Below the pieces are notes generated by a model. The model was not told the origin of the DNA. It did not search any database and worked only from the letters and a program-made list of their open reading frames with translations. Of a DNA stretch of 47,830 bases, positions 1 through 47,830 are shown one piece after another (within the stretch, counting starts at the first letter, position 1; the number at the start of each line of letters is the position of its first letter). A program made the translations under genes and the position numbers. The stretch is from NCBI GenBank assembly GCA_028712375.1, contig JAQTQG010000009.1, positions 1-47,830 of the forward strand. Reading direction: 5' to 3'. The stretch comes from Candidatus Omnitrophota bacterium (GTDB lineage Bacteria; Omnitrophota; Gorgyraeia; Gygaellales; Profunditerraquicolaceae).

Positions 1-3000
1 ATGAACCCGGGTGCGATGGTCTGTACTTTTACCCAGCAGACAGGCACCGGTAAAGAACAGGCAAAACTGATAGAGAGATACAGCTTAAAACCTAATTCTG
101 CTACGGCAAGATTAAAGGATGAGGAGGGGTTATCGCAATATCTTTTTGCCAGTGATTTTGACGGTACCTTGCGCGTATACCCGGGGACTGTTCCCAGTAT
201 GCTGCAGGATAGGATCGCCGAATTCCTGGATAAGGGTGGTAGGTTTGCGATAATTACCGGACAGGTTCCTTCCGAACTCTATGAAAAACATTTAGCAAAG
301 ACAAAGATAATCGAACATGTAAAGTATGATGGGCAATTGTATATTTTAGGTGAGATCGGCGGCCTTGTCGGTTATTGTGATCAAGAAGGAAGGTTGGTTA
401 TGGATGAAGCTAATTCATATAAACTCTCCGCAGAGTTAAGGCTGCGAATAAGAGGATTAATTGATAGAAGGTTATTGGAATTAGATATTTTGCAATATGT
501 AGGAACCGAAAAAAATTCCAAGATAAGGATCCTGGAAAATAAATATTCCGCCATTACCGTTATGATCAGGGATAGCGAGCTCAGGGGCTATGCCGAAGAT
601 ATTGCTTTATATTTATCACAAAACCTGAAATCGGATGGGTTGTATGTGGCTAATTCCGGGAATTCATTTATAGATATAAGTTTAACCAGTAAGGGTGCGG
701 CATTGAAGGGTTTTGCACGCCGGTTTGATATTAGTCTGGGTAACGTTTTAATTGCCGGTGACAGCGGTAATGATATAGAGATGCTTAATTTGGTTAATGA
801 AGGAGCGCAAGGTGTTTTTGTGGGTCATGATTTAGCTGTTTTGCCTGTGGATTTAGAGAGTAAATTGGCTAAAGTTGCCAGCCCTGAGGAACTAGCGGAA
901 GCATTATGGCGCCATTATAAGTTAACAAATTCCTTAGCTTTCTGTGGCGCGCTTACTCCGGAAGAAGAAGATGTCAATAAGCGTATGCAAGAAGCAACCA
1001 ATTTGAGATCCGTGGATTGTGCGCTGGTTTTCGATATCGGCCGAACGCTTGTTTCCAAGAAAGAAGAGCTCTACAAAAATTTTGAAATAAGCACAATTAG
1101 GGATGTATTTATAGAACTTATTGAAAAAGGATTTAAAGTTGTTATTAATTCTGGAGAGAATTTCGCGGATGCTTATAAGAGAATAATTCAGTATGTTCCT
1201 CAAGATTTAAGAAGAGAGATTATCGTGTATATCAATGATGGAGCCAGGAAGATAAGGTTCCTTAATAATGCCGAACGCGGAGATGATGCGGTTGAGTATC
1301 TGCGGGCCTATCAAACAGTAATCCTGGAAGAAGATGTAAAATATATTGCAGGCGTGCTGCTTGAAGAAATAATCCGCTTGTACCGGGAAAAAATAGAAGA
1401 AGCCAGAGTGCTCGACCCGCAATTTGATAGTAAACATCAGGATGATTTTCTTAATGCGAATAATGAGCTTAGGGATCCTGAAATAGAGTATCAGGGGAGG
1501 GCTTTTTCAGGTGACGATACAAAAATAGCTATTAAGCATGTCTCATCCCCCCGGGCAGCAAGAAATGCAGGAGAGATAGTCAGGGATATCCGGGCAGAAA
1601 TTATGGCAGAAGTTAATGCTGACCTGGCACGGCGGGGGCTTTCTGCTGATACCGATTTGAGCAGAGGGACCATCATTATAAAAAGACAGGGCATTACTAA
1701 AGCTACGGCCATAAAAGATTTGATTGAAAATGAAGGTGTGCCGGCCAGCAGTATTATTTTCTTTGGCGATGAGTTTGAAGAGGGATTGAATCCTAACGGA
1801 GATAATTCCATATTGGGCATTCCGGAAGTTACCGCCATAGCAGTAAATAGGAGCCAGGATAAAGTGGCTAAAGGCGCTTTAAAGGCCGGCGCAGGTGTTG
1901 AAGCAACCGAACGTATTATCCGGCTTATACTATCCAGCTATGCCCAGTTTGGGCAAAATGGAACAACAGCTATGATTATAGAAAGGGTTGTAAGCGAGCT
2001 TAGGCCAAATTTTATTTTAACGGATGAGAAAACGCTTTCTTTGAACGATGCTGACGGCCGCGATTATCCGGCTTGTATCCTGGAAGCAGCGCAAGCAGAT
2101 GATTTAGACACAAACAAAATTAATAACTATTATCTTCCTGTGCCGGAAGAAGCCCAAAAGAAAGCAGAAGAAGATTATGGCAGGCTTTTTGTTTCTCCTA
2201 CCTTTATGGTAAGTGATTTGCTGGAAGGCCGTTTACCGGAAACGGTTAACCGGAAATTACGCAGACGGATCAAAAGTTCTAATTTTAAAGATTTACTTGC
2301 ATGCGTAATGGATCAAATCTCTCTAGGGCCGGGAAAATCATTAGCGCAGGATGCCGGGATTGTTTTTATAAATACTGTTTTAGCTCGTTCTTGCGTGGCA
2401 GCAGTTAACCTGCGGCAGGCCGTTTCTTTGCTTTATCCGGAAAACACCATTTTTCTTCACACGTATTATTTCGACCTGTCCAGATTTAAACAAGTGGTAA
2501 TTCTATATCATGAATTAAAGAGCCATATTGTAGATAATCAGGTTGAAGAACGCCTGGCCAATGCGGATACCCAAAGTTTTGCTTTAAAATTCGACCGGGT
2601 TTCAATGGAAAAAGAAGAAAAGCTGAGAAAAGAAGTTCTTACAAAATTCCGGGAAGTAGTCCAGGTTAAAGCAATATTGCCAAAGATCGGTTCTCCTCAG
2701 GAAATGAGCCGCTATATTAGGCGGGAAATTATTCCTTATTTACAGCAACGCTGGGATCATGACATCGCGGGTGAGACTTTTGTTTGGAGTCCAGCCCCGG
2801 GTTTTCGGTATAAAACGCAATTTCCTTCAATTTTGCAGTTGATTAATGATGAGGAGATGGAGATAGATATGCGGGCTAATGGCGCTTCCTGGAATGTGTC
2901 GAATGTTTCCATGGTTAATGCCCCGGCATTGTTAGGCACGATCTTTAATGAGATATTGCGTCAGAGCAATCTTTCGAGTAAGAAAGAATTATCTAATCTA

Positions 3001-5781
3001 TATGAAAGGTGTGTAGTAAAAGATGGGGTAATGGGTTTTGTAAAATATGCTAAAGACCTTGCGCGGGCTATCGGGATGTGGAATATGCCTTTTAAAGGAT
3101 TAAGTGAACCGATTCAGAAAGGATTAGTTTTATATCAGGCGGAAGAAATATTAATAATCCTGGCGGATTGGTTTACCGAGCATTATGGATATGATTTCGG
3201 TATGCTGATTTTGGCTTTAGAAAGAGGGATGTCCTCTAAAGAAGGAGAATTTTATTCTGCGGTCTGGAATGAACTAGGCCAATTGCCTCCTACGCTTAAA
3301 GATAGAAAAATAATTCAGGATAATTCTGCGGGAAATTTTGATAACTCCGGGCAAGATCCCAAAACCTACCCTGCCCGTCTCAAAGATTCCGTAGCTGAGC
3401 CAACTATAGAGCAGTTAAATAACCTTAAACTATATTTCGGAAACAATAAATTTATTTTTGTGGATAAAACTATAACTGGTAATGTCGCCGATACCGAAAC
3501 TACCCCCGGTCAAATATCAATATTAAAAGGGCTAGCTTCCCGCGCTCCGCCTTATGGTTTAAATGATTCTTTGTCCTCTTCCTTCCAAATCCTCATTAAC
3601 GACATTATCCGCCACGAAGCAATTGAATTAGAAACCAAATCCCATAAGCTCGCTTGTCAAGCCAGTTATGATTACTTTAAGTCGCATCAGGACGAATTAA
3701 TCCAATTATTAGAAGCAGCTAAACAAACTGGATTAATATTCCTGGAAGCTTATTCTCAGGAGTTAGTTGCGATTAAGTCGGCGGGCAGGCAGCTAGATTA
3801 TGTTTCTGAATTATCCGGATATATTATGAAGTGCGGTTCTTTGGCTTTAGTCCTTGTTAAAGGTGGTATGGACGCGGGTACATATTCCCGGTTGTCGATT
3901 TATTTGAACCGGGGATTCAAGGTCAATACTATCAGCCAAACGGATGAACTTTCTTTCAGGGAAATTTTAGAGCATTGGGGAGATACGGGTATTTCTAAAT
4001 CGCTTGAAAAAATATCTCAGGATCCTCTTTTTTGCGATGATATTGCCGCGGTCAGAGAAATGGTGGCTTCCCGTGATGGGGAAGCGTTCAGCGCCTGGTT
4101 TGAGAAAGCCAAAAGTATTAATCCGGGCAGTTTTGATATAAGGCTGCTGGGCATGGCTAATGATTATCTTCAGGGCGGTGCGCGGCTGATTGTTTTGGAG
4201 CAGGTAGCTTCTCTTAGGAATTTAATATCCATGTATGACCCGGAAGGCCGCGGCCGGAATATACTTAAAGTTATTTTCAGCAAAAATTATGTCAAGATGC
4301 TTACGGCAGAAGCTGTTGATGAGGAAGTGTATGCTTTACTCGAAAAACAGAATTTCCAGGATATTGTTAAGGGAATAATCGGCGCTACGAATATTTACGA
4401 GGCTCATCCCAGAAGTATCCGGCAGGTGCTTTCGACATTTTTGCTTAAGGATGAAGCAGTGATTAATGCTGCTTATCGTAATGGTTTTGATGTTAATGCG
4501 GAAGCCGATAGAAAATGGATTGGGCTTATTTGTAACGGTATTCATGTTCCTTCAAGCGATGAACTGATCCGGGAAATTAATTTGTTTAATCAGGCAGAGC
4601 ATGAAAAACTGCAGCAGGTATTGCTGCCGTATAGGTTATTACCTTGGTCAAATATTTCTTCCTGGAATATCGAGAACAAGCTGTTTGTAGGCAAGGAAAT
4701 TTCCGCCGGCGCCGCTAAAGAGATAGAAAGATTTAAGCTGCTATTGTCTTGCGGGGTAAATTCACGCCTGGATACGGAATCTCTAGAGCACGTTGAGACC
4801 ATAGAAGATTTAATCAGCAACTTGCGGATGGATGAAGATTGGCCGGGAGTTTGCTATGAAGCCTCTTTTAATATATCCAGGATATTAAGAGAAAATGGTT
4901 TTTGTGGGAATTTTGTTACGCGCTGGTGTAATAAAAGGCACGGGTTCGAAAATTACATAATAGTCTCTCTTGCCGGCCGTAAATTTATTATTTCTCTTAC
5001 CCAGGGGGCTTACCTGCTGGACGGGAGAAAGAATCTTGGTATTGTAATGATACCTTTAGAGGTGGTTGAGCAGAATAAGGATATTTTCCCCTGGTTAAGC
5101 AGTTGGCCGGTCAGGTATAGTTATCAATTCGAAAGCGATGGCCGGATTAGCGCATATGTTCTAAAAGATGAAAAATTTTCTACCTATCGGGAGGAAAAAG
5201 GGGTTGATGTTAAAAATATTCTTAGAGAGGGCCCTAATTTTAATAAAGAAACAAGAATAACCATCGAATATAGTTCCGGGGAAGTTGTACAGATGCTGGA
5301 AAAGCCAACCGGTATAGAGATGATTGAGGATACCTCCGAGGATGCGCAAAAAGGCCCGGGTAATTTATCTTTCAGCCAGCCGGATTACTCTACCCTTAAA
5401 GCTCCTACTACAGATGATTTAATGCAGAGGTTTAATTGTGATTTTGGTTATATTGAGAAAGTTATTAAAGGGGCGGAAGAAACCCAGCTGCCTGCAGGTT
5501 TGATCGAGGCGTTGGAAAATAAGGGGTTTGAAAATTTAGTGCGCATGTTGCGCGCTAAGAGAGCGCCTTATATCAGATTGTTTGTGGTAAAGACTCCCGC
5601 GCTTGCCGGGCTCTTTGGTATTCCCCGCTATAAACATGCCGTATTAACCAGGGATACTATTCCTGCATACACTATTCCTGACAAGCAAGGTAACCTTTGT
5701 GTTTACATCACTCGCGATTTTTACGAGTCATTGTTGTCGGATTTCGGGTTATTCGGGTTTGTTCTGGATCATGAACTTTAA
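1..5781 (+). CDS. Giant multidomain protein, N-terminal part (ends at an in-frame TAA)
   Basis: This 1,926-codon open frame begins at the window edge, so the true start may lie upstream; the ATG at position 1 cannot be judged because no ribosome-binding site is visible. Modules in order are an HAD phosphatase with intact motifs (about residues 49-280), a second, degenerate HAD domain (about 340-610), a zincin-like YHELKSHI motif (His at nt 2509), an RHEAIELE motif (nt 3613), and a transglutaminase-like Cys/His segment (nt 4852 and 4939). The frame ends in VLDHEL followed by TAA. Translation in the same frame after the TAA continues without interruption into the next giant frame, so this is most likely the N-terminal fifth of a single gene of about 9,300 codons. 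I see no signal peptide or membrane segment in this part. The overall function is unknown; only the domain folds can be named. Confidence 0.85.
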   Translation: MNPGAMVCTFTQQTGTGKEQAKLIERYSLKPNSATARLKDEEGLSQYLFASDFDGTLRVYPGTVPSMLQDRIAEFLDKGGRFAIITGQVPSELYEKHLAKTKIIEHVKYDGQLYILGEIGGLVGYCDQEGRLVMDEANSYKLSAELRLRIRGLIDRRLLELDILQYVGTEKNSKIRILENKYSAITVMIRDSELRGYAEDIALYLSQNLKSDGLYVANSGNSFIDISLTSKGAALKGFARRFDISLGNVLIAGDSGNDIEMLNLVNEGAQGVFVGHDLAVLPVDLESKLAKVASPEELAEALWRHYKLTNSLAFCGALTPEEEDVNKRMQEATNLRSVDCALVFDIGRTLVSKKEELYKNFEISTIRDVFIELIEKGFKVVINSGENFADAYKRIIQYVPQDLRREIIVYINDGARKIRFLNNAERGDDAVEYLRAYQTVILEEDVKYIAGVLLEEIIRLYREKIEEARVLDPQFDSKHQDDFLNANNELRDPEIEYQGRAFSGDDTKIAIKHVSSPRAARNAGEIVRDIRAEIMAEVNADLARRGLSADTDLSRGTIIIKRQGITKATAIKDLIENEGVPASSIIFFGDEFEEGLNPNGDNSILGIPEVTAIAVNRSQDKVAKGALKAGAGVEATERIIRLILSSYAQFGQNGTTAMIIERVVSELRPNFILTDEKTLSLNDADGRDYPACILEAAQADDLDTNKINNYYLPVPEEAQKKAEEDYGRLFVSPTFMVSDLLEGRLPETVNRKLRRRIKSSNFKDLLACVMDQISLGPGKSLAQDAGIVFINTVLARSCVAAVNLRQAVSLLYPENTIFLHTYYFDLSRFKQVVILYHELKSHIVDNQVEERLANADTQSFALKFDRVSMEKEEKLRKEVLTKFREVVQVKAILPKIGSPQEMSRYIRREIIPYLQQRWDHDIAGETFVWSPAPGFRYKTQFPSILQLINDEEMEIDMRANGASWNVSNVSMVNAPALLGTIFNEILRQSNLSSKKELSNLYERCVVKDGVMGFVKYAKDLARAIGMWNMPFKGLSEPIQKGLVLYQAEEILIILADWFTEHYGYDFGMLILALERGMSSKEGEFYSAVWNELGQLPPTLKDRKIIQDNSAGNFDNSGQDPKTYPARLKDSVAEPTIEQLNNLKLYFGNNKFIFVDKTITGNVADTETTPGQISILKGLASRAPPYGLNDSLSSSFQILINDIIRHEAIELETKSHKLACQASYDYFKSHQDELIQLLEAAKQTGLIFLEAYSQELVAIKSAGRQLDYVSELSGYIMKCGSLALVLVKGGMDAGTYSRLSIYLNRGFKVNTISQTDELSFREILEHWGDTGISKSLEKISQDPLFCDDIAAVREMVASRDGEAFSAWFEKAKSINPGSFDIRLLGMANDYLQGGARLIVLEQVASLRNLISMYDPEGRGRNILKVIFSKNYVKMLTAEAVDEEVYALLEKQNFQDIVKGIIGATNIYEAHPRSIRQVLSTFLLKDEAVINAAYRNGFDVNAEADRKWIGLICNGIHVPSSDELIREINLFNQAEHEKLQQVLLPYRLLPWSNISSWNIENKLFVGKEISAGAAKEIERFKLLLSCGVNSRLDTESLEHVETIEDLISNLRMDEDWPGVCYEASFNISRILRENGFCGNFVTRWCNKRHGFENYIIVSLAGRKFIISLTQGAYLLDGRKNLGIVMIPLEVVEQNKDIFPWLSSWPVRYSYQFESDGRISAYVLKDEKFSTYREEKGVDVKNILREGPNFNKETRITIEYSSGEVVQMLEKPTGIEMIEDTSEDAQKGPGNLSFSQPDYSTLKAPTTDDLMQRFNCDFGYIEKVIKGAEETQLPAGLIEALENKGFENLVRMLRAKRAPYIRLFVVKTPALAGLFGIPRYKHAVLTRDTIPAYTIPDKQGNLCVYITRDFYESLLSDFGLFGFVLDHEL
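139..840 (+). other. HAD-superfamily phosphatase domain (type IIB/Cof-like), motifs intact
   Basis: Motif I reads FASDFDGTL with both Asp residues of DxDGT. Motif II is the Thr in AIITGQ, the motif III Lys is in TSKGAAL, and motif IV is AGDSGNDIEML. The order and spacing match the Cof/sucrose-phosphatase/phosphomannomutase branch, which hydrolyses phosphate esters using Mg2+. All catalytic residues are present, so this is the module of the giant protein most likely to be an active enzyme. The substrate cannot be inferred. Confidence 0.85.
1015..1860 (+). other. Second HAD-like domain, degenerate
   Basis: The segment starts with ALVFDIGRTL, where the second Asp of DxDxT is replaced. It continues with VVINSGE at the motif II position and KATAIKDLI at the motif III Lys, and ends with IIFFGDEFEEGLNPNGDNS resembling motif IV. 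The fold assignment is reasonable. Loss of the second motif I Asp suggests reduced or absent phosphatase activity. Confidence 0.6.
4801..5010 (+). other. Transglutaminase-like segment 1 (Cys/His kept, Asp unclear)
   Basis: PGVCYEAS (Cys codon at 4852) is followed by KRHGFENYIIVSLAGRKF (His codon at 4939). This resembles the Cys-His-Asp layout of the three better-preserved transglutaminase-like modules further downstream, but no Asp is visible at the third position. It is probably a degenerate copy of the same fold. Confidence 0.4.
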
Positions 5782-5928
5782 GAAAAAGGGACTATTCCTC
5801 ACCGTTCGCATAAACAGACTTGGGAAGACAGGGGCTGGCTTGATTTTTTTGTTGATGAAAAAACCGGATTAAATAAATTTGTTAAATTATATATTGACCG
5901 GTTAGTCTTAGAAGGCGATATCGAAGGC
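5779..5928 (+). other. In-frame TAA interrupting the giant gene, followed by 49 open codons
   Basis: The frame reads VLDHEL, TAA, then EKGTIPHRSHKQTWEDRG and continues open into the second giant frame with no shift. After the stop there is no ATG until 6391. The first possible start, TTG at 5929, has no well-spaced Shine-Dalgarno sequence. One base change (GAA to TAA) would explain the interruption. Possible readings are a recent nonsense mutation, a base-call error, readthrough, or two separately made polypeptides. Confidence 0.9.
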
Positions 5929-8900
5929 TTGGATAAATTTAAGCCTTCTGCTCATGAAAAGCGGGAATTGGTTTATAAATATGTGAAATCCAGAAAGAAA
6001 GAAGTGCTGTCTAAAGCCAAGGTATTTTTGACCGTGAAAGGGAATAATGAGGCAATTGACAGGTGCAGGGTTGATTCGGCAGTAGAAGCTAACGGTATTA
6101 ACCTGGAAGTCCGCGCCGGAAAATTCGGTAATGATGAACTGTATGTTTATATAAGCAATCCCCGGTACGTCAAAGGTAAGGAGTGTGTAATTTTCTTCGA
6201 CCAGATTAATGACAGCCGTGAAGTTATAAAATTACTGTTTACCCTGGAATTGCTGGAAGAATGCCACGCGCGTAATATTGTTTGTGTTTTGCCCAAGGAT
6301 GTTAACGGGTGGATAATAGAAGTGTTAAAGCAATTCGCTAATTTAGAATTGGTTACTAAGGCCGATCTTAGCAAGCATGCTTTTAGTTTAATGCAGGTGA
6401 AGAAGGAAATCTGGAAAGATTATAAAATTCCTCCGAAACCTGCTAAAGAAAGTTTTGATGGGGTTCTTTTTATGCCGAATACGGAAATTTTTAAGCAGGC
6501 GGGGATAGTAAATGCTCAGTCTATCGGACTTGATGAAAGCGGCAATGTAATTTTACCGCAGGGACTTGAAAAAAATGGCCATTATCTTTTAGTATGCGCT
6601 ACCGATTCAGCTAACTGGCTGGTAAGATTGTTCAAAGTTTTATTTACGCTTAAAAAATCAGGGATATCCCCGGTATTGTTTTTCACTTATTTTAGTTATA
6701 TGCGCCAACATAAAGCATATAGGGTGAGAAAACACGGAACATTTGCTTTGAGCGCCAACAGCGCCCGCGCTGTTCTTATGGGGTTAAGTGTATTTTCAAG
6801 GCAGATTCGTACATTGAATATCCATTTTTCCAAAGAAATCGGCACGGTAAAGGTCAAAGAACTGTTCCCCGGTTTGGCTAAATCAATCGAAATCTATAAC
6901 TTGAATATTTTTACTGATCTTGCCGGGTATTTCAAGGATAAAAAACGTTTGGTTAACCCGGTTGTGATTGGAGCAGATAAGGGGGCAGCGATATTTTCAG
7001 AGGATGCCGCTAAAAATAACGCTATAGAATACGGCGGGCATATGGATAAAAAAAGAGATCCTTCTAAGCCTGTCCGTTTCCAGGTAACCATGATTATGCC
7101 GCAGATAGATGTGCATAATAAAGATGTGATTTTACTGGATGATATTATCTCTTCCGGGGAAACAATAATCAATGCTGCATTATTATTATTATCGCGCGGC
7201 GCACGCAGGATATTTATTGGATCTGTGTATGGAGAGTTTACTGAAGGCGTCAATATATTTAAAGATAGGGATATGTTGCGTTCAGCGATGAAACAGCTTA
7301 AACTTTCCGGGCAGCTAACCGAAGAACAAGTTAAGGATCTTGAAAAACGAGGAGCTCTTATTGAAGAAGTAGTCTCTACCGATATTATACCTAATCCCTT
7401 TGCTAAGATTAAAGTGGGCGCAATGTTTAATAGGTATAAATTTAATTTAATCAATTTACGTAAATTTATAGCCTATCTATTAGATAATTTTCCTGCCGGG
7501 GTAGATGTGAAACTTTGGCAAAAAAAATTGGCGATGGCCGAAGATTTGTATGCGGCTTTAGGCTTAAAATCTGATGCAGCTCTTGGCGGGTTTAACCGGA
7601 TAACAGAGGAAATCAGCTATTATGGCCGTATTCGTGGTCCCAACGGTGATATCAGTAATGAAAAAATAAAAGGTATCTTCGATAAATTCTTTCCCGCAAA
7701 ATACAGCCAAGCCGAAGTCAGAGATTTAGTCCAAACCATCAAGACCCACGAACAAACCCATAAAGTTAATCCCCAGGAAACAGATGAAAATAAAGTATTT
7801 TTAATTCAAGCAAAAAAAGAAAATCAACGTATACATGCTTTATTGATGCAGGTTTGGCAGCATATTAAGGAATTTGTGAATGCGCAGTTAATTATTACCG
7901 GCCCTGTTCCCGCGTTTGCCGGCCTGCCAAATGGTTTCATTGGCCTGCAAGAAACAAAAACAAGCAATGTATTGTTTATGAGGGTCAATAATAACAACAG
8001 GCGTGTTCCTGCTGTCAATCCGGTAGAGCCAATTCGTAAAACAAAAATAGAAATTAAGGCAGATCCTTTACCGGGTCAAATTAAGCGGGAAAAACATCAG
8101 GAAGATGAAGTAATAATTTCCGCTGACACGCTAGCTGCCAAGCAATGCGGGTTTGTTTCGTATAATAAACACGGAGAATCCGTATATGTAGGCAACCCGG
8201 GTGGATTGTCGCAAAGGCAGCGTGTGGAAATAGCAGAAAGAGAAATATTTACAGTGGTTATTGAAGACTGGGATAAGAAAGAGCAGGATGCCGCAAAAGA
8301 GGTTGACCGTTTATTCTTTAAGTGGGGAATCAGCTATTATCCGGATAATTCTGTAGACAGCTACCCGGTATTATATAATGTTGCGGATAATTGCCAGGTA
8401 GTTTTGCATATGTTCGATAAATTCCTTTCTTGGTCTAACGGGGAATACCTTACAGTATTTTTAAGGGGCGGCTTTTACGGATATTGTATTAAAGATATAT
8501 TCGGGTTGTTGATTACTTTTGCCGTTCTTAAAAGAAATATACCCGTACATATTGTTTTAGTCGAGGAAACCTTAAAGCCTTATATCAACATGCTTCAGGA
8601 AAGAAAGCAATGCCTGGATTTTCTGGATAAATTTCCGGTTAATTCCGTGGTTTTTATCAATGGCGAGCCTGAAAAATGCAATCATCAGCATGCCGGCTAC
8701 AAATTTTCCGTAGCAACCTCAATTTATTCTACTTTGGAAGATTTCGCACAGGCAGGCCGTAAAGCGATTGAAGAATTTGTCCCGGGGTGCCTGGAGAAAG
8801 ATGGTTATAGAAGTATAAGAGTTGCTTTGGCAGGGCAATTAACACAAGCGCAGAATACCTTTATTGAGAATTTGAATGATCTGGAGCTGGGGAGAATTAT

Positions 8901-11900
8901 TTCTGAGGCAATAGATACGACTAATCCTTTAGGGGCGGAAGCGGTGATTAATACGATTAAACATTTCGTTCCTAAAGGTGCGCCGGCTACCTTGTTGCGT
9001 TACATGGCTGCCCACCGAATTTATAAGGATAACCCTAAAAAATCAAAAGAAATGGCCGGCCAAAGGGGAGGGAATGATTCCTTAAGGACGATACAAAGGG
9101 AATTAAGCGTATTGCAGGCAGCGGGTTTAGTGGAAGGCAACGGCCGATCCGGATACTTTTTGTTGGAATGGTTAAAACATATTGATATAGAGGTAATGAT
9201 CCAAGAAAATCCCGTGCTGGATTCACCGGGCGCCGGCAAAGACGATGCGTATTGGATTAAAGAAAGAATTTTAAATAGTAAATTATCGGATAACTCCTGG
9301 ATGAAACTTTTGTACCGCAGATATGGTGAATATGACGGGATAAGAAAAGTACTGATTAAATTTCTGGAGCGCAACCATGCATTTAAAATACAGGCTTTTT
9401 CCGAAATTGACCGTTTATCAAATGAAGAAGTATTGGAAAAGGCTGATCGGTATGTGAATAATTGGCTGTTGGAGCAGCAGGACCAATTTGTTAGCGGCGG
9501 CAATGATTATTATCATTCTATAGAATCTTTGAGCCTCAGGGAGATATTGCTATATCCTACAACCGGGATACTGGATTTATCCCAGCTTTTATTTACTGAT
9601 CCGGTGATTAATTTTCCGTACGGTTTCCCTGCTTTTATCATCGAAAAAATCGGCCAAGAATGCATTTCTAGCAGATTGGCTTCTCTTTATTTAATAATTA
9701 AGGCGGTTTCCATATTGTCTAATGACCCAAGCTTGATGTCGATGCAAGAGCAGGATGTGGATAATTTATTTAATTATCTTAAAGACCGGGCTGATCATTT
9801 TGGGTTTGAAAGAGTGCCGGAAAATATTTTATCTCTTGCGGATATCTTTATAACTTTTGATTTGGCGCGGCAGCAAAGCAGTTTAAAGAATTTGTTTATG
9901 CTTATGAGCAGGCTGCAGAAAGAAGATGCAGGCTGGGAAAAAGTTTTGTTTACGCCGAATTCCGAAGATAATCTTCCGGAAGTGTCGGATGCAACAAAAG
10001 CATATTTTCGTTTTGAAACATCCAAAAATAGATATCCCGCTACTATCCCCGCCTCTGATGCGCCTGACCGGGCGGCTACCCAAGAGGAGATGGGGGTGGT
10101 TGTAACTGCTTTCGGCGGTAAGGATGCCTTAATTGCCCAAGGAGTAACTTTAGATGATACTAATACTATAATCAGCCCTACTTTATCTTCTCCTGCAGAA
10201 GTAAACAACGGTATTCTTTACATTAACCCTAATACCTTAAGAGGCCCTCCGGAACAGCTTAAAGTCATTTTCCAAGGCCATGAGTTAGCTCGCCTGCAAG
10301 GCAAGGTAGTCATTAACTACTCAAATCTTCTCTGCGTAAAAGACATTCCCAAGGATCAATTAGACGGTCAAACCGTGTTCCTAAGCGTAGATTTAAATGT
10401 CGGTAAAACATCTAAAAAGCTGAAATCCGAAAAGCTTACCCGCGTTAAGGCAGTTGTTCAAGATATAAAATACCTAATAAAAAATAAGGCCAGAAAAATT
10501 ATTCTTGTTTCCCATAATGGAGACTGCGCAGACTACTATAAAGGATTAAATCCTGATGAAATAACCGATGGTATGGTTGATCCGGATTACAGTCTGCAAC
10601 CGGTGGCCGAGATTCTCACCGCTATATTGAAAGAGAACTCATTTGAGGAAGAAGTTATTTTTCTCCCCGGCTGTGTAGGGAAAAATATAAAGGATGCGAT
10701 TAAAGAAGCCGAGCGCGGTGTCTTTCTTCTGGAAAATCCACGCTTTTTTGCCGCTGAAACAGCAAAAGATAAGGCTCAGGTAGAGGTATTTGCCAGAGAG
10801 CTGCAGGATGCAATACAGGCAGATATCTATGTTCAAGCAGCAGCAGGGGCACTGCATCGCGGGAGTCAGGCCTCAAGAGGCCCGGTTACTTCATTTATCA
10901 AAGGGCCTAAAGTAGTCGGACTACTGGTAGAAAAAGAACTTCGAGGCCTTTATAATCTGGCAACCGATCCAGCTAAGCCTGTTATTGCTATTATGCAGGG
11001 CGCTAAGCTGGAAGGGAAACTGGAGGTAATCAAGAGTTTAATCACAAATCAGATTACAGACAAGGTAGCAGTTTTAGGTAAGATGGCTATACCTTTTATT
11101 AAGAATGAGCCGATTGCCGAGGAGATAAGGGGATTAGCTCAGAAATATAATGTTGAACTTATTCTGCCTTCTAGAATAATCGCCGCAAGGCTTCCTGAGG
11201 ATACTACAGTAGAGTTATTTATTGATTCCTTGAAGAAAGATCCTAAAAAGACCGTTGAGGCTGGCAGTTTTTCTGTCAATTCCGTTCCCGATGGGTGGTT
11301 AATTTTGGATGTTGATCCTGATGATGCCGCAGATTTAATGCTTTCAGCCTTAAAAGGGGTAAATACTATAATCATAAACGGTACCGCAGGGCTCAATGAG
11401 AACGAGCAGTTCGCCAGAGGTACCAATAAAGTCATGGATGTAGTCGCCCGATATAAGAGAGAGTATCAACAGGCGGTGCTTATTGGTTTAGGGGGGGATG
11501 GTGTATCTGCGGCTAAAACTATGTTAGGGGAAGAGGAAGCTGAGAGATTATTTGAGTTACTTTCGACGATGGGAGGTTCGGCGCTTGATTATCTGACAGG
11601 CAAGGAACTCTCCGCGCTTAATTATATACAGACCGCAGCGAAAACTCTTATATGCGCAGAACAAGAGAATGGCGACAATAATCCTGCTGACCGCTCAGCC
11701 AATGATTACCATTTTAAAACCGTTGAAAATGCCATTACTAGATTCGGTGGCATACATGAGATTTTAAAGAATGAGGTTAAGGATATATATCGGTTTCCTG
11801 TGATACTTATGGGTATCGATACAGCAGCGCAGAGTTTGGACCTTACTCCGAGCGAGGTCGCTAACTTATTGCCTGCCCGCTCCGTGCGTTTTGCTTTAGC

Positions 11901-14900
11901 TCCTTCCGGATGGAAGATTGGCGCCTGCATCGGCATCGTACATACGGACGGGAAAGAAGAGCCGGTGATTATTTTTCCTCAAGACGTAAACCGCAGGATA
12001 ATTGCACATGAGATCCGCGCCGCTTTGATTCCGGAATTGACGCATCAAGAAAATATGTTGATCGAGAATGATTCTCCTTATTATTTGAGGCGTTCATGGG
12101 AGCTGCAGCGCCGTATAAAAAGGGCGGTAAGAAATGATTTTGGCAGGATACTGGATTGGCAGAACGGGCCGGAGGTTCATGGAAACTTCTTTGCCTCCAT
12201 GCCGGCTGCCGGATGGGTTCCGCAAGGGAAAGAGGTTTATCTTGATACATTTCATGCTATTTCTGCTCAATCTCAGTTTGATGCTCCTGTTAAGTTTGAT
12301 GCTGCCAAGCCGGTGGAATGGGCTTTTAAGTATATGGGTGAAGATTTAAAAGCGATAATGGAGTATCTTAAAGTTTTAGGCAAGATCCTCGGCCTTCCCG
12401 GCAGGCAATTCGATGCTTTACGGTTTCCCTTAGCGTATCACCGGGATGGCCAGATGTATTGGGCGCAAGGGTTGACTGAAAGAAGCGTGAGGAAAGCCAT
12501 TGAAGCATTATCTTACCGTAATAAACTGCACTTTAGTGCCGACACTATCATTTCGCATATCAGGCTGCATGAATCAATGCCTACGGAAGAAGGGGCTATA
12601 AATTCCCAGGCCCAGGAATTCGGGAAGAACTATTTATTTATCGGCTGCCTAAAAGAATTAATCAACTTCGATAACCTGAAGGTAGGAAATAGGAGGAGGG
12701 GGTACGTCGACAGATGGTATTTAGAGCGTATGCTTAAAAGGGGCAGGTCAAATCCGGATGAACTAAAGGAGGAGTTTTTTGACCATTTAAGAGCTTACCC
12801 TGAACTTAAGAAATACCTCAGCCGTGAATCGGCAGCTGCGCTTGATGATGCTTCGAAGTTTCTGAATACCCCGCTTGGTGCATTGACGAAGGAGCTTCTG
12901 GATAAAAAAGAGATAATTATTAAAGGGGAAGGCGTAGAGGATTTTATATTCAAGTTGTCAAAGATCAAGGATGAAGGGATAGATTGTTTCGAAATAGAAG
13001 TTTACACAGACAATGACGGTTCGCGCCTCAGGGTAGGTTTTATTGATTTCAGGCTGGGGATCATTTCGGCTGGTATAAAATATGGCTTTAAGGCTTCCGG
13101 GAACTCCGGGCACGACAGGGCGATAGAAGTCAGTGCTGTTTACGGAGACAGGGGGATAGGAAAAGCCCTGATCTCTTTGGCGCTGGCCCTGGCAAAGATT
13201 AAGGGAAAGAAGAAGTTCATGGCGTATAGCTGCAGTAACGCGGAGGCATTCTATACCGCCGTGGGGTTCAGGCGTAAAGGCCAAGATTCAGATTTTGAAT
13301 TTGATCTTTCAGAGCAGATTATTCCTGCGGTAAAAATCAAGCTTGGCAATCTGGTTTCTTTGGAGAAAAGGCTCTCGGAAATGGATTTCAAACTGGCGAT
13401 ATTCGGGCTGGATAATTCATTGGCTAGGACTAATCAGAACGTTTCCGAAGAGATGCTCTCTCGGATCAGGACTCTTTTAAGGTTAGGGGTAAAAGTGGCG
13501 GTGGTCGACGGTATCAGTCTGGCTGAGCTTAGAAAGAGGATCGGAGCGGAGGAAGAAGAGGATTTTTCTGACAACCTTCTTCTGGCTGACTTCGCGAGTT
13601 CCAAGACAAGCTTAAAGCAGCTCGTTATAAGGAACGCGGCCATTTCCGATGATATGAGAAAGAAGATAATCCGGGCGGTCAGCAAAGCTGCTTCTGAGCT
13701 TGACCGCAAAGAGGAGGAAAACTTCCTTATTGAGCATAGTGATCATTGTGTCACTTTGCGCCTGATCGAACATGGTTTCTGTTTTAATCATAGAGCTGCG
13801 GCAGAGCTTACAGGAGAGGTTAGATATCAATTAAAGCTATCCGGTTTATCGGATGTGGATGCCTTTCAAACTACCTCTGGCATATATATCACGCCTAATT
13901 CTAAAGCGGAATTATTATCTGCGATTATAAGCGGTATGGGGGTGAAGAAGCACGAAACCTTTATCTTCGCCGACCAGATCTTTACTGTTGGAGAAAATCC
14001 TTCTTTGCTTGAGGCGATCCCTGAAGTGGCCTTCGCTAACTTCGGAGAGTACGGGCTTTATTCCGGCTCCGAGAATGTTTTCGATATCTATGGAGGGGTT
14101 GAAAGAATAGGGTTGATCTTGGATCAATTAATCGAATACAAAAAGCAGGCAAATGTATCTTCCTGCGGTTACACGGAAGAAGAGCTATCCGATGCAGGGG
14201 ATATGGCCATAAAGCTCCTGGCCGGAGAAAAAATAGAGGTGATTTCAGAAGGCAATACCAAATTTATCTTTGAGTTATCGGAGGTAAGCCGGAAGATCAG
14301 TGAGCATTTTGAAATAATCTGTTTTGAAAATGGAGTAAAGGAAGCCGGATATATCAATTTCAGGATCGGGGTAACGGAGAGTTGGATTAAATACAGGGTG
14401 GATGCTAACGGTAATGCCAAAGATATATACGCCATTAAAACGCAGCCCGAATATGAAGATATGGGGATAGGCAAAGCGCTGATGTTGTTGGCAATGGCCA
14501 TAGCTAAGATCAAGGGGAGTGTCAAGTTCAGGGTTTATAATTCCGCTCCGGATGCGCTAGGGTTTTATCAAGCGCTTGGATTTAAAAGCACCGGCTCAGG
14601 GAATGATTTTGAGCTTTCTCTTACCGGAATACATTTGCAGCCGTTTAGGCTTAAGATGTCGAAGCTGGATCATCTTAAAGAGAAGTTCGCAGAGAAGAAA
14701 CTGAAGGCACTTGTTTTCGGGTTAAATGATGTTTTAACCGGGGCAGGAAAACATATTTCCTGGGATATGGGAAGCAGGATAGATTATTTTCTGCGCCAGG
14801 GGATCAAGGTTATTATCGCCAGCGGTTTTGACCTGGGAGAGATGCTGGATAATGTGGGCGTAAACAGAAGAGGCAGTTTACCGGATAATCTTATTCTGAT

Positions 14901-17900
14901 AGGTTCGATGGGGCAGGAGATAAGCCCGGCAGCATTTAACTTGCAGGCAGAATTGATCTCCGAAGAGACAAGAGAGAAGATAAACAGAATTATCGATATG
15001 TATGCTTACAGGATAGATCCTAAAAGTTATGATGATTTCAAAATCATAAATAAGCCGTTTTATGTTGCTTTGCGTTTCTGTAAGCAGCAAGATAAGTATA
15101 TTGAGCCGGGATGGTCCAGAGGGTTAAGATTTATGGAATTATTCAGGTCTGCCTTGCTTGAAGAAGGGGTCTCCGGTATAAATGTCGTGCGCAGTACCGC
15201 TGGGATTTATTTCACGCCGAACTCAAAAGGGAAGGCGGTATCGGATGTCCTGAATAAATTAGGGATAGCGCAAGAGGAGTGTATTGTTTTTGCCGACCAG
15301 CTTCTTAGGGATGGAGACGAGCGGAGTTTGTTGGATAGTTTACCGCAGGCGAGCTTTATCAATCTGGGAGAGCTTAATGTGCGTGCAAAGAGTGTTTTTG
15401 ATATGCACGGCGGGGTGGAGCAGGCAGAAGCCGCATTGGATATCCTTATCAATAATATAGAGGGCATCCGGGCCTTAGAAGCAAGGAGTATCGACAGCGT
15501 TAATAAGGGTGATTTGTGCCCCGCGCGGAGTGAAAAAGAATTTTTCATTGATGCGCGCATGGAAGAAAAAGTAAAAAAAGCCCTGGTTGATATCGGCAGG
15601 ATCAGAGAGAAGGATTTCTCTGCCAAAAGATTGAGTAAGAAAGTCTGGTCGCTGCTTTATTATAAAGGTGTGTCCGGGAACCTGGTCCGTCGTTTGGCTT
15701 ATAACGCGGTAATAGAGATGTCGCAGGCGGTTGCCGCCGGTAAAAAAGAACGCGGTAAGGTTCTGGGGCTGGCAGGCCAGATATCCGGGATTTATGAAAT
15801 AGTAATAAAAAGAGGGACTACCCTGGAAATGGCAAGTTTGGGGAGCCTGGAAAAATCTAACGCGCTTATCTATAATTTTTGCGGAATGGTGGTTAAGGAG
15901 TTTGATGCCGTCAGCACTAACGCAGTATTCGAATTCAAGTTCCACCTAAGCCTGCATAAACTTTATCAGCAGGTAATAGGTATCTATGCCAGCAAATTGT
16001 CACATCTGGAAGTATTAAATGACTATCCGGAATTCAGCGGTATCCGGAACTTGGTTTATTTCGGGGAAGCTGATTCTGGTTACGTGATTGAGGCGATAAA
16101 CACTTTTATCGCGCAGTGTATCAGTGAGCATAAGGATATTCCGCAAATACTTCCGCCTACGGAGAAGGGTGTATCGGTAAAGTTCACCCTCCCGCAGATA
16201 AAAGAATTTCTTTGCTGTGCTTCTACATTAGCCTTGACGCGTAAAGAAGAGGGAGGTATGACTTCCCGGCCGGCGATCTTTGAAGATAGCCATATCTTGC
16301 GCCGTGTTTTCGCAGAGAGCATCATAGACAAGAAAATAGAACAACTTAAGGGTGAGAAATTCGATATTATTATTGCGGTCAGCAACGCTCCGGAAGAGCA
16401 GCTCAAAAGGATGAAAGAAATACTCTCTGAAAAACTTCCGGTTTATTCGGCGGATGTTTCTCTATTTGCGGATCAGATACATTCTCCCAATCCGCAGGTA
16501 TTCAAGTTCTTTAAAAGATATTCGCAAGGCCTGTGGATATTGGAAGGCTATTTGGCAAAATCCGGTAAATTCACCGGGCCTCCGGAAGAAATCCGCGTTG
16601 CTTATTTTAATAAGATTTCTAAAGAGATAGCCTTTAATATCACCAGCGAAGAAGCGGCAGATATATTGAAAAATAACGGTTTCGAAGACGTGGAAACAGA
16701 AGAACTGTGGAATTTTATCTGCAGGCATGAAGAACTGCATAAAGAAAATCCTTCCCGCCGTTGCTATACGGTATTAGAGATGCAGTGGATCGAGTTGGAA
16801 TCCCAGGTTTTTGCCCGCGAGATCTTAATGCAGATGCGCCCATTCATAAATAAAATATCCTCTTATTTCTTCAGGTCGTTAAAGAGCGAGTTCAGGGGTA
16901 AATACCCTTATCTTTGCAAAGAAGCAAGTTTCATATTGGCAAGATTGATCAGCCGGGCATTTAAATTGTCCATCGGAGGTAATGCTCCGGATCGCATAGA
17001 GATGGTCTCCGGGGTTATAATCAAGGAAGGATTGATTGCTTCCGGCCTCCATCGCTGGCTGGTTATTTATAAAGATGACAAGAGAGCCCTGCTTATAGAT
17101 CCTGTTTTCAGCCGTTTCAATGAGGAGTTTATAGATACAATTCTTTTAGGTTACCATGAAGAATTATCCGGAAAATATTCTTTTGTAGAGTGGGAAGATT
17201 TTAAATACCAGCGGGAATCTTATTTATGGGTTTCTGTTTTGGGCATATTGGGGTTTGATGAAGAGGAGACCAGTAATACGATAAGGGAAGTCCGGGCCGG
17301 AAGGATAATTGACCTGGAACTCAAGGGTAATATCGAGAAATTGGAAGGGATCATATCCGGATTGGCCAGGCTTGCGGAAAAGGAAGACGTAAAAAACACG
17401 CAAAATCCTGCTTGCGGGAAATTCATGGTAGTTATAACCCGGGAGGATATTAGGGCCTTTGAGATGGCGCGAGAAAACCTCGACAGCGTTGTTAAGAGGT
17501 TGCCGCAGACCCGTACCGCGGCCCTTTTTGGGCATAGCGCGGTCCATTGTAAAGACTTGGTTGAGAAGTTTGACAGGGTGATTTTAGCGGTCCCGGGCCA
17601 GAAGGGGTCGGATTTGATCCTCGGGCTCATACCTCCGGAACACCGTTTTAAGGTAGAGATACGCAAAGTGGACGGTTCCGGTATGATGGGGTTGTTTCGC
17701 CAGAGAAAAGCGGAGGTCTGTAAGTATTCTTACCCTGTCGATAATTGCGTCGCGTTATCGAAAGACCTGCAATCGCGCGAGCCCGCAGGGATAGAAAGTT
17801 TCTTCAAAGGAACGGTGGACCTGGTTGTCGCGGAAGAGTTTTGTTCGCGCCTGCTCTATTTCATGCTTTACAGCCTGGAAACCGAGATACTCTTTGAAGA

Positions 17901-20900
17901 CGGTTTCCCTCCGGTGGTGGCCGCGGCAGAGGGCTTGGGGGATAAATTACAAATAGCCTTCATTAAAAACCTGGCTTACATATTGGATCCCGAGGGGTTG
18001 ATATATTACGCGGAAAATTCATACTCTCCATTTTCCGAGAAATTGATCAGAGAAACCGGTTTAAAAGAAGTAAGAGGAGTGCTCGCGCACCGTAAATGGT
18101 TGGATTCCTCTGATGAAGTAACCGCGCATTTATTGAAATATAAACGGTCTCTTATATCTAAAGGCAGCGATGGCTCTATATTGTGGGGGCGGGGTAATTC
18201 TTTATTTACGGAAGAGACAAACGGAGTATTGGAATTTCCGTTCTCTAAAAAATCTAATATCAAACTTGAAAAAAATCCTGAACAGCCGGAAAAAAGAATA
18301 GCAAAATTCATGAAGAAAACGATGGTCTGCGAACTTTTCCCGTGGAAATATTCAACAATGGAACTTACCTTCCAGGCGGCTATAAAGAAATTACCTGTAA
18401 ATATGAGGGGCAAGTTAGAGGGGCTTTGGGAAGATGATCCGGGTATTTTTGAAGTATATAAAAATATGGCGGAGCTGGGGAGTGTTTCCGGCGGTAATAT
18501 AAAACTGGATATACGCAACTTTATATCCGTGATGCTTCTGGCCCTGACTATCCGCCACGAAGTAGATCATTTGCTCAATCCCGGAGATCAAGAGGAAGAT
18601 GTTGGTATAAGGGATGCGTTATATCTGTTGGATTTTGGAGAAGACGTTCTAGGCAGGCTGCGGCGGACCTTTCCGCCGTATTTCAACAGGGACGGCTTTG
18701 ATACCGACGGGTATGGAGCGAATCTGGTAAATTCCGTATTAAAGGTAAAGAAGTTTTTAAGGACGCGGCTTGAGAGCGAGGAAGAACGGTTGTGTTTAGC
18801 GGATAAATTATTCAGGGTATTAAGAATAACTCCGGATCTTGGAATCCAGGAATGTTATGAGGCAGTTGAGAATACTATTTCTAAAAATGAGAAGTTTACG
18901 CAGCTAATGCGGCTGATGACTGCGGGTATTGAGGAAATAAGCTGTGATCTTGGCGAAGATATCAAACGGCGGGTTAGGGAATTGGAGTATCCCGAAAAGA
19001 CAGCGGAAGATTTTGCCGCGATGGCGGAAAGCTGGAAAGACAGCCGCGGCTGCAGCGTTATTTTTGAATGGAAGGACGCGCTTTCTATGGCAAAAGAGCA
19101 GTATAGAAGGGGCAAAATCCCCGTGTCGGTTCTTGCCGGAATAGAGCAGCGCCTGGTCAATAAAGTTGGCTTAAGGATACTGCAGGAAATGGATGGTGAA
19201 GGAGAGTCGGATGATCTGGACGAGATAATGCGGACCCGGGCGCCAAGCTGCCTGGGGTACTCAGAATTATTTTATGTTCTGGGCAATGCGCTGGGCCTGG
19301 TAGTTAAAGGGGTAGAGCCTTTGGAGCTGCGCGGATCTATCGAGGGGCATTCATTCTGCATGGCTTATTTGTCTGACACAAGGGCAGTGCTTGTGGATCT
19401 GGCTTATCGCGAGTTTATAAGCAGGCCTTTCGAATTCGAACAGAAATTCAGGGCAGCGGGAAAATATTGGGAGTTTAAAGGACGGGATCCTTTCATGAAG
19501 TTTTACCGGAAGATTCTTATTCTTGACGGGAAAGGGCTGGTGGCAATTTTATATGGCAACAGAGGATTGAGGCTTTGTTATCCGTCTCGATATGAAGAGG
19601 CGCTTCATTATATCAATAAAGCCATAGAGTACGCGCCGGATAGCCCTGCTCTCCATCGCAAGCTCGGTCATGTTTATCATGAAATGTTTTTGGGTGAGGA
19701 GAATGTCAGGAGTCTTGTCCTGGTTGATAAATCGCTCAACGCTCTTGATAAAGCCATAGAAATGGATTCGGAATCCGCGCTTGCCCACAGGAACCGCGCG
19801 GTTGTCTCCGTGGACGCCCAAAAGCCGGTTGAAGCAGTCGCTGAATTTATCTGGGCCGCCTTGCTTCATCCTCAATGGGCAGGTGGCATATGCCGCTTCT
19901 TGTGGCATCTTTTGAGATTAAAGGAGTGTTCATTCAGCGATATCTTGCGGGGGATCCCATATTATTTTCAGCAAAGGCTCGCCCGGAGAGTAAAAAGAAA
20001 ACTTAATACCAAAGCGCAATTGCCGGAGCCTCCTAAAGGGACGGTTTCCGGGAGCGACGGGATGGTTTTTAGGCAGTGGAGTAAGAACCCTCAGCTTTTG
20101 GCCGAAGGAGTATTCGGAAAGCTGGCGCCCCTGGGATACGCGATATCATCTTTTGAGATTGAAGAAATAAATTCTAAATTAAACCTGATAAGGAGGAAGC
20201 TCCTGGCAGAAGGATTTTTCCGGGAAGAGGATTTCGATATTGTTATGGAACTGATGGATTATGCTTATAAAACCGCTACCTTCCGCCTGGGCAAACAAAA
20301 GAAATACCACATTACGATTGACCGCCGCTGCTTCGAAAACCAAGACCTCCTTTATCTGGTAATAAAACACGAGCTTACCGATATAAAATTAAATGCGCTT
20401 ATCCCCGGGATTGACCCCGCCATAAGGGAGCTCTTTACCTTGCTCACTGTTAATGTTGACGGGATGATGAAATTAAGGAATGAACATCCCCGTAAAGCAG
20501 CGGAACTGCTTAAATATTTACGCAAGGTAGCTAATCTCCGGATAGGGCTGTTCCCGCGCTATGAAACAATATTGAATAACCCCGCGCTTAATGACTCAGC
20601 GGATTTTATTAAAGAGATATGCCGGTTGCTGACAAAGGAAACTGTTTATTTTTCGAATATGCGCCTTTTGGCAGAAAAGCAGCACATGTCCGAAGTTTTA
20701 TTAGAAAAGCTTCCGTTCCGTTTCAATCTTTTGAAGCTTAGATTGCGGGAAATTAATGAAAGGCTTTTTGAATCCAGCAGAATTATCGGGGACGAAAAAC
20801 TAGAGGTTTTAACCAGCTATCATGGGAAAGTCCCCGTTGCAATTAAAGCATTCATGCCTTATGCCGGGGATATTCAATATAAAATAGATGGCGATAATGT

Positions 20901-23900
20901 ATTTTTGAAAGTAAAATTCCGGGATGAAAGCGGCCAGGTAAGATTCGCTCATATTTATCTTGGGCAAAACGACAATATCGATTTAACTTTAGGCAAGGGC
21001 GGGAAGATATTTTCTCAAACTTATGAAAATTGGCAGAAGGAAAATCCCGGGATCTTCCGCTATAAATACGATGACATGGAAAAAGAAAAAAGAGTGGCTT
21101 GGTCTAATTTTAAGAGGCTTCCGCTTACGCAAATGATCAAAAGAATTAATCAATATAACCTTGATCATGGTAGCAGGGATATACAGGACCAGCTAAAAGA
21201 TCTATTTTTACAATTATTTACAGCCTTAAATCTGGAATGCACATTAAGCAGTAAAACATGGTTATCATTAGAAAGATTAATAGGCAGAAATAAGGGGCCA
21301 GGTGCATATTATGTGATCAAGCATCAGTTTATTAATGATTACCTTAGCAAAATATTCCCCAGGACTTTGTTGGGGGAAATAAATGTTACTCTCGAGCCGA
21401 TTAGGGATCTTTCTATTTGGCCGGTCACTGAGAACCCTGATATGAAGTCTGCGTTGTTGAGTTGGTTGAGTAATAACAAGGTACGCGGTGCCCCGATTTA
21501 TTACCGGGAATCCGAGAAAATCTCCATCTCCAGGCTTCTTTATTTATTATCCGCCTCAATTCCGCAACAGCAATCTTTATTCTCCGGTGGGCCTTTTCTT
21601 TATTCTCTTCCTGTTCCCTGCGGTTTTCAGAAACAGTCGGAGAGTAAGTTCGGCAGGAATAAAACTTTAACCAGTATAGAGATAGAAAATTTAAATATCC
21701 AATATCCCGAAACTTTTTTTGAAGATTACTATCAGGTTTTGCAGCAGCTTTTAAATTCTTTAGAAAAACTTTTAGGGAGAGCTCCGCCGGAATTATCCTC
21801 CTGGAAATTGATCATCTCCACGGATTTTACTTTTACTCTTGGCAATGTCGCTGCCTGCGATATTGAAAAGCACATAGTCTATCTCCATCCTTATTTCTTT
21901 AATATCTCTCAGGAAGACCTTGCTAAAGAAGGGCTCACAACAGAACAACTGCAGTTAAAAATTTTATACCATGAGTTGGTAAGCCATATTACCAAAAGGC
22001 TAAAGGACCCTTTGGCGATGATCGATACGGAGTATTTTTCAAGAAGGTTGTCCGGGCTCTGCGGGAGCAAGGCCGGCTTATGGGAAGATATCAAACATCG
22101 TGTTATGGGCTTAGAATATTCTGAAAAAATTGCTAAGGATTTTGTCAATATGATAAAGAAGTGGAAATATAAGGGTGTTCGCAACGCGCTTCTTAACTGG
22201 GAAATGAAGCTTCTTAAGGCACAGAAAGAGTGGAAGGACGGCTTACTTCCTTTGGCAGGATTAGTGGAAATAGAGAGTTCGGTAGTGAAATTCATCAGCA
22301 GAAAAATATTAGAAGAGATAGATTCCGAAGACGGGTATTTTGAATTAGATGAGATAATCTTTAATAAGAAAGCCAACTGCCTGGGTTATTCCCAGGCCTT
22401 TTATCTTCTAGCCAACTCTTTGGGCCTTATGGCTGAAGTTGTCTCTGTTTTGAATGTGCGTAATAATCCGGTTAAACACGTTTTTTGTTTAGTTTTATTA
22501 TCCGATTATAAAGTAATGGCAGTTGATTTGGCCTCGCAGATGGTTGACGGCCCTTTTGAGTTTAGCCAGAGGTTTAAATCTTGCGGAAATTGTTTTGAGG
22601 CAAAAGATACCGCAGATATCACTGCGGCTTATGAAAGGATTCAATTAAACGCGAGAAAAGGCTTGATAGCTGCTATATACAATAATAGAGCCGGGGATAA
22701 ACGGATATCAGGAAGTAATGAAGAAGTACTTGCGCTATATAACAAGGCAATAGCCTATTATCCGCAATACGCTTTGGCATATAGAAATCGTGCGAGAATT
22801 TATGCTTATTGCGGGCGCTATGAAGAAGCGGATAAGGATATTGATTCCGCTATAGAATTAGGTATTAAAGATGCGCTTCAATATTACGAATGGGGAATCG
22901 ATAGCCGGCTTGATGAGGAAGCGAGCTTTTATTTTAGTGCTGCGATCAAAGCAGGGTATAGAGATGCAATAATATATTACAGGCGCGGGCTCGCTTATAA
23001 CAATTTGGAAAAATATCAGGAAGCAGTAAGCGATTTTATTGAAGCAGCAAAGTTTAATGAAGCGGCGGAGCTTAAACCGGGGCTTGCGAATATATATTAC
23101 TGCCTGGGGGTTGCTTACGACGGTGGCTTGGAATTCAGCAAGGCCTTAGATAGTTTTAGCCGTGTGATTGAGATAAATTCCGATTTTTCCAAGGCGTATC
23201 ACAAACGCGCAAAAGTTTATTTGAAATTGAATAAACCGGAATTAGCGCGTAAGGATTTTGAAGCAGCCGTGAAATTAGACAGCTGGTTAAGAGAAGACGT
23301 GGAGGATGTTTATGAAGAGCGCGGATGGCCGTTTGAAGTATCTGCTGCTTCTCAAAAAGGCCTTGAACAGAGATCCGGCGAAGATTTTGCCTTAGAGACA
23401 TTTATCCTCAAAAACCTTCAAAAAGATAATCCTGCCGCTATTTGTGCAGAAAATCCGGCTACGCGGGATCCTGGAAATTATTCTTCTGATTGTGTAAAAG
23501 AATCTCATCCTCTTCTGCCTATTATCCAGTTTCTTGCCTGGGTTGTCAGCGGCATTGTGGGCTTGTTTACGCGTAATCAGAAACCGGCAAAAATATTCTC
23601 GGAGGTATTTAAATATTCATACTCTATTGCTCTGAAGCATCTTTTGGAAACAGCCCGCCCGGTATTTAGGTTGGCATATTCGTATTCGTACTCTGTTACC
23701 GCCGCCCGGATGTTTAGAATATTTCCTCCAGCCTCCAGATTTATATATCCGATTCTTGCTTTATTTATTCCCGTTGCCAGGGGGTTTAGGGGTGGCTGTA
23801 TACAATGGCTTGTTTCTGCGAAAATCCGTAATGCCGTCTATCAAGAATATGGATATTCATCCGAAAGAATCGCAAACATAGAAGGATCTGTTAAAGTTCA

Positions 23901-26900
23901 TGAGCAGGCCAGATCTGAATTAGCTGGTTTGTGGGCGCAGTATCGATACTATAAAAGTAACTGCCTCCTCCGGTATTTAAGTAAACATGGAGGAAAGGGC
24001 CTGGTGGATAAACTTACCCGGGAGTTAAGCCCGCTTGATATAAAAATATTTCCGGGTATTAAGGCGCCTGCTTACAGGGTTTCCAGGGTAAATGAAATTC
24101 TAGATGTAAAAGCAGAGAGGATTTTTTTAAACGAGGCTGCCATTAAGAAAAATATCGATGGCCGTATCTATAATATTTACCATGTAAGCAGGCGGGGCAC
24201 CGTTGCTTTAACGAGCATCAACGATAAAAATGCCTGGGTGGCGGGGAATAGCGGTAAAGAAGGCAGAAAGCTAAAAAGATTTTTTGATTATTTTTTGCAC
24301 ATTGCTCTGCCATTAGGCGTCCTCGGAGGCAGTGTTTATGTTTTAACCCTTCCTTTTGTATCCGGCTTAAGCGCCTTGGCTTCTGTCGCGGTTATTTCAG
24401 CGTTGAGTTTAGCAGGGGTAGCCGGATTATTTTATTTTGTAGAAAATGTTAGGCGGCTTTTTGAGCATAAACCGGCGAAGTTTTTCTTTGGGGCCTGGAA
24501 TCAGATTAAGAAGTTAAACGTTGAAAAAAGATCTGTTTTAATAAGGGCAGCCGATGTTTCCTATATGCAGCAGGAAAAGAAAATCCGCCCGAGTTTAGGC
24601 GCTACGGTTATTAAGATTTTCAGTTTAAGAGGATTGGCGCTTTTAGTTTCCGGAGCTTTAGTGGCTTTTATTGTTACCGGTACGATTAATTGGTGGATTC
24701 TGGCCGGGGCAATAGCGGCTGTTTTTGTCCCGTATTTGATTGCTATATTTTATATTTTTTTCTGTTTTGATATAGACCGCTATAAATTCCGCAATGAATT
24801 TATCAGGGAACATCTAAACGGTATAAAAGTAAAGGATGGTTTTGTTCAAGAACTCAAGCAGCTTAGTCCGGGATATGATTTTTCAAAACCTTTCAAAAAT
24901 AATCTATGGAATAATTTTACTTTAAGGTTTCCGGTTTCTGCAGGGGTTATTGCTTTTATCCTGGGTAAATTACCGGTAATCTTTTTTGGGTATTTGGCGG
25001 GTGCGGCGATAGTTCCTTTCTTGGGGATGGAAGCTGCAAATTTTTCCTTATCGGATTTGCTGCAGTTATTATCCGGAGCGTTAAAGTGGGAGTGGGCGGA
25101 TAACCTTTTTCAGCAGTTAATTAGCGTAATCAATAATTCCGGCTTGATGATTAATGTGGGCGAAGCGGTTAAGTTGAGTATGGTAGTTTTGGGTTTTGGG
25201 GCATTGTCCTTGTTCCATCGAGTCAGGTCATTTCCTAAAACTGTGATTCATAATTTTTTACACTTTTTGCCTAATTTGCTGCATATCTGGATTATTGCTG
25301 CTATAATTGGAGGAGGTAGTTTCGGCAGTTTGTTTTTATATAAAGCGCAAGTAATAACCAAAGTTAATTTTCCGCAAGCAATCCATCAATTTATCGGTGG
25401 CAAGGAAAATGTGGCAGTTTGGAACAGAGCAAATTTACTTTATCAGCAGGTTCGTGTTAATCCGGAAGCGGCTTTGCAGAATATTGTGCCTGCGAGCGAC
25501 CTTGAACTTTTATTAAAAGAGATCGAAGAAAAGGAGAAAATTAAGGGTTTAGCGCCGGCGGACTTAGAGTTGAAGCGGTTCTGTATTTATAAGTTGGGGC
25601 AGGGATATGGTAGCGTTAACTCCGGAGAGATTCTGAAATCGGCTTTAAGCGATCCGGATAATGATCTCCGGGCCATTGCCACAATTTCTTTAATTACTCG
25701 TTATTATTCAAGCGATGCAATTGCTACTTTAAATAATTTTAAGTTTACCCAAGGAGGCCCGGTTCAGCAGGCGGCAATTCTTAGTTTGAAAAAACTATAT
25801 TTTCATCAGGAAGTGAAAGATTTTCTTTTAAAGATTTTGCATGATGGTGGGCTTCCGGAAAATCAGCTGGTAGCGATGGGGGCTTTAAGTGAAAAAGTAA
25901 GCTCACCGGAGATAAGGACGTCTTTTGTTGATGTGTTGAAATCTACGCCGGATGCACTAGTAAAACAAGCGGCTATATTGTCTCTTGCCCCGCAGGCAGA
26001 TTACGAAATAATGAAAATAATAAGACCGTTTTTAGCTGATTTGGATTTAGGGGTTCGGCAGGCAACGATAGTATCTTTGGGGCTAAGGTTGAATGATTTT
26101 CCGGAGAATTTTATTCTGCTTAAGCCTCAACTAACCAGTTCGAATGTGCAAATTCGCGCAACTGCCGTTTCAGCTTTAGGCCCCAGCCTAGATAAATTCC
26201 CGGAATTAAAACAGCCGTTTTTAGATATTGCTAAGGATGCGTCATTGCCTGTTGAAATGCGCCAAAATGCTTTATTTTCTGTATCAGTATTTGATGAGCC
26301 GCAGGTAAAAAATTTATTGGTTGATAATTTGGATAGTATGGATTGGCAAATGCGGCAGGTAGCTGCGTTTGGCCTGGGTAATTTTAAGGGTGCAGAAATT
26401 CCTGACTTACTTAAGCCTTTAACTAAAGATTCTAATTGGCAGGTCAGGCAGTCTGCCGCAGCTTCTTTGGGTAATTTTGACCAAGCGCAGGTCATTGATT
26501 ATCTTAAGCCGCTTTTGGATGATGATCATTGGGAAGTGCGCCTGGCAGCAGTGGATTCATTCGGTAACTTTGACGATCCGCAAGTTGTGGATTTATTGAC
26601 GCCGGTAGTTAATGATTCTGTTTGGCAGATTCGTCAGTCTGCGGTAACGTCTTTAGGAAATTTTGATACACCAGAAGCGATAAAGGCCATTACTCCAAGT
26701 TTAAGTGATAGTATTTCTGATGTTAGGTGTGCTGGTATTCTTCCTTTAGCTGCAAGCCTTGAGAAGTTTCCTGAATTAAAACAACCATTGATGGACAGGT
26801 ATCAAGATAGCTTTGAGGATGAATGGGTACGTTCTATAGCGATGACGTCTCTTCAGAATGCTGGGTATACTAAGGAACTATATTTAGACAATATTCAACC

Positions 26901-27912
26901 ATTAGAAAAAAGCGTAGTTATTTTTGTTCCCGGAATGGATGATGATTTAGGATCTGATCTTTCATCGAGTAGGGATCCAGGTTGGTCAACAAAACTTCAA
27001 TTAAGACTAGATTTTAATAAAGTTGAATCAGTTGGAGCAGCTAAAATATTTGAATTTAATTGGCCAGGCAACATTACAAATTATTCTCAGGCAGAAAGTA
27101 GTCTTGTTGATTATTTACAACAGAGTTATGTTTATGCCAAACAATGGGGTGCGGATTCAATAACTCTTCCTCTTCATAGTGCAGGTAATTCATTAAGCTA
27201 CAAGGCGATAGATTTGTTAACAGAGTGGCTGGAAAGAGATAAAATAAGAATGAAAATTAATATAGTAGGTATGGGTTCACCTGCGTCTAGAACCGCGGAG
27301 AGATTTTACGAAATAACAACAAGTACTAGTGGTCAGTTTAAAAACTTTTGGTCAATTTTTGATCCTGTTTCTTGGTTTACTGCTTTTAGCCCAAGTTCAC
27401 AAATGATTTGGGGTAATCACGGAAGTTATTTTTCAGACTTAGATGTTAGACAAGCCGCCCTTTCGATGGCTACAGGGATAAATATTCCTATTAGCTATTC
27501 CCGTTTTTCCGTAGGATCTTTCACTGATCCTTATTTTTCTGGGACTTTTAACATAAAACAGACAACGATATATTTCTCCCCTCAACTAAAAACTACTAAA
27601 ATAAACATTGTAACTAATTATGGAACAATGTCCCAAGCTTCTTTAGTTTTAGATTATAACTCATCATTAAATTTTCAATCACCAGATTTTAGTACATGGA
27701 ATGGTAGTTACTGCCAGCCTCTTCCGAGAACTTATACATTTCCAAGCAGTAATTTTTCGAGTTATCAGCAGATTATTCCGCCGAGTGTAACCGTTCCATC
27801 TTTTAGATATACACCCCCGGTGATTAATTATAACCCGCCAACTATTAATTATACTCCACCGGTTGTTAATGTGCCACAAAGTAATAGTTCAGGATTTAGT
27901 AATTGGCCTTAA
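5929..27912 (+). CDS. Giant multidomain membrane protein, main part
   Basis: This frame of about 7,300 codons is in phase with the preceding 1-5781 frame. The TTG at 5929 is the most upstream possible start, but reading from upstream is more likely. Modules in order are PRPP-synthetase-like (about 6460-7440), winged helix (about 8940-9180), phosphoglycerate-kinase-like (about 10,310-11,650), two tandem GNAT+HAD units (12,883-15,510), transglutaminase-like domains (about 16,900, 19,250 and 22,380) with TPRs, about eight hydrophobic segments (23,509-25,345), HEAT repeats (25,630-26,880), an alpha/beta-hydrolase (26,908-27,440) and a Pro-rich tail with repeated PP[VT][IV]N. HExxH-like motifs recur at module edges. 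Large stretches (for example 11,700-12,870 and 17,400-18,160) match nothing I recognise. The bulk lies N-terminal to the membrane bundle. Its function is unknown. Confidence 0.85.
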   Translation: MDKFKPSAHEKRELVYKYVKSRKKEVLSKAKVFLTVKGNNEAIDRCRVDSAVEANGINLEVRAGKFGNDELYVYISNPRYVKGKECVIFFDQINDSREVIKLLFTLELLEECHARNIVCVLPKDVNGWIIEVLKQFANLELVTKADLSKHAFSLMQVKKEIWKDYKIPPKPAKESFDGVLFMPNTEIFKQAGIVNAQSIGLDESGNVILPQGLEKNGHYLLVCATDSANWLVRLFKVLFTLKKSGISPVLFFTYFSYMRQHKAYRVRKHGTFALSANSARAVLMGLSVFSRQIRTLNIHFSKEIGTVKVKELFPGLAKSIEIYNLNIFTDLAGYFKDKKRLVNPVVIGADKGAAIFSEDAAKNNAIEYGGHMDKKRDPSKPVRFQVTMIMPQIDVHNKDVILLDDIISSGETIINAALLLLSRGARRIFIGSVYGEFTEGVNIFKDRDMLRSAMKQLKLSGQLTEEQVKDLEKRGALIEEVVSTDIIPNPFAKIKVGAMFNRYKFNLINLRKFIAYLLDNFPAGVDVKLWQKKLAMAEDLYAALGLKSDAALGGFNRITEEISYYGRIRGPNGDISNEKIKGIFDKFFPAKYSQAEVRDLVQTIKTHEQTHKVNPQETDENKVFLIQAKKENQRIHALLMQVWQHIKEFVNAQLIITGPVPAFAGLPNGFIGLQETKTSNVLFMRVNNNNRRVPAVNPVEPIRKTKIEIKADPLPGQIKREKHQEDEVIISADTLAAKQCGFVSYNKHGESVYVGNPGGLSQRQRVEIAEREIFTVVIEDWDKKEQDAAKEVDRLFFKWGISYYPDNSVDSYPVLYNVADNCQVVLHMFDKFLSWSNGEYLTVFLRGGFYGYCIKDIFGLLITFAVLKRNIPVHIVLVEETLKPYINMLQERKQCLDFLDKFPVNSVVFINGEPEKCNHQHAGYKFSVATSIYSTLEDFAQAGRKAIEEFVPGCLEKDGYRSIRVALAGQLTQAQNTFIENLNDLELGRIISEAIDTTNPLGAEAVINTIKHFVPKGAPATLLRYMAAHRIYKDNPKKSKEMAGQRGGNDSLRTIQRELSVLQAAGLVEGNGRSGYFLLEWLKHIDIEVMIQENPVLDSPGAGKDDAYWIKERILNSKLSDNSWMKLLYRRYGEYDGIRKVLIKFLERNHAFKIQAFSEIDRLSNEEVLEKADRYVNNWLLEQQDQFVSGGNDYYHSIESLSLREILLYPTTGILDLSQLLFTDPVINFPYGFPAFIIEKIGQECISSRLASLYLIIKAVSILSNDPSLMSMQEQDVDNLFNYLKDRADHFGFERVPENILSLADIFITFDLARQQSSLKNLFMLMSRLQKEDAGWEKVLFTPNSEDNLPEVSDATKAYFRFETSKNRYPATIPASDAPDRAATQEEMGVVVTAFGGKDALIAQGVTLDDTNTIISPTLSSPAEVNNGILYINPNTLRGPPEQLKVIFQGHELARLQGKVVINYSNLLCVKDIPKDQLDGQTVFLSVDLNVGKTSKKLKSEKLTRVKAVVQDIKYLIKNKARKIILVSHNGDCADYYKGLNPDEITDGMVDPDYSLQPVAEILTAILKENSFEEEVIFLPGCVGKNIKDAIKEAERGVFLLENPRFFAAETAKDKAQVEVFARELQDAIQADIYVQAAAGALHRGSQASRGPVTSFIKGPKVVGLLVEKELRGLYNLATDPAKPVIAIMQGAKLEGKLEVIKSLITNQITDKVAVLGKMAIPFIKNEPIAEEIRGLAQKYNVELILPSRIIAARLPEDTTVELFIDSLKKDPKKTVEAGSFSVNSVPDGWLILDVDPDDAADLMLSALKGVNTIIINGTAGLNENEQFARGTNKVMDVVARYKREYQQAVLIGLGGDGVSAAKTMLGEEEAERLFELLSTMGGSALDYLTGKELSALNYIQTAAKTLICAEQENGDNNPADRSANDYHFKTVENAITRFGGIHEILKNEVKDIYRFPVILMGIDTAAQSLDLTPSEVANLLPARSVRFALAPSGWKIGACIGIVHTDGKEEPVIIFPQDVNRRIIAHEIRAALIPELTHQENMLIENDSPYYLRRSWELQRRIKRAVRNDFGRILDWQNGPEVHGNFFASMPAAGWVPQGKEVYLDTFHAISAQSQFDAPVKFDAAKPVEWAFKYMGEDLKAIMEYLKVLGKILGLPGRQFDALRFPLAYHRDGQMYWAQGLTERSVRKAIEALSYRNKLHFSADTIISHIRLHESMPTEEGAINSQAQEFGKNYLFIGCLKELINFDNLKVGNRRRGYVDRWYLERMLKRGRSNPDELKEEFFDHLRAYPELKKYLSRESAAALDDASKFLNTPLGALTKELLDKKEIIIKGEGVEDFIFKLSKIKDEGIDCFEIEVYTDNDGSRLRVGFIDFRLGIISAGIKYGFKASGNSGHDRAIEVSAVYGDRGIGKALISLALALAKIKGKKKFMAYSCSNAEAFYTAVGFRRKGQDSDFEFDLSEQIIPAVKIKLGNLVSLEKRLSEMDFKLAIFGLDNSLARTNQNVSEEMLSRIRTLLRLGVKVAVVDGISLAELRKRIGAEEEEDFSDNLLLADFASSKTSLKQLVIRNAAISDDMRKKIIRAVSKAASELDRKEEENFLIEHSDHCVTLRLIEHGFCFNHRAAAELTGEVRYQLKLSGLSDVDAFQTTSGIYITPNSKAELLSAIISGMGVKKHETFIFADQIFTVGENPSLLEAIPEVAFANFGEYGLYSGSENVFDIYGGVERIGLILDQLIEYKKQANVSSCGYTEEELSDAGDMAIKLLAGEKIEVISEGNTKFIFELSEVSRKISEHFEIICFENGVKEAGYINFRIGVTESWIKYRVDANGNAKDIYAIKTQPEYEDMGIGKALMLLAMAIAKIKGSVKFRVYNSAPDALGFYQALGFKSTGSGNDFELSLTGIHLQPFRLKMSKLDHLKEKFAEKKLKALVFGLNDVLTGAGKHISWDMGSRIDYFLRQGIKVIIASGFDLGEMLDNVGVNRRGSLPDNLILIGSMGQEISPAAFNLQAELISEETREKINRIIDMYAYRIDPKSYDDFKIINKPFYVALRFCKQQDKYIEPGWSRGLRFMELFRSALLEEGVSGINVVRSTAGIYFTPNSKGKAVSDVLNKLGIAQEECIVFADQLLRDGDERSLLDSLPQASFINLGELNVRAKSVFDMHGGVEQAEAALDILINNIEGIRALEARSIDSVNKGDLCPARSEKEFFIDARMEEKVKKALVDIGRIREKDFSAKRLSKKVWSLLYYKGVSGNLVRRLAYNAVIEMSQAVAAGKKERGKVLGLAGQISGIYEIVIKRGTTLEMASLGSLEKSNALIYNFCGMVVKEFDAVSTNAVFEFKFHLSLHKLYQQVIGIYASKLSHLEVLNDYPEFSGIRNLVYFGEADSGYVIEAINTFIAQCISEHKDIPQILPPTEKGVSVKFTLPQIKEFLCCASTLALTRKEEGGMTSRPAIFEDSHILRRVFAESIIDKKIEQLKGEKFDIIIAVSNAPEEQLKRMKEILSEKLPVYSADVSLFADQIHSPNPQVFKFFKRYSQGLWILEGYLAKSGKFTGPPEEIRVAYFNKISKEIAFNITSEEAADILKNNGFEDVETEELWNFICRHEELHKENPSRRCYTVLEMQWIELESQVFAREILMQMRPFINKISSYFFRSLKSEFRGKYPYLCKEASFILARLISRAFKLSIGGNAPDRIEMVSGVIIKEGLIASGLHRWLVIYKDDKRALLIDPVFSRFNEEFIDTILLGYHEELSGKYSFVEWEDFKYQRESYLWVSVLGILGFDEEETSNTIREVRAGRIIDLELKGNIEKLEGIISGLARLAEKEDVKNTQNPACGKFMVVITREDIRAFEMARENLDSVVKRLPQTRTAALFGHSAVHCKDLVEKFDRVILAVPGQKGSDLILGLIPPEHRFKVEIRKVDGSGMMGLFRQRKAEVCKYSYPVDNCVALSKDLQSREPAGIESFFKGTVDLVVAEEFCSRLLYFMLYSLETEILFEDGFPPVVAAAEGLGDKLQIAFIKNLAYILDPEGLIYYAENSYSPFSEKLIRETGLKEVRGVLAHRKWLDSSDEVTAHLLKYKRSLISKGSDGSILWGRGNSLFTEETNGVLEFPFSKKSNIKLEKNPEQPEKRIAKFMKKTMVCELFPWKYSTMELTFQAAIKKLPVNMRGKLEGLWEDDPGIFEVYKNMAELGSVSGGNIKLDIRNFISVMLLALTIRHEVDHLLNPGDQEEDVGIRDALYLLDFGEDVLGRLRRTFPPYFNRDGFDTDGYGANLVNSVLKVKKFLRTRLESEEERLCLADKLFRVLRITPDLGIQECYEAVENTISKNEKFTQLMRLMTAGIEEISCDLGEDIKRRVRELEYPEKTAEDFAAMAESWKDSRGCSVIFEWKDALSMAKEQYRRGKIPVSVLAGIEQRLVNKVGLRILQEMDGEGESDDLDEIMRTRAPSCLGYSELFYVLGNALGLVVKGVEPLELRGSIEGHSFCMAYLSDTRAVLVDLAYREFISRPFEFEQKFRAAGKYWEFKGRDPFMKFYRKILILDGKGLVAILYGNRGLRLCYPSRYEEALHYINKAIEYAPDSPALHRKLGHVYHEMFLGEENVRSLVLVDKSLNALDKAIEMDSESALAHRNRAVVSVDAQKPVEAVAEFIWAALLHPQWAGGICRFLWHLLRLKECSFSDILRGIPYYFQQRLARRVKRKLNTKAQLPEPPKGTVSGSDGMVFRQWSKNPQLLAEGVFGKLAPLGYAISSFEIEEINSKLNLIRRKLLAEGFFREEDFDIVMELMDYAYKTATFRLGKQKKYHITIDRRCFENQDLLYLVIKHELTDIKLNALIPGIDPAIRELFTLLTVNVDGMMKLRNEHPRKAAELLKYLRKVANLRIGLFPRYETILNNPALNDSADFIKEICRLLTKETVYFSNMRLLAEKQHMSEVLLEKLPFRFNLLKLRLREINERLFESSRIIGDEKLEVLTSYHGKVPVAIKAFMPYAGDIQYKIDGDNVFLKVKFRDESGQVRFAHIYLGQNDNIDLTLGKGGKIFSQTYENWQKENPGIFRYKYDDMEKEKRVAWSNFKRLPLTQMIKRINQYNLDHGSRDIQDQLKDLFLQLFTALNLECTLSSKTWLSLERLIGRNKGPGAYYVIKHQFINDYLSKIFPRTLLGEINVTLEPIRDLSIWPVTENPDMKSALLSWLSNNKVRGAPIYYRESEKISISRLLYLLSASIPQQQSLFSGGPFLYSLPVPCGFQKQSESKFGRNKTLTSIEIENLNIQYPETFFEDYYQVLQQLLNSLEKLLGRAPPELSSWKLIISTDFTFTLGNVAACDIEKHIVYLHPYFFNISQEDLAKEGLTTEQLQLKILYHELVSHITKRLKDPLAMIDTEYFSRRLSGLCGSKAGLWEDIKHRVMGLEYSEKIAKDFVNMIKKWKYKGVRNALLNWEMKLLKAQKEWKDGLLPLAGLVEIESSVVKFISRKILEEIDSEDGYFELDEIIFNKKANCLGYSQAFYLLANSLGLMAEVVSVLNVRNNPVKHVFCLVLLSDYKVMAVDLASQMVDGPFEFSQRFKSCGNCFEAKDTADITAAYERIQLNARKGLIAAIYNNRAGDKRISGSNEEVLALYNKAIAYYPQYALAYRNRARIYAYCGRYEEADKDIDSAIELGIKDALQYYEWGIDSRLDEEASFYFSAAIKAGYRDAIIYYRRGLAYNNLEKYQEAVSDFIEAAKFNEAAELKPGLANIYYCLGVAYDGGLEFSKALDSFSRVIEINSDFSKAYHKRAKVYLKLNKPELARKDFEAAVKLDSWLREDVEDVYEERGWPFEVSAASQKGLEQRSGEDFALETFILKNLQKDNPAAICAENPATRDPGNYSSDCVKESHPLLPIIQFLAWVVSGIVGLFTRNQKPAKIFSEVFKYSYSIALKHLLETARPVFRLAYSYSYSVTAARMFRIFPPASRFIYPILALFIPVARGFRGGCIQWLVSAKIRNAVYQEYGYSSERIANIEGSVKVHEQARSELAGLWAQYRYYKSNCLLRYLSKHGGKGLVDKLTRELSPLDIKIFPGIKAPAYRVSRVNEILDVKAERIFLNEAAIKKNIDGRIYNIYHVSRRGTVALTSINDKNAWVAGNSGKEGRKLKRFFDYFLHIALPLGVLGGSVYVLTLPFVSGLSALASVAVISALSLAGVAGLFYFVENVRRLFEHKPAKFFFGAWNQIKKLNVEKRSVLIRAADVSYMQQEKKIRPSLGATVIKIFSLRGLALLVSGALVAFIVTGTINWWILAGAIAAVFVPYLIAIFYIFFCFDIDRYKFRNEFIREHLNGIKVKDGFVQELKQLSPGYDFSKPFKNNLWNNFTLRFPVSAGVIAFILGKLPVIFFGYLAGAAIVPFLGMEAANFSLSDLLQLLSGALKWEWADNLFQQLISVINNSGLMINVGEAVKLSMVVLGFGALSLFHRVRSFPKTVIHNFLHFLPNLLHIWIIAAIIGGGSFGSLFLYKAQVITKVNFPQAIHQFIGGKENVAVWNRANLLYQQVRVNPEAALQNIVPASDLELLLKEIEEKEKIKGLAPADLELKRFCIYKLGQGYGSVNSGEILKSALSDPDNDLRAIATISLITRYYSSDAIATLNNFKFTQGGPVQQAAILSLKKLYFHQEVKDFLLKILHDGGLPENQLVAMGALSEKVSSPEIRTSFVDVLKSTPDALVKQAAILSLAPQADYEIMKIIRPFLADLDLGVRQATIVSLGLRLNDFPENFILLKPQLTSSNVQIRATAVSALGPSLDKFPELKQPFLDIAKDASLPVEMRQNALFSVSVFDEPQVKNLLVDNLDSMDWQMRQVAAFGLGNFKGAEIPDLLKPLTKDSNWQVRQSAAASLGNFDQAQVIDYLKPLLDDDHWEVRLAAVDSFGNFDDPQVVDLLTPVVNDSVWQIRQSAVTSLGNFDTPEAIKAITPSLSDSISDVRCAGILPLAASLEKFPELKQPLMDRYQDSFEDEWVRSIAMTSLQNAGYTKELYLDNIQPLEKSVVIFVPGMDDDLGSDLSSSRDPGWSTKLQLRLDFNKVESVGAAKIFEFNWPGNITNYSQAESSLVDYLQQSYVYAKQWGADSITLPLHSAGNSLSYKAIDLLTEWLERDKIRMKINIVGMGSPASRTAERFYEITTSTSGQFKNFWSIFDPVSWFTAFSPSSQMIWGNHGSYFSDLDVRQAALSMATGINIPISYSRFSVGSFTDPYFSGTFNIKQTTIYFSPQLKTTKINIVTNYGTMSQASLVLDYNSSLNFQSPDFSTWNGSYCQPLPRTYTFPSSNFSSYQQIIPPSVTVPSFRYTPPVINYNPPTINYTPPVVNVPQSNSSGFSNWP
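6460..7440 (+). other. PRPP-synthetase-like domain (ribose-phosphate pyrophosphokinase fold)
   Basis: FTYFSYMRQHKAYR (about 6688-6730) corresponds to the PYFGYARQDR signature of ribose-phosphate pyrophosphokinases. VVIGADKGA corresponds to the pyrophosphate-loop region, and LLDDIISSGETI (about 7132-7170) is a good type I PRPP-binding motif with both Asp residues. The enzyme family makes PRPP from ribose 5-phosphate and ATP. Here the domain is embedded in a giant protein, so activity is uncertain although the PRPP motif is well kept. Confidence 0.75.
8940..9180 (+). other. Winged-helix-like segment
   Basis: The translated stretch includes TLLRYMAAHRIYKDN, SLRTIQRELSVLQAAGLV and GRSGYFLLEW. 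It has the helix, recognition helix and wing pattern of a winged-helix domain, with the typical 'LxxLxxAGLV' ending. The assignment rests on pattern only; it could serve in protein contacts rather than DNA binding. Confidence 0.45.
10310..11650 (+). other. Phosphoglycerate-kinase-like domain, full length but degenerate
   Basis: Landmarks appear in the order of phosphoglycerate kinase. VFLSVDLNVGK stands for VRVDFNVP, SLQPVAEIL for SLKPVAERL, and GVFLLENPRFF for LLLENVRF. AAGALHRGSQAS stands for AFGTAHRAHAS, IAIMQGAKLEGKL for AILGGAKVSDK, TIIINGTAGLNENEQFARGT for the WNGPMGVFE region, LIGLGGDGVSAAK for the GGGDS loop, and STMGGSALDYLTGKEL for STGGGASLELLEGKE. The length (about 440 residues) fits a whole enzyme of about 400. 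The HLGRP arginine is lost (HNGD) and the glycine loops are altered, so catalysis is doubtful. Confidence 0.88.
12883..14195 (+). repeat. GNAT + HAD-like module, tandem copy 1
   Basis: The first half is a GNAT-type N-acetyltransferase fold with the acetyl-CoA loop DRGIGKAL (Gly codon at 13153) and a closing FYTAVGF. The second half is HAD-like and starts with AIFGLDNSLA, where the nucleophilic Asp position is Gly. It includes TPNSKAELL (motif III Lys), FADQ at the motif IV position, and DIYGGVE (14092). The unit is followed directly by a second copy offset by about 1.31 kb. The GNAT loop looks usable; the HAD half is probably inactive. Confidence 0.75.
14196..15510 (+). repeat. GNAT + HAD-like module, tandem copy 2
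   Basis: This copy has the same order as copy 1: GNAT loop DMGIGKAL (14464), GFYQALGF, LVFGLNDVLT for HAD motif I (both Asp positions changed), TPNSKGKAV, FADQLLRDGDERSLL and DMHGGVE (15409). Landmarks are offset from copy 1 by 1,311 bp in the GNAT half and 1,317 bp at the end of the HAD half. This shows a tandem duplication with a two-codon length change. Confidence 0.75.
16681..17130 (+). other. HEELH motif and transglutaminase-like domain 2
   Basis: RHEELHKENP (16,723-16,752) is a zincin-type HExxH followed by NP. It is followed by a transglutaminase-like triad: Cys in YPYLCKEAS (16915), His in SGLHRWLVI (17050) and Asp in ALLIDPVF (17098). This is the Cys-His-Asp order of transglutaminase-like and papain-like proteins. 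Catalytic use is possible but unproven. Confidence 0.5.
18940..19870 (+). repeat. Transglutaminase-like + TPR unit, copy A
   Basis: The unit starts DIKRRVRELEYPEKTAEDF (18958). The triad is Cys in SCLGYSELF (19249), His in EGHSFCMAY (19348) and Asp in VLVDLAY (19396). TPR-like helices follow (YGNRGL, YEEALHYINKAIEYAPDS, LNALDKAIEMDSESALAHRN). The layout resembles SirB1/transglutaminase-like domains joined to TPRs. A second copy lies exactly 3,129 bp downstream. Confidence 0.65.
22069..23330 (+). repeat. Transglutaminase-like + TPR unit, copy B
   Basis: The unit starts DIKHRVMGLEYSEKIAKDF (22087). The triad is Cys in NCLGYSQAF (22378), His in KHVFCLVLL (22477) and Asp in AVDLASQ (22525). Every landmark is exactly 3,129 bp from its counterpart in copy A, so no net length change separates the copies over this part. 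The TPR section is longer than in copy A, with several units such as YRNRARIYAYCGRYEEADKD and YHKRAKVYLKLNKPELARKD. Confidence 0.7.
23509..25345 (+). other. Multi-pass membrane region of the giant protein
   Basis: Hydrophobic stretches long enough to span a membrane lie at about 23,509-23,571, 24,290-24,357, 24,364-24,441, 24,628-24,690, 24,691-24,762, 24,925-25,020, 25,159-25,214 and 25,270-25,340, with a shorter one near 23,740. About 7,800 residues precede this bundle and about 860 follow it. It would anchor the protein in the inner membrane, with the enzyme-like modules on one side. Confidence 0.75.
25630..26880 (+). other. HEAT-repeat solenoid
   Basis: Repeats of about 31 residues carry the pattern WQxRQxAxxxLGNFxxxxxxxxLxPxLxD. 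Clear units include WQMRQVAAFGLGNF, WQVRQSAAASLGNF, WEVRLAAVDSFGNF and WQIRQSAVTSLGNF. Earlier, more diverged units begin near LRAIATISLITRYY. HEAT/PBS-lyase-type repeats bind proteins, and this solenoid immediately follows the last membrane segment. Confidence 0.85.
26908..27440 (+). other. Alpha/beta-hydrolase (lipase/esterase-like) domain
   Basis: SVVIFVPGMDDD resembles the beta-strand and oxyanion loop of alpha/beta-hydrolases. LPLHSAGNSL gives a nucleophile elbow with Ser at 27178; the first Gly of GxSxG is replaced, as in HSxG variants. IFDPVSW supplies Asp (27361) and WGNHGSYF supplies His (27418), so the Ser-Asp-His order is complete. The substrate is unknown. The DNA here is visibly AT-richer than the rest of the gene. 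A Pro-rich tail (about 27,720-27,909) ends the protein. Confidence 0.6.
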
Positions 27913-27913
27913 A

Positions 27914-27920
27914 AAGGAGA
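27914..27920 (+). promoter_or_regulatory. Ribosome-binding site for the TolB-like gene
   Basis: AAAAGGAG lies between the giant gene's stop and the next ATG at 27925. The 12-nt gap makes the two genes one operon. Confidence 0.75.
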
Positions 27921-27924
27921 TACA

Positions 27925-29253
27925 ATGAATTATTTAAGAACAAGTAAAATAAAAATATTTATAGGTTTAGTCACCTTGTTTATATTATTTAATATTTATA
28001 AATTCTTTCAGGTTCGTTTATTGAATTTGGATTTGCCTAAAGGTCAGATTGTATTTTCTTCGGGTATAGACGGGGATAGTGAGATATATATTATGAATAT
28101 TAATGGCACAAGCTTAAAGCAATTAACTAATAATTCCGCAACTAACTTTGATACTGCTATGGATGATGAGCCTTCTTTTTCTTCAGATGGGAGAAAAGTT
28201 GTTTTTGTTTCCAGCCGTCAAGGTAAAAATAAAGAATTTATTTATAATCATCAAGGTAAAATTATTGGTACTGGAAGTTCAAAAACAGGAACTTCAGATA
28301 TATATATTATGGATTTAGATGGCAATAATCAAATTCCTCTGACTTATAAAGAGTTAAATTTGTATCCTTTTTTCTCTCCTGATGGCAGAAATATTGTTTT
28401 TGAGGCAAGAGGTAATTCAGAATGGCAAACAAAAATGATCGATGTTAATGGGAGTAATCAGGGAATATTAGATGCCAGGTCAGGACATTATAAGTTTTCT
28501 TCTGATGGTAAAAAGATATACGATACATTTCAATGCGACCTTTCGGTAATGAATGAAGATGGAAGTAACCGAATAAGATTAACAAATTTTTTGACATTTG
28601 AAGAAACTATGAGAGACCCCAAGAAACGCCGAACGAATATTCCTAATTTTGCTTTTTCTCGTAATGGCAAAAAAATATGTTTTATTTTAAAAGAAGATAG
28701 AGGTAAATCAATTGGGGAATTTTATAATATAATAAGATTTTATATTATGAATATTGATGGCTCTAATTTAGAACAAATATATACGATAGATTGTTCGCAT
28801 CTAAATGAACTATATGTTTCTGGCTATAACGAAAAAGCGATGTTTTGTAATATCAAGCAATTGCAGTATTTCCCAGATGATCGGGCAGTTATTTTTATTG
28901 CAGATTTTACTTATAAAAAAGGAATTTACCTTTTAGATTTACAATCTGAGAATGTAAAAGAGCTAACTTATAAAAATCAGGCTTGGAGAGATATTCTCGG
29001 TTTTACTTTTACACCAGATGGAAAAAAAATAGTTTTTATCACAGACACATATCCTAAAAATTATGTAATACATGCACTGTTTCTCCATAGTATTAGGGCC
29101 TATGTCAATTATTTTCTTTTTAGAAAATCAACTCCTTTTTATGATAATAAATATCTTTGTATTATGGATATAGATGGGAAGAATTACCGGAGGATTGCTA
29201 AGCTACCCGAAGGCACTGAGCTTGGTCGTGATTTTATCCATTGGGAGCAGTGA
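27925..29253 (+). CDS. Membrane-anchored TolB-like beta-propeller protein
   Basis: The protein has 442 residues. An N-terminal hydrophobic segment (about residues 10-27) is followed by at least six PD40/TolB-type blades with the signature SxDGxxIxF, including FSSDGRKVVFVSSR, FSPDGRNIVFEAR, FSSDGKKIYDT, FSRNGKKICFIL and FTPDGKKIVFITD. Alternating 'IYIMDLDGNN' strands are typical of TolB-like propellers, which act as periplasmic protein-binding platforms. The single N-terminal helix suggests an anchored protein with the propeller outside the cytoplasm. It lies 12 nt behind the giant gene with its own strong ribosome-binding site, so the two are probably co-expressed and may interact. Its base composition is notably AT-rich, like the last kilobase of the giant gene and unlike the genes further on. 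Confidence 0.8.
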   Translation: MNYLRTSKIKIFIGLVTLFILFNIYKFFQVRLLNLDLPKGQIVFSSGIDGDSEIYIMNINGTSLKQLTNNSATNFDTAMDDEPSFSSDGRKVVFVSSRQGKNKEFIYNHQGKIIGTGSSKTGTSDIYIMDLDGNNQIPLTYKELNLYPFFSPDGRNIVFEARGNSEWQTKMIDVNGSNQGILDARSGHYKFSSDGKKIYDTFQCDLSVMNEDGSNRIRLTNFLTFEETMRDPKKRRTNIPNFAFSRNGKKICFILKEDRGKSIGEFYNIIRFYIMNIDGSNLEQIYTIDCSHLNELYVSGYNEKAMFCNIKQLQYFPDDRAVIFIADFTYKKGIYLLDLQSENVKELTYKNQAWRDILGFTFTPDGKKIVFITDTYPKNYVIHALFLHSIRAYVNYFLFRKSTPFYDNKYLCIMDIDGKNYRRIAKLPEGTELGRDFIHWEQ

Positions 29254-29627
29254 GTATTGAAAATCCCCAGACCATTTCTAAATAGCTCTTTGTAAAACAT
29301 TGAGTTTTAATAAAACCGGTACAACTTATAATTAAGAAGGAGTTAGGTCCTTTACTTAGCTACGAAAACTAATTTATTAGGCTGGCGCAATAATAGGCAG
29401 GTGGGGACACTTCTAGCAGAAACTATTGCAGTAGTAGTATTAAGATAGAAACGGTCTAGAGAGAAATAATAAAATGTTTAAAAAAGATTAATAATTTACT
29501 TTTTTCATAGATAATTATTATAAATGAACATATTGTAAATTATTCATTTAGAACATGTTACGATAAAATAATTTTTAAGCGCAAGAATATTTTTCTCTTG
29601 ATTTATTTAAAAAATGGGAGATAATAA
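29254..29627 (+). other. AT-rich intergenic region
   Basis: I see no gene here. It holds an SD-like AAGAAGGAG (about 29,335) not followed by a start codon and a GTGGGGACACTTCT stretch (about 29,400) of the kind seen near transposon ends. It also has an imperfect hairpin made by TAAATGAA and TTCATTTA (about 29,520-29,550). A promoter for the PilZ genes probably lies here, but no box is convincing. Confidence 0.4.
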
Positions 29628-29702
29628 ATGCGTAAGTTAACTTGTTTCATTGGCTTAGGGCAAGCCTGCCTATCGGCAGACAGGAAGGCGAATGATGGAT
29701 GA
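29628..29702 (+). CDS. Possible 24-residue peptide overlapping the PilZ gene start
   Basis: An ATG at 29628 sits 7 nt after GGGAG (29616-29620). It opens a 24-codon frame starting MRKLTCFIGLG and ending at a TGA (29700-29702) that overlaps the start of the PilZ gene. This layout fits a leader peptide with translational coupling. It could equally be the remnant of a longer gene broken by the CTGCC palindrome it contains. It shows no recognisable domain. Confidence 0.35.
   Translation: MRKLTCFIGLGQACLSADRKANDG
29666..29679. repeat. Short CTGCC/GGCAG palindrome
   Basis: CTGCC-TATC-GGCAG forms a 5-bp stem with a 4-nt loop, with extra CCTG/CAGG pairing possible around it. CTGCC/GGCAG palindromes of this kind are common dispersed elements in genomes of uncultured bacteria. 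It sits just upstream of the PilZ ribosome-binding site. Confidence 0.5.
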
Positions 29703-30051
29703 GCGCAGGATTAAGCCCAGATGGCAGATTAATCAAGGTGCGCAGTTAGCTTTTGAGAATGGGGTGCGTGCTATTCCTTGTGTTGTAGAGGATATCAGCC
29801 ATGGAGGCATGCGGATCTCTTTAAAAAGAAATTTATTTGATGATGTTTTTTCTAATTTTAAATTAACCCTTGCGGAAGATTTTCAGTTAAACCTTGGAGC
29901 GCAGGTAGTTTGGCGCCAGGAAGTATTTGAAAGAAATGTTTACGGCCTTTCATTTAGCCAAATCGATGAATCGGCCAAAAACGAATTAGATCAGTATATA
30001 AATAATAATTTTCACGGTTTGGTAGTTAAACATTGGTGGGAAGGGTCTTAA
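29695..30051 (+). CDS. PilZ-domain protein
   Basis: The protein has about 118 residues and is essentially one PilZ domain. PilZ domains bind cyclic-di-GMP through RxxxR and [DN]xSxxG motifs. Both are present here as RIKPR near the N-terminus and DISHGGM about 30 residues later, so binding is plausible. The start is ATG 29695 (6 nt after AGGAAGG); ATG 29692 is also possible but too close to the ribosome-binding site. The gene is immediately followed by another PilZ reading frame, so they form an operon. With no other domain, the protein probably acts as a small adaptor relaying c-di-GMP levels to a partner. Confidence 0.85.
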   Translation: MDERRIKPRWQINQGAQLAFENGVRAIPCVVEDISHGGMRISLKRNLFDDVFSNFKLTLAEDFQLNLGAQVVWRQEVFERNVYGLSFSQIDESAKNELDQYINNNFHGLVVKHWWEGS

Positions 30052-30056
30052 GAAAG

Positions 30057-30794
30057 ATGCGTGAACGCAGAAAATTGACGAGATGGCAAATAAGTAAGCG
30101 CGTTCCCATTAAATTGGAACAGGCAAACCCGCAGGGGGTTATTCGCTCGCTGCTTACTAAAACTACGAAAGAATTATTCTGCCAGATTAAAGATATTAAT
30201 TGTACCGGGGCACAGATTACTTTAAATACAAAATTACCCCAGGATGTTACTTTCAGGGTTAGTTTGAAGCTTGCTGAAGATTGCACTGTTATGGCGAATG
30301 TTTGGATTGCCTGGCATAAAAAGATTGACGGCAGTAATCATTATGGTTTTTATTTCAGCCAGATATCGGACGCAGACAGGGATAAGATTAATAAATTCAT
30401 TAACAATTTCTATCCTAATGATGATCCAAGAGATATACTTCGGCTGGGGATAGTTGATGCTGAAGGAGGCAGAGGAGGTGAAGAGATGAATGATCACCGG
30501 ATATTCGAAAGATTTAAGAAAGAGTTTTCTGCCCGCTTTATCGGTTTAGACGGAAAAGAAGTGGTGGCGCAGACTTTTGACGTGAGCGCCAAAGGTTTAG
30601 GATTAACCACCGATCAGGAGTTGGAATCGCAGGCTAATTTGGAAATTTGGCTGGATGTTCCCAATAGTACTGACCCGCTGTATACCCGAGGGCAGGTTGT
30701 TTGGAGCAGGTTAGCAGGTAAGGGTAATTTCCACTCAGGTATTGAATTGGAGAGGGCAGACCTGATGGGTATTTCCAGGCTGCTGCGTGCCTGA
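30057..30794 (+). CDS. Tandem PilZ-domain protein, possibly two fused genes
   Basis: The protein has about 245 residues and two PilZ domains. The first has RKLTR but DINCTGA in place of DxSxxG (Ser to Asn), so c-di-GMP binding is doubtful. The second has RIFER and DVSAKGL, both intact. I chose ATG 30057, just before the RxxxR motif, over TTG 30033, which overlaps the preceding gene. Between the domains the frame runs through a strong Shine-Dalgarno sequence (AGGAGGTG, 30473-30480) and an ATG at 30486, so the second domain probably can be made alone. The linker has a coding style suggesting former intergenic DNA. Deleting one G from the GGGG at 30446-30449 would create a TAG at once, which is compatible with two original genes or an indel error. 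Confidence 0.8.
   Translation: MRERRKLTRWQISKRVPIKLEQANPQGVIRSLLTKTTKELFCQIKDINCTGAQITLNTKLPQDVTFRVSLKLAEDCTVMANVWIAWHKKIDGSNHYGFYFSQISDADRDKINKFINNFYPNDDPRDILRLGIVDAEGGRGGEEMNDHRIFERFKKEFSARFIGLDGKEVVAQTFDVSAKGLGLTTDQELESQANLEIWLDVPNSTDPLYTRGQVVWSRLAGKGNFHSGIELERADLMGISRLLRA
30473..30488 (+). promoter_or_regulatory. Internal Shine-Dalgarno and ATG for the second PilZ domain
   Basis: AGGAGGTG (30473-30480) is a near-perfect complement of the 16S rRNA tail. It is spaced 5 nt from ATG 30486, which begins MNDHRIFERF just before the RxxxR motif. An independent 102-residue PilZ product (30486-30794) is likely. Confidence 0.7.
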
Positions 30795-30866
30795 TTTAGC
30801 CTTAAAAATCGCCAGCTCCGTTGTTCTCTTGGCAGGCAATAAAAAACTTGACCTGCCGGCTAAAAT

Positions 30867-30883
30867 ATGTTAAGTTTTAACAT
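30867..30883. promoter_or_regulatory. 17-bp perfect palindrome, candidate operator
   Basis: ATGTTAA-GTT-TTAACAT is an exact 7-bp inverted repeat with a 3-nt centre, 65 nt upstream of the solute-binding-protein start. It lies just after TTGACC (30848) and an inverted GGCAGG/CCTGCC pair (about 30,834-30,857). The 9-mer TGTTAAGTT recurs just upstream of the LacI-family gene (about 43,254). This suits a sugar-responsive repressor site. Which regulator binds it is inference. Confidence 0.5.
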
Positions 30884-30947
30884 TACGTCTTTTTATAGTC
30901 TATTCCCTGTGGATAATATCCCCCACGACAAACGGAAGGAGTATAGG

Positions 30948-32246
30948 ATGTGGTTTAAGAACGTGCTCGTAGGAGTTTTTGTATTATTTTCGGCTTTAGG
31001 TTGTTCCGAAACAAAAGTAGATTCAAAGCCCACCATTAGTATCTGGCATTGGATGACCGACCGCGATCCAGCTTTTCAGGAATTAGCAAAAAAATATGAA
31101 ACTTTGACCGGAGTAAAAATAAATTTTGAACTTTATGCTCCTTCGGATGCCTATTCGCAGAAGATTCGTGCGGCAGCGCAGGGAACAAATCTTCCGGATG
31201 TTTTCGGTATCCTGGGTGAGAAAAGAGACTTTGCTTCTTTTATCCGTGCCGGGCATATTCTGGACCTTACCTCTTATATGGAGGCCAATAACAATAGTTG
31301 GAAAAGCAGCTTCTTTCCTAAAGCGCTGGCCGTAAATGAATTTGCTCCCAAAAATAGCTACGGAATAAATCCCGGTATTTTCGGCGTGCCCATTGATATT
31401 ATGACCATTCAAATGGTTTATAATAAGAAACTTTTTACACAGTTAGGGTTAAATCCTAATCGGCCTCCTAAGACCCTTCAGGAATTTTTAGATATAGGCG
31501 CTAAAATTCAGGCTGCCGGGATGCAGGGGCTGGTTTCCGGATGGGGCGAGGTTTGGATGATTGATTGTATGGCGAATAATTATGCTTTTAACCTGATGGG
31601 TAAAGATAAGGTTCTGGCCACGATTAAAGGCGAAGTGCCTTACACTGATCCGGATTGGATTAAAGTGTTTACGATTTTCAAACAGATGAAAGATTCCGGC
31701 GTGCTGGCGCAAGGCCTGGTGACCATGATTAATAAATCTGCCGAACAGCTTTTTGCTAATGAGAAAGCAGTATTCGCTTTTAATGGTTCATGGTGTGTAA
31801 ATGTATATAAAGGAATGAATCCCGGTTTAGAATACGCGGCAATGCTTCCCCCGGAAGCATCAGATAAATACCCGATGGCGATCTGGGGAGGGGCAGGGTC
31901 TTCTTTTATGGTGAACGCCCGCTCTAAAAATAAAGAAGAAGCAGTGAAATTTTTAACTTGGCTGACTGATCAGGATCAACAGGTATATTTGGCCGCGGCA
32001 ACCAATAATCTGCCGGCCAATAAAAACAGTTTATCGAAGATCCCGGAAATACTTGCCCAGTTTGCCCGCGGCATGGATTATGCTACGCATCCGAATGTCT
32101 GGGGTGTTTCGGAGTTCTCTTTGGTCATTGAAGCTTTTGACCGGGGGATCCAGTCAATTATTATCGGAGAAAAAACTCCCGAGCAGGTAGCTGATGAGGT
32201 GCAAAAGATTAAGGAACGCGAATTAGCTAAGAAAAGAGCACAATGA
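30948..32246 (+). CDS. Sugar ABC transporter substrate-binding lipoprotein (CUT1 family)
   Basis: The protein has about 432 residues. ATG 30948 follows GGAAGGAG at good spacing; the in-frame extension to 30867 has no such site. An N-terminal signal ends in FSALGCSE, a slightly atypical lipobox with Ala-Leu-Gly before Cys. The mature part is a family 1 extracellular solute-binding protein, with TISIWHWMTDRDPAFQELAK, GTNLPDVFG and GIFGVPIDIMTIQMVYNKKLF as characteristic stretches. It would capture a sugar or oligosaccharide outside the membrane and deliver it to the two permeases encoded directly downstream. The stop overlaps the next start by 4 nt (ATGA), showing translational coupling. The substrate is unknown, though the glycosidase genes nearby suggest an oligosaccharide. 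Confidence 0.92.
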   Translation: MWFKNVLVGVFVLFSALGCSETKVDSKPTISIWHWMTDRDPAFQELAKKYETLTGVKINFELYAPSDAYSQKIRAAAQGTNLPDVFGILGEKRDFASFIRAGHILDLTSYMEANNNSWKSSFFPKALAVNEFAPKNSYGINPGIFGVPIDIMTIQMVYNKKLFTQLGLNPNRPPKTLQEFLDIGAKIQAAGMQGLVSGWGEVWMIDCMANNYAFNLMGKDKVLATIKGEVPYTDPDWIKVFTIFKQMKDSGVLAQGLVTMINKSAEQLFANEKAVFAFNGSWCVNVYKGMNPGLEYAAMLPPEASDKYPMAIWGGAGSSFMVNARSKNKEEAVKFLTWLTDQDQQVYLAAATNNLPANKNSLSKIPEILAQFARGMDYATHPNVWGVSEFSLVIEAFDRGIQSIIIGEKTPEQVADEVQKIKERELAKKRAQ

Positions 32247-33121
32247 AATTAAGGAATTCATTAGAAAACTACGTTTTTGTCCTCCCGGCAGTAACCATCT
32301 TTGCTATATTTTATGTCATTCCTTTTATTTGGGTTTTTCAGTTGGGGCTTTTTGAATGGGATGGCATTTCTTTTACCAAAATATTTGTAGGATTAGGTAA
32401 TTTTAAAGAAATATTTTTTCAGGATGTTAACTGGTGGCATGCGATGTGGAATGCCGGTTATATTACCTTGATCGCGCTTACTTTTCAGAACATCTTGGCT
32501 TTTATGCTGGCCTGGGCATGCGACCGTGAAATAAGGATGAAGAATTTTTACCGGGTAATCTTTTTTATCCCTCCGGTTTTGTCGGAAGTCGTCGTAGGGA
32601 TGGCCTGGCGTTTTATTATTAATGATATTGATGGAGCAAATATTATTAACCGTATGTTAATCGGGATGGGGCTGCCGCAATTGGCGCATAATTGGCTGTC
32701 GGATCCGAACACTGCTTTGACTACTGTAGCGATTGTGCACTGTTGGAAAGGGTTCGGCTGGGGGTTTTTGATTTTTCTGGCAGGCTTGCAGACTATCCCG
32801 CGTGAACTTTACGAAGCGGCGCGCGTTGACGGGGCCAGCGCCTGGCAGTCGTTTAAAAAAATAACCCTGCCTTTAATGGTCCCGGTGATGGTTTTAGTGG
32901 CTATTCTTACCGTGTTGGGCACCATGCAGGTATTTGTATTGATTGTCAGTTTGGTGGGCGGAGAATTTGCCGGGCATACGTCGGTGCCGGTTTTAAGAAT
33001 TTTAGCTTCCATGCGCGGTTCGTCGCGTTTTGGTTATGCTTGCGCGCAGGGGATTACCTTTGGGATGGTGCTGATTATTATATCTTTTATCCAGTATCGT
33101 TTTTCCAAGAAAGGCCAGTAA
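32243..33121 (+). CDS. Sugar ABC transporter permease, MalF type
   Basis: The protein has 292 residues with six hydrophobic helices, starting with VFVLPAVTIFAIFYVIPFIWVF. The cytoplasmic EAA loop reads ELYEAARVDGASAWQSFKKI and matches the EAAxxDGA consensus through which such permeases contact the ATPase. It is the first of the two membrane subunits of a CUT1 importer. Its start overlaps the stop of the solute-binding-protein gene. Confidence 0.93.
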   Translation: MKLRNSLENYVFVLPAVTIFAIFYVIPFIWVFQLGLFEWDGISFTKIFVGLGNFKEIFFQDVNWWHAMWNAGYITLIALTFQNILAFMLAWACDREIRMKNFYRVIFFIPPVLSEVVVGMAWRFIINDIDGANIINRMLIGMGLPQLAHNWLSDPNTALTTVAIVHCWKGFGWGFLIFLAGLQTIPRELYEAARVDGASAWQSFKKITLPLMVPVMVLVAILTVLGTMQVFVLIVSLVGGEFAGHTSVPVLRILASMRGSSRFGYACAQGITFGMVLIIISFIQYRFSKKGQ

Positions 33122-33125
33122 TTTT

Positions 33126-33974
33126 ATGAAACATGCTATTTATTATAAGAGTAAAGAAGTTGTTGCGAATACACTGATCCATATTTTCCTGATTAGCGTG
33201 GCAATTACCTGTTTGTATCCGCTGCTTTGGATGATCTCTTCCAGTTTAAAAACCCAGGAGATGATCTTTAAAGATATTTCTTTAATTCCGCATCAGTTCC
33301 GCCTGGAGAATTATGTTTTAGCCTGGAGAGAGGGAGGGTTTGGCCGTAACTTTTTTAACAGCATTATTTATACTGTCTCGGTAGTTTTCGGTATCGTGAT
33401 TATTTCTTCGATGGCTGCGTATGCTTTCAGCCGCCTGCGTTTTGCAGGAAGCAAATTTTTATTTATTATATTTATGGCGGCGATGATGATTCCTATCCCG
33501 GGAAGTTTTGTCGCTCTCTATGTTCTATTGAATAAACTGCATTTAAGGAATACGCCTATTGGCTATATCCTGTGTATGATTAATGTCGGGTTATCTACCA
33601 GTATATTTCTGCTGAAGACATTTTTTGATAAGATGCCCAAAGAATTGGAGGATGCTGCGCGCATTGACGGTTGTTCCAAGATTGGTATTTGGTGGCATGT
33701 TGCTTTGCCCCTGGCTAAGCCGGTATTGGCAGTGGTAATTGTTTTTAATGCCTTGGCGGTGTGGAATGAATATATCCTGGCCTTGATTATTTTTGATAAC
33801 CGTTCGTATATGCCGCTGCAGGTGGCTTTGCAGTCTTTTCAGGGCGAGTTTGTTACCAATTATCCGTTGTTAATGGCCGGTTTGACGATTACGGCTTTAC
33901 CGATTATTTTAGTGTATTTACTGATGCAGAAATATATTATTAAGGGTGTTACGCAGGGAGCGGTAGTAGGTTAA
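33126..33974 (+). CDS. Sugar ABC transporter permease, MalG type
   Basis: The protein has 282 residues with about six membrane helices and the EAA loop ELEDAARIDGCSKIGIWWHV. The typical MalG opening is present (LYPLLWMISSSLKTQEMIF), as is a closing QKYIIKGVTQGAV. It partners the MalF-type permease 4 nt upstream. No ATPase gene follows; CUT1 systems often share one MsmX/UgpC-type ATPase encoded elsewhere, which I infer here. Confidence 0.93.
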   Translation: MKHAIYYKSKEVVANTLIHIFLISVAITCLYPLLWMISSSLKTQEMIFKDISLIPHQFRLENYVLAWREGGFGRNFFNSIIYTVSVVFGIVIISSMAAYAFSRLRFAGSKFLFIIFMAAMMIPIPGSFVALYVLLNKLHLRNTPIGYILCMINVGLSTSIFLLKTFFDKMPKELEDAARIDGCSKIGIWWHVALPLAKPVLAVVIVFNALAVWNEYILALIIFDNRSYMPLQVALQSFQGEFVTNYPLLMAGLTITALPIILVYLLMQKYIIKGVTQGAVVG

Positions 33975-33975
33975 G

Positions 33976-36276
33976 ATGAAACTTAAATTTGTAAAATTAT
34001 TTTTTATGTTGGCAGTGATTTTCCAGTGCAGCAGCCTTCCGGCTGAGGAGCCGGCCGCGGTTGCCGTCAAGCCTTCTAGCGGTGACCTGACGACCAAATC
34101 CTGGATTGCCCACGGGAAGAAAGATATCGAAGCAACCAATAAATATACCCAGGAATGCATTGATCTATATAAGGAACAGGCAGCAAAGGAGCAGGCCAGC
34201 CTGGCCGCTTTACCTAAAAACAGAAAAGAAATTGAAGCCGTGCAGGCTTTAAATGATGTGGCAACCTGTTATTTTATTCAGGCGGAAAGCTTGATGCGCC
34301 AGCAGAAAAATGATGAGGCTAAAAAGGTTTTTAAAGTAATCATCGATAAATATTCTTTCGGCCAGGCCTGGGATCCGCGCGGGTGGTTCTGGTCGTTAAA
34401 GCTGGCTGCCGAACAAAGCATTAAAAAGATTGAAACCGGTTCCATTGAAGTTGAAACTAAGAAGAAAGTCAGCCAGTTGCCGACCAAGCTGGTTTTGTTT
34501 GACCCGGGCAAAGAAGAATTTGTGGATTATGGAAAATACGGCAAATTTGAAAATATCGGAACCAAAGATTATAAATATGTGATTACTGACCAGGAAGGCC
34601 TGATGGCGGCGGTCGGAGAAGGGGTTTATCCTAATAACGGCTCTGTCCGCAAAGACCCGATTTTTAAACAGGTGATTAAAGACAAGCGCCTGGAAGGTGA
34701 TGCCTGGGATTTTCTTTATTCTCCGGATCTGGAGGCAGCGTTTGTGAAATGGACAACTTCTAGTGAACCGCAAGGGGTAAAATTATTCTGCACCGGTTTG
34801 ATTCTGGAGAGAGCCGGTTTAATTCCCCAGGCGATTAAATGTTATTATTCTATCCTAGTGCATTTCCCGGGCAGCTACGGCTGGACTTATTGGCATACGC
34901 CCTGGTATGTCGGGCAGGCTGCGATCGCTAAAATAAATTTTCTGCTTCGGCGCAATCCACAGTTAGGTTATAAACTTGAGGGGGCGAAAGTAGATATTAT
35001 TAATGGTTTTGATAATGAGATTGTTAATGATACCGCGGTGGTTAATCCCGGTAAATTTGTAAAAGTTGACCTTAATCAGGAAGCAGCTAAAATTAAACCT
35101 TCCGCTGAATCTTTGGGCGTTAAAAAAGAAGTCGGCCGGGGCAAGGTGCGTTTAGTGCAGTATGCAAACGATGATTGGCAGATGCTGGTCGATGGTAATC
35201 CGTATATTATTAAAGGAATAACTTATGCTCCGACTAAAATCGGCCAATCGCCGGATGACGGAACCCAGGGCAATTGGATGGAAGAAGATTTCAATAAAAA
35301 CGGTAAAATTGACGGCCCGTATGATGCTTTTGTAGATAAGAATAAAAATAATCTTCAGGATGCGGATGAGCTGGCTATCGGTGATTTTAAATTGCTGCAG
35401 GATATGGGGGTCAATACCATCCGCCTGTATCACCATCCTTTAAAGGTAAACAAAGAATTAATGCGCGATATGTATAATACTTATGGCATACGCGTAATTA
35501 TGGGTGATTTTTTGGGTAAATATGCGATTGGTTCGGGGGCTGCCTGGAATCCCGGCACGGATTATAATAATGAGGAACATAAAAAGAACATGATTGCTTC
35601 GGTGACCAAAATGGTCAATGAGTTTAAGGATGAGCCGTATATTTTATTCTGGCTTTTGGGCAATGAAAATGTTTACGGATATGCCTGTAATGCTAATGAA
35701 CAGCCGGAAGCTTATTTTAAATTTGCCAATGAAGTAGCTAAGATTATCAAATCTATCGATCCGCAGCATCCGGTAGCGATTTGCAGCGGAGATATTTTGT
35801 TCCTAGATAAGTTCGGCAAAAATGCCCCGGATATTGATATCTTCGGCACGAATGCTTATCGCGGCGACTATGGGTTTGGCGCTTTCTGGAGGCAGGTTAA
35901 AGATCAATCAGGCAAGCCGGCTTTTATTACTGAATTTGGCTGCCCCTCTTATGCCGAAGGCAAAAGCGCTGATGAATCTGAAGAGTTGCAGGCGCAATAT
36001 CATTTAGGTTCTTGGGAGGATATGGAGAATAATATGGCTTTTAACGGTGCCGCCGGTAATTGCTTGGGGGGAGTGGTTTTTGAATGGCTTGATGAATGGT
36101 GGAAGGCTTATGAGCCGGCAATCCATGATACTAAAGGATTATGGAGCGGGCCGTTCCCTGATGGATATATGCATGAAGAATGGCTGGGGGTTGCCGGCCA
36201 AGGGGATGGCAAAGAAAGCCCGTTCCTGCGTCAGCTACGTAAAGCTTATTATATGTATCAAAAAAAGTGGCAATGA
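33976..36276 (+). CDS. Secreted TPR + glycoside hydrolase (clan A-like TIM barrel)
   Basis: The protein has 766 residues. An N-terminal hydrophobic signal (about 1-23) is followed by an alpha-helical TPR-like part (about 60-340). From about residue 390 a catalytic barrel resembles the C-terminal domain of family 2 and related clan A hydrolases, with YIIKGITYAP, DMGVNTIRLYHHP, FWLLGNEN (candidate acid/base Glu 564) and FITEFGCPSY (candidate nucleophile Glu 653). A closing GGVVFEWLDEWWK is also typical. Between the first two barrel strands lie two EF-hand-like loops, DFNKNGKIDG and DKNKNNLQDADE, that are missing from the paralogue at 37,490. The gene starts 1 nt after the permease stop. It probably trims an extracellular or periplasmic glycan for the importer; the linkage is unknown. 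Confidence 0.82.
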   Translation: MKLKFVKLFFMLAVIFQCSSLPAEEPAAVAVKPSSGDLTTKSWIAHGKKDIEATNKYTQECIDLYKEQAAKEQASLAALPKNRKEIEAVQALNDVATCYFIQAESLMRQQKNDEAKKVFKVIIDKYSFGQAWDPRGWFWSLKLAAEQSIKKIETGSIEVETKKKVSQLPTKLVLFDPGKEEFVDYGKYGKFENIGTKDYKYVITDQEGLMAAVGEGVYPNNGSVRKDPIFKQVIKDKRLEGDAWDFLYSPDLEAAFVKWTTSSEPQGVKLFCTGLILERAGLIPQAIKCYYSILVHFPGSYGWTYWHTPWYVGQAAIAKINFLLRRNPQLGYKLEGAKVDIINGFDNEIVNDTAVVNPGKFVKVDLNQEAAKIKPSAESLGVKKEVGRGKVRLVQYANDDWQMLVDGNPYIIKGITYAPTKIGQSPDDGTQGNWMEEDFNKNGKIDGPYDAFVDKNKNNLQDADELAIGDFKLLQDMGVNTIRLYHHPLKVNKELMRDMYNTYGIRVIMGDFLGKYAIGSGAAWNPGTDYNNEEHKKNMIASVTKMVNEFKDEPYILFWLLGNENVYGYACNANEQPEAYFKFANEVAKIIKSIDPQHPVAICSGDILFLDKFGKNAPDIDIFGTNAYRGDYGFGAFWRQVKDQSGKPAFITEFGCPSYAEGKSADESEELQAQYHLGSWEDMENNMAFNGAAGNCLGGVVFEWLDEWWKAYEPAIHDTKGLWSGPFPDGYMHEEWLGVAGQGDGKESPFLRQLRKAYYMYQKKWQ

Positions 36277-36278
36277 AA

Positions 36279-36295
36279 TTAAGCTTATCGCTTAA
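36279..36295. other. Small intercistronic hairpin
   Basis: TTAAGC-TTATC-GCTTAA lies 3 nt after the hydrolase stop. The 6-bp stem has no T-run, so it may mark an RNA-processing or stabilising site ahead of the next gene rather than a terminator. Confidence 0.35.
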
Positions 36296-36348
36296 ATTCG
36301 TTCAGGGTTTAATCTAGTAAGCAACAGAAATAAAAAGGGGAGGTGGGT

Positions 36349-37497
36349 ATGAAAAAGTTATTAGTGGTGTTGTTGGCCTTAACTCTTATGGCTCCGGTTG
36401 TGGCCGTGGCTGAAGATAAGGCTGCGGGCCCTAAGGAATTTGTGGTTTACTTGGATAAAAATGCCAAAGATAATCATTACATTCCTTCCGGCTGGATGGG
36501 TGATTATGGTGATATTAAAATGAACGATCAATCTGCGGACAGCCCGCATACTGGCACAACCAGTATTCAGTTCATTTACAGCGGCAAGCAATCACAAACT
36601 CAAGGTTGGGCAGGTGTTTACTGGCAGAATCCGGCAAACAACTGGGGAAATAAAAAGGGCGGGTTTGATTTAACAGGGATGACCAAACTTACCTTTTGGG
36701 CACGTGGTGCTAAAGGTGGAGAGGTGATTCAAAAAGTCATGGTTGGCGGTATCAAAGGTACTTATCCCGATTCCTTGATGGTTGAGATGGGGCCGATTGA
36801 GTTAACCGATACCTGGAAGCAGTATACAGTTAATTTAGTGGGCAAGGATCTAACTTATGTAAATGGTGCATTTGGCTGGACGGCAACCGCGGACCTGAAT
36901 CCTAATGGCGCGACATTTTATATTGATGATATCAAGTTTGAATCTGATGCATCATTAAAACCGGAAGGTAAAAAACAACAGGCGATGCCGTTTTATATTT
37001 ATGCGGATCGTTCTTCCGTAGTCAACCACTTCATTCCTTCCGGATGGATGGGTGATTATGGCGACATCAAGTTTGATGGATCTTCCAAGGAAGACGCGTA
37101 TTTAGGGGATACCTGCGTTAAGGTAGTATACAGCGGAAAAGCCACGCAAGGCGCCCGCTGGGCAGGAATCTTTTGGCAGAATCCGGCGAATAACTGGGGC
37201 AGCGTAGATTCCGGATTTGATCTTTCTTTAGCTTCTAAGCTTACTTTTTGGGCGCGCGGCGCAGTAGGCGGTGAGCGCATCGAAGAGTTTAAAGTAGGCG
37301 GCATTATGGGAGAGTTCTCGGATTCAGATAGCGCAACTATCGGCCCTGTGCTCTTGACTAAAGAGTGGACTCAGTATACTATTGATTTAAAAGGCAAAGA
37401 TATGTCATATATTATCGGTGGTTTTGCCTGGAGCGCGAATGTGGATAATAACCCGGAAGGCGCAACATTCTATCTGGATGAGATTAAGTTTGAGTGA
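36349..37497 (+). CDS. Secreted protein with two copies of a putative carbohydrate-binding domain
   Basis: The protein has about 382 residues. ATG 36349 follows a strong AAGGGGAGG. The signal peptide MKKLLVVLLALTLMAPVVAVA ends before EDKAAG. The rest is two similar beta-rich domains of about 184 residues. Each contains IPSGWMGDYGDIK, a WAG(V/I)(Y/F)WQNPANNWG stretch, LTFWARGA and an ending GATFY(I/L)D(E/D)IKFE. Conserved Trp and Tyr residues and a galactose-binding-like beta-sandwich pattern point to glycan binding. I do not recognise a named CBM family. It lies between two glycoside hydrolase genes, which supports a role in holding the same polysaccharide. No catalytic motif is visible. Confidence 0.75.
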   Translation: MKKLLVVLLALTLMAPVVAVAEDKAAGPKEFVVYLDKNAKDNHYIPSGWMGDYGDIKMNDQSADSPHTGTTSIQFIYSGKQSQTQGWAGVYWQNPANNWGNKKGGFDLTGMTKLTFWARGAKGGEVIQKVMVGGIKGTYPDSLMVEMGPIELTDTWKQYTVNLVGKDLTYVNGAFGWTATADLNPNGATFYIDDIKFESDASLKPEGKKQQAMPFYIYADRSSVVNHFIPSGWMGDYGDIKFDGSSKEDAYLGDTCVKVVYSGKATQGARWAGIFWQNPANNWGSVDSGFDLSLASKLTFWARGAVGGERIEEFKVGGIMGEFSDSDSATIGPVLLTKEWTQYTIDLKGKDMSYIIGGFAWSANVDNNPEGATFYLDEIKFE

Positions 37498-38764
37498 TTC
37501 AAAAAAGACGGTGATTAATATTGCAGGCTACAGGCGTTTTTTGCTTGTAGCCTGCAGTGTTTTGTTGGTATTTATTTTGTCCGCCTGCCAGAATTCTCGC
37601 GGCGTTTATATTCAAAAGTTAAAGAATCAGCATTACCGCCTGATGGTGGGCGGCCGGCCTTATATTGTAAAAGGTGTTTGTTACAATCCTATCCCGATAG
37701 GTTCAAATCACGAATACGACTGGTGGAGTGATCCCCATAAGCCCTGGATTGCAGATGGTAAGTTGATGAAAGAAATGGGGGTTAATACTATTCGTCTTTA
37801 CCAGGCGCATGAGAATTCCAAAGAAGTAAAACAGGTAATCAATGATCTATATAAATTATACGGAATCCGCACGCTTTTAGGTGATTGGCTGGGATTCTGG
37901 GAATATCCCTGTCCTTTTTATGGCGATAAAAAGTTTCAGGAAAAAGTTATGCAGCAGGTAACCGAGATGGTCAGTCTTTATAAAGATGAGCCCGGGGTTT
38001 TGGGTTGGATTCTGGGCAATGAAAATAATTATTCCTGCCTGGGGCATGTTAACCCCTGGAGCAGCCCGGAGGTAGATAGCGAGCCGGATCCGCAGAAACA
38101 GAAATTGATGCGGGCAAAGATTTACTATTCTTTTGTAAATGAAATTTCCAAACAAGTCCATAAAATAGACCCGCATCACCCGGTAGGCTTAGGCAACGGG
38201 GAGTTGGTCGGGTTGGATTCCGCGAATAAATTTTGCCAGGATGTTGATTTTGTCGCCTGCATTATTTATCGCGGAAAAACTTTTGGTAATCTTTTTAAGT
38301 CTTTAAGAATGACTTTTGATAAACCGCTATTGATGGCGGAGTTTGGCGCGGACTGTTATGATGCTTATTTAAAAAAGGAAGACCAGAATATACAGGCTTT
38401 CTTTTTGCAGTCGCAGTGGGCGCAGATTTATGAAAATTTGGCCAATAATAAATCCGGCGCGGGAAATTGTATCGGCGGAACGGTTTTTGAGTGGACCGAT
38501 GAATGGTGGAAGCATAATTCTGATGATCCGCAAGGCTGGAAGATCCAGGATACTGAAAGCAGCTGGTCTAACGGCAGTTATTATTCCGATATTCGGGCTG
38601 AAGGCAATAAAAATATGAATGAAGAATGGTTCGGTATTATTGCTTTAGGCGCGGAGTTAGAAAATGGTATTAATAAACGAATACCGCGTAAAGCTTATTA
38701 TGTGATTAGGGAATTTTGGAAGAATCCGGTAATTAAAAAAACGCCAGTTAAAAAACCACGCTAG
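37490..38764 (+). CDS. Lipoprotein glycoside hydrolase (clan A-like TIM barrel)
   Basis: The protein has about 424 residues if it starts at TTG 37490, overlapping the previous stop; GTG 37511 is an alternative, and neither has a clear ribosome-binding site. A hydrophobic segment ends in the good lipobox FILSACQ, so the enzyme is likely membrane-anchored outside the cytoplasm. The barrel parallels the catalytic half of the 33,976 gene, with YIVKGVCYNP, EMGVNTIRLYQAHE, WILGNENNY (candidate acid/base Glu 178), LMAEFGADCY (candidate nucleophile Glu 284) and GGTVFEWTDEWWK. It lacks the TPR half and the calcium-type loops of that paralogue. It probably acts on the same or a related glycan. Confidence 0.82.
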   Translation: MSDSKKTVINIAGYRRFLLVACSVLLVFILSACQNSRGVYIQKLKNQHYRLMVGGRPYIVKGVCYNPIPIGSNHEYDWWSDPHKPWIADGKLMKEMGVNTIRLYQAHENSKEVKQVINDLYKLYGIRTLLGDWLGFWEYPCPFYGDKKFQEKVMQQVTEMVSLYKDEPGVLGWILGNENNYSCLGHVNPWSSPEVDSEPDPQKQKLMRAKIYYSFVNEISKQVHKIDPHHPVGLGNGELVGLDSANKFCQDVDFVACIIYRGKTFGNLFKSLRMTFDKPLLMAEFGADCYDAYLKKEDQNIQAFFLQSQWAQIYENLANNKSGAGNCIGGTVFEWTDEWWKHNSDDPQGWKIQDTESSWSNGSYYSDIRAEGNKNMNEEWFGIIALGAELENGINKRIPRKAYYVIREFWKNPVIKKTPVKKPR

Positions 38765-38795
38765 CCGGTTGATAGATATTTTTATAGGAGGGAGT

Positions 38796-40406
38796 ATGGC
38801 ACCTTTATTAAGACACGCAGCAGTATTCTTAGGAATAGTTTTAGCGGTACCTGTAATTCTTTTTGCCCAGCCTCTGGAGCAGAAAGCGGGTTCCTGTTGT
38901 CCTAATATTGAAGAGGCCAAAATAAAGTATCTGGCGGATAACCAGTATAATGAATTTATTGATTTTCTGAACAATTTTAAAGATAAGGATAAGGCTGCCC
39001 AGCTTTGCCTGGATTATTATAAAGCCGACACGCGTTATGCGCAGCTTAAATACCTGGAGGACAAACAGTCTTGGGATGATTATTTTGCTAATGGCAATAC
39101 TTATCGCGATCAGTTGTTAGAAAACGCTCAGAAGGTTATCAGCCAGGCGGATAGCGCTAATTGCCTGAAGGTTAAAAGCAGGCTTTTGGTTTGGCAATTT
39201 CATCATGGCCAGCAGGATGCTTTTACCCAGCAGGCCCTGGATGACCTGGTGGCGGATGTGCAGGTTTATGCAAAAGGAGCTGCCCAGTTAGATTTAATCA
39301 AGGAAGTGGCGGATAATCTTTTAGCTTATGAAGAAAAATCCAAAGCCCGTGAAGTTTATAAGCTTTATGTTAACGGATTGGTTACCAAAAATATGGCCCC
39401 GGAGCAATTGAAAAATGCCGCCGCCGGATTTTATAAACAAGGCAATGTAGAATTGGCGCAGAGTGTTTATGATATTTATATTGAGGAGATTTCTAAAGTA
39501 TTTGCTGCTGATAAATTGACCGGGGAGCTGTTTGAAATCGCCAGCCTTTTTGTGTATAAGCCGCAAGGCGATGGTTTGGCTTCCGATAGCCAAAGCCATA
39601 AGCCTGTGGGTTTATATGATATGGCTTATGCGGAAAAAATTTATGCCAGGATAGAGTCGTTAGGGCAGCAGGATGCATTTAATCAGGATACAATCTATCT
39701 GCGCGCCTTGAATTTAGAAAAAAATAAAGATTATAAAGATGCGCAGAAATTCTATATTCAGCTAACCCAGGCTTATCCGGACACTAAGTATTTTGACGAA
39801 GCTACTTATAAAATAGCGATGATTAACGCTTATGCTTTAGCGGATATAACTGAAGCCAGAAAATATTTTGAGTTGCTCAGCGCTAAAACTGTATTAAGCC
39901 CGCAGGTAATTTCCAGCTTTTATCAGCTGGGCCTTTTAGCGCAGTGGCAGGGGGATTTAGTGAAAGCCAGCGGCTACTATGATTTATTGTTAAAGAATGC
40001 CCAGGATAAGTATGTTTTGACTGTAGCGGCGGCCCGGGAAAGGATGAAGGAGATTCAGGAAAATAAGCCGCTTAGTTATAATTTAAAAACCTTTCTCGAT
40101 TTGTCTTTAAATAAAGATTCCGCATTAGCAGAAATGAATAAGGCGGAGTTAAGGGCTTCCAGTTATATATTGGCAAAGAACCAAAGCAATACAGTTTCTT
40201 CCGTTGTAAATATGCCGCAGAGCGGATGTAATCAGGTTGAGTTGCAGTACCTCTGGAGCGGTGATTTAGGAGGTGTTATTCCCGGGGTGACAGAAGGCAG
40301 TTTCCAGGGCGCTTATTCTGATAGCGGGACTAAAGAAATAAATATCGTTATAATTTCACCCGCAGGCACTGTAGACCGCTCATTTGCCATGGTGGATGTC
40401 TATTAG
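38796..40406 (+). CDS. Secreted TPR-repeat protein
   Basis: The protein has about 536 residues. ATG 38796 follows AGGAGGG; the in-frame extension to 38769 lacks such a site. A signal peptide ends in VILFAQP. The bulk is alpha-helical with TPR-like units, clearest in the second half (KDYKDAQKFYIQLTQAYPDT, ADITEARKYFELL, GDLVKASGYYDLLLKN). A short beta-rich C-terminal piece ends with ISPAGTVDRSFAMVDVY. Such proteins act as scaffolds for assemblies outside the cytoplasm. Its place as last gene of the sugar cluster suggests it organises the glycan-processing proteins. I do not recognise a specific family. Confidence 0.7.
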   Translation: MAPLLRHAAVFLGIVLAVPVILFAQPLEQKAGSCCPNIEEAKIKYLADNQYNEFIDFLNNFKDKDKAAQLCLDYYKADTRYAQLKYLEDKQSWDDYFANGNTYRDQLLENAQKVISQADSANCLKVKSRLLVWQFHHGQQDAFTQQALDDLVADVQVYAKGAAQLDLIKEVADNLLAYEEKSKAREVYKLYVNGLVTKNMAPEQLKNAAAGFYKQGNVELAQSVYDIYIEEISKVFAADKLTGELFEIASLFVYKPQGDGLASDSQSHKPVGLYDMAYAEKIYARIESLGQQDAFNQDTIYLRALNLEKNKDYKDAQKFYIQLTQAYPDTKYFDEATYKIAMINAYALADITEARKYFELLSAKTVLSPQVISSFYQLGLLAQWQGDLVKASGYYDLLLKNAQDKYVLTVAAARERMKEIQENKPLSYNLKTFLDLSLNKDSALAEMNKAELRASSYILAKNQSNTVSSVVNMPQSGCNQVELQYLWSGDLGGVIPGVTEGSFQGAYSDSGTKEINIVIISPAGTVDRSFAMVDVY

Positions 40407-40463
40407 TTTATACCAAGCACGCCCGGAAAAATTCTTCTTATTCCGTATAGTATAAAGAAATTA

Positions 40464-40485
40464 AATGGCGCTTTTCTGCGCCATT
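40464..40485 (+). terminator. Hairpin after the sugar cluster
   Basis: AATGGCGC-TTTTCT-GCGCCATT makes an 8-bp stem with a 6-nt loop 58 nt after the last stop. It lacks a downstream T-run, so termination may be weak or factor-dependent. It separates the cluster from the ROK promoter. Confidence 0.55.
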
Positions 40486-40523
40486 ACCGTAATCCATAAA
40501 ATACCCGATTCTCTTGAAAATAC

Positions 40524-40552
40524 TTGACTTAAGAGGCCATTAGTAGTATAAA
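40524..40552 (+). promoter_or_regulatory. Sigma-70-type promoter for the ROK regulator
   Basis: TTGACT (40524-40529) and TATAAA (40547-40552) are separated by exactly 17 nt. The gene starts 78 nt beyond the -10 box, leaving an AT-rich leader. The ROK gene is therefore probably transcribed independently of the sugar cluster. Confidence 0.65.
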
Positions 40553-40630
40553 TAAGATAAATATAAAATCAAAATTTCTATTTTTTAAAGCAAAAGTTTA
40601 TTAATTTTTACTTAAGAAAGTAATTATATA

Positions 40631-41863
40631 ATGCGTGTCTTGGATTTACAAAAAGAAGAATTTACGGAAAAAGAAAAACGTAATATCGAGATATTGAGCA
40701 TATTAAGAAGGCAGGGCCCGATTAGCCGTTCTGATATTTCGCAGGAGATGGGGATTAATGTAGTGAGTATCTCCAACTATATCGACGATTTTATTAAATA
40801 TAACCTGGTTTATGAGAAAGAGCTGGATGTTTCTGAAGGCGGCCGCCGGCCGGTATTATTAGATTTAAATCCGCGCGCCGGGTATGCCATCGGCGTAGGG
40901 TTAAACCTGATGAATATGGTCGGGTTACTGATAGATTTAAAAGGCAATATTATTACCAAGACGCAAATTGTCCGCCCCCAGGCATCGGTTAAAGAAGTTT
41001 CCGAATGCCTCTTGGAAATCGTCCGTGAAATATTAAGGCGCTCCAAGGGGTATGTAGAAAACATTAAGGGTATCGGCGTGGGTATTGCCGGGTTGATCAA
41101 TAAAAAAGACGGCTCAATTCATTGGCCTCAGAAAATGGATCATTATTATACTTATGCTTCAGTAGACCTTCCCCTGAGGGGGTTAATGGAAAGAGAATTT
41201 AATCTGCCTACGCTTATTGAAAATGATTCTACCAGTGCTTGCTTTGGGGAACATTGGTTTGACCTAAAAGAAAATTATAAGAATGTTCTGTATATGTTTT
41301 CCGGGTCCGGTTGCGGTATGATTATTAATGGAGAACTTTACCGCGGCGCGCAAGGTTATGCCGGTGAAACTTCCGTGTATAATTATAAAGAGCAGGATCT
41401 TTTTAATTGCGAAAGCGGAAAACCCTGTTTTGTTAAACGTTGGGACCTGGATTTGGGAATTGTTCAGGATGTAAAAGAAGTATTGTTAAAAGAAAAACAA
41501 AAAGCAGAAGAGTTTTTTCGTATTAGTTCAAGCAATATCGAAAGCTTGGGCTTAAAAGATATTTTTCACGCCGCGCGTTTAAAAAATCCGCTGGCTTTGG
41601 AAGTTTTGGAAAAAGCGGCTAAAAGACTAGGGATTAAAATTGCTTATTTAGTTAATCTGCTTAATCCGCAGGTAGTGGTGATCGGCGGAGGGTTTGAAGA
41701 TGCCGGAGAAGAATTCTTAAACACGGTTAAGTCTACAATTGTTGATTGGGCTTTTCGTGAATCGACCGGGAATCTAAAAATAGTTTATTCGCAATTAAGA
41801 GAAAATGCCGTAGCCATGGGCGCGGCCAGCTTAGTCCTAGAGAAAGTGTTCGCCCAATTATAA
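40631..41863 (+). CDS. ROK-family transcriptional regulator (NagC/XylR-like)
   Basis: The protein has 410 residues. The N-terminal winged helix (about 18-65; ILSILRRQGPISRSDISQEM, SNYIDDFIKYNLV) is followed by the GGRRP linker typical of NagC/XylR/Mlc repressors and a ROK sugar-kinase-like domain. ENDSTSACFGEHWF keeps the Asp that is catalytic in ROK kinases. The sugar-contacting AGExGH motif reads AGETSVY, so Gly and His are lost. The zinc motif CxCGxxGCxE is reduced to NCESGKPC. This points to a repressor with an altered effector rather than a kinase. It lies just downstream of the sugar cluster and probably controls it, answering to a sugar or sugar phosphate. Confidence 0.88.
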   Translation: MRVLDLQKEEFTEKEKRNIEILSILRRQGPISRSDISQEMGINVVSISNYIDDFIKYNLVYEKELDVSEGGRRPVLLDLNPRAGYAIGVGLNLMNMVGLLIDLKGNIITKTQIVRPQASVKEVSECLLEIVREILRRSKGYVENIKGIGVGIAGLINKKDGSIHWPQKMDHYYTYASVDLPLRGLMEREFNLPTLIENDSTSACFGEHWFDLKENYKNVLYMFSGSGCGMIINGELYRGAQGYAGETSVYNYKEQDLFNCESGKPCFVKRWDLDLGIVQDVKEVLLKEKQKAEEFFRISSSNIESLGLKDIFHAARLKNPLALEVLEKAAKRLGIKIAYLVNLLNPQVVVIGGGFEDAGEEFLNTVKSTIVDWAFRESTGNLKIVYSQLRENAVAMGAASLVLEKVFAQL

Positions 41864-41874
41864 GCCGTAAGGCA

Positions 41875-41899
41875 ATGGTTTTTTGTTAATTAAAACCAT
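41875..41899. other. Hairpin upstream of the coiled-coil gene
   Basis: ATGGTTTT and AAAACCAT pair over 8 bp with a 9-nt loop, directly before the ribosome-binding site of the next gene. It could modulate translation or be a weak terminator after the ROK gene. Its left arm belongs to a TAAGGCAATGGTTT sequence that recurs near 44,356. Confidence 0.4.
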
Positions 41900-41912
41900 A
41901 ACAGGGGGGATT

Positions 41913-43082
41913 ATGGAACAGAAAATTAAATTTATTATTATCGGCTTGGCGGGTTTTTGTTTGCTGTTTGTTTTTCTTTTTATACAGGCATCCAGCCAGC
42001 AGCAAAAGCTGCTTAGAGAAAGCAACGATTTAAAAACTGAAAATACTGCTTTGATGGGCAAAGCCAGCAAACTGGAGAATGATTTAAAAGAAACTCAAAG
42101 CAGAATAAACTCTCTGAAAGCCGAGAAAGATAGAGGGGTGGAAGAGCTTAATGATCTGCAGAAAAGATTTGAGTCAGTAAGCCGGACCAGGGATGAGTTG
42201 ATTGAGAAGTTGAAGCAGCAGAGTCAGGCTCAGGCCTCTGCCCCTGCCCCTGCGCCGGTACAGCAGGAGGTATCTGTCCCGCAGAATACCGATGCTTATT
42301 GGGGGACAGTGCTTAAGTCTAAAGCGGATTTAGAAATACAATTATCCAGTATCCGGACAGAGCTAAAGAATTTACAAATCAGTAATGAGTCCTTGCAAAG
42401 AGAAAAAAATGTCCTGGCAATTGATATCAACAGTTTGCGTAATGAGAGAAAAGATCTGCTCAGGCAGCTTGATTATAATCAGAAACTTCTGGATAGTATG
42501 TCCCAGGAGGTTGTGCGGGAAAGAAATGATAAGGTGGCAATTCAGGACAACCTTAAAGATATCCGTGTTGAGAACGGTATGCTTAGCCGGCAGCTAAAAA
42601 GTTTAGTCAGCCGCAAGGAATCTTTGGATAAAAAAGTCCAGAGCCTTCAGGAAGATAAGTCGACGATAGAAAAACGGCTCAACGAGATGGAGGCAATGCT
42701 TACTGATAAAATTACTAAGATTGATGCGCTTAAAAATGAGCTGGAGGCAGTAAAAAACAGTAAAGCCTCAGATGCGGGTAAAGAGTCTAAGGGGTCTGTG
42801 GAATTACCGGCAATTGTGGTGCGTTCAGCTTCCTCTTCGGATAAGGGGTCAGTGCAAATACAGGAATATCCGGGCAAGATTCTGGCTGTAAATTTAGATA
42901 GTAACTTTGTAGTCATAGATTTAGGTTCTACTTCCGGGGTGAAAGTGGGCAATACTTTTAATGTTTACCGTGATGCTAAGTCCATCGGTACGATCGCCGT
43001 AATTCAAACCAGGGCCGGTATTTCTGCTTGCGATATAAAGAGGATGAATACTCCGTTAAAAATCGGAGATGGCGTTAAGTGA
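41913..43082 (+). CDS. Membrane-anchored coiled-coil protein
   Basis: The protein has about 389 residues. ATG 41913 follows AGGGGGGA. One N-terminal membrane helix (FIIIGLAGFCLLFVFLFIQA) is followed by long coiled coil rich in Lys, Glu, Leu and Gln (about residues 30-280), broken by a short Ala/Pro spacer (APAPAPVQQ). The C-terminal part (about 315-389) is a compact beta domain with ILAVNLDSNFVVIDLGSTSG, VKVGNTFNVYRDAKSIGTI and a closing IGDGVK. Similar 'NxxxVxIDxGxxxGVxxGxxFxVYR' domains occur at the C-termini of cell-envelope proteins. It may be a scaffold reaching across the periplasm. The specific role is unknown. Confidence 0.75.
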   Translation: MEQKIKFIIIGLAGFCLLFVFLFIQASSQQQKLLRESNDLKTENTALMGKASKLENDLKETQSRINSLKAEKDRGVEELNDLQKRFESVSRTRDELIEKLKQQSQAQASAPAPAPVQQEVSVPQNTDAYWGTVLKSKADLEIQLSSIRTELKNLQISNESLQREKNVLAIDINSLRNERKDLLRQLDYNQKLLDSMSQEVVRERNDKVAIQDNLKDIRVENGMLSRQLKSLVSRKESLDKKVQSLQEDKSTIEKRLNEMEAMLTDKITKIDALKNELEAVKNSKASDAGKESKGSVELPAIVVRSASSSDKGSVQIQEYPGKILAVNLDSNFVVIDLGSTSGVKVGNTFNVYRDAKSIGTIAVIQTRAGISACDIKRMNTPLKIGDGVK

Positions 43083-43102
43083 GCACCTTATAGGTTTTAT
43101 CC

Positions 43103-43219
43103 AGCGAAATACTTGCGAGCGTCAGCGAGCAAGTATGAGCACCTTGGGAGTTGATTTAGCGTACCTTGTTTATTGTGCGAAATATTTGGCGAGCGTCAGC
43201 GAGCAAGTATGAGCACCCC
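43103..43219 (+). repeat. Two direct copies of a 42-43 bp repeat
   Basis: The copies lie at 43,103-43,144 and 43,177-43,219. Both contain GCGAAATA and GAGCGTCAGCGAGCAAGT and end in TGAGCACC. The first copy can fold through ACTTGC/GCAAGT. A third TGAGCACC overlaps the stop of the coiled-coil gene (43,080), as if a repeat end had supplied it. With only two copies and a spacer of about 32 nt of unrelated sequence, I call it a dispersed intergenic repeat and not CRISPR. Confidence 0.75.
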
Positions 43220-43270
43220 GCAAAAGTTTTTAGTAATTCTACAAGATAATTAGTGTTAAGTTAAAATATA

Positions 43271-44287
43271 ATGACTCGTTCGAAAAAGACTCCTTCCAAG
43301 AATATCTCCATAGTTGATGTTGCCAAAGTCAGCGGCGTATCTATTACTACAGTTTCCCGGGTAATTAATAAAATTGGCACAGTCAAGGAATCTAACCGGG
43401 CCAAAGTAGCCAAGGCGGTTAAAGATTTGAAGTTCCAGCCGTCTATCTTTGCCCAGCGCCTGGCTACCGGCAGAAGCAATGTTGTGGCTTTGGTTATCCC
43501 GCGCTATGAAGGCGTATTTTATTCATTCTATGCTTTGGAACTTATCCGCGGCGTAGGCACTATGTGCGAGGTTCTAAAACTAGATTTGCTTTTACATCTT
43601 ACCGATGCGCGTACTCCATTGTCTTTACGCGGAGTAGGGGGAGTGATATTCTCGGATATTATCGGTAATCGCGCGCAACTAGAGGATGCTTTAGCTAAAG
43701 GCATACCCAGCGTGGTAATTAATTATTATGTGGAAGACCTGGATGTTTCTTGCATCGCCGTGGATAATGCCGGCGGGGCGGAGAATGCCGTTAATTACCT
43801 GATTGAATTAGGGCATAAAAAGATTGCGCATATCACCGGTGATATAAAAACTCAGTCGGCGGCCAAGCGCCTGGAGGGTTATAAACGGGCATTGGAGAAA
43901 AACGGTATTGCGATTAGGCAGGATTACATTTTTGAAACGGATTATTCCCGGGGGGCAGCCAGAAGCGCGGCAGAAAAATTGATTAAAGCGGCTGATCCGG
44001 TTACTGCTGTTTTTGTGGCTTCTGATGCGATGGCTTTGGAGGTAATGGCGGTAGCCCGTGAACGGGGAAAGAATATCCCGGATGATTTATCAATTGTTGG
44101 TTTTGATGATAATCCTTCGGGGCTCTATGGCCCGGTAGGATTAACTACCGTGCGCCAGCCGTTAATCCGTATGGCCGAAGAAAGCGTTAAAGAATTAAAC
44201 CGTTTGATTGGATTAAACAAAAAATCGGTAAAAAAGATTCTGCTTCCTGCAGAATTAGTTATCCGGGAATCCTGCAAGCCCCGGTAG
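43271..44287 (+). CDS. LacI-family transcriptional regulator
   Basis: The protein has 338 residues. The N-terminal LacI helix-turn-helix is clear (SIVDVAKVSGVSITTVSRVI and NRAKVAKAVKDLKFQPS with the hinge ARRLA-like AQRLATGRS). A periplasmic-binding-like effector domain follows (VVALVIPRYEG, GHKKIAHITGD, AVFVASDAMALEVMA, LSIVGFDDNPSGLYGPVGLTTVRQP). Such proteins repress sugar genes and release DNA when a sugar binds. No good ribosome-binding site is visible at ATG 43271. The half-palindrome TGTTAAGTT just upstream matches half of the candidate operator before the sugar cluster, so self-control and control of that cluster are plausible. Confidence 0.9.
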   Translation: MTRSKKTPSKNISIVDVAKVSGVSITTVSRVINKIGTVKESNRAKVAKAVKDLKFQPSIFAQRLATGRSNVVALVIPRYEGVFYSFYALELIRGVGTMCEVLKLDLLLHLTDARTPLSLRGVGGVIFSDIIGNRAQLEDALAKGIPSVVINYYVEDLDVSCIAVDNAGGAENAVNYLIELGHKKIAHITGDIKTQSAAKRLEGYKRALEKNGIAIRQDYIFETDYSRGAARSAAEKLIKAADPVTAVFVASDAMALEVMAVARERGKNIPDDLSIVGFDDNPSGLYGPVGLTTVRQPLIRMAEESVKELNRLIGLNKKSVKKILLPAELVIRESCKPR

Positions 44288-44457
44288 GCGTGTTCTTAAT
44301 GTATATTATTAATAGGGCATTTGATGAGGCAAGCCTTTTTCCGGCGGATAAAACATAAGGCAATGGTTTGTTTTACCCTGGCCAAAGCCACAAGCTCTTT
44401 CTACAACCTATTGTATATTGTTGCAGATGTTTACCCCATATCTTGTAAAATTTTTTG
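44288..44457 (+). other. Intergenic region between the LacI-type gene and nrdJ
   Basis: It contains a weak GGCAAGCC-TTTTT hairpin (about 44,332-44,341) that may end the LacI transcript, and a second TAAGGCAATGGTTT (44,356). CTATTGTATATTGTTG (about 44,408) could be a degenerate regulator site ahead of nrdJ, but it is not a convincing NrdR box. Confidence 0.35.
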
Positions 44458-44486
44458 TTGACAACTGTTGGCTGTTTTGTTATAGT
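44458..44486 (+). promoter_or_regulatory. Consensus sigma-70 promoter for nrdJ
   Basis: TTGACA (44458-44463) and TATAGT (44481-44486) are separated by exactly 17 nt. Transcription should begin near 44,493, leaving a leader of about 40 nt. A GAGGTG ribosome-binding site precedes the ATG at 44533. Confidence 0.85.
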
Positions 44487-44532
44487 GCTTAAGTAATTTG
44501 TTACTAATCCCCCATATTATTCGAGGTGAAAA

Positions 44533-46824
44533 ATGGAACTAAAGTTAACTCCCAATGCCATCAAAGTCCTGGAACGCAGGTATCTGCGTAAGGATCAGGA
44601 AGGCAGGCTCATTGAAACTCCGGAACAAATGTTTACCCGGGTAGCTAGTGCTATTGCTATTGCTGATAAAGAGTATGGAGTAAATGAGCAAGGGATTAAA
44701 GCCCTGCAGGATGCATTTTTTAAGATGATGATTAATTTGGAATTCTTGCCGAATTCTCCTTGTTTAATGAATGCGGGAAAAGAGCTCGGGCAGCTTTCGG
44801 CTTGTTTTACTCTTCCGATTGAAGATTCCATGGAATCAATTTTTGAAACCTTAAAGATTACCAGCCTGATTCATAAATCCGGCGGCGGGACAGGATTCAA
44901 TTTTTCCCGCCTGCGCCCGAAAAATGCCGTAGTTAAAACTACCGGCGGCGTAGCTTCGGGGCCGATTTCTTTTATGCGTGTTTATGATGCGGCAACCGAG
45001 GCAGTTAAACAGGGCGGGACCCGGCGCGGGGCCAATATGGGGATCCTGCGGGTGGACCATCCGGATATCATGGAGTTTATTACTTGCAAAGAAAACAACA
45101 ATCACATTACTAATTTTAATATTTCCGTCGCAATTACTGATGAGTTTATGCGCCGGCTGGCCAAGGGTGAAGACTATGATTTAATTGACCCGCATACGCA
45201 TAAGCCCGTGCAAAAAATTAACAGTAAAGAAGTATTCAACTTAATTGTAAAACAGGCGCATAAAAACGGTGAACCGGGGATTATTTTTATCGACCGGATC
45301 AACCAATATAATCCTACTCCTGAATTGGGGATGATTGAAAGCACCAATCCTTGCGGCGAGCAGCCGTTATTGCCTTATGAAAGCTGCGATTTAGGTTCGA
45401 TAAACCTGGATCAGATGTGTAAAAAAACAGGATCCAGCTGCCAGATTGATTGGGAGAGGTTAAGGGAAGTAACCAGTTTAGCGGTGCACTTTTTAGATAA
45501 TTTAATTGATGTAAATAAATTTCCTCTTCCGGAGATTGAGAAAGCAACTAAAGCTACCCGTAAGATAGGTTTAGGCGTTATGGGATGGGCAAGCCTTTTG
45601 ATCCGCTTGAATATTCCTTATAACAGCGAAGAGGCAGTGGCTTTAGCAGAAAAAGTAATGTCTTTTATTTTGGATGAAGCCAACAGAAAATCCCTGGAAT
45701 TAGGCAAGACCAAAGGCGTATTTCCTGCTTTTAAGGGAAGTATTTATGATAGAAAAGACGGTTTAACCAGAATGCGTAATGCTACGTTAACCACCATTGC
45801 TCCTACGGGAACTATTAGCATCATTGCCGGGCCTTGTTCTTCCGGGATTGAACCTTTGTTTGCGTTATCATACCATCGCAGCGTAATGGACAATGATAAA
45901 TTGGTGGAAGTGGAGCCTCTTTTTGAACAGGTTGCCCGTCAGCGTGGATTTTACAGCAGCCAGCTGATGGAAAAGATCGCTCAGAACGCCTCGATCAAAG
46001 ATATTAAAGAAATTCCCGAGGATGTGCGCCGGGTTTTTGTGACTTCGCATGATATTGCTCCCGAGTGGCATGTGCGTATGCAGGCGGCTTTCCAGAAATA
46101 CGTGCATAATGCTACCAGTAAGACAATTAATTTCCCTCATGAAGCAACCATTGAAGAAGTACGCAAGTCTTATGTCCTGGCTTTTGATTCCAACTGCAAA
46201 GGCATCACCATCTATCGCGACAGAAGCCGTGAAGAGCAGGTATTAAATGTGGGCAAGCCCAAAGAAAAGCAGGAAGTAAGGAGTATCCATGAAGTTAAGA
46301 AAGAGATTGCTCCGCGTCCGCGCCCGGAAGTAATTATCGGGACCACGACCAAAGTGTCCACCGGCTGCGGTAATCTTTATGTAACGATAAATATTGATGA
46401 AGACGGTAAGCCTTTTGAGTTATTTACTCAGATGGGTAAAGCCGGAGGATGCGCCGCCAGTCAGCTGGAGGCAACCGGCCGTTTAGTTTCCCTGGCCTTC
46501 CGCGCAAATATTGAAGTAAAATCGATTATTGAACAGTTGCGTAATATCCGCTGTCCTTCTCCTTCCTGGGAAAAGGGCCAAAGGATATTTTCCTGTGCGG
46601 ATGCGATTGCCCGCGTGATCGAACGCCGCTTGGTAAATGTGCAGCCGGTGGCAATCGCGGATTCCGTAACTATTCCCATGAAACATTCGCATGATGATCA
46701 ACTGCAGCCTGTAGATTTAGATGAACAGGTTAATATTGTCGGAATGTGCCCGGATTGCGGAGGCGCTTTGCGCCATGAAGAAGGCTGTGTTAAATGTCAT
46801 GGTTGCGGTTATTCTAAGTGTTAA
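44533..46824 (+). CDS. nrdJ: Vitamin B12-dependent (class II) ribonucleotide reductase
   Basis: The protein has 763 residues. It converts ribonucleotides to deoxyribonucleotides using adenosylcobalamin as radical source. Family landmarks are LPNSPCLMNAGK, LSACFTLPIEDSMESIF, SGGGTGFNFSRLRP, KQGGTRRGANMG, the active-site stretch NPCGEQPLLPYESCDLGSIN with Asn, Cys and Glu, and APTGTISIIAG. From about residue 600 a TSCPD domain (STGCGNLYVTINIDEDGKPF, GKAGGCAASQLEA) follows. The C-terminus is a Cys-rich zinc-ribbon-like tail (CPDCGG, CVKCHGCGYSKC), as usual for NrdJ, where the last cysteines re-reduce the active site. It has its own strong promoter and a hairpin at its end, so it is probably monocistronic. 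Confidence 0.96.
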   Translation: MELKLTPNAIKVLERRYLRKDQEGRLIETPEQMFTRVASAIAIADKEYGVNEQGIKALQDAFFKMMINLEFLPNSPCLMNAGKELGQLSACFTLPIEDSMESIFETLKITSLIHKSGGGTGFNFSRLRPKNAVVKTTGGVASGPISFMRVYDAATEAVKQGGTRRGANMGILRVDHPDIMEFITCKENNNHITNFNISVAITDEFMRRLAKGEDYDLIDPHTHKPVQKINSKEVFNLIVKQAHKNGEPGIIFIDRINQYNPTPELGMIESTNPCGEQPLLPYESCDLGSINLDQMCKKTGSSCQIDWERLREVTSLAVHFLDNLIDVNKFPLPEIEKATKATRKIGLGVMGWASLLIRLNIPYNSEEAVALAEKVMSFILDEANRKSLELGKTKGVFPAFKGSIYDRKDGLTRMRNATLTTIAPTGTISIIAGPCSSGIEPLFALSYHRSVMDNDKLVEVEPLFEQVARQRGFYSSQLMEKIAQNASIKDIKEIPEDVRRVFVTSHDIAPEWHVRMQAAFQKYVHNATSKTINFPHEATIEEVRKSYVLAFDSNCKGITIYRDRSREEQVLNVGKPKEKQEVRSIHEVKKEIAPRPRPEVIIGTTTKVSTGCGNLYVTINIDEDGKPFELFTQMGKAGGCAASQLEATGRLVSLAFRANIEVKSIIEQLRNIRCPSPSWEKGQRIFSCADAIARVIERRLVNVQPVAIADSVTIPMKHSHDDQLQPVDLDEQVNIVGMCPDCGGALRHEEGCVKCHGCGYSKC

Positions 46825-46831
46825 TCCTTAA

Positions 46832-46871
46832 GTTAGAGGCAGCGGTTATTTAAGCAGCCGTTGCCTCTAAC
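46832..46871 (+). terminator. Strong hairpin after nrdJ
   Basis: The 14-bp stem pairs GTTAGAGGCAGCGG with CCGTTGCCTCTAAC with one G-U pair and starts 7 nt after the nrdJ stop. The following sequence (ATTCTAATTTT) has only a short T-run. It likely terminates nrdJ transcription. Confidence 0.8.
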
Positions 46872-46893
46872 ATTCTAATTTTCCCTAAAGAAA

Positions 46894-47830
46894 ATGAATA
46901 ATTATGATGTAATTGTTGTCGGTGCCGGGCATGCTGGTATCGAAGCCAGCCTGGCGTGCGCCCGGATGGGGGCAAAAACCCTCATGCTCACTTTAGATAT
47001 TGATTCTATCGGCAGGATGAGTTGTAATCCGGCTATCGGCGGGGTAGGCAAGGGGCAGTTGGTAAAAGATCTGGATGCTCTAGGCGGAGCGATGGGTATT
47101 GCCGCGGATAGCTGTGCTATACAATTCCGCGTCCTCAATTCTTCCCGGGGAGAGGCAGTGCAGTCGTCGCGGGCGCAGATTGATATGCGCAAATATAACC
47201 GGTATATGTGCAGGTTGCTTAAGCGTCAGGAGAACTTGACGGTCAAGGAGGCAGAGGCGCTTAAGTTGATAGCCAGCGATGGAAAGATTTCCGGAGTAAT
47301 TACGGATAAAGGATCAATTTCTGCTAAATGCGTGATTATTTGCCCGGGAACTTTTTTAAACGGCTTAATTCATGTAGGCCTGGAGCATTCTAGCGGCGGA
47401 AGGATTAATGAACGCGCCAGTATCGGCCTGGCGGATAATTTAAAAGAACTGGGATTTAATCTGTTGTGTTTTAAGACCGGCACCTGCCCGCGCCTGGATA
47501 AAAATACCATTAGTTACCAGGGCCTTATAAAACAAGATGGTGATTTAATCCCAAAGCCGTTTTCCTTCTCGACAAAAAATGTAAAACGTAAACAAGTCCC
47601 CTGTTATATAACTTATACCAATAAAACAACGCATGAAATTATTCGGAATAACTTAAGCCGTTCTCCGCTTTATTCAGGGAAGATCAAGGCTACCGGAGTC
47701 CGGTATTGCCCGTCTATTGAAGATAAAATTGTTAAGTTTGCCGATAAACAACGGCACCAGGTTTTTCTGGAACCGGAAGGTTTAGGGGTGGTGGATGTTT
47801 ATCCTAACGGTGTTTCAACCAGCTTGCCCA
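46894..47830 (+). CDS. mnmG: tRNA uridine-5-carboxymethylaminomethyl modification enzyme MnmG, 5' part
   Basis: About 312 residues of an expected 620 or so are present; the gene runs off the window. MnmG with MnmE modifies the wobble uridine of certain tRNAs, using FAD and methylene-tetrahydrofolate. The FAD-binding N-terminus (YDVIVVGAGHAGIEASLACA) and the family signatures SCNPAIGGVGKGQLVKDLDA, QIDMRKYNRYM, CPGTFLNGLIHVG, FKTGTCPRLDK and PCYITYTN are all present. ATG 46894 starts directly before the FAD motif. The upstream AAAG is only a weak ribosome-binding site. Confidence 0.96.
   Translation, partial: MNNYDVIVVGAGHAGIEASLACARMGAKTLMLTLDIDSIGRMSCNPAIGGVGKGQLVKDLDALGGAMGIAADSCAIQFRVLNSSRGEAVQSSRAQIDMRKYNRYMCRLLKRQENLTVKEAEALKLIASDGKISGVITDKGSISAKCVIICPGTFLNGLIHVGLEHSSGGRINERASIGLADNLKELGFNLLCFKTGTCPRLDKNTISYQGLIKQDGDLIPKPFSFSTKNVKRKQVPCYITYTNKTTHEIIRNNLSRSPLYSGKIKATGVRYCPSIEDKIVKFADKQRHQVFLEPEGLGVVDVYPNGVSTSLP

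Follow-up and report, generated by a model that had tools for sequence, protein, structure and literature searches.

Here we describe an operon from an Omnitrophota genome that, with a probability of roughly 0.7, serves the utilisation of beta-glucan, most likely beta-1,3-glucan (laminarin-like, possibly mixed beta-1,3/1,4), by ABC import and phosphorolysis and without a SusC/SusD pair. The operon extends from the start of a solute-binding protein gene at 30867 to the end of a LacI-family gene at 44287 of the window, the whole 47,830-nucleotide stretch of DNA that was analysed. This reading draws on observed gene order, folds, catalytic residues, conservation, co-occurrence and phosphorylase linkage. 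What the uncultured Omnitrophota feed on is debated: one study reported no polysaccharide-depolymerising enzymes in any of its MAGs (PMC8542988), and another proposed that most Omnitrophota are predators or parasites (PMC10066038). A conserved operon encoding putatively secreted GH158-like barrels, a CBM-only partner and an importer, with co-occurring phosphorylases, predicts a concrete and testable food, beta-1,3-glucan. If this is true, organisms proposed as predators would have a dedicated polysaccharide diet.

Layout of the operon

The initial annotation was confined to 33976-38764, where two hydrolases flank a doubled protein. The genes are there, as three ORFs in line on the + strand (33976-36276, 766 aa; 36343-37497, 384 aa; 37418-38764), but this scope is too narrow, since the unit includes an importer and regulators. 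We refer to the two hydrolases as GHtpr and GHlip.

30033..30794, +, PilZ-type domain protein, 5' of the operon; homologs at the same position in most long loci
30867..32246, +, CUT1 sugar ABC transporter solute-binding protein, lipoprotein with ALGC lipobox (Pfam SBP_bac_8, 1.1e-36)
32243..33121, +, MalF/UgpA-like permease (Pfam BPD_transp_1, 1.4e-15; UgpA, 4.6e-28)
33126..33974, +, MalG/UgpE-like permease (Pfam BPD_transp_1, 1.2e-17; GlcU, 2.2e-35)
33976..36276, +, GHtpr: signal peptide, TPR-like helical domain, middle domain and GH158-like clan GH-A barrel (AlphaFold, Foldseek, phmmer)
36343..37497, +, doubled beta-sandwich protein: signal peptide and two domains (AlphaFold, Foldseek)
37481..38764, +, GHlip: second GH158-like barrel, hydrophobic N-terminus (LSAC lipobox here), Lys-rich C-terminus (sequence comparison)
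38769..40406, likely start ATG 38796, +, TPR-repeat protein with C-terminal beta domain (TIGR02795, 1.4e-06); position conserved
40631..41863, +, ROK-family (NagC/Mlc-like) regulator (Pfam ROK, 1e-41; NagC, 1.5e-41); position conserved
41883..43082, +, coiled-coil protein; position conserved
43271..44287, +, LacI-family regulator (Pfam LacI, 1.2e-13; Peripla_BP_3, 5.1e-34); position conserved

The nearest solved relatives of the solute-binding protein bind chitin-, xylo- and other oligosaccharides, the single nearest being a chitin-oligosaccharide binder. A Pfam search detected no SusC/SusD pair among the operon ORFs, and the TonB-plug matches in this genome are on contigs other than that of the operon. 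Neither an exo-acting enzyme nor an outer-membrane entry route is encoded within the window.

The most likely start of GHlip is ATG 37481, because MRLS/MRSS starts recur among its relatives and a start at 37418 would overlap the preceding gene by 80 bases. As first proposed, the two hydrolases are paralogous: BLASTP aligns 411 aa of them with 33% of positions identical (E = 5e-60, 197 bits). GHtpr consists of a TPR-like helical region (about 35-154), a middle domain (about 170-390) and the barrel (about 390-766; AlphaFold model, pLDDT 81.4). Its suggested fusion to TPRs is borne out in part: residues 35-154 are helical in the model, but TPR_6 at residues 98-126 scores 24.3 bits, slightly under the Pfam cut-off of 26.3 bits. 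Likewise, the description of GHlip as a lipoprotein suits the window protein, with its LSAC lipobox, and close relatives, but among 32 aligned orthologs only some 6 were judged by eye to have a Cys closing the N-terminal hydrophobic segment, and hydrophobicity is the one N-terminal trait conserved across the set; we dropped "lipoprotein" as the defining trait. Secreted, outer-membrane and periplasmic locations are each possible for the operon proteins.

The hydrolases carry GH158-like barrels with both catalytic glutamates

Both hydrolases have a TIM barrel of clan GH-A as their catalytic domain. Among PDB sequences, the best phmmer matches of GHtpr are two GH158 proteins, 9oro (4.2e-12) and 6pal (2.2e-11), and hmmsearch recovered the same pair. 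The structure-based assignment that the initial annotation called for agreed: GH158 takes ranks 1-6 in Foldseek (9oro, 6.6e-12; 6pal, 2.7e-11), with matches that span the barrel only (TM 0.49-0.55 by target length). BuGH158 has catalytic residues N136, E137 and E220, with an Asn-Glu acid/base after beta4 and a Glu nucleophile after beta7 (PMC7157763). We located the corresponding residues in both hydrolases:

35665..35667, +, GHtpr acid/base Glu564 (GNE), invariant in 34 sequences; aligns with the catalytic NE of BuGH158
35932..35934, +, GHtpr nucleophile Glu653 (TEFG/TEYG), invariant in 34 sequences; aligns with ITEWG of BuGH158
38021..38023, +, GHlip acid/base Glu178 (GNEN; numbered from 37490), invariant in 32 sequences
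38339..38341, +, GHlip nucleophile Glu284 (EFG; numbered from 37490), invariant in 32 sequences

The Asn before the acid/base (N563 in GHtpr; N177 in GHlip, from 37490) is also invariant and aligned. Hence, the proposal of glycosidase-type barrels held up, with GH158 the nearest family and both Glu invariant in 32-34 homologs; neither a non-glycosidase barrel nor an absent catalytic Glu, the two outcomes named beforehand as counting against it, was found.

Sequence and model comparisons suggest that the barrels are GH158-like rather than GH158 proper. We use this label because a GPxGxWE...WK.PIE..S.EK stretch after the nucleophile, common to both solved GH158 proteins, is absent from GHtpr and GHlip, and because the C-terminal Ig-like domain is missing: in the AlphaFold model the GHtpr chain stops right after the barrel, with no C-terminal beta-sandwich. 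The two GH158 fragments are 39.5% identical to each other; GHtpr is 30-31% identical to them over about 165 aa, and GHlip 22-27%. Conversely, a VFEW(L/T)DEWWK stretch common across the family of the window hydrolases was not seen in the GH158 fragments, and the N-terminal TPR-like and middle domains set GHtpr apart from BuGH158 (PDB 6PAL) and GH158(Pro) (PDB 9ORO), endo-beta-1,3-glucanases that share the clan GH-A barrel, the NE acid/base and the E[FW]G nucleophile. We placed GH2 after GH158 as a candidate family: only its barrel model matches (GH2_C, 8.3e-11); N-terminal beta-sandwiches are lacking and the N-terminus is mainly helical.

The intervening protein is an ancient duplication with a CBM-like fold

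The protein between the hydrolases had been described as two similar, putatively glycan-binding domains. Aligned over 168 aa, its two halves indeed share 54.8% identity and score 213 bits, whereas 30 shuffles gave no more than 26.9 bits. In a tree of 84 domains, first halves form one clade and second halves another (support 1.0 and 0.99); each half-type is therefore monophyletic, indicating one old duplication. Domain 1 spans about 31-206 and domain 2 about 214-384 (AlphaFold pLDDT 85.8). Foldseek matched carbohydrate-binding modules, in line with the proposed glycan binding: tandem CBM22 is best (4xup, 2.0e-11), and other matches are CBM11 (6r3m, TM 0.61), solved with a beta-1,3-1,4 tetrasaccharide, and CBM8 (7t7y, TM 0.69), these TM values being for a single domain by target length; CBM30 and CBM29 are also among the matches. 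The identification came from the fold search only: Pfam and PDB sequence searches placed the protein in no known CBM family, and its sole profile match is NCBIfam choice_anch_J, a broad domain. Thus, it resembles CBM11, CBM22, CBM30, CBM29 and CBM8 in its beta-sandwich fold, but no sequence relation to them was detected, and it is free-standing, with no catalytic domain.

The operon is widespread in Omnitrophota and co-occurs with beta-1,3-glucan phosphorylases

The hydrolase is present in 252 of 384 Omnitrophota genomes and the binding domain in 233. A contig scan for the locus retained 79 loci, with titles almost all Omnitrophota, and gene order is unusually stable across this phylum of small genomes. 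We compared hydrolase-positive and hydrolase-negative genomes as raw counts, ignoring kinship: laminaribiose phosphorylase occurs in 181/252 versus 11/132, GH161 in 205/252 versus 11/132, and either beta-1,3 phosphorylase in 223/252 versus 14/132. The genome studied here encodes a GH94 protein matching laminaribiose phosphorylase 6ggy over its full length (E = 1.2e-266) and a GH161 protein (E = 8.7e-231), both elsewhere and unlinked to the operon. The GH94 supersandwich model detected no other GH94 in this genome. It also encodes a UgpC-type ATPase above cut-off (489 versus 432 bits).

Other lineages, in other classes, carry phosphorylases inside the operon: laminaribiose phosphorylase (GH94) in L176, L177 and L187, and beta-1,3-glucan phosphorylase GH161 in L104, L180, L183 and L208. 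Hence, the importer-plus-phosphorylase pairing expected of a beta-1,3-glucan locus is found within the operon elsewhere and within the same genome here. Cellobiose phosphorylase-type GH94 lies inside the operon in L171, L175, L178, L180, L185, L186 and L208, and in or beside it in nine fetched loci, the type assignment having been made for L175; its presence in several operons is also compatible with beta-1,4 or mixed-linkage glucan. GH116 is inside the operon in L131, L133, L136, L139 and L182, and a search of the present genome for GH116 found none. Some other lineages have a GPH/MFS_2 sugar symporter within the operon, and in some species it is found together with TPR proteins and a TPR/outer-membrane-barrel gene. 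A giant ORF containing a GHlip-like barrel and GH161 was rejected as fusion evidence because it collects unrelated genes, with sigma-70 and homocitrate-synthase-like domains in the same ORF.

A model for beta-glucan utilisation, and alternatives

BuGH158 is a proven endo-beta-1,3-glucanase (PMC7157763), and GH161 and GH94 genes are known beside ABC importers and thought to work in sequence (PMC6484121). We infer enzyme activity, substrate, localisation, the split of labour between the hydrolases, and regulation as follows. The doubled CBM-like protein would capture a glucan chain, which the two barrels would cut outside the cytoplasmic membrane, GHtpr being held via its TPR-like domain and GHlip via its N-terminal hydrophobic anchor. 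Import would fall to the solute-binding protein and the MalF/MalG-type permeases, together with a UgpC/MsmX-type ATPase that is shared, and would deliver oligosaccharides, which cytoplasmic GH161 and GH94 laminaribiose phosphorylases would convert to glucose-1-phosphate and glucose; the ROK and LacI regulators would sense the sugar. The suggestion of a surface glycan-processing assembly lacking SusC/SusD thus stands as regards glycosidase barrels, a CBM-like protein and a cluster free of SusC/SusD, but the cell surface is only one of the candidate locations.

It is unlikely that the main substrate of the operon is mixed-linkage or beta-1,4 glucan, such as lichenan or cellodextrins, and that beta-1,3 bonds come second. 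The cellobiose phosphorylase-type genes of the nine loci and the CBM11, CBM30 and CBM29 folds are consistent with such a substrate, and a comparable Firmicute locus (GH16, ABC and GH94) serves mixed-linkage glucan (PMC10318527). However, the barrels are nearest GH158, whose tested members strongly favour laminarin over mixed-linkage glucan (PMC7157763), and the phosphorylases of this genome are beta-1,3 types. Slightly less likely again is remodelling or recycling of the cell's own envelope glucan, with the importer retrieving fragments. Stable gene order and the accompanying TPR and outer-membrane-barrel genes, reminiscent of exopolysaccharide export systems, would fit. Nevertheless, LacI and ROK regulators, an oligosaccharide importer and intracellular phosphorylases are catabolic marks, no glucan synthase was recognised in any fetched locus, and the GH94 of this genome belongs with the laminaribiose phosphorylases, not with the cyclic glucan synthases. 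A reading in which the operon targets polysaccharide on the surface of prey or host cells, and so serves predation, accords with the predatory or parasitic lifestyles proposed for many Omnitrophota (PMC10066038), but is improbable, as no operon feature indicates cell attack and any dissolved beta-glucan would suit the importer and phosphorylases. Least probable is that the barrels are GH72-like transglycosylases, not hydrolases: Pfam Glyco_hydro_72 matches GHtpr just over cut-off (28.4 bits) and GH72 Gel4 and Gas2 are among the Foldseek matches, but we set GH72 behind GH158, which scores better by sequence and fold, and the neighbouring genes are degradative.

Comparison with known systems

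By the searches made, the barrels and the doubled beta-sandwich appear to represent two protein families without a name in those libraries. We tentatively suggest that the barrels could be the first members of a new family in clan GH-A, or else of a deep subfamily within GH158, that the beta-sandwich could likewise define a new CBM family, and that with the importer and GH161/GH94 they could form an undescribed SusC/SusD-free beta-1,3-glucan system, near-core to Omnitrophota. The Bacteroides 1,3GUL similarly combines a GH158-type endo-enzyme, separate glycan-binding proteins and a regulator, but the Omnitrophota cluster is without SusC/SusD, GH3 and GH16, and an ABC importer and phosphorylases stand where 1,3GUL uses SusC/SusD and beta-glucosidase (PMC7157763). 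Loci of Acholeplasma, Bacillus weihaiensis and Paenibacillus likewise pair an ABC importer with GH161, GH94 laminaribiose phosphorylase or both, and also share tandem GH94-GH161, seen here in L206; their outer enzyme is GH16 or GH30, in contrast to the GH158-like pair and CBM-only partner found in this other phylum (PMC6484121). The mixed-linkage glucan locus of Blautia producta likewise has an anchored endo-glucanase, an ABC importer and a GH94 phosphorylase, but joins GH16 and CBM4 on one chain, whereas the Omnitrophota operon encodes a separate doubled binding protein (PMC10318527).

Organization of the operon

The window lies on contig C15 of the organism's own genome (G000, a 1.65 Mb Omnitrophota MAG) and carries ten co-directional genes from 30867 to 44287. 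In order, they encode a CUT1 solute-binding protein, two MalF/MalG-type permeases, GHtpr, a doubled beta-sandwich protein, GHlip, a TPR protein, a ROK regulator, a coiled-coil protein and a LacI regulator. GHtpr starts 1 base from the stop codon of the preceding permease gene, and the ATG of GHlip falls within the 3' end of the doubled-protein gene. We infer that the ten genes form an operon, because they are tightly packed and their order is conserved. Three of them encode the predicted glucan-active proteins:

33976-36276, + strand: GHtpr, a TPR-like helical domain with a GH158-like barrel
36343-37497, + strand: doubled beta-sandwich protein
37481-38764, + strand: GHlip, a second GH158-like barrel

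Upstream, the window holds ORFs of 1926 aa (1-5781; HAD-hydrolase domains) and 7327 aa (5929-27912; phosphoglycerate kinase, phosphoribosyltransferase and GNAT domains). Giant ORFs have been reported from Omnitrophota (PMC10066038).

The hydrolases stand next to GH158

The two hydrolases, GHtpr and GHlip, share 33% identity across 411 aa, and Pfam gave only weak barrel matches (GH2_C, GH72). The top PDB sequence matches of GHtpr are the two solved GH158 proteins, 9oro (4.2e-12) and 6pal (2.2e-11); that of GHlip is 9oro (1.8e-06), and a GHlip profile likewise hit GH158 best (1.8e-09). In a Foldseek search with an AlphaFold model of GHtpr built from 34 orthologs (pLDDT 81.4), ranks 1-6 were all GH158, followed by GH2 and GH72. 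The catalytic residues of BuGH158 are N136, E137 and E220 (PMC7157763). By alignment, their equivalents are N563, E564 and E653 in GHtpr, and the Glu of GNEN and of EFG in GHlip; these are invariant among 34 GHtpr and 32 GHlip orthologs. Over a 165-aa fragment, the two GH158 proteins are 39.5% identical to each other; GHtpr is 30-31% and GHlip 22-27% identical to them. The GPxGxWE...PIE stretch is absent from both window proteins. GHtpr has no C-terminal Ig domain, and the GHlip chain likewise stops directly after the barrel. We therefore place the two beside GH158, outside the family proper.

GHtpr additionally has an N-terminal TPR-like domain and a middle domain without a family assignment. 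Early in its barrel (35275-35370), an insertion with DxNxNGxxD-type repeats, 'DFNKNGKIDGPYD...DKNKNNLQDADE', looks, from the sequence alone, like two calcium-binding loops, EF-hand or dockerin-like; the loops are partly deleted in five homologous loci (L087, L096, L106, L112 and L117).

A putative glycan-binding protein with an old duplication

The two halves of the doubled protein are 54.8% identical, and the protein has no match in Pfam or among PDB sequences. Its structural model (pLDDT 85.8) matched a tandem CBM22 (2.0e-11) and single CBM11, CBM30, CBM29 and CBM8 domains, suggesting that it binds glycan. In a tree, the first halves of 35 such proteins group in one clade and their second halves in another, both apart from single-domain homologs of other lineages; the doubling in the window's lineage is therefore one old event.

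Conservation across Omnitrophota

Relatives with proteins up to 91% identical are titled Candidatus Omnitrophota. Among 384 Omnitrophota genomes, the hydrolase was found in 252, the binding domain in 233 and both in 227. Nearly all long loci from the window's taxonomic order keep the same succession of genes, starting with the PilZ gene just upstream of the operon and ending with the LacI gene. In other lineages, single-domain proteins often stand in for the doubled protein, and the place of GHlip is often taken by a protein of ~300 aa in which the TPR-like domain of GHtpr occurs twice. Such a protein lies near GHtpr, with GHlip missing, in L173, L174, L175, L176, L177, L178, L184, L185 and L187.

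Some larger genomes have many GHtpr-related matches (13 in G188, 12 in G218; also G196, G190 and G155), including barrels without the TPR domain, possibly an expansion to other glucans. One locus titled Planctomycetales (L101, SBBM01000015.1) has the Omnitrophota gene order, with 82% identity for the permease and 75% for the CBM, and is probably a mislabelled MAG. On contig C9 of genome G104 (L213-L216; also the contig of L096), a giant ORF on the - strand runs from 33540 and is open beyond 99998 (35009 codons according to the search tool, 22152 within the 66 kb read). It includes GH161, sigma-70 regions 2-4 and HMGL/homocitrate-synthase-like domains, and its extreme C-terminus is a GHlip-like barrel, 61% identical, with intact catalytic motifs. 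The ORF ends immediately upstream of the PilZ and solute-binding protein genes of the ordinary operon.

Phosphorylases point to beta-1,3-glucan as the probable substrate

The strongest clue to the substrate comes from outside the window. GHtpr was used to retrieve 17 loci from other families (L171-L187), with no selection for phosphorylases; 12 of them have a phosphorylase or GH116 in the operon or flank.

Phosphorylase and GH116 genes in the operon or flank
Laminaribiose phosphorylase-type GH94: L176, L177, L187
GH161: L180, L183
Cellobiose phosphorylase-type GH94: L171, L175, L178, L180, L185, L186
GH116: L172, L182

The organism's own genome has one GH94 gene, a full-length match to laminaribiose phosphorylase (E 1.2e-266), and one GH161 gene (8.7e-231), neither on the operon contig. 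It also encodes an ATPase of the UgpC/MsmX type, which could energize the operon's importer. In counts that ignore relatedness, laminaribiose phosphorylase occurs in 181/252 hydrolase-positive versus 11/132 hydrolase-negative genomes (110/173 versus 6/124 outside the window's own order), and GH161 in 205/252 versus 11/132. The two genes adjoin each other in L206 (G209:C23) and G106:C51, as has been reported from other bacteria. GH161 and GH94 genes are known neighbours of ABC importers, and sequential action of the enzymes on beta-1,3-oligosaccharides has been proposed (PMC6484121).

We propose that the doubled protein would bind beta-glucan, which the GHtpr and GHlip barrels would cleave; the ABC system would take up the oligosaccharides, GH161 would trim them down to a disaccharide that laminaribiose phosphorylase would split, yielding glucose-1-phosphate. 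A GH158-type enzyme with separate binding proteins recalls the Bacteroides 1,3GUL, and ABC import with phosphorolytic splitting recalls GH161/GH94 loci known from other bacteria. None of the papers found, all open-licence and so no proof of novelty, describes this combination, the fusion of TPRs to the enzyme, the doubled protein of CBMs only or conservation throughout the phylum; the only work found there on Omnitrophota together with laminarin concerned sulfate reduction in coastal sediment, and none was found on Omnitrophota together with laminaribiose phosphorylase. We conclude that the system is real, conserved and well bounded, and that its single parts are all of known kinds. For a phylum without cultured members it offers a diet that can be tested, and it draws attention to two protein families that are unclassified.

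Signal sequences and a candidate channel

By eye, the signal peptides of GHtpr and of the doubled protein look ordinary, and the lipobox of GHlip is confined to close relatives. The window contains no outer-membrane channel gene. A gene for a long outer-membrane-barrel-like region preceded by a TPR domain is in the operon of L125 (13040-16123), L127 and L171 (13717-16839), and a homolog lies on another contig of the organism's own genome (G000:C37:21524-24355). Its product is a candidate route for entry or export, possibly a glycan channel.
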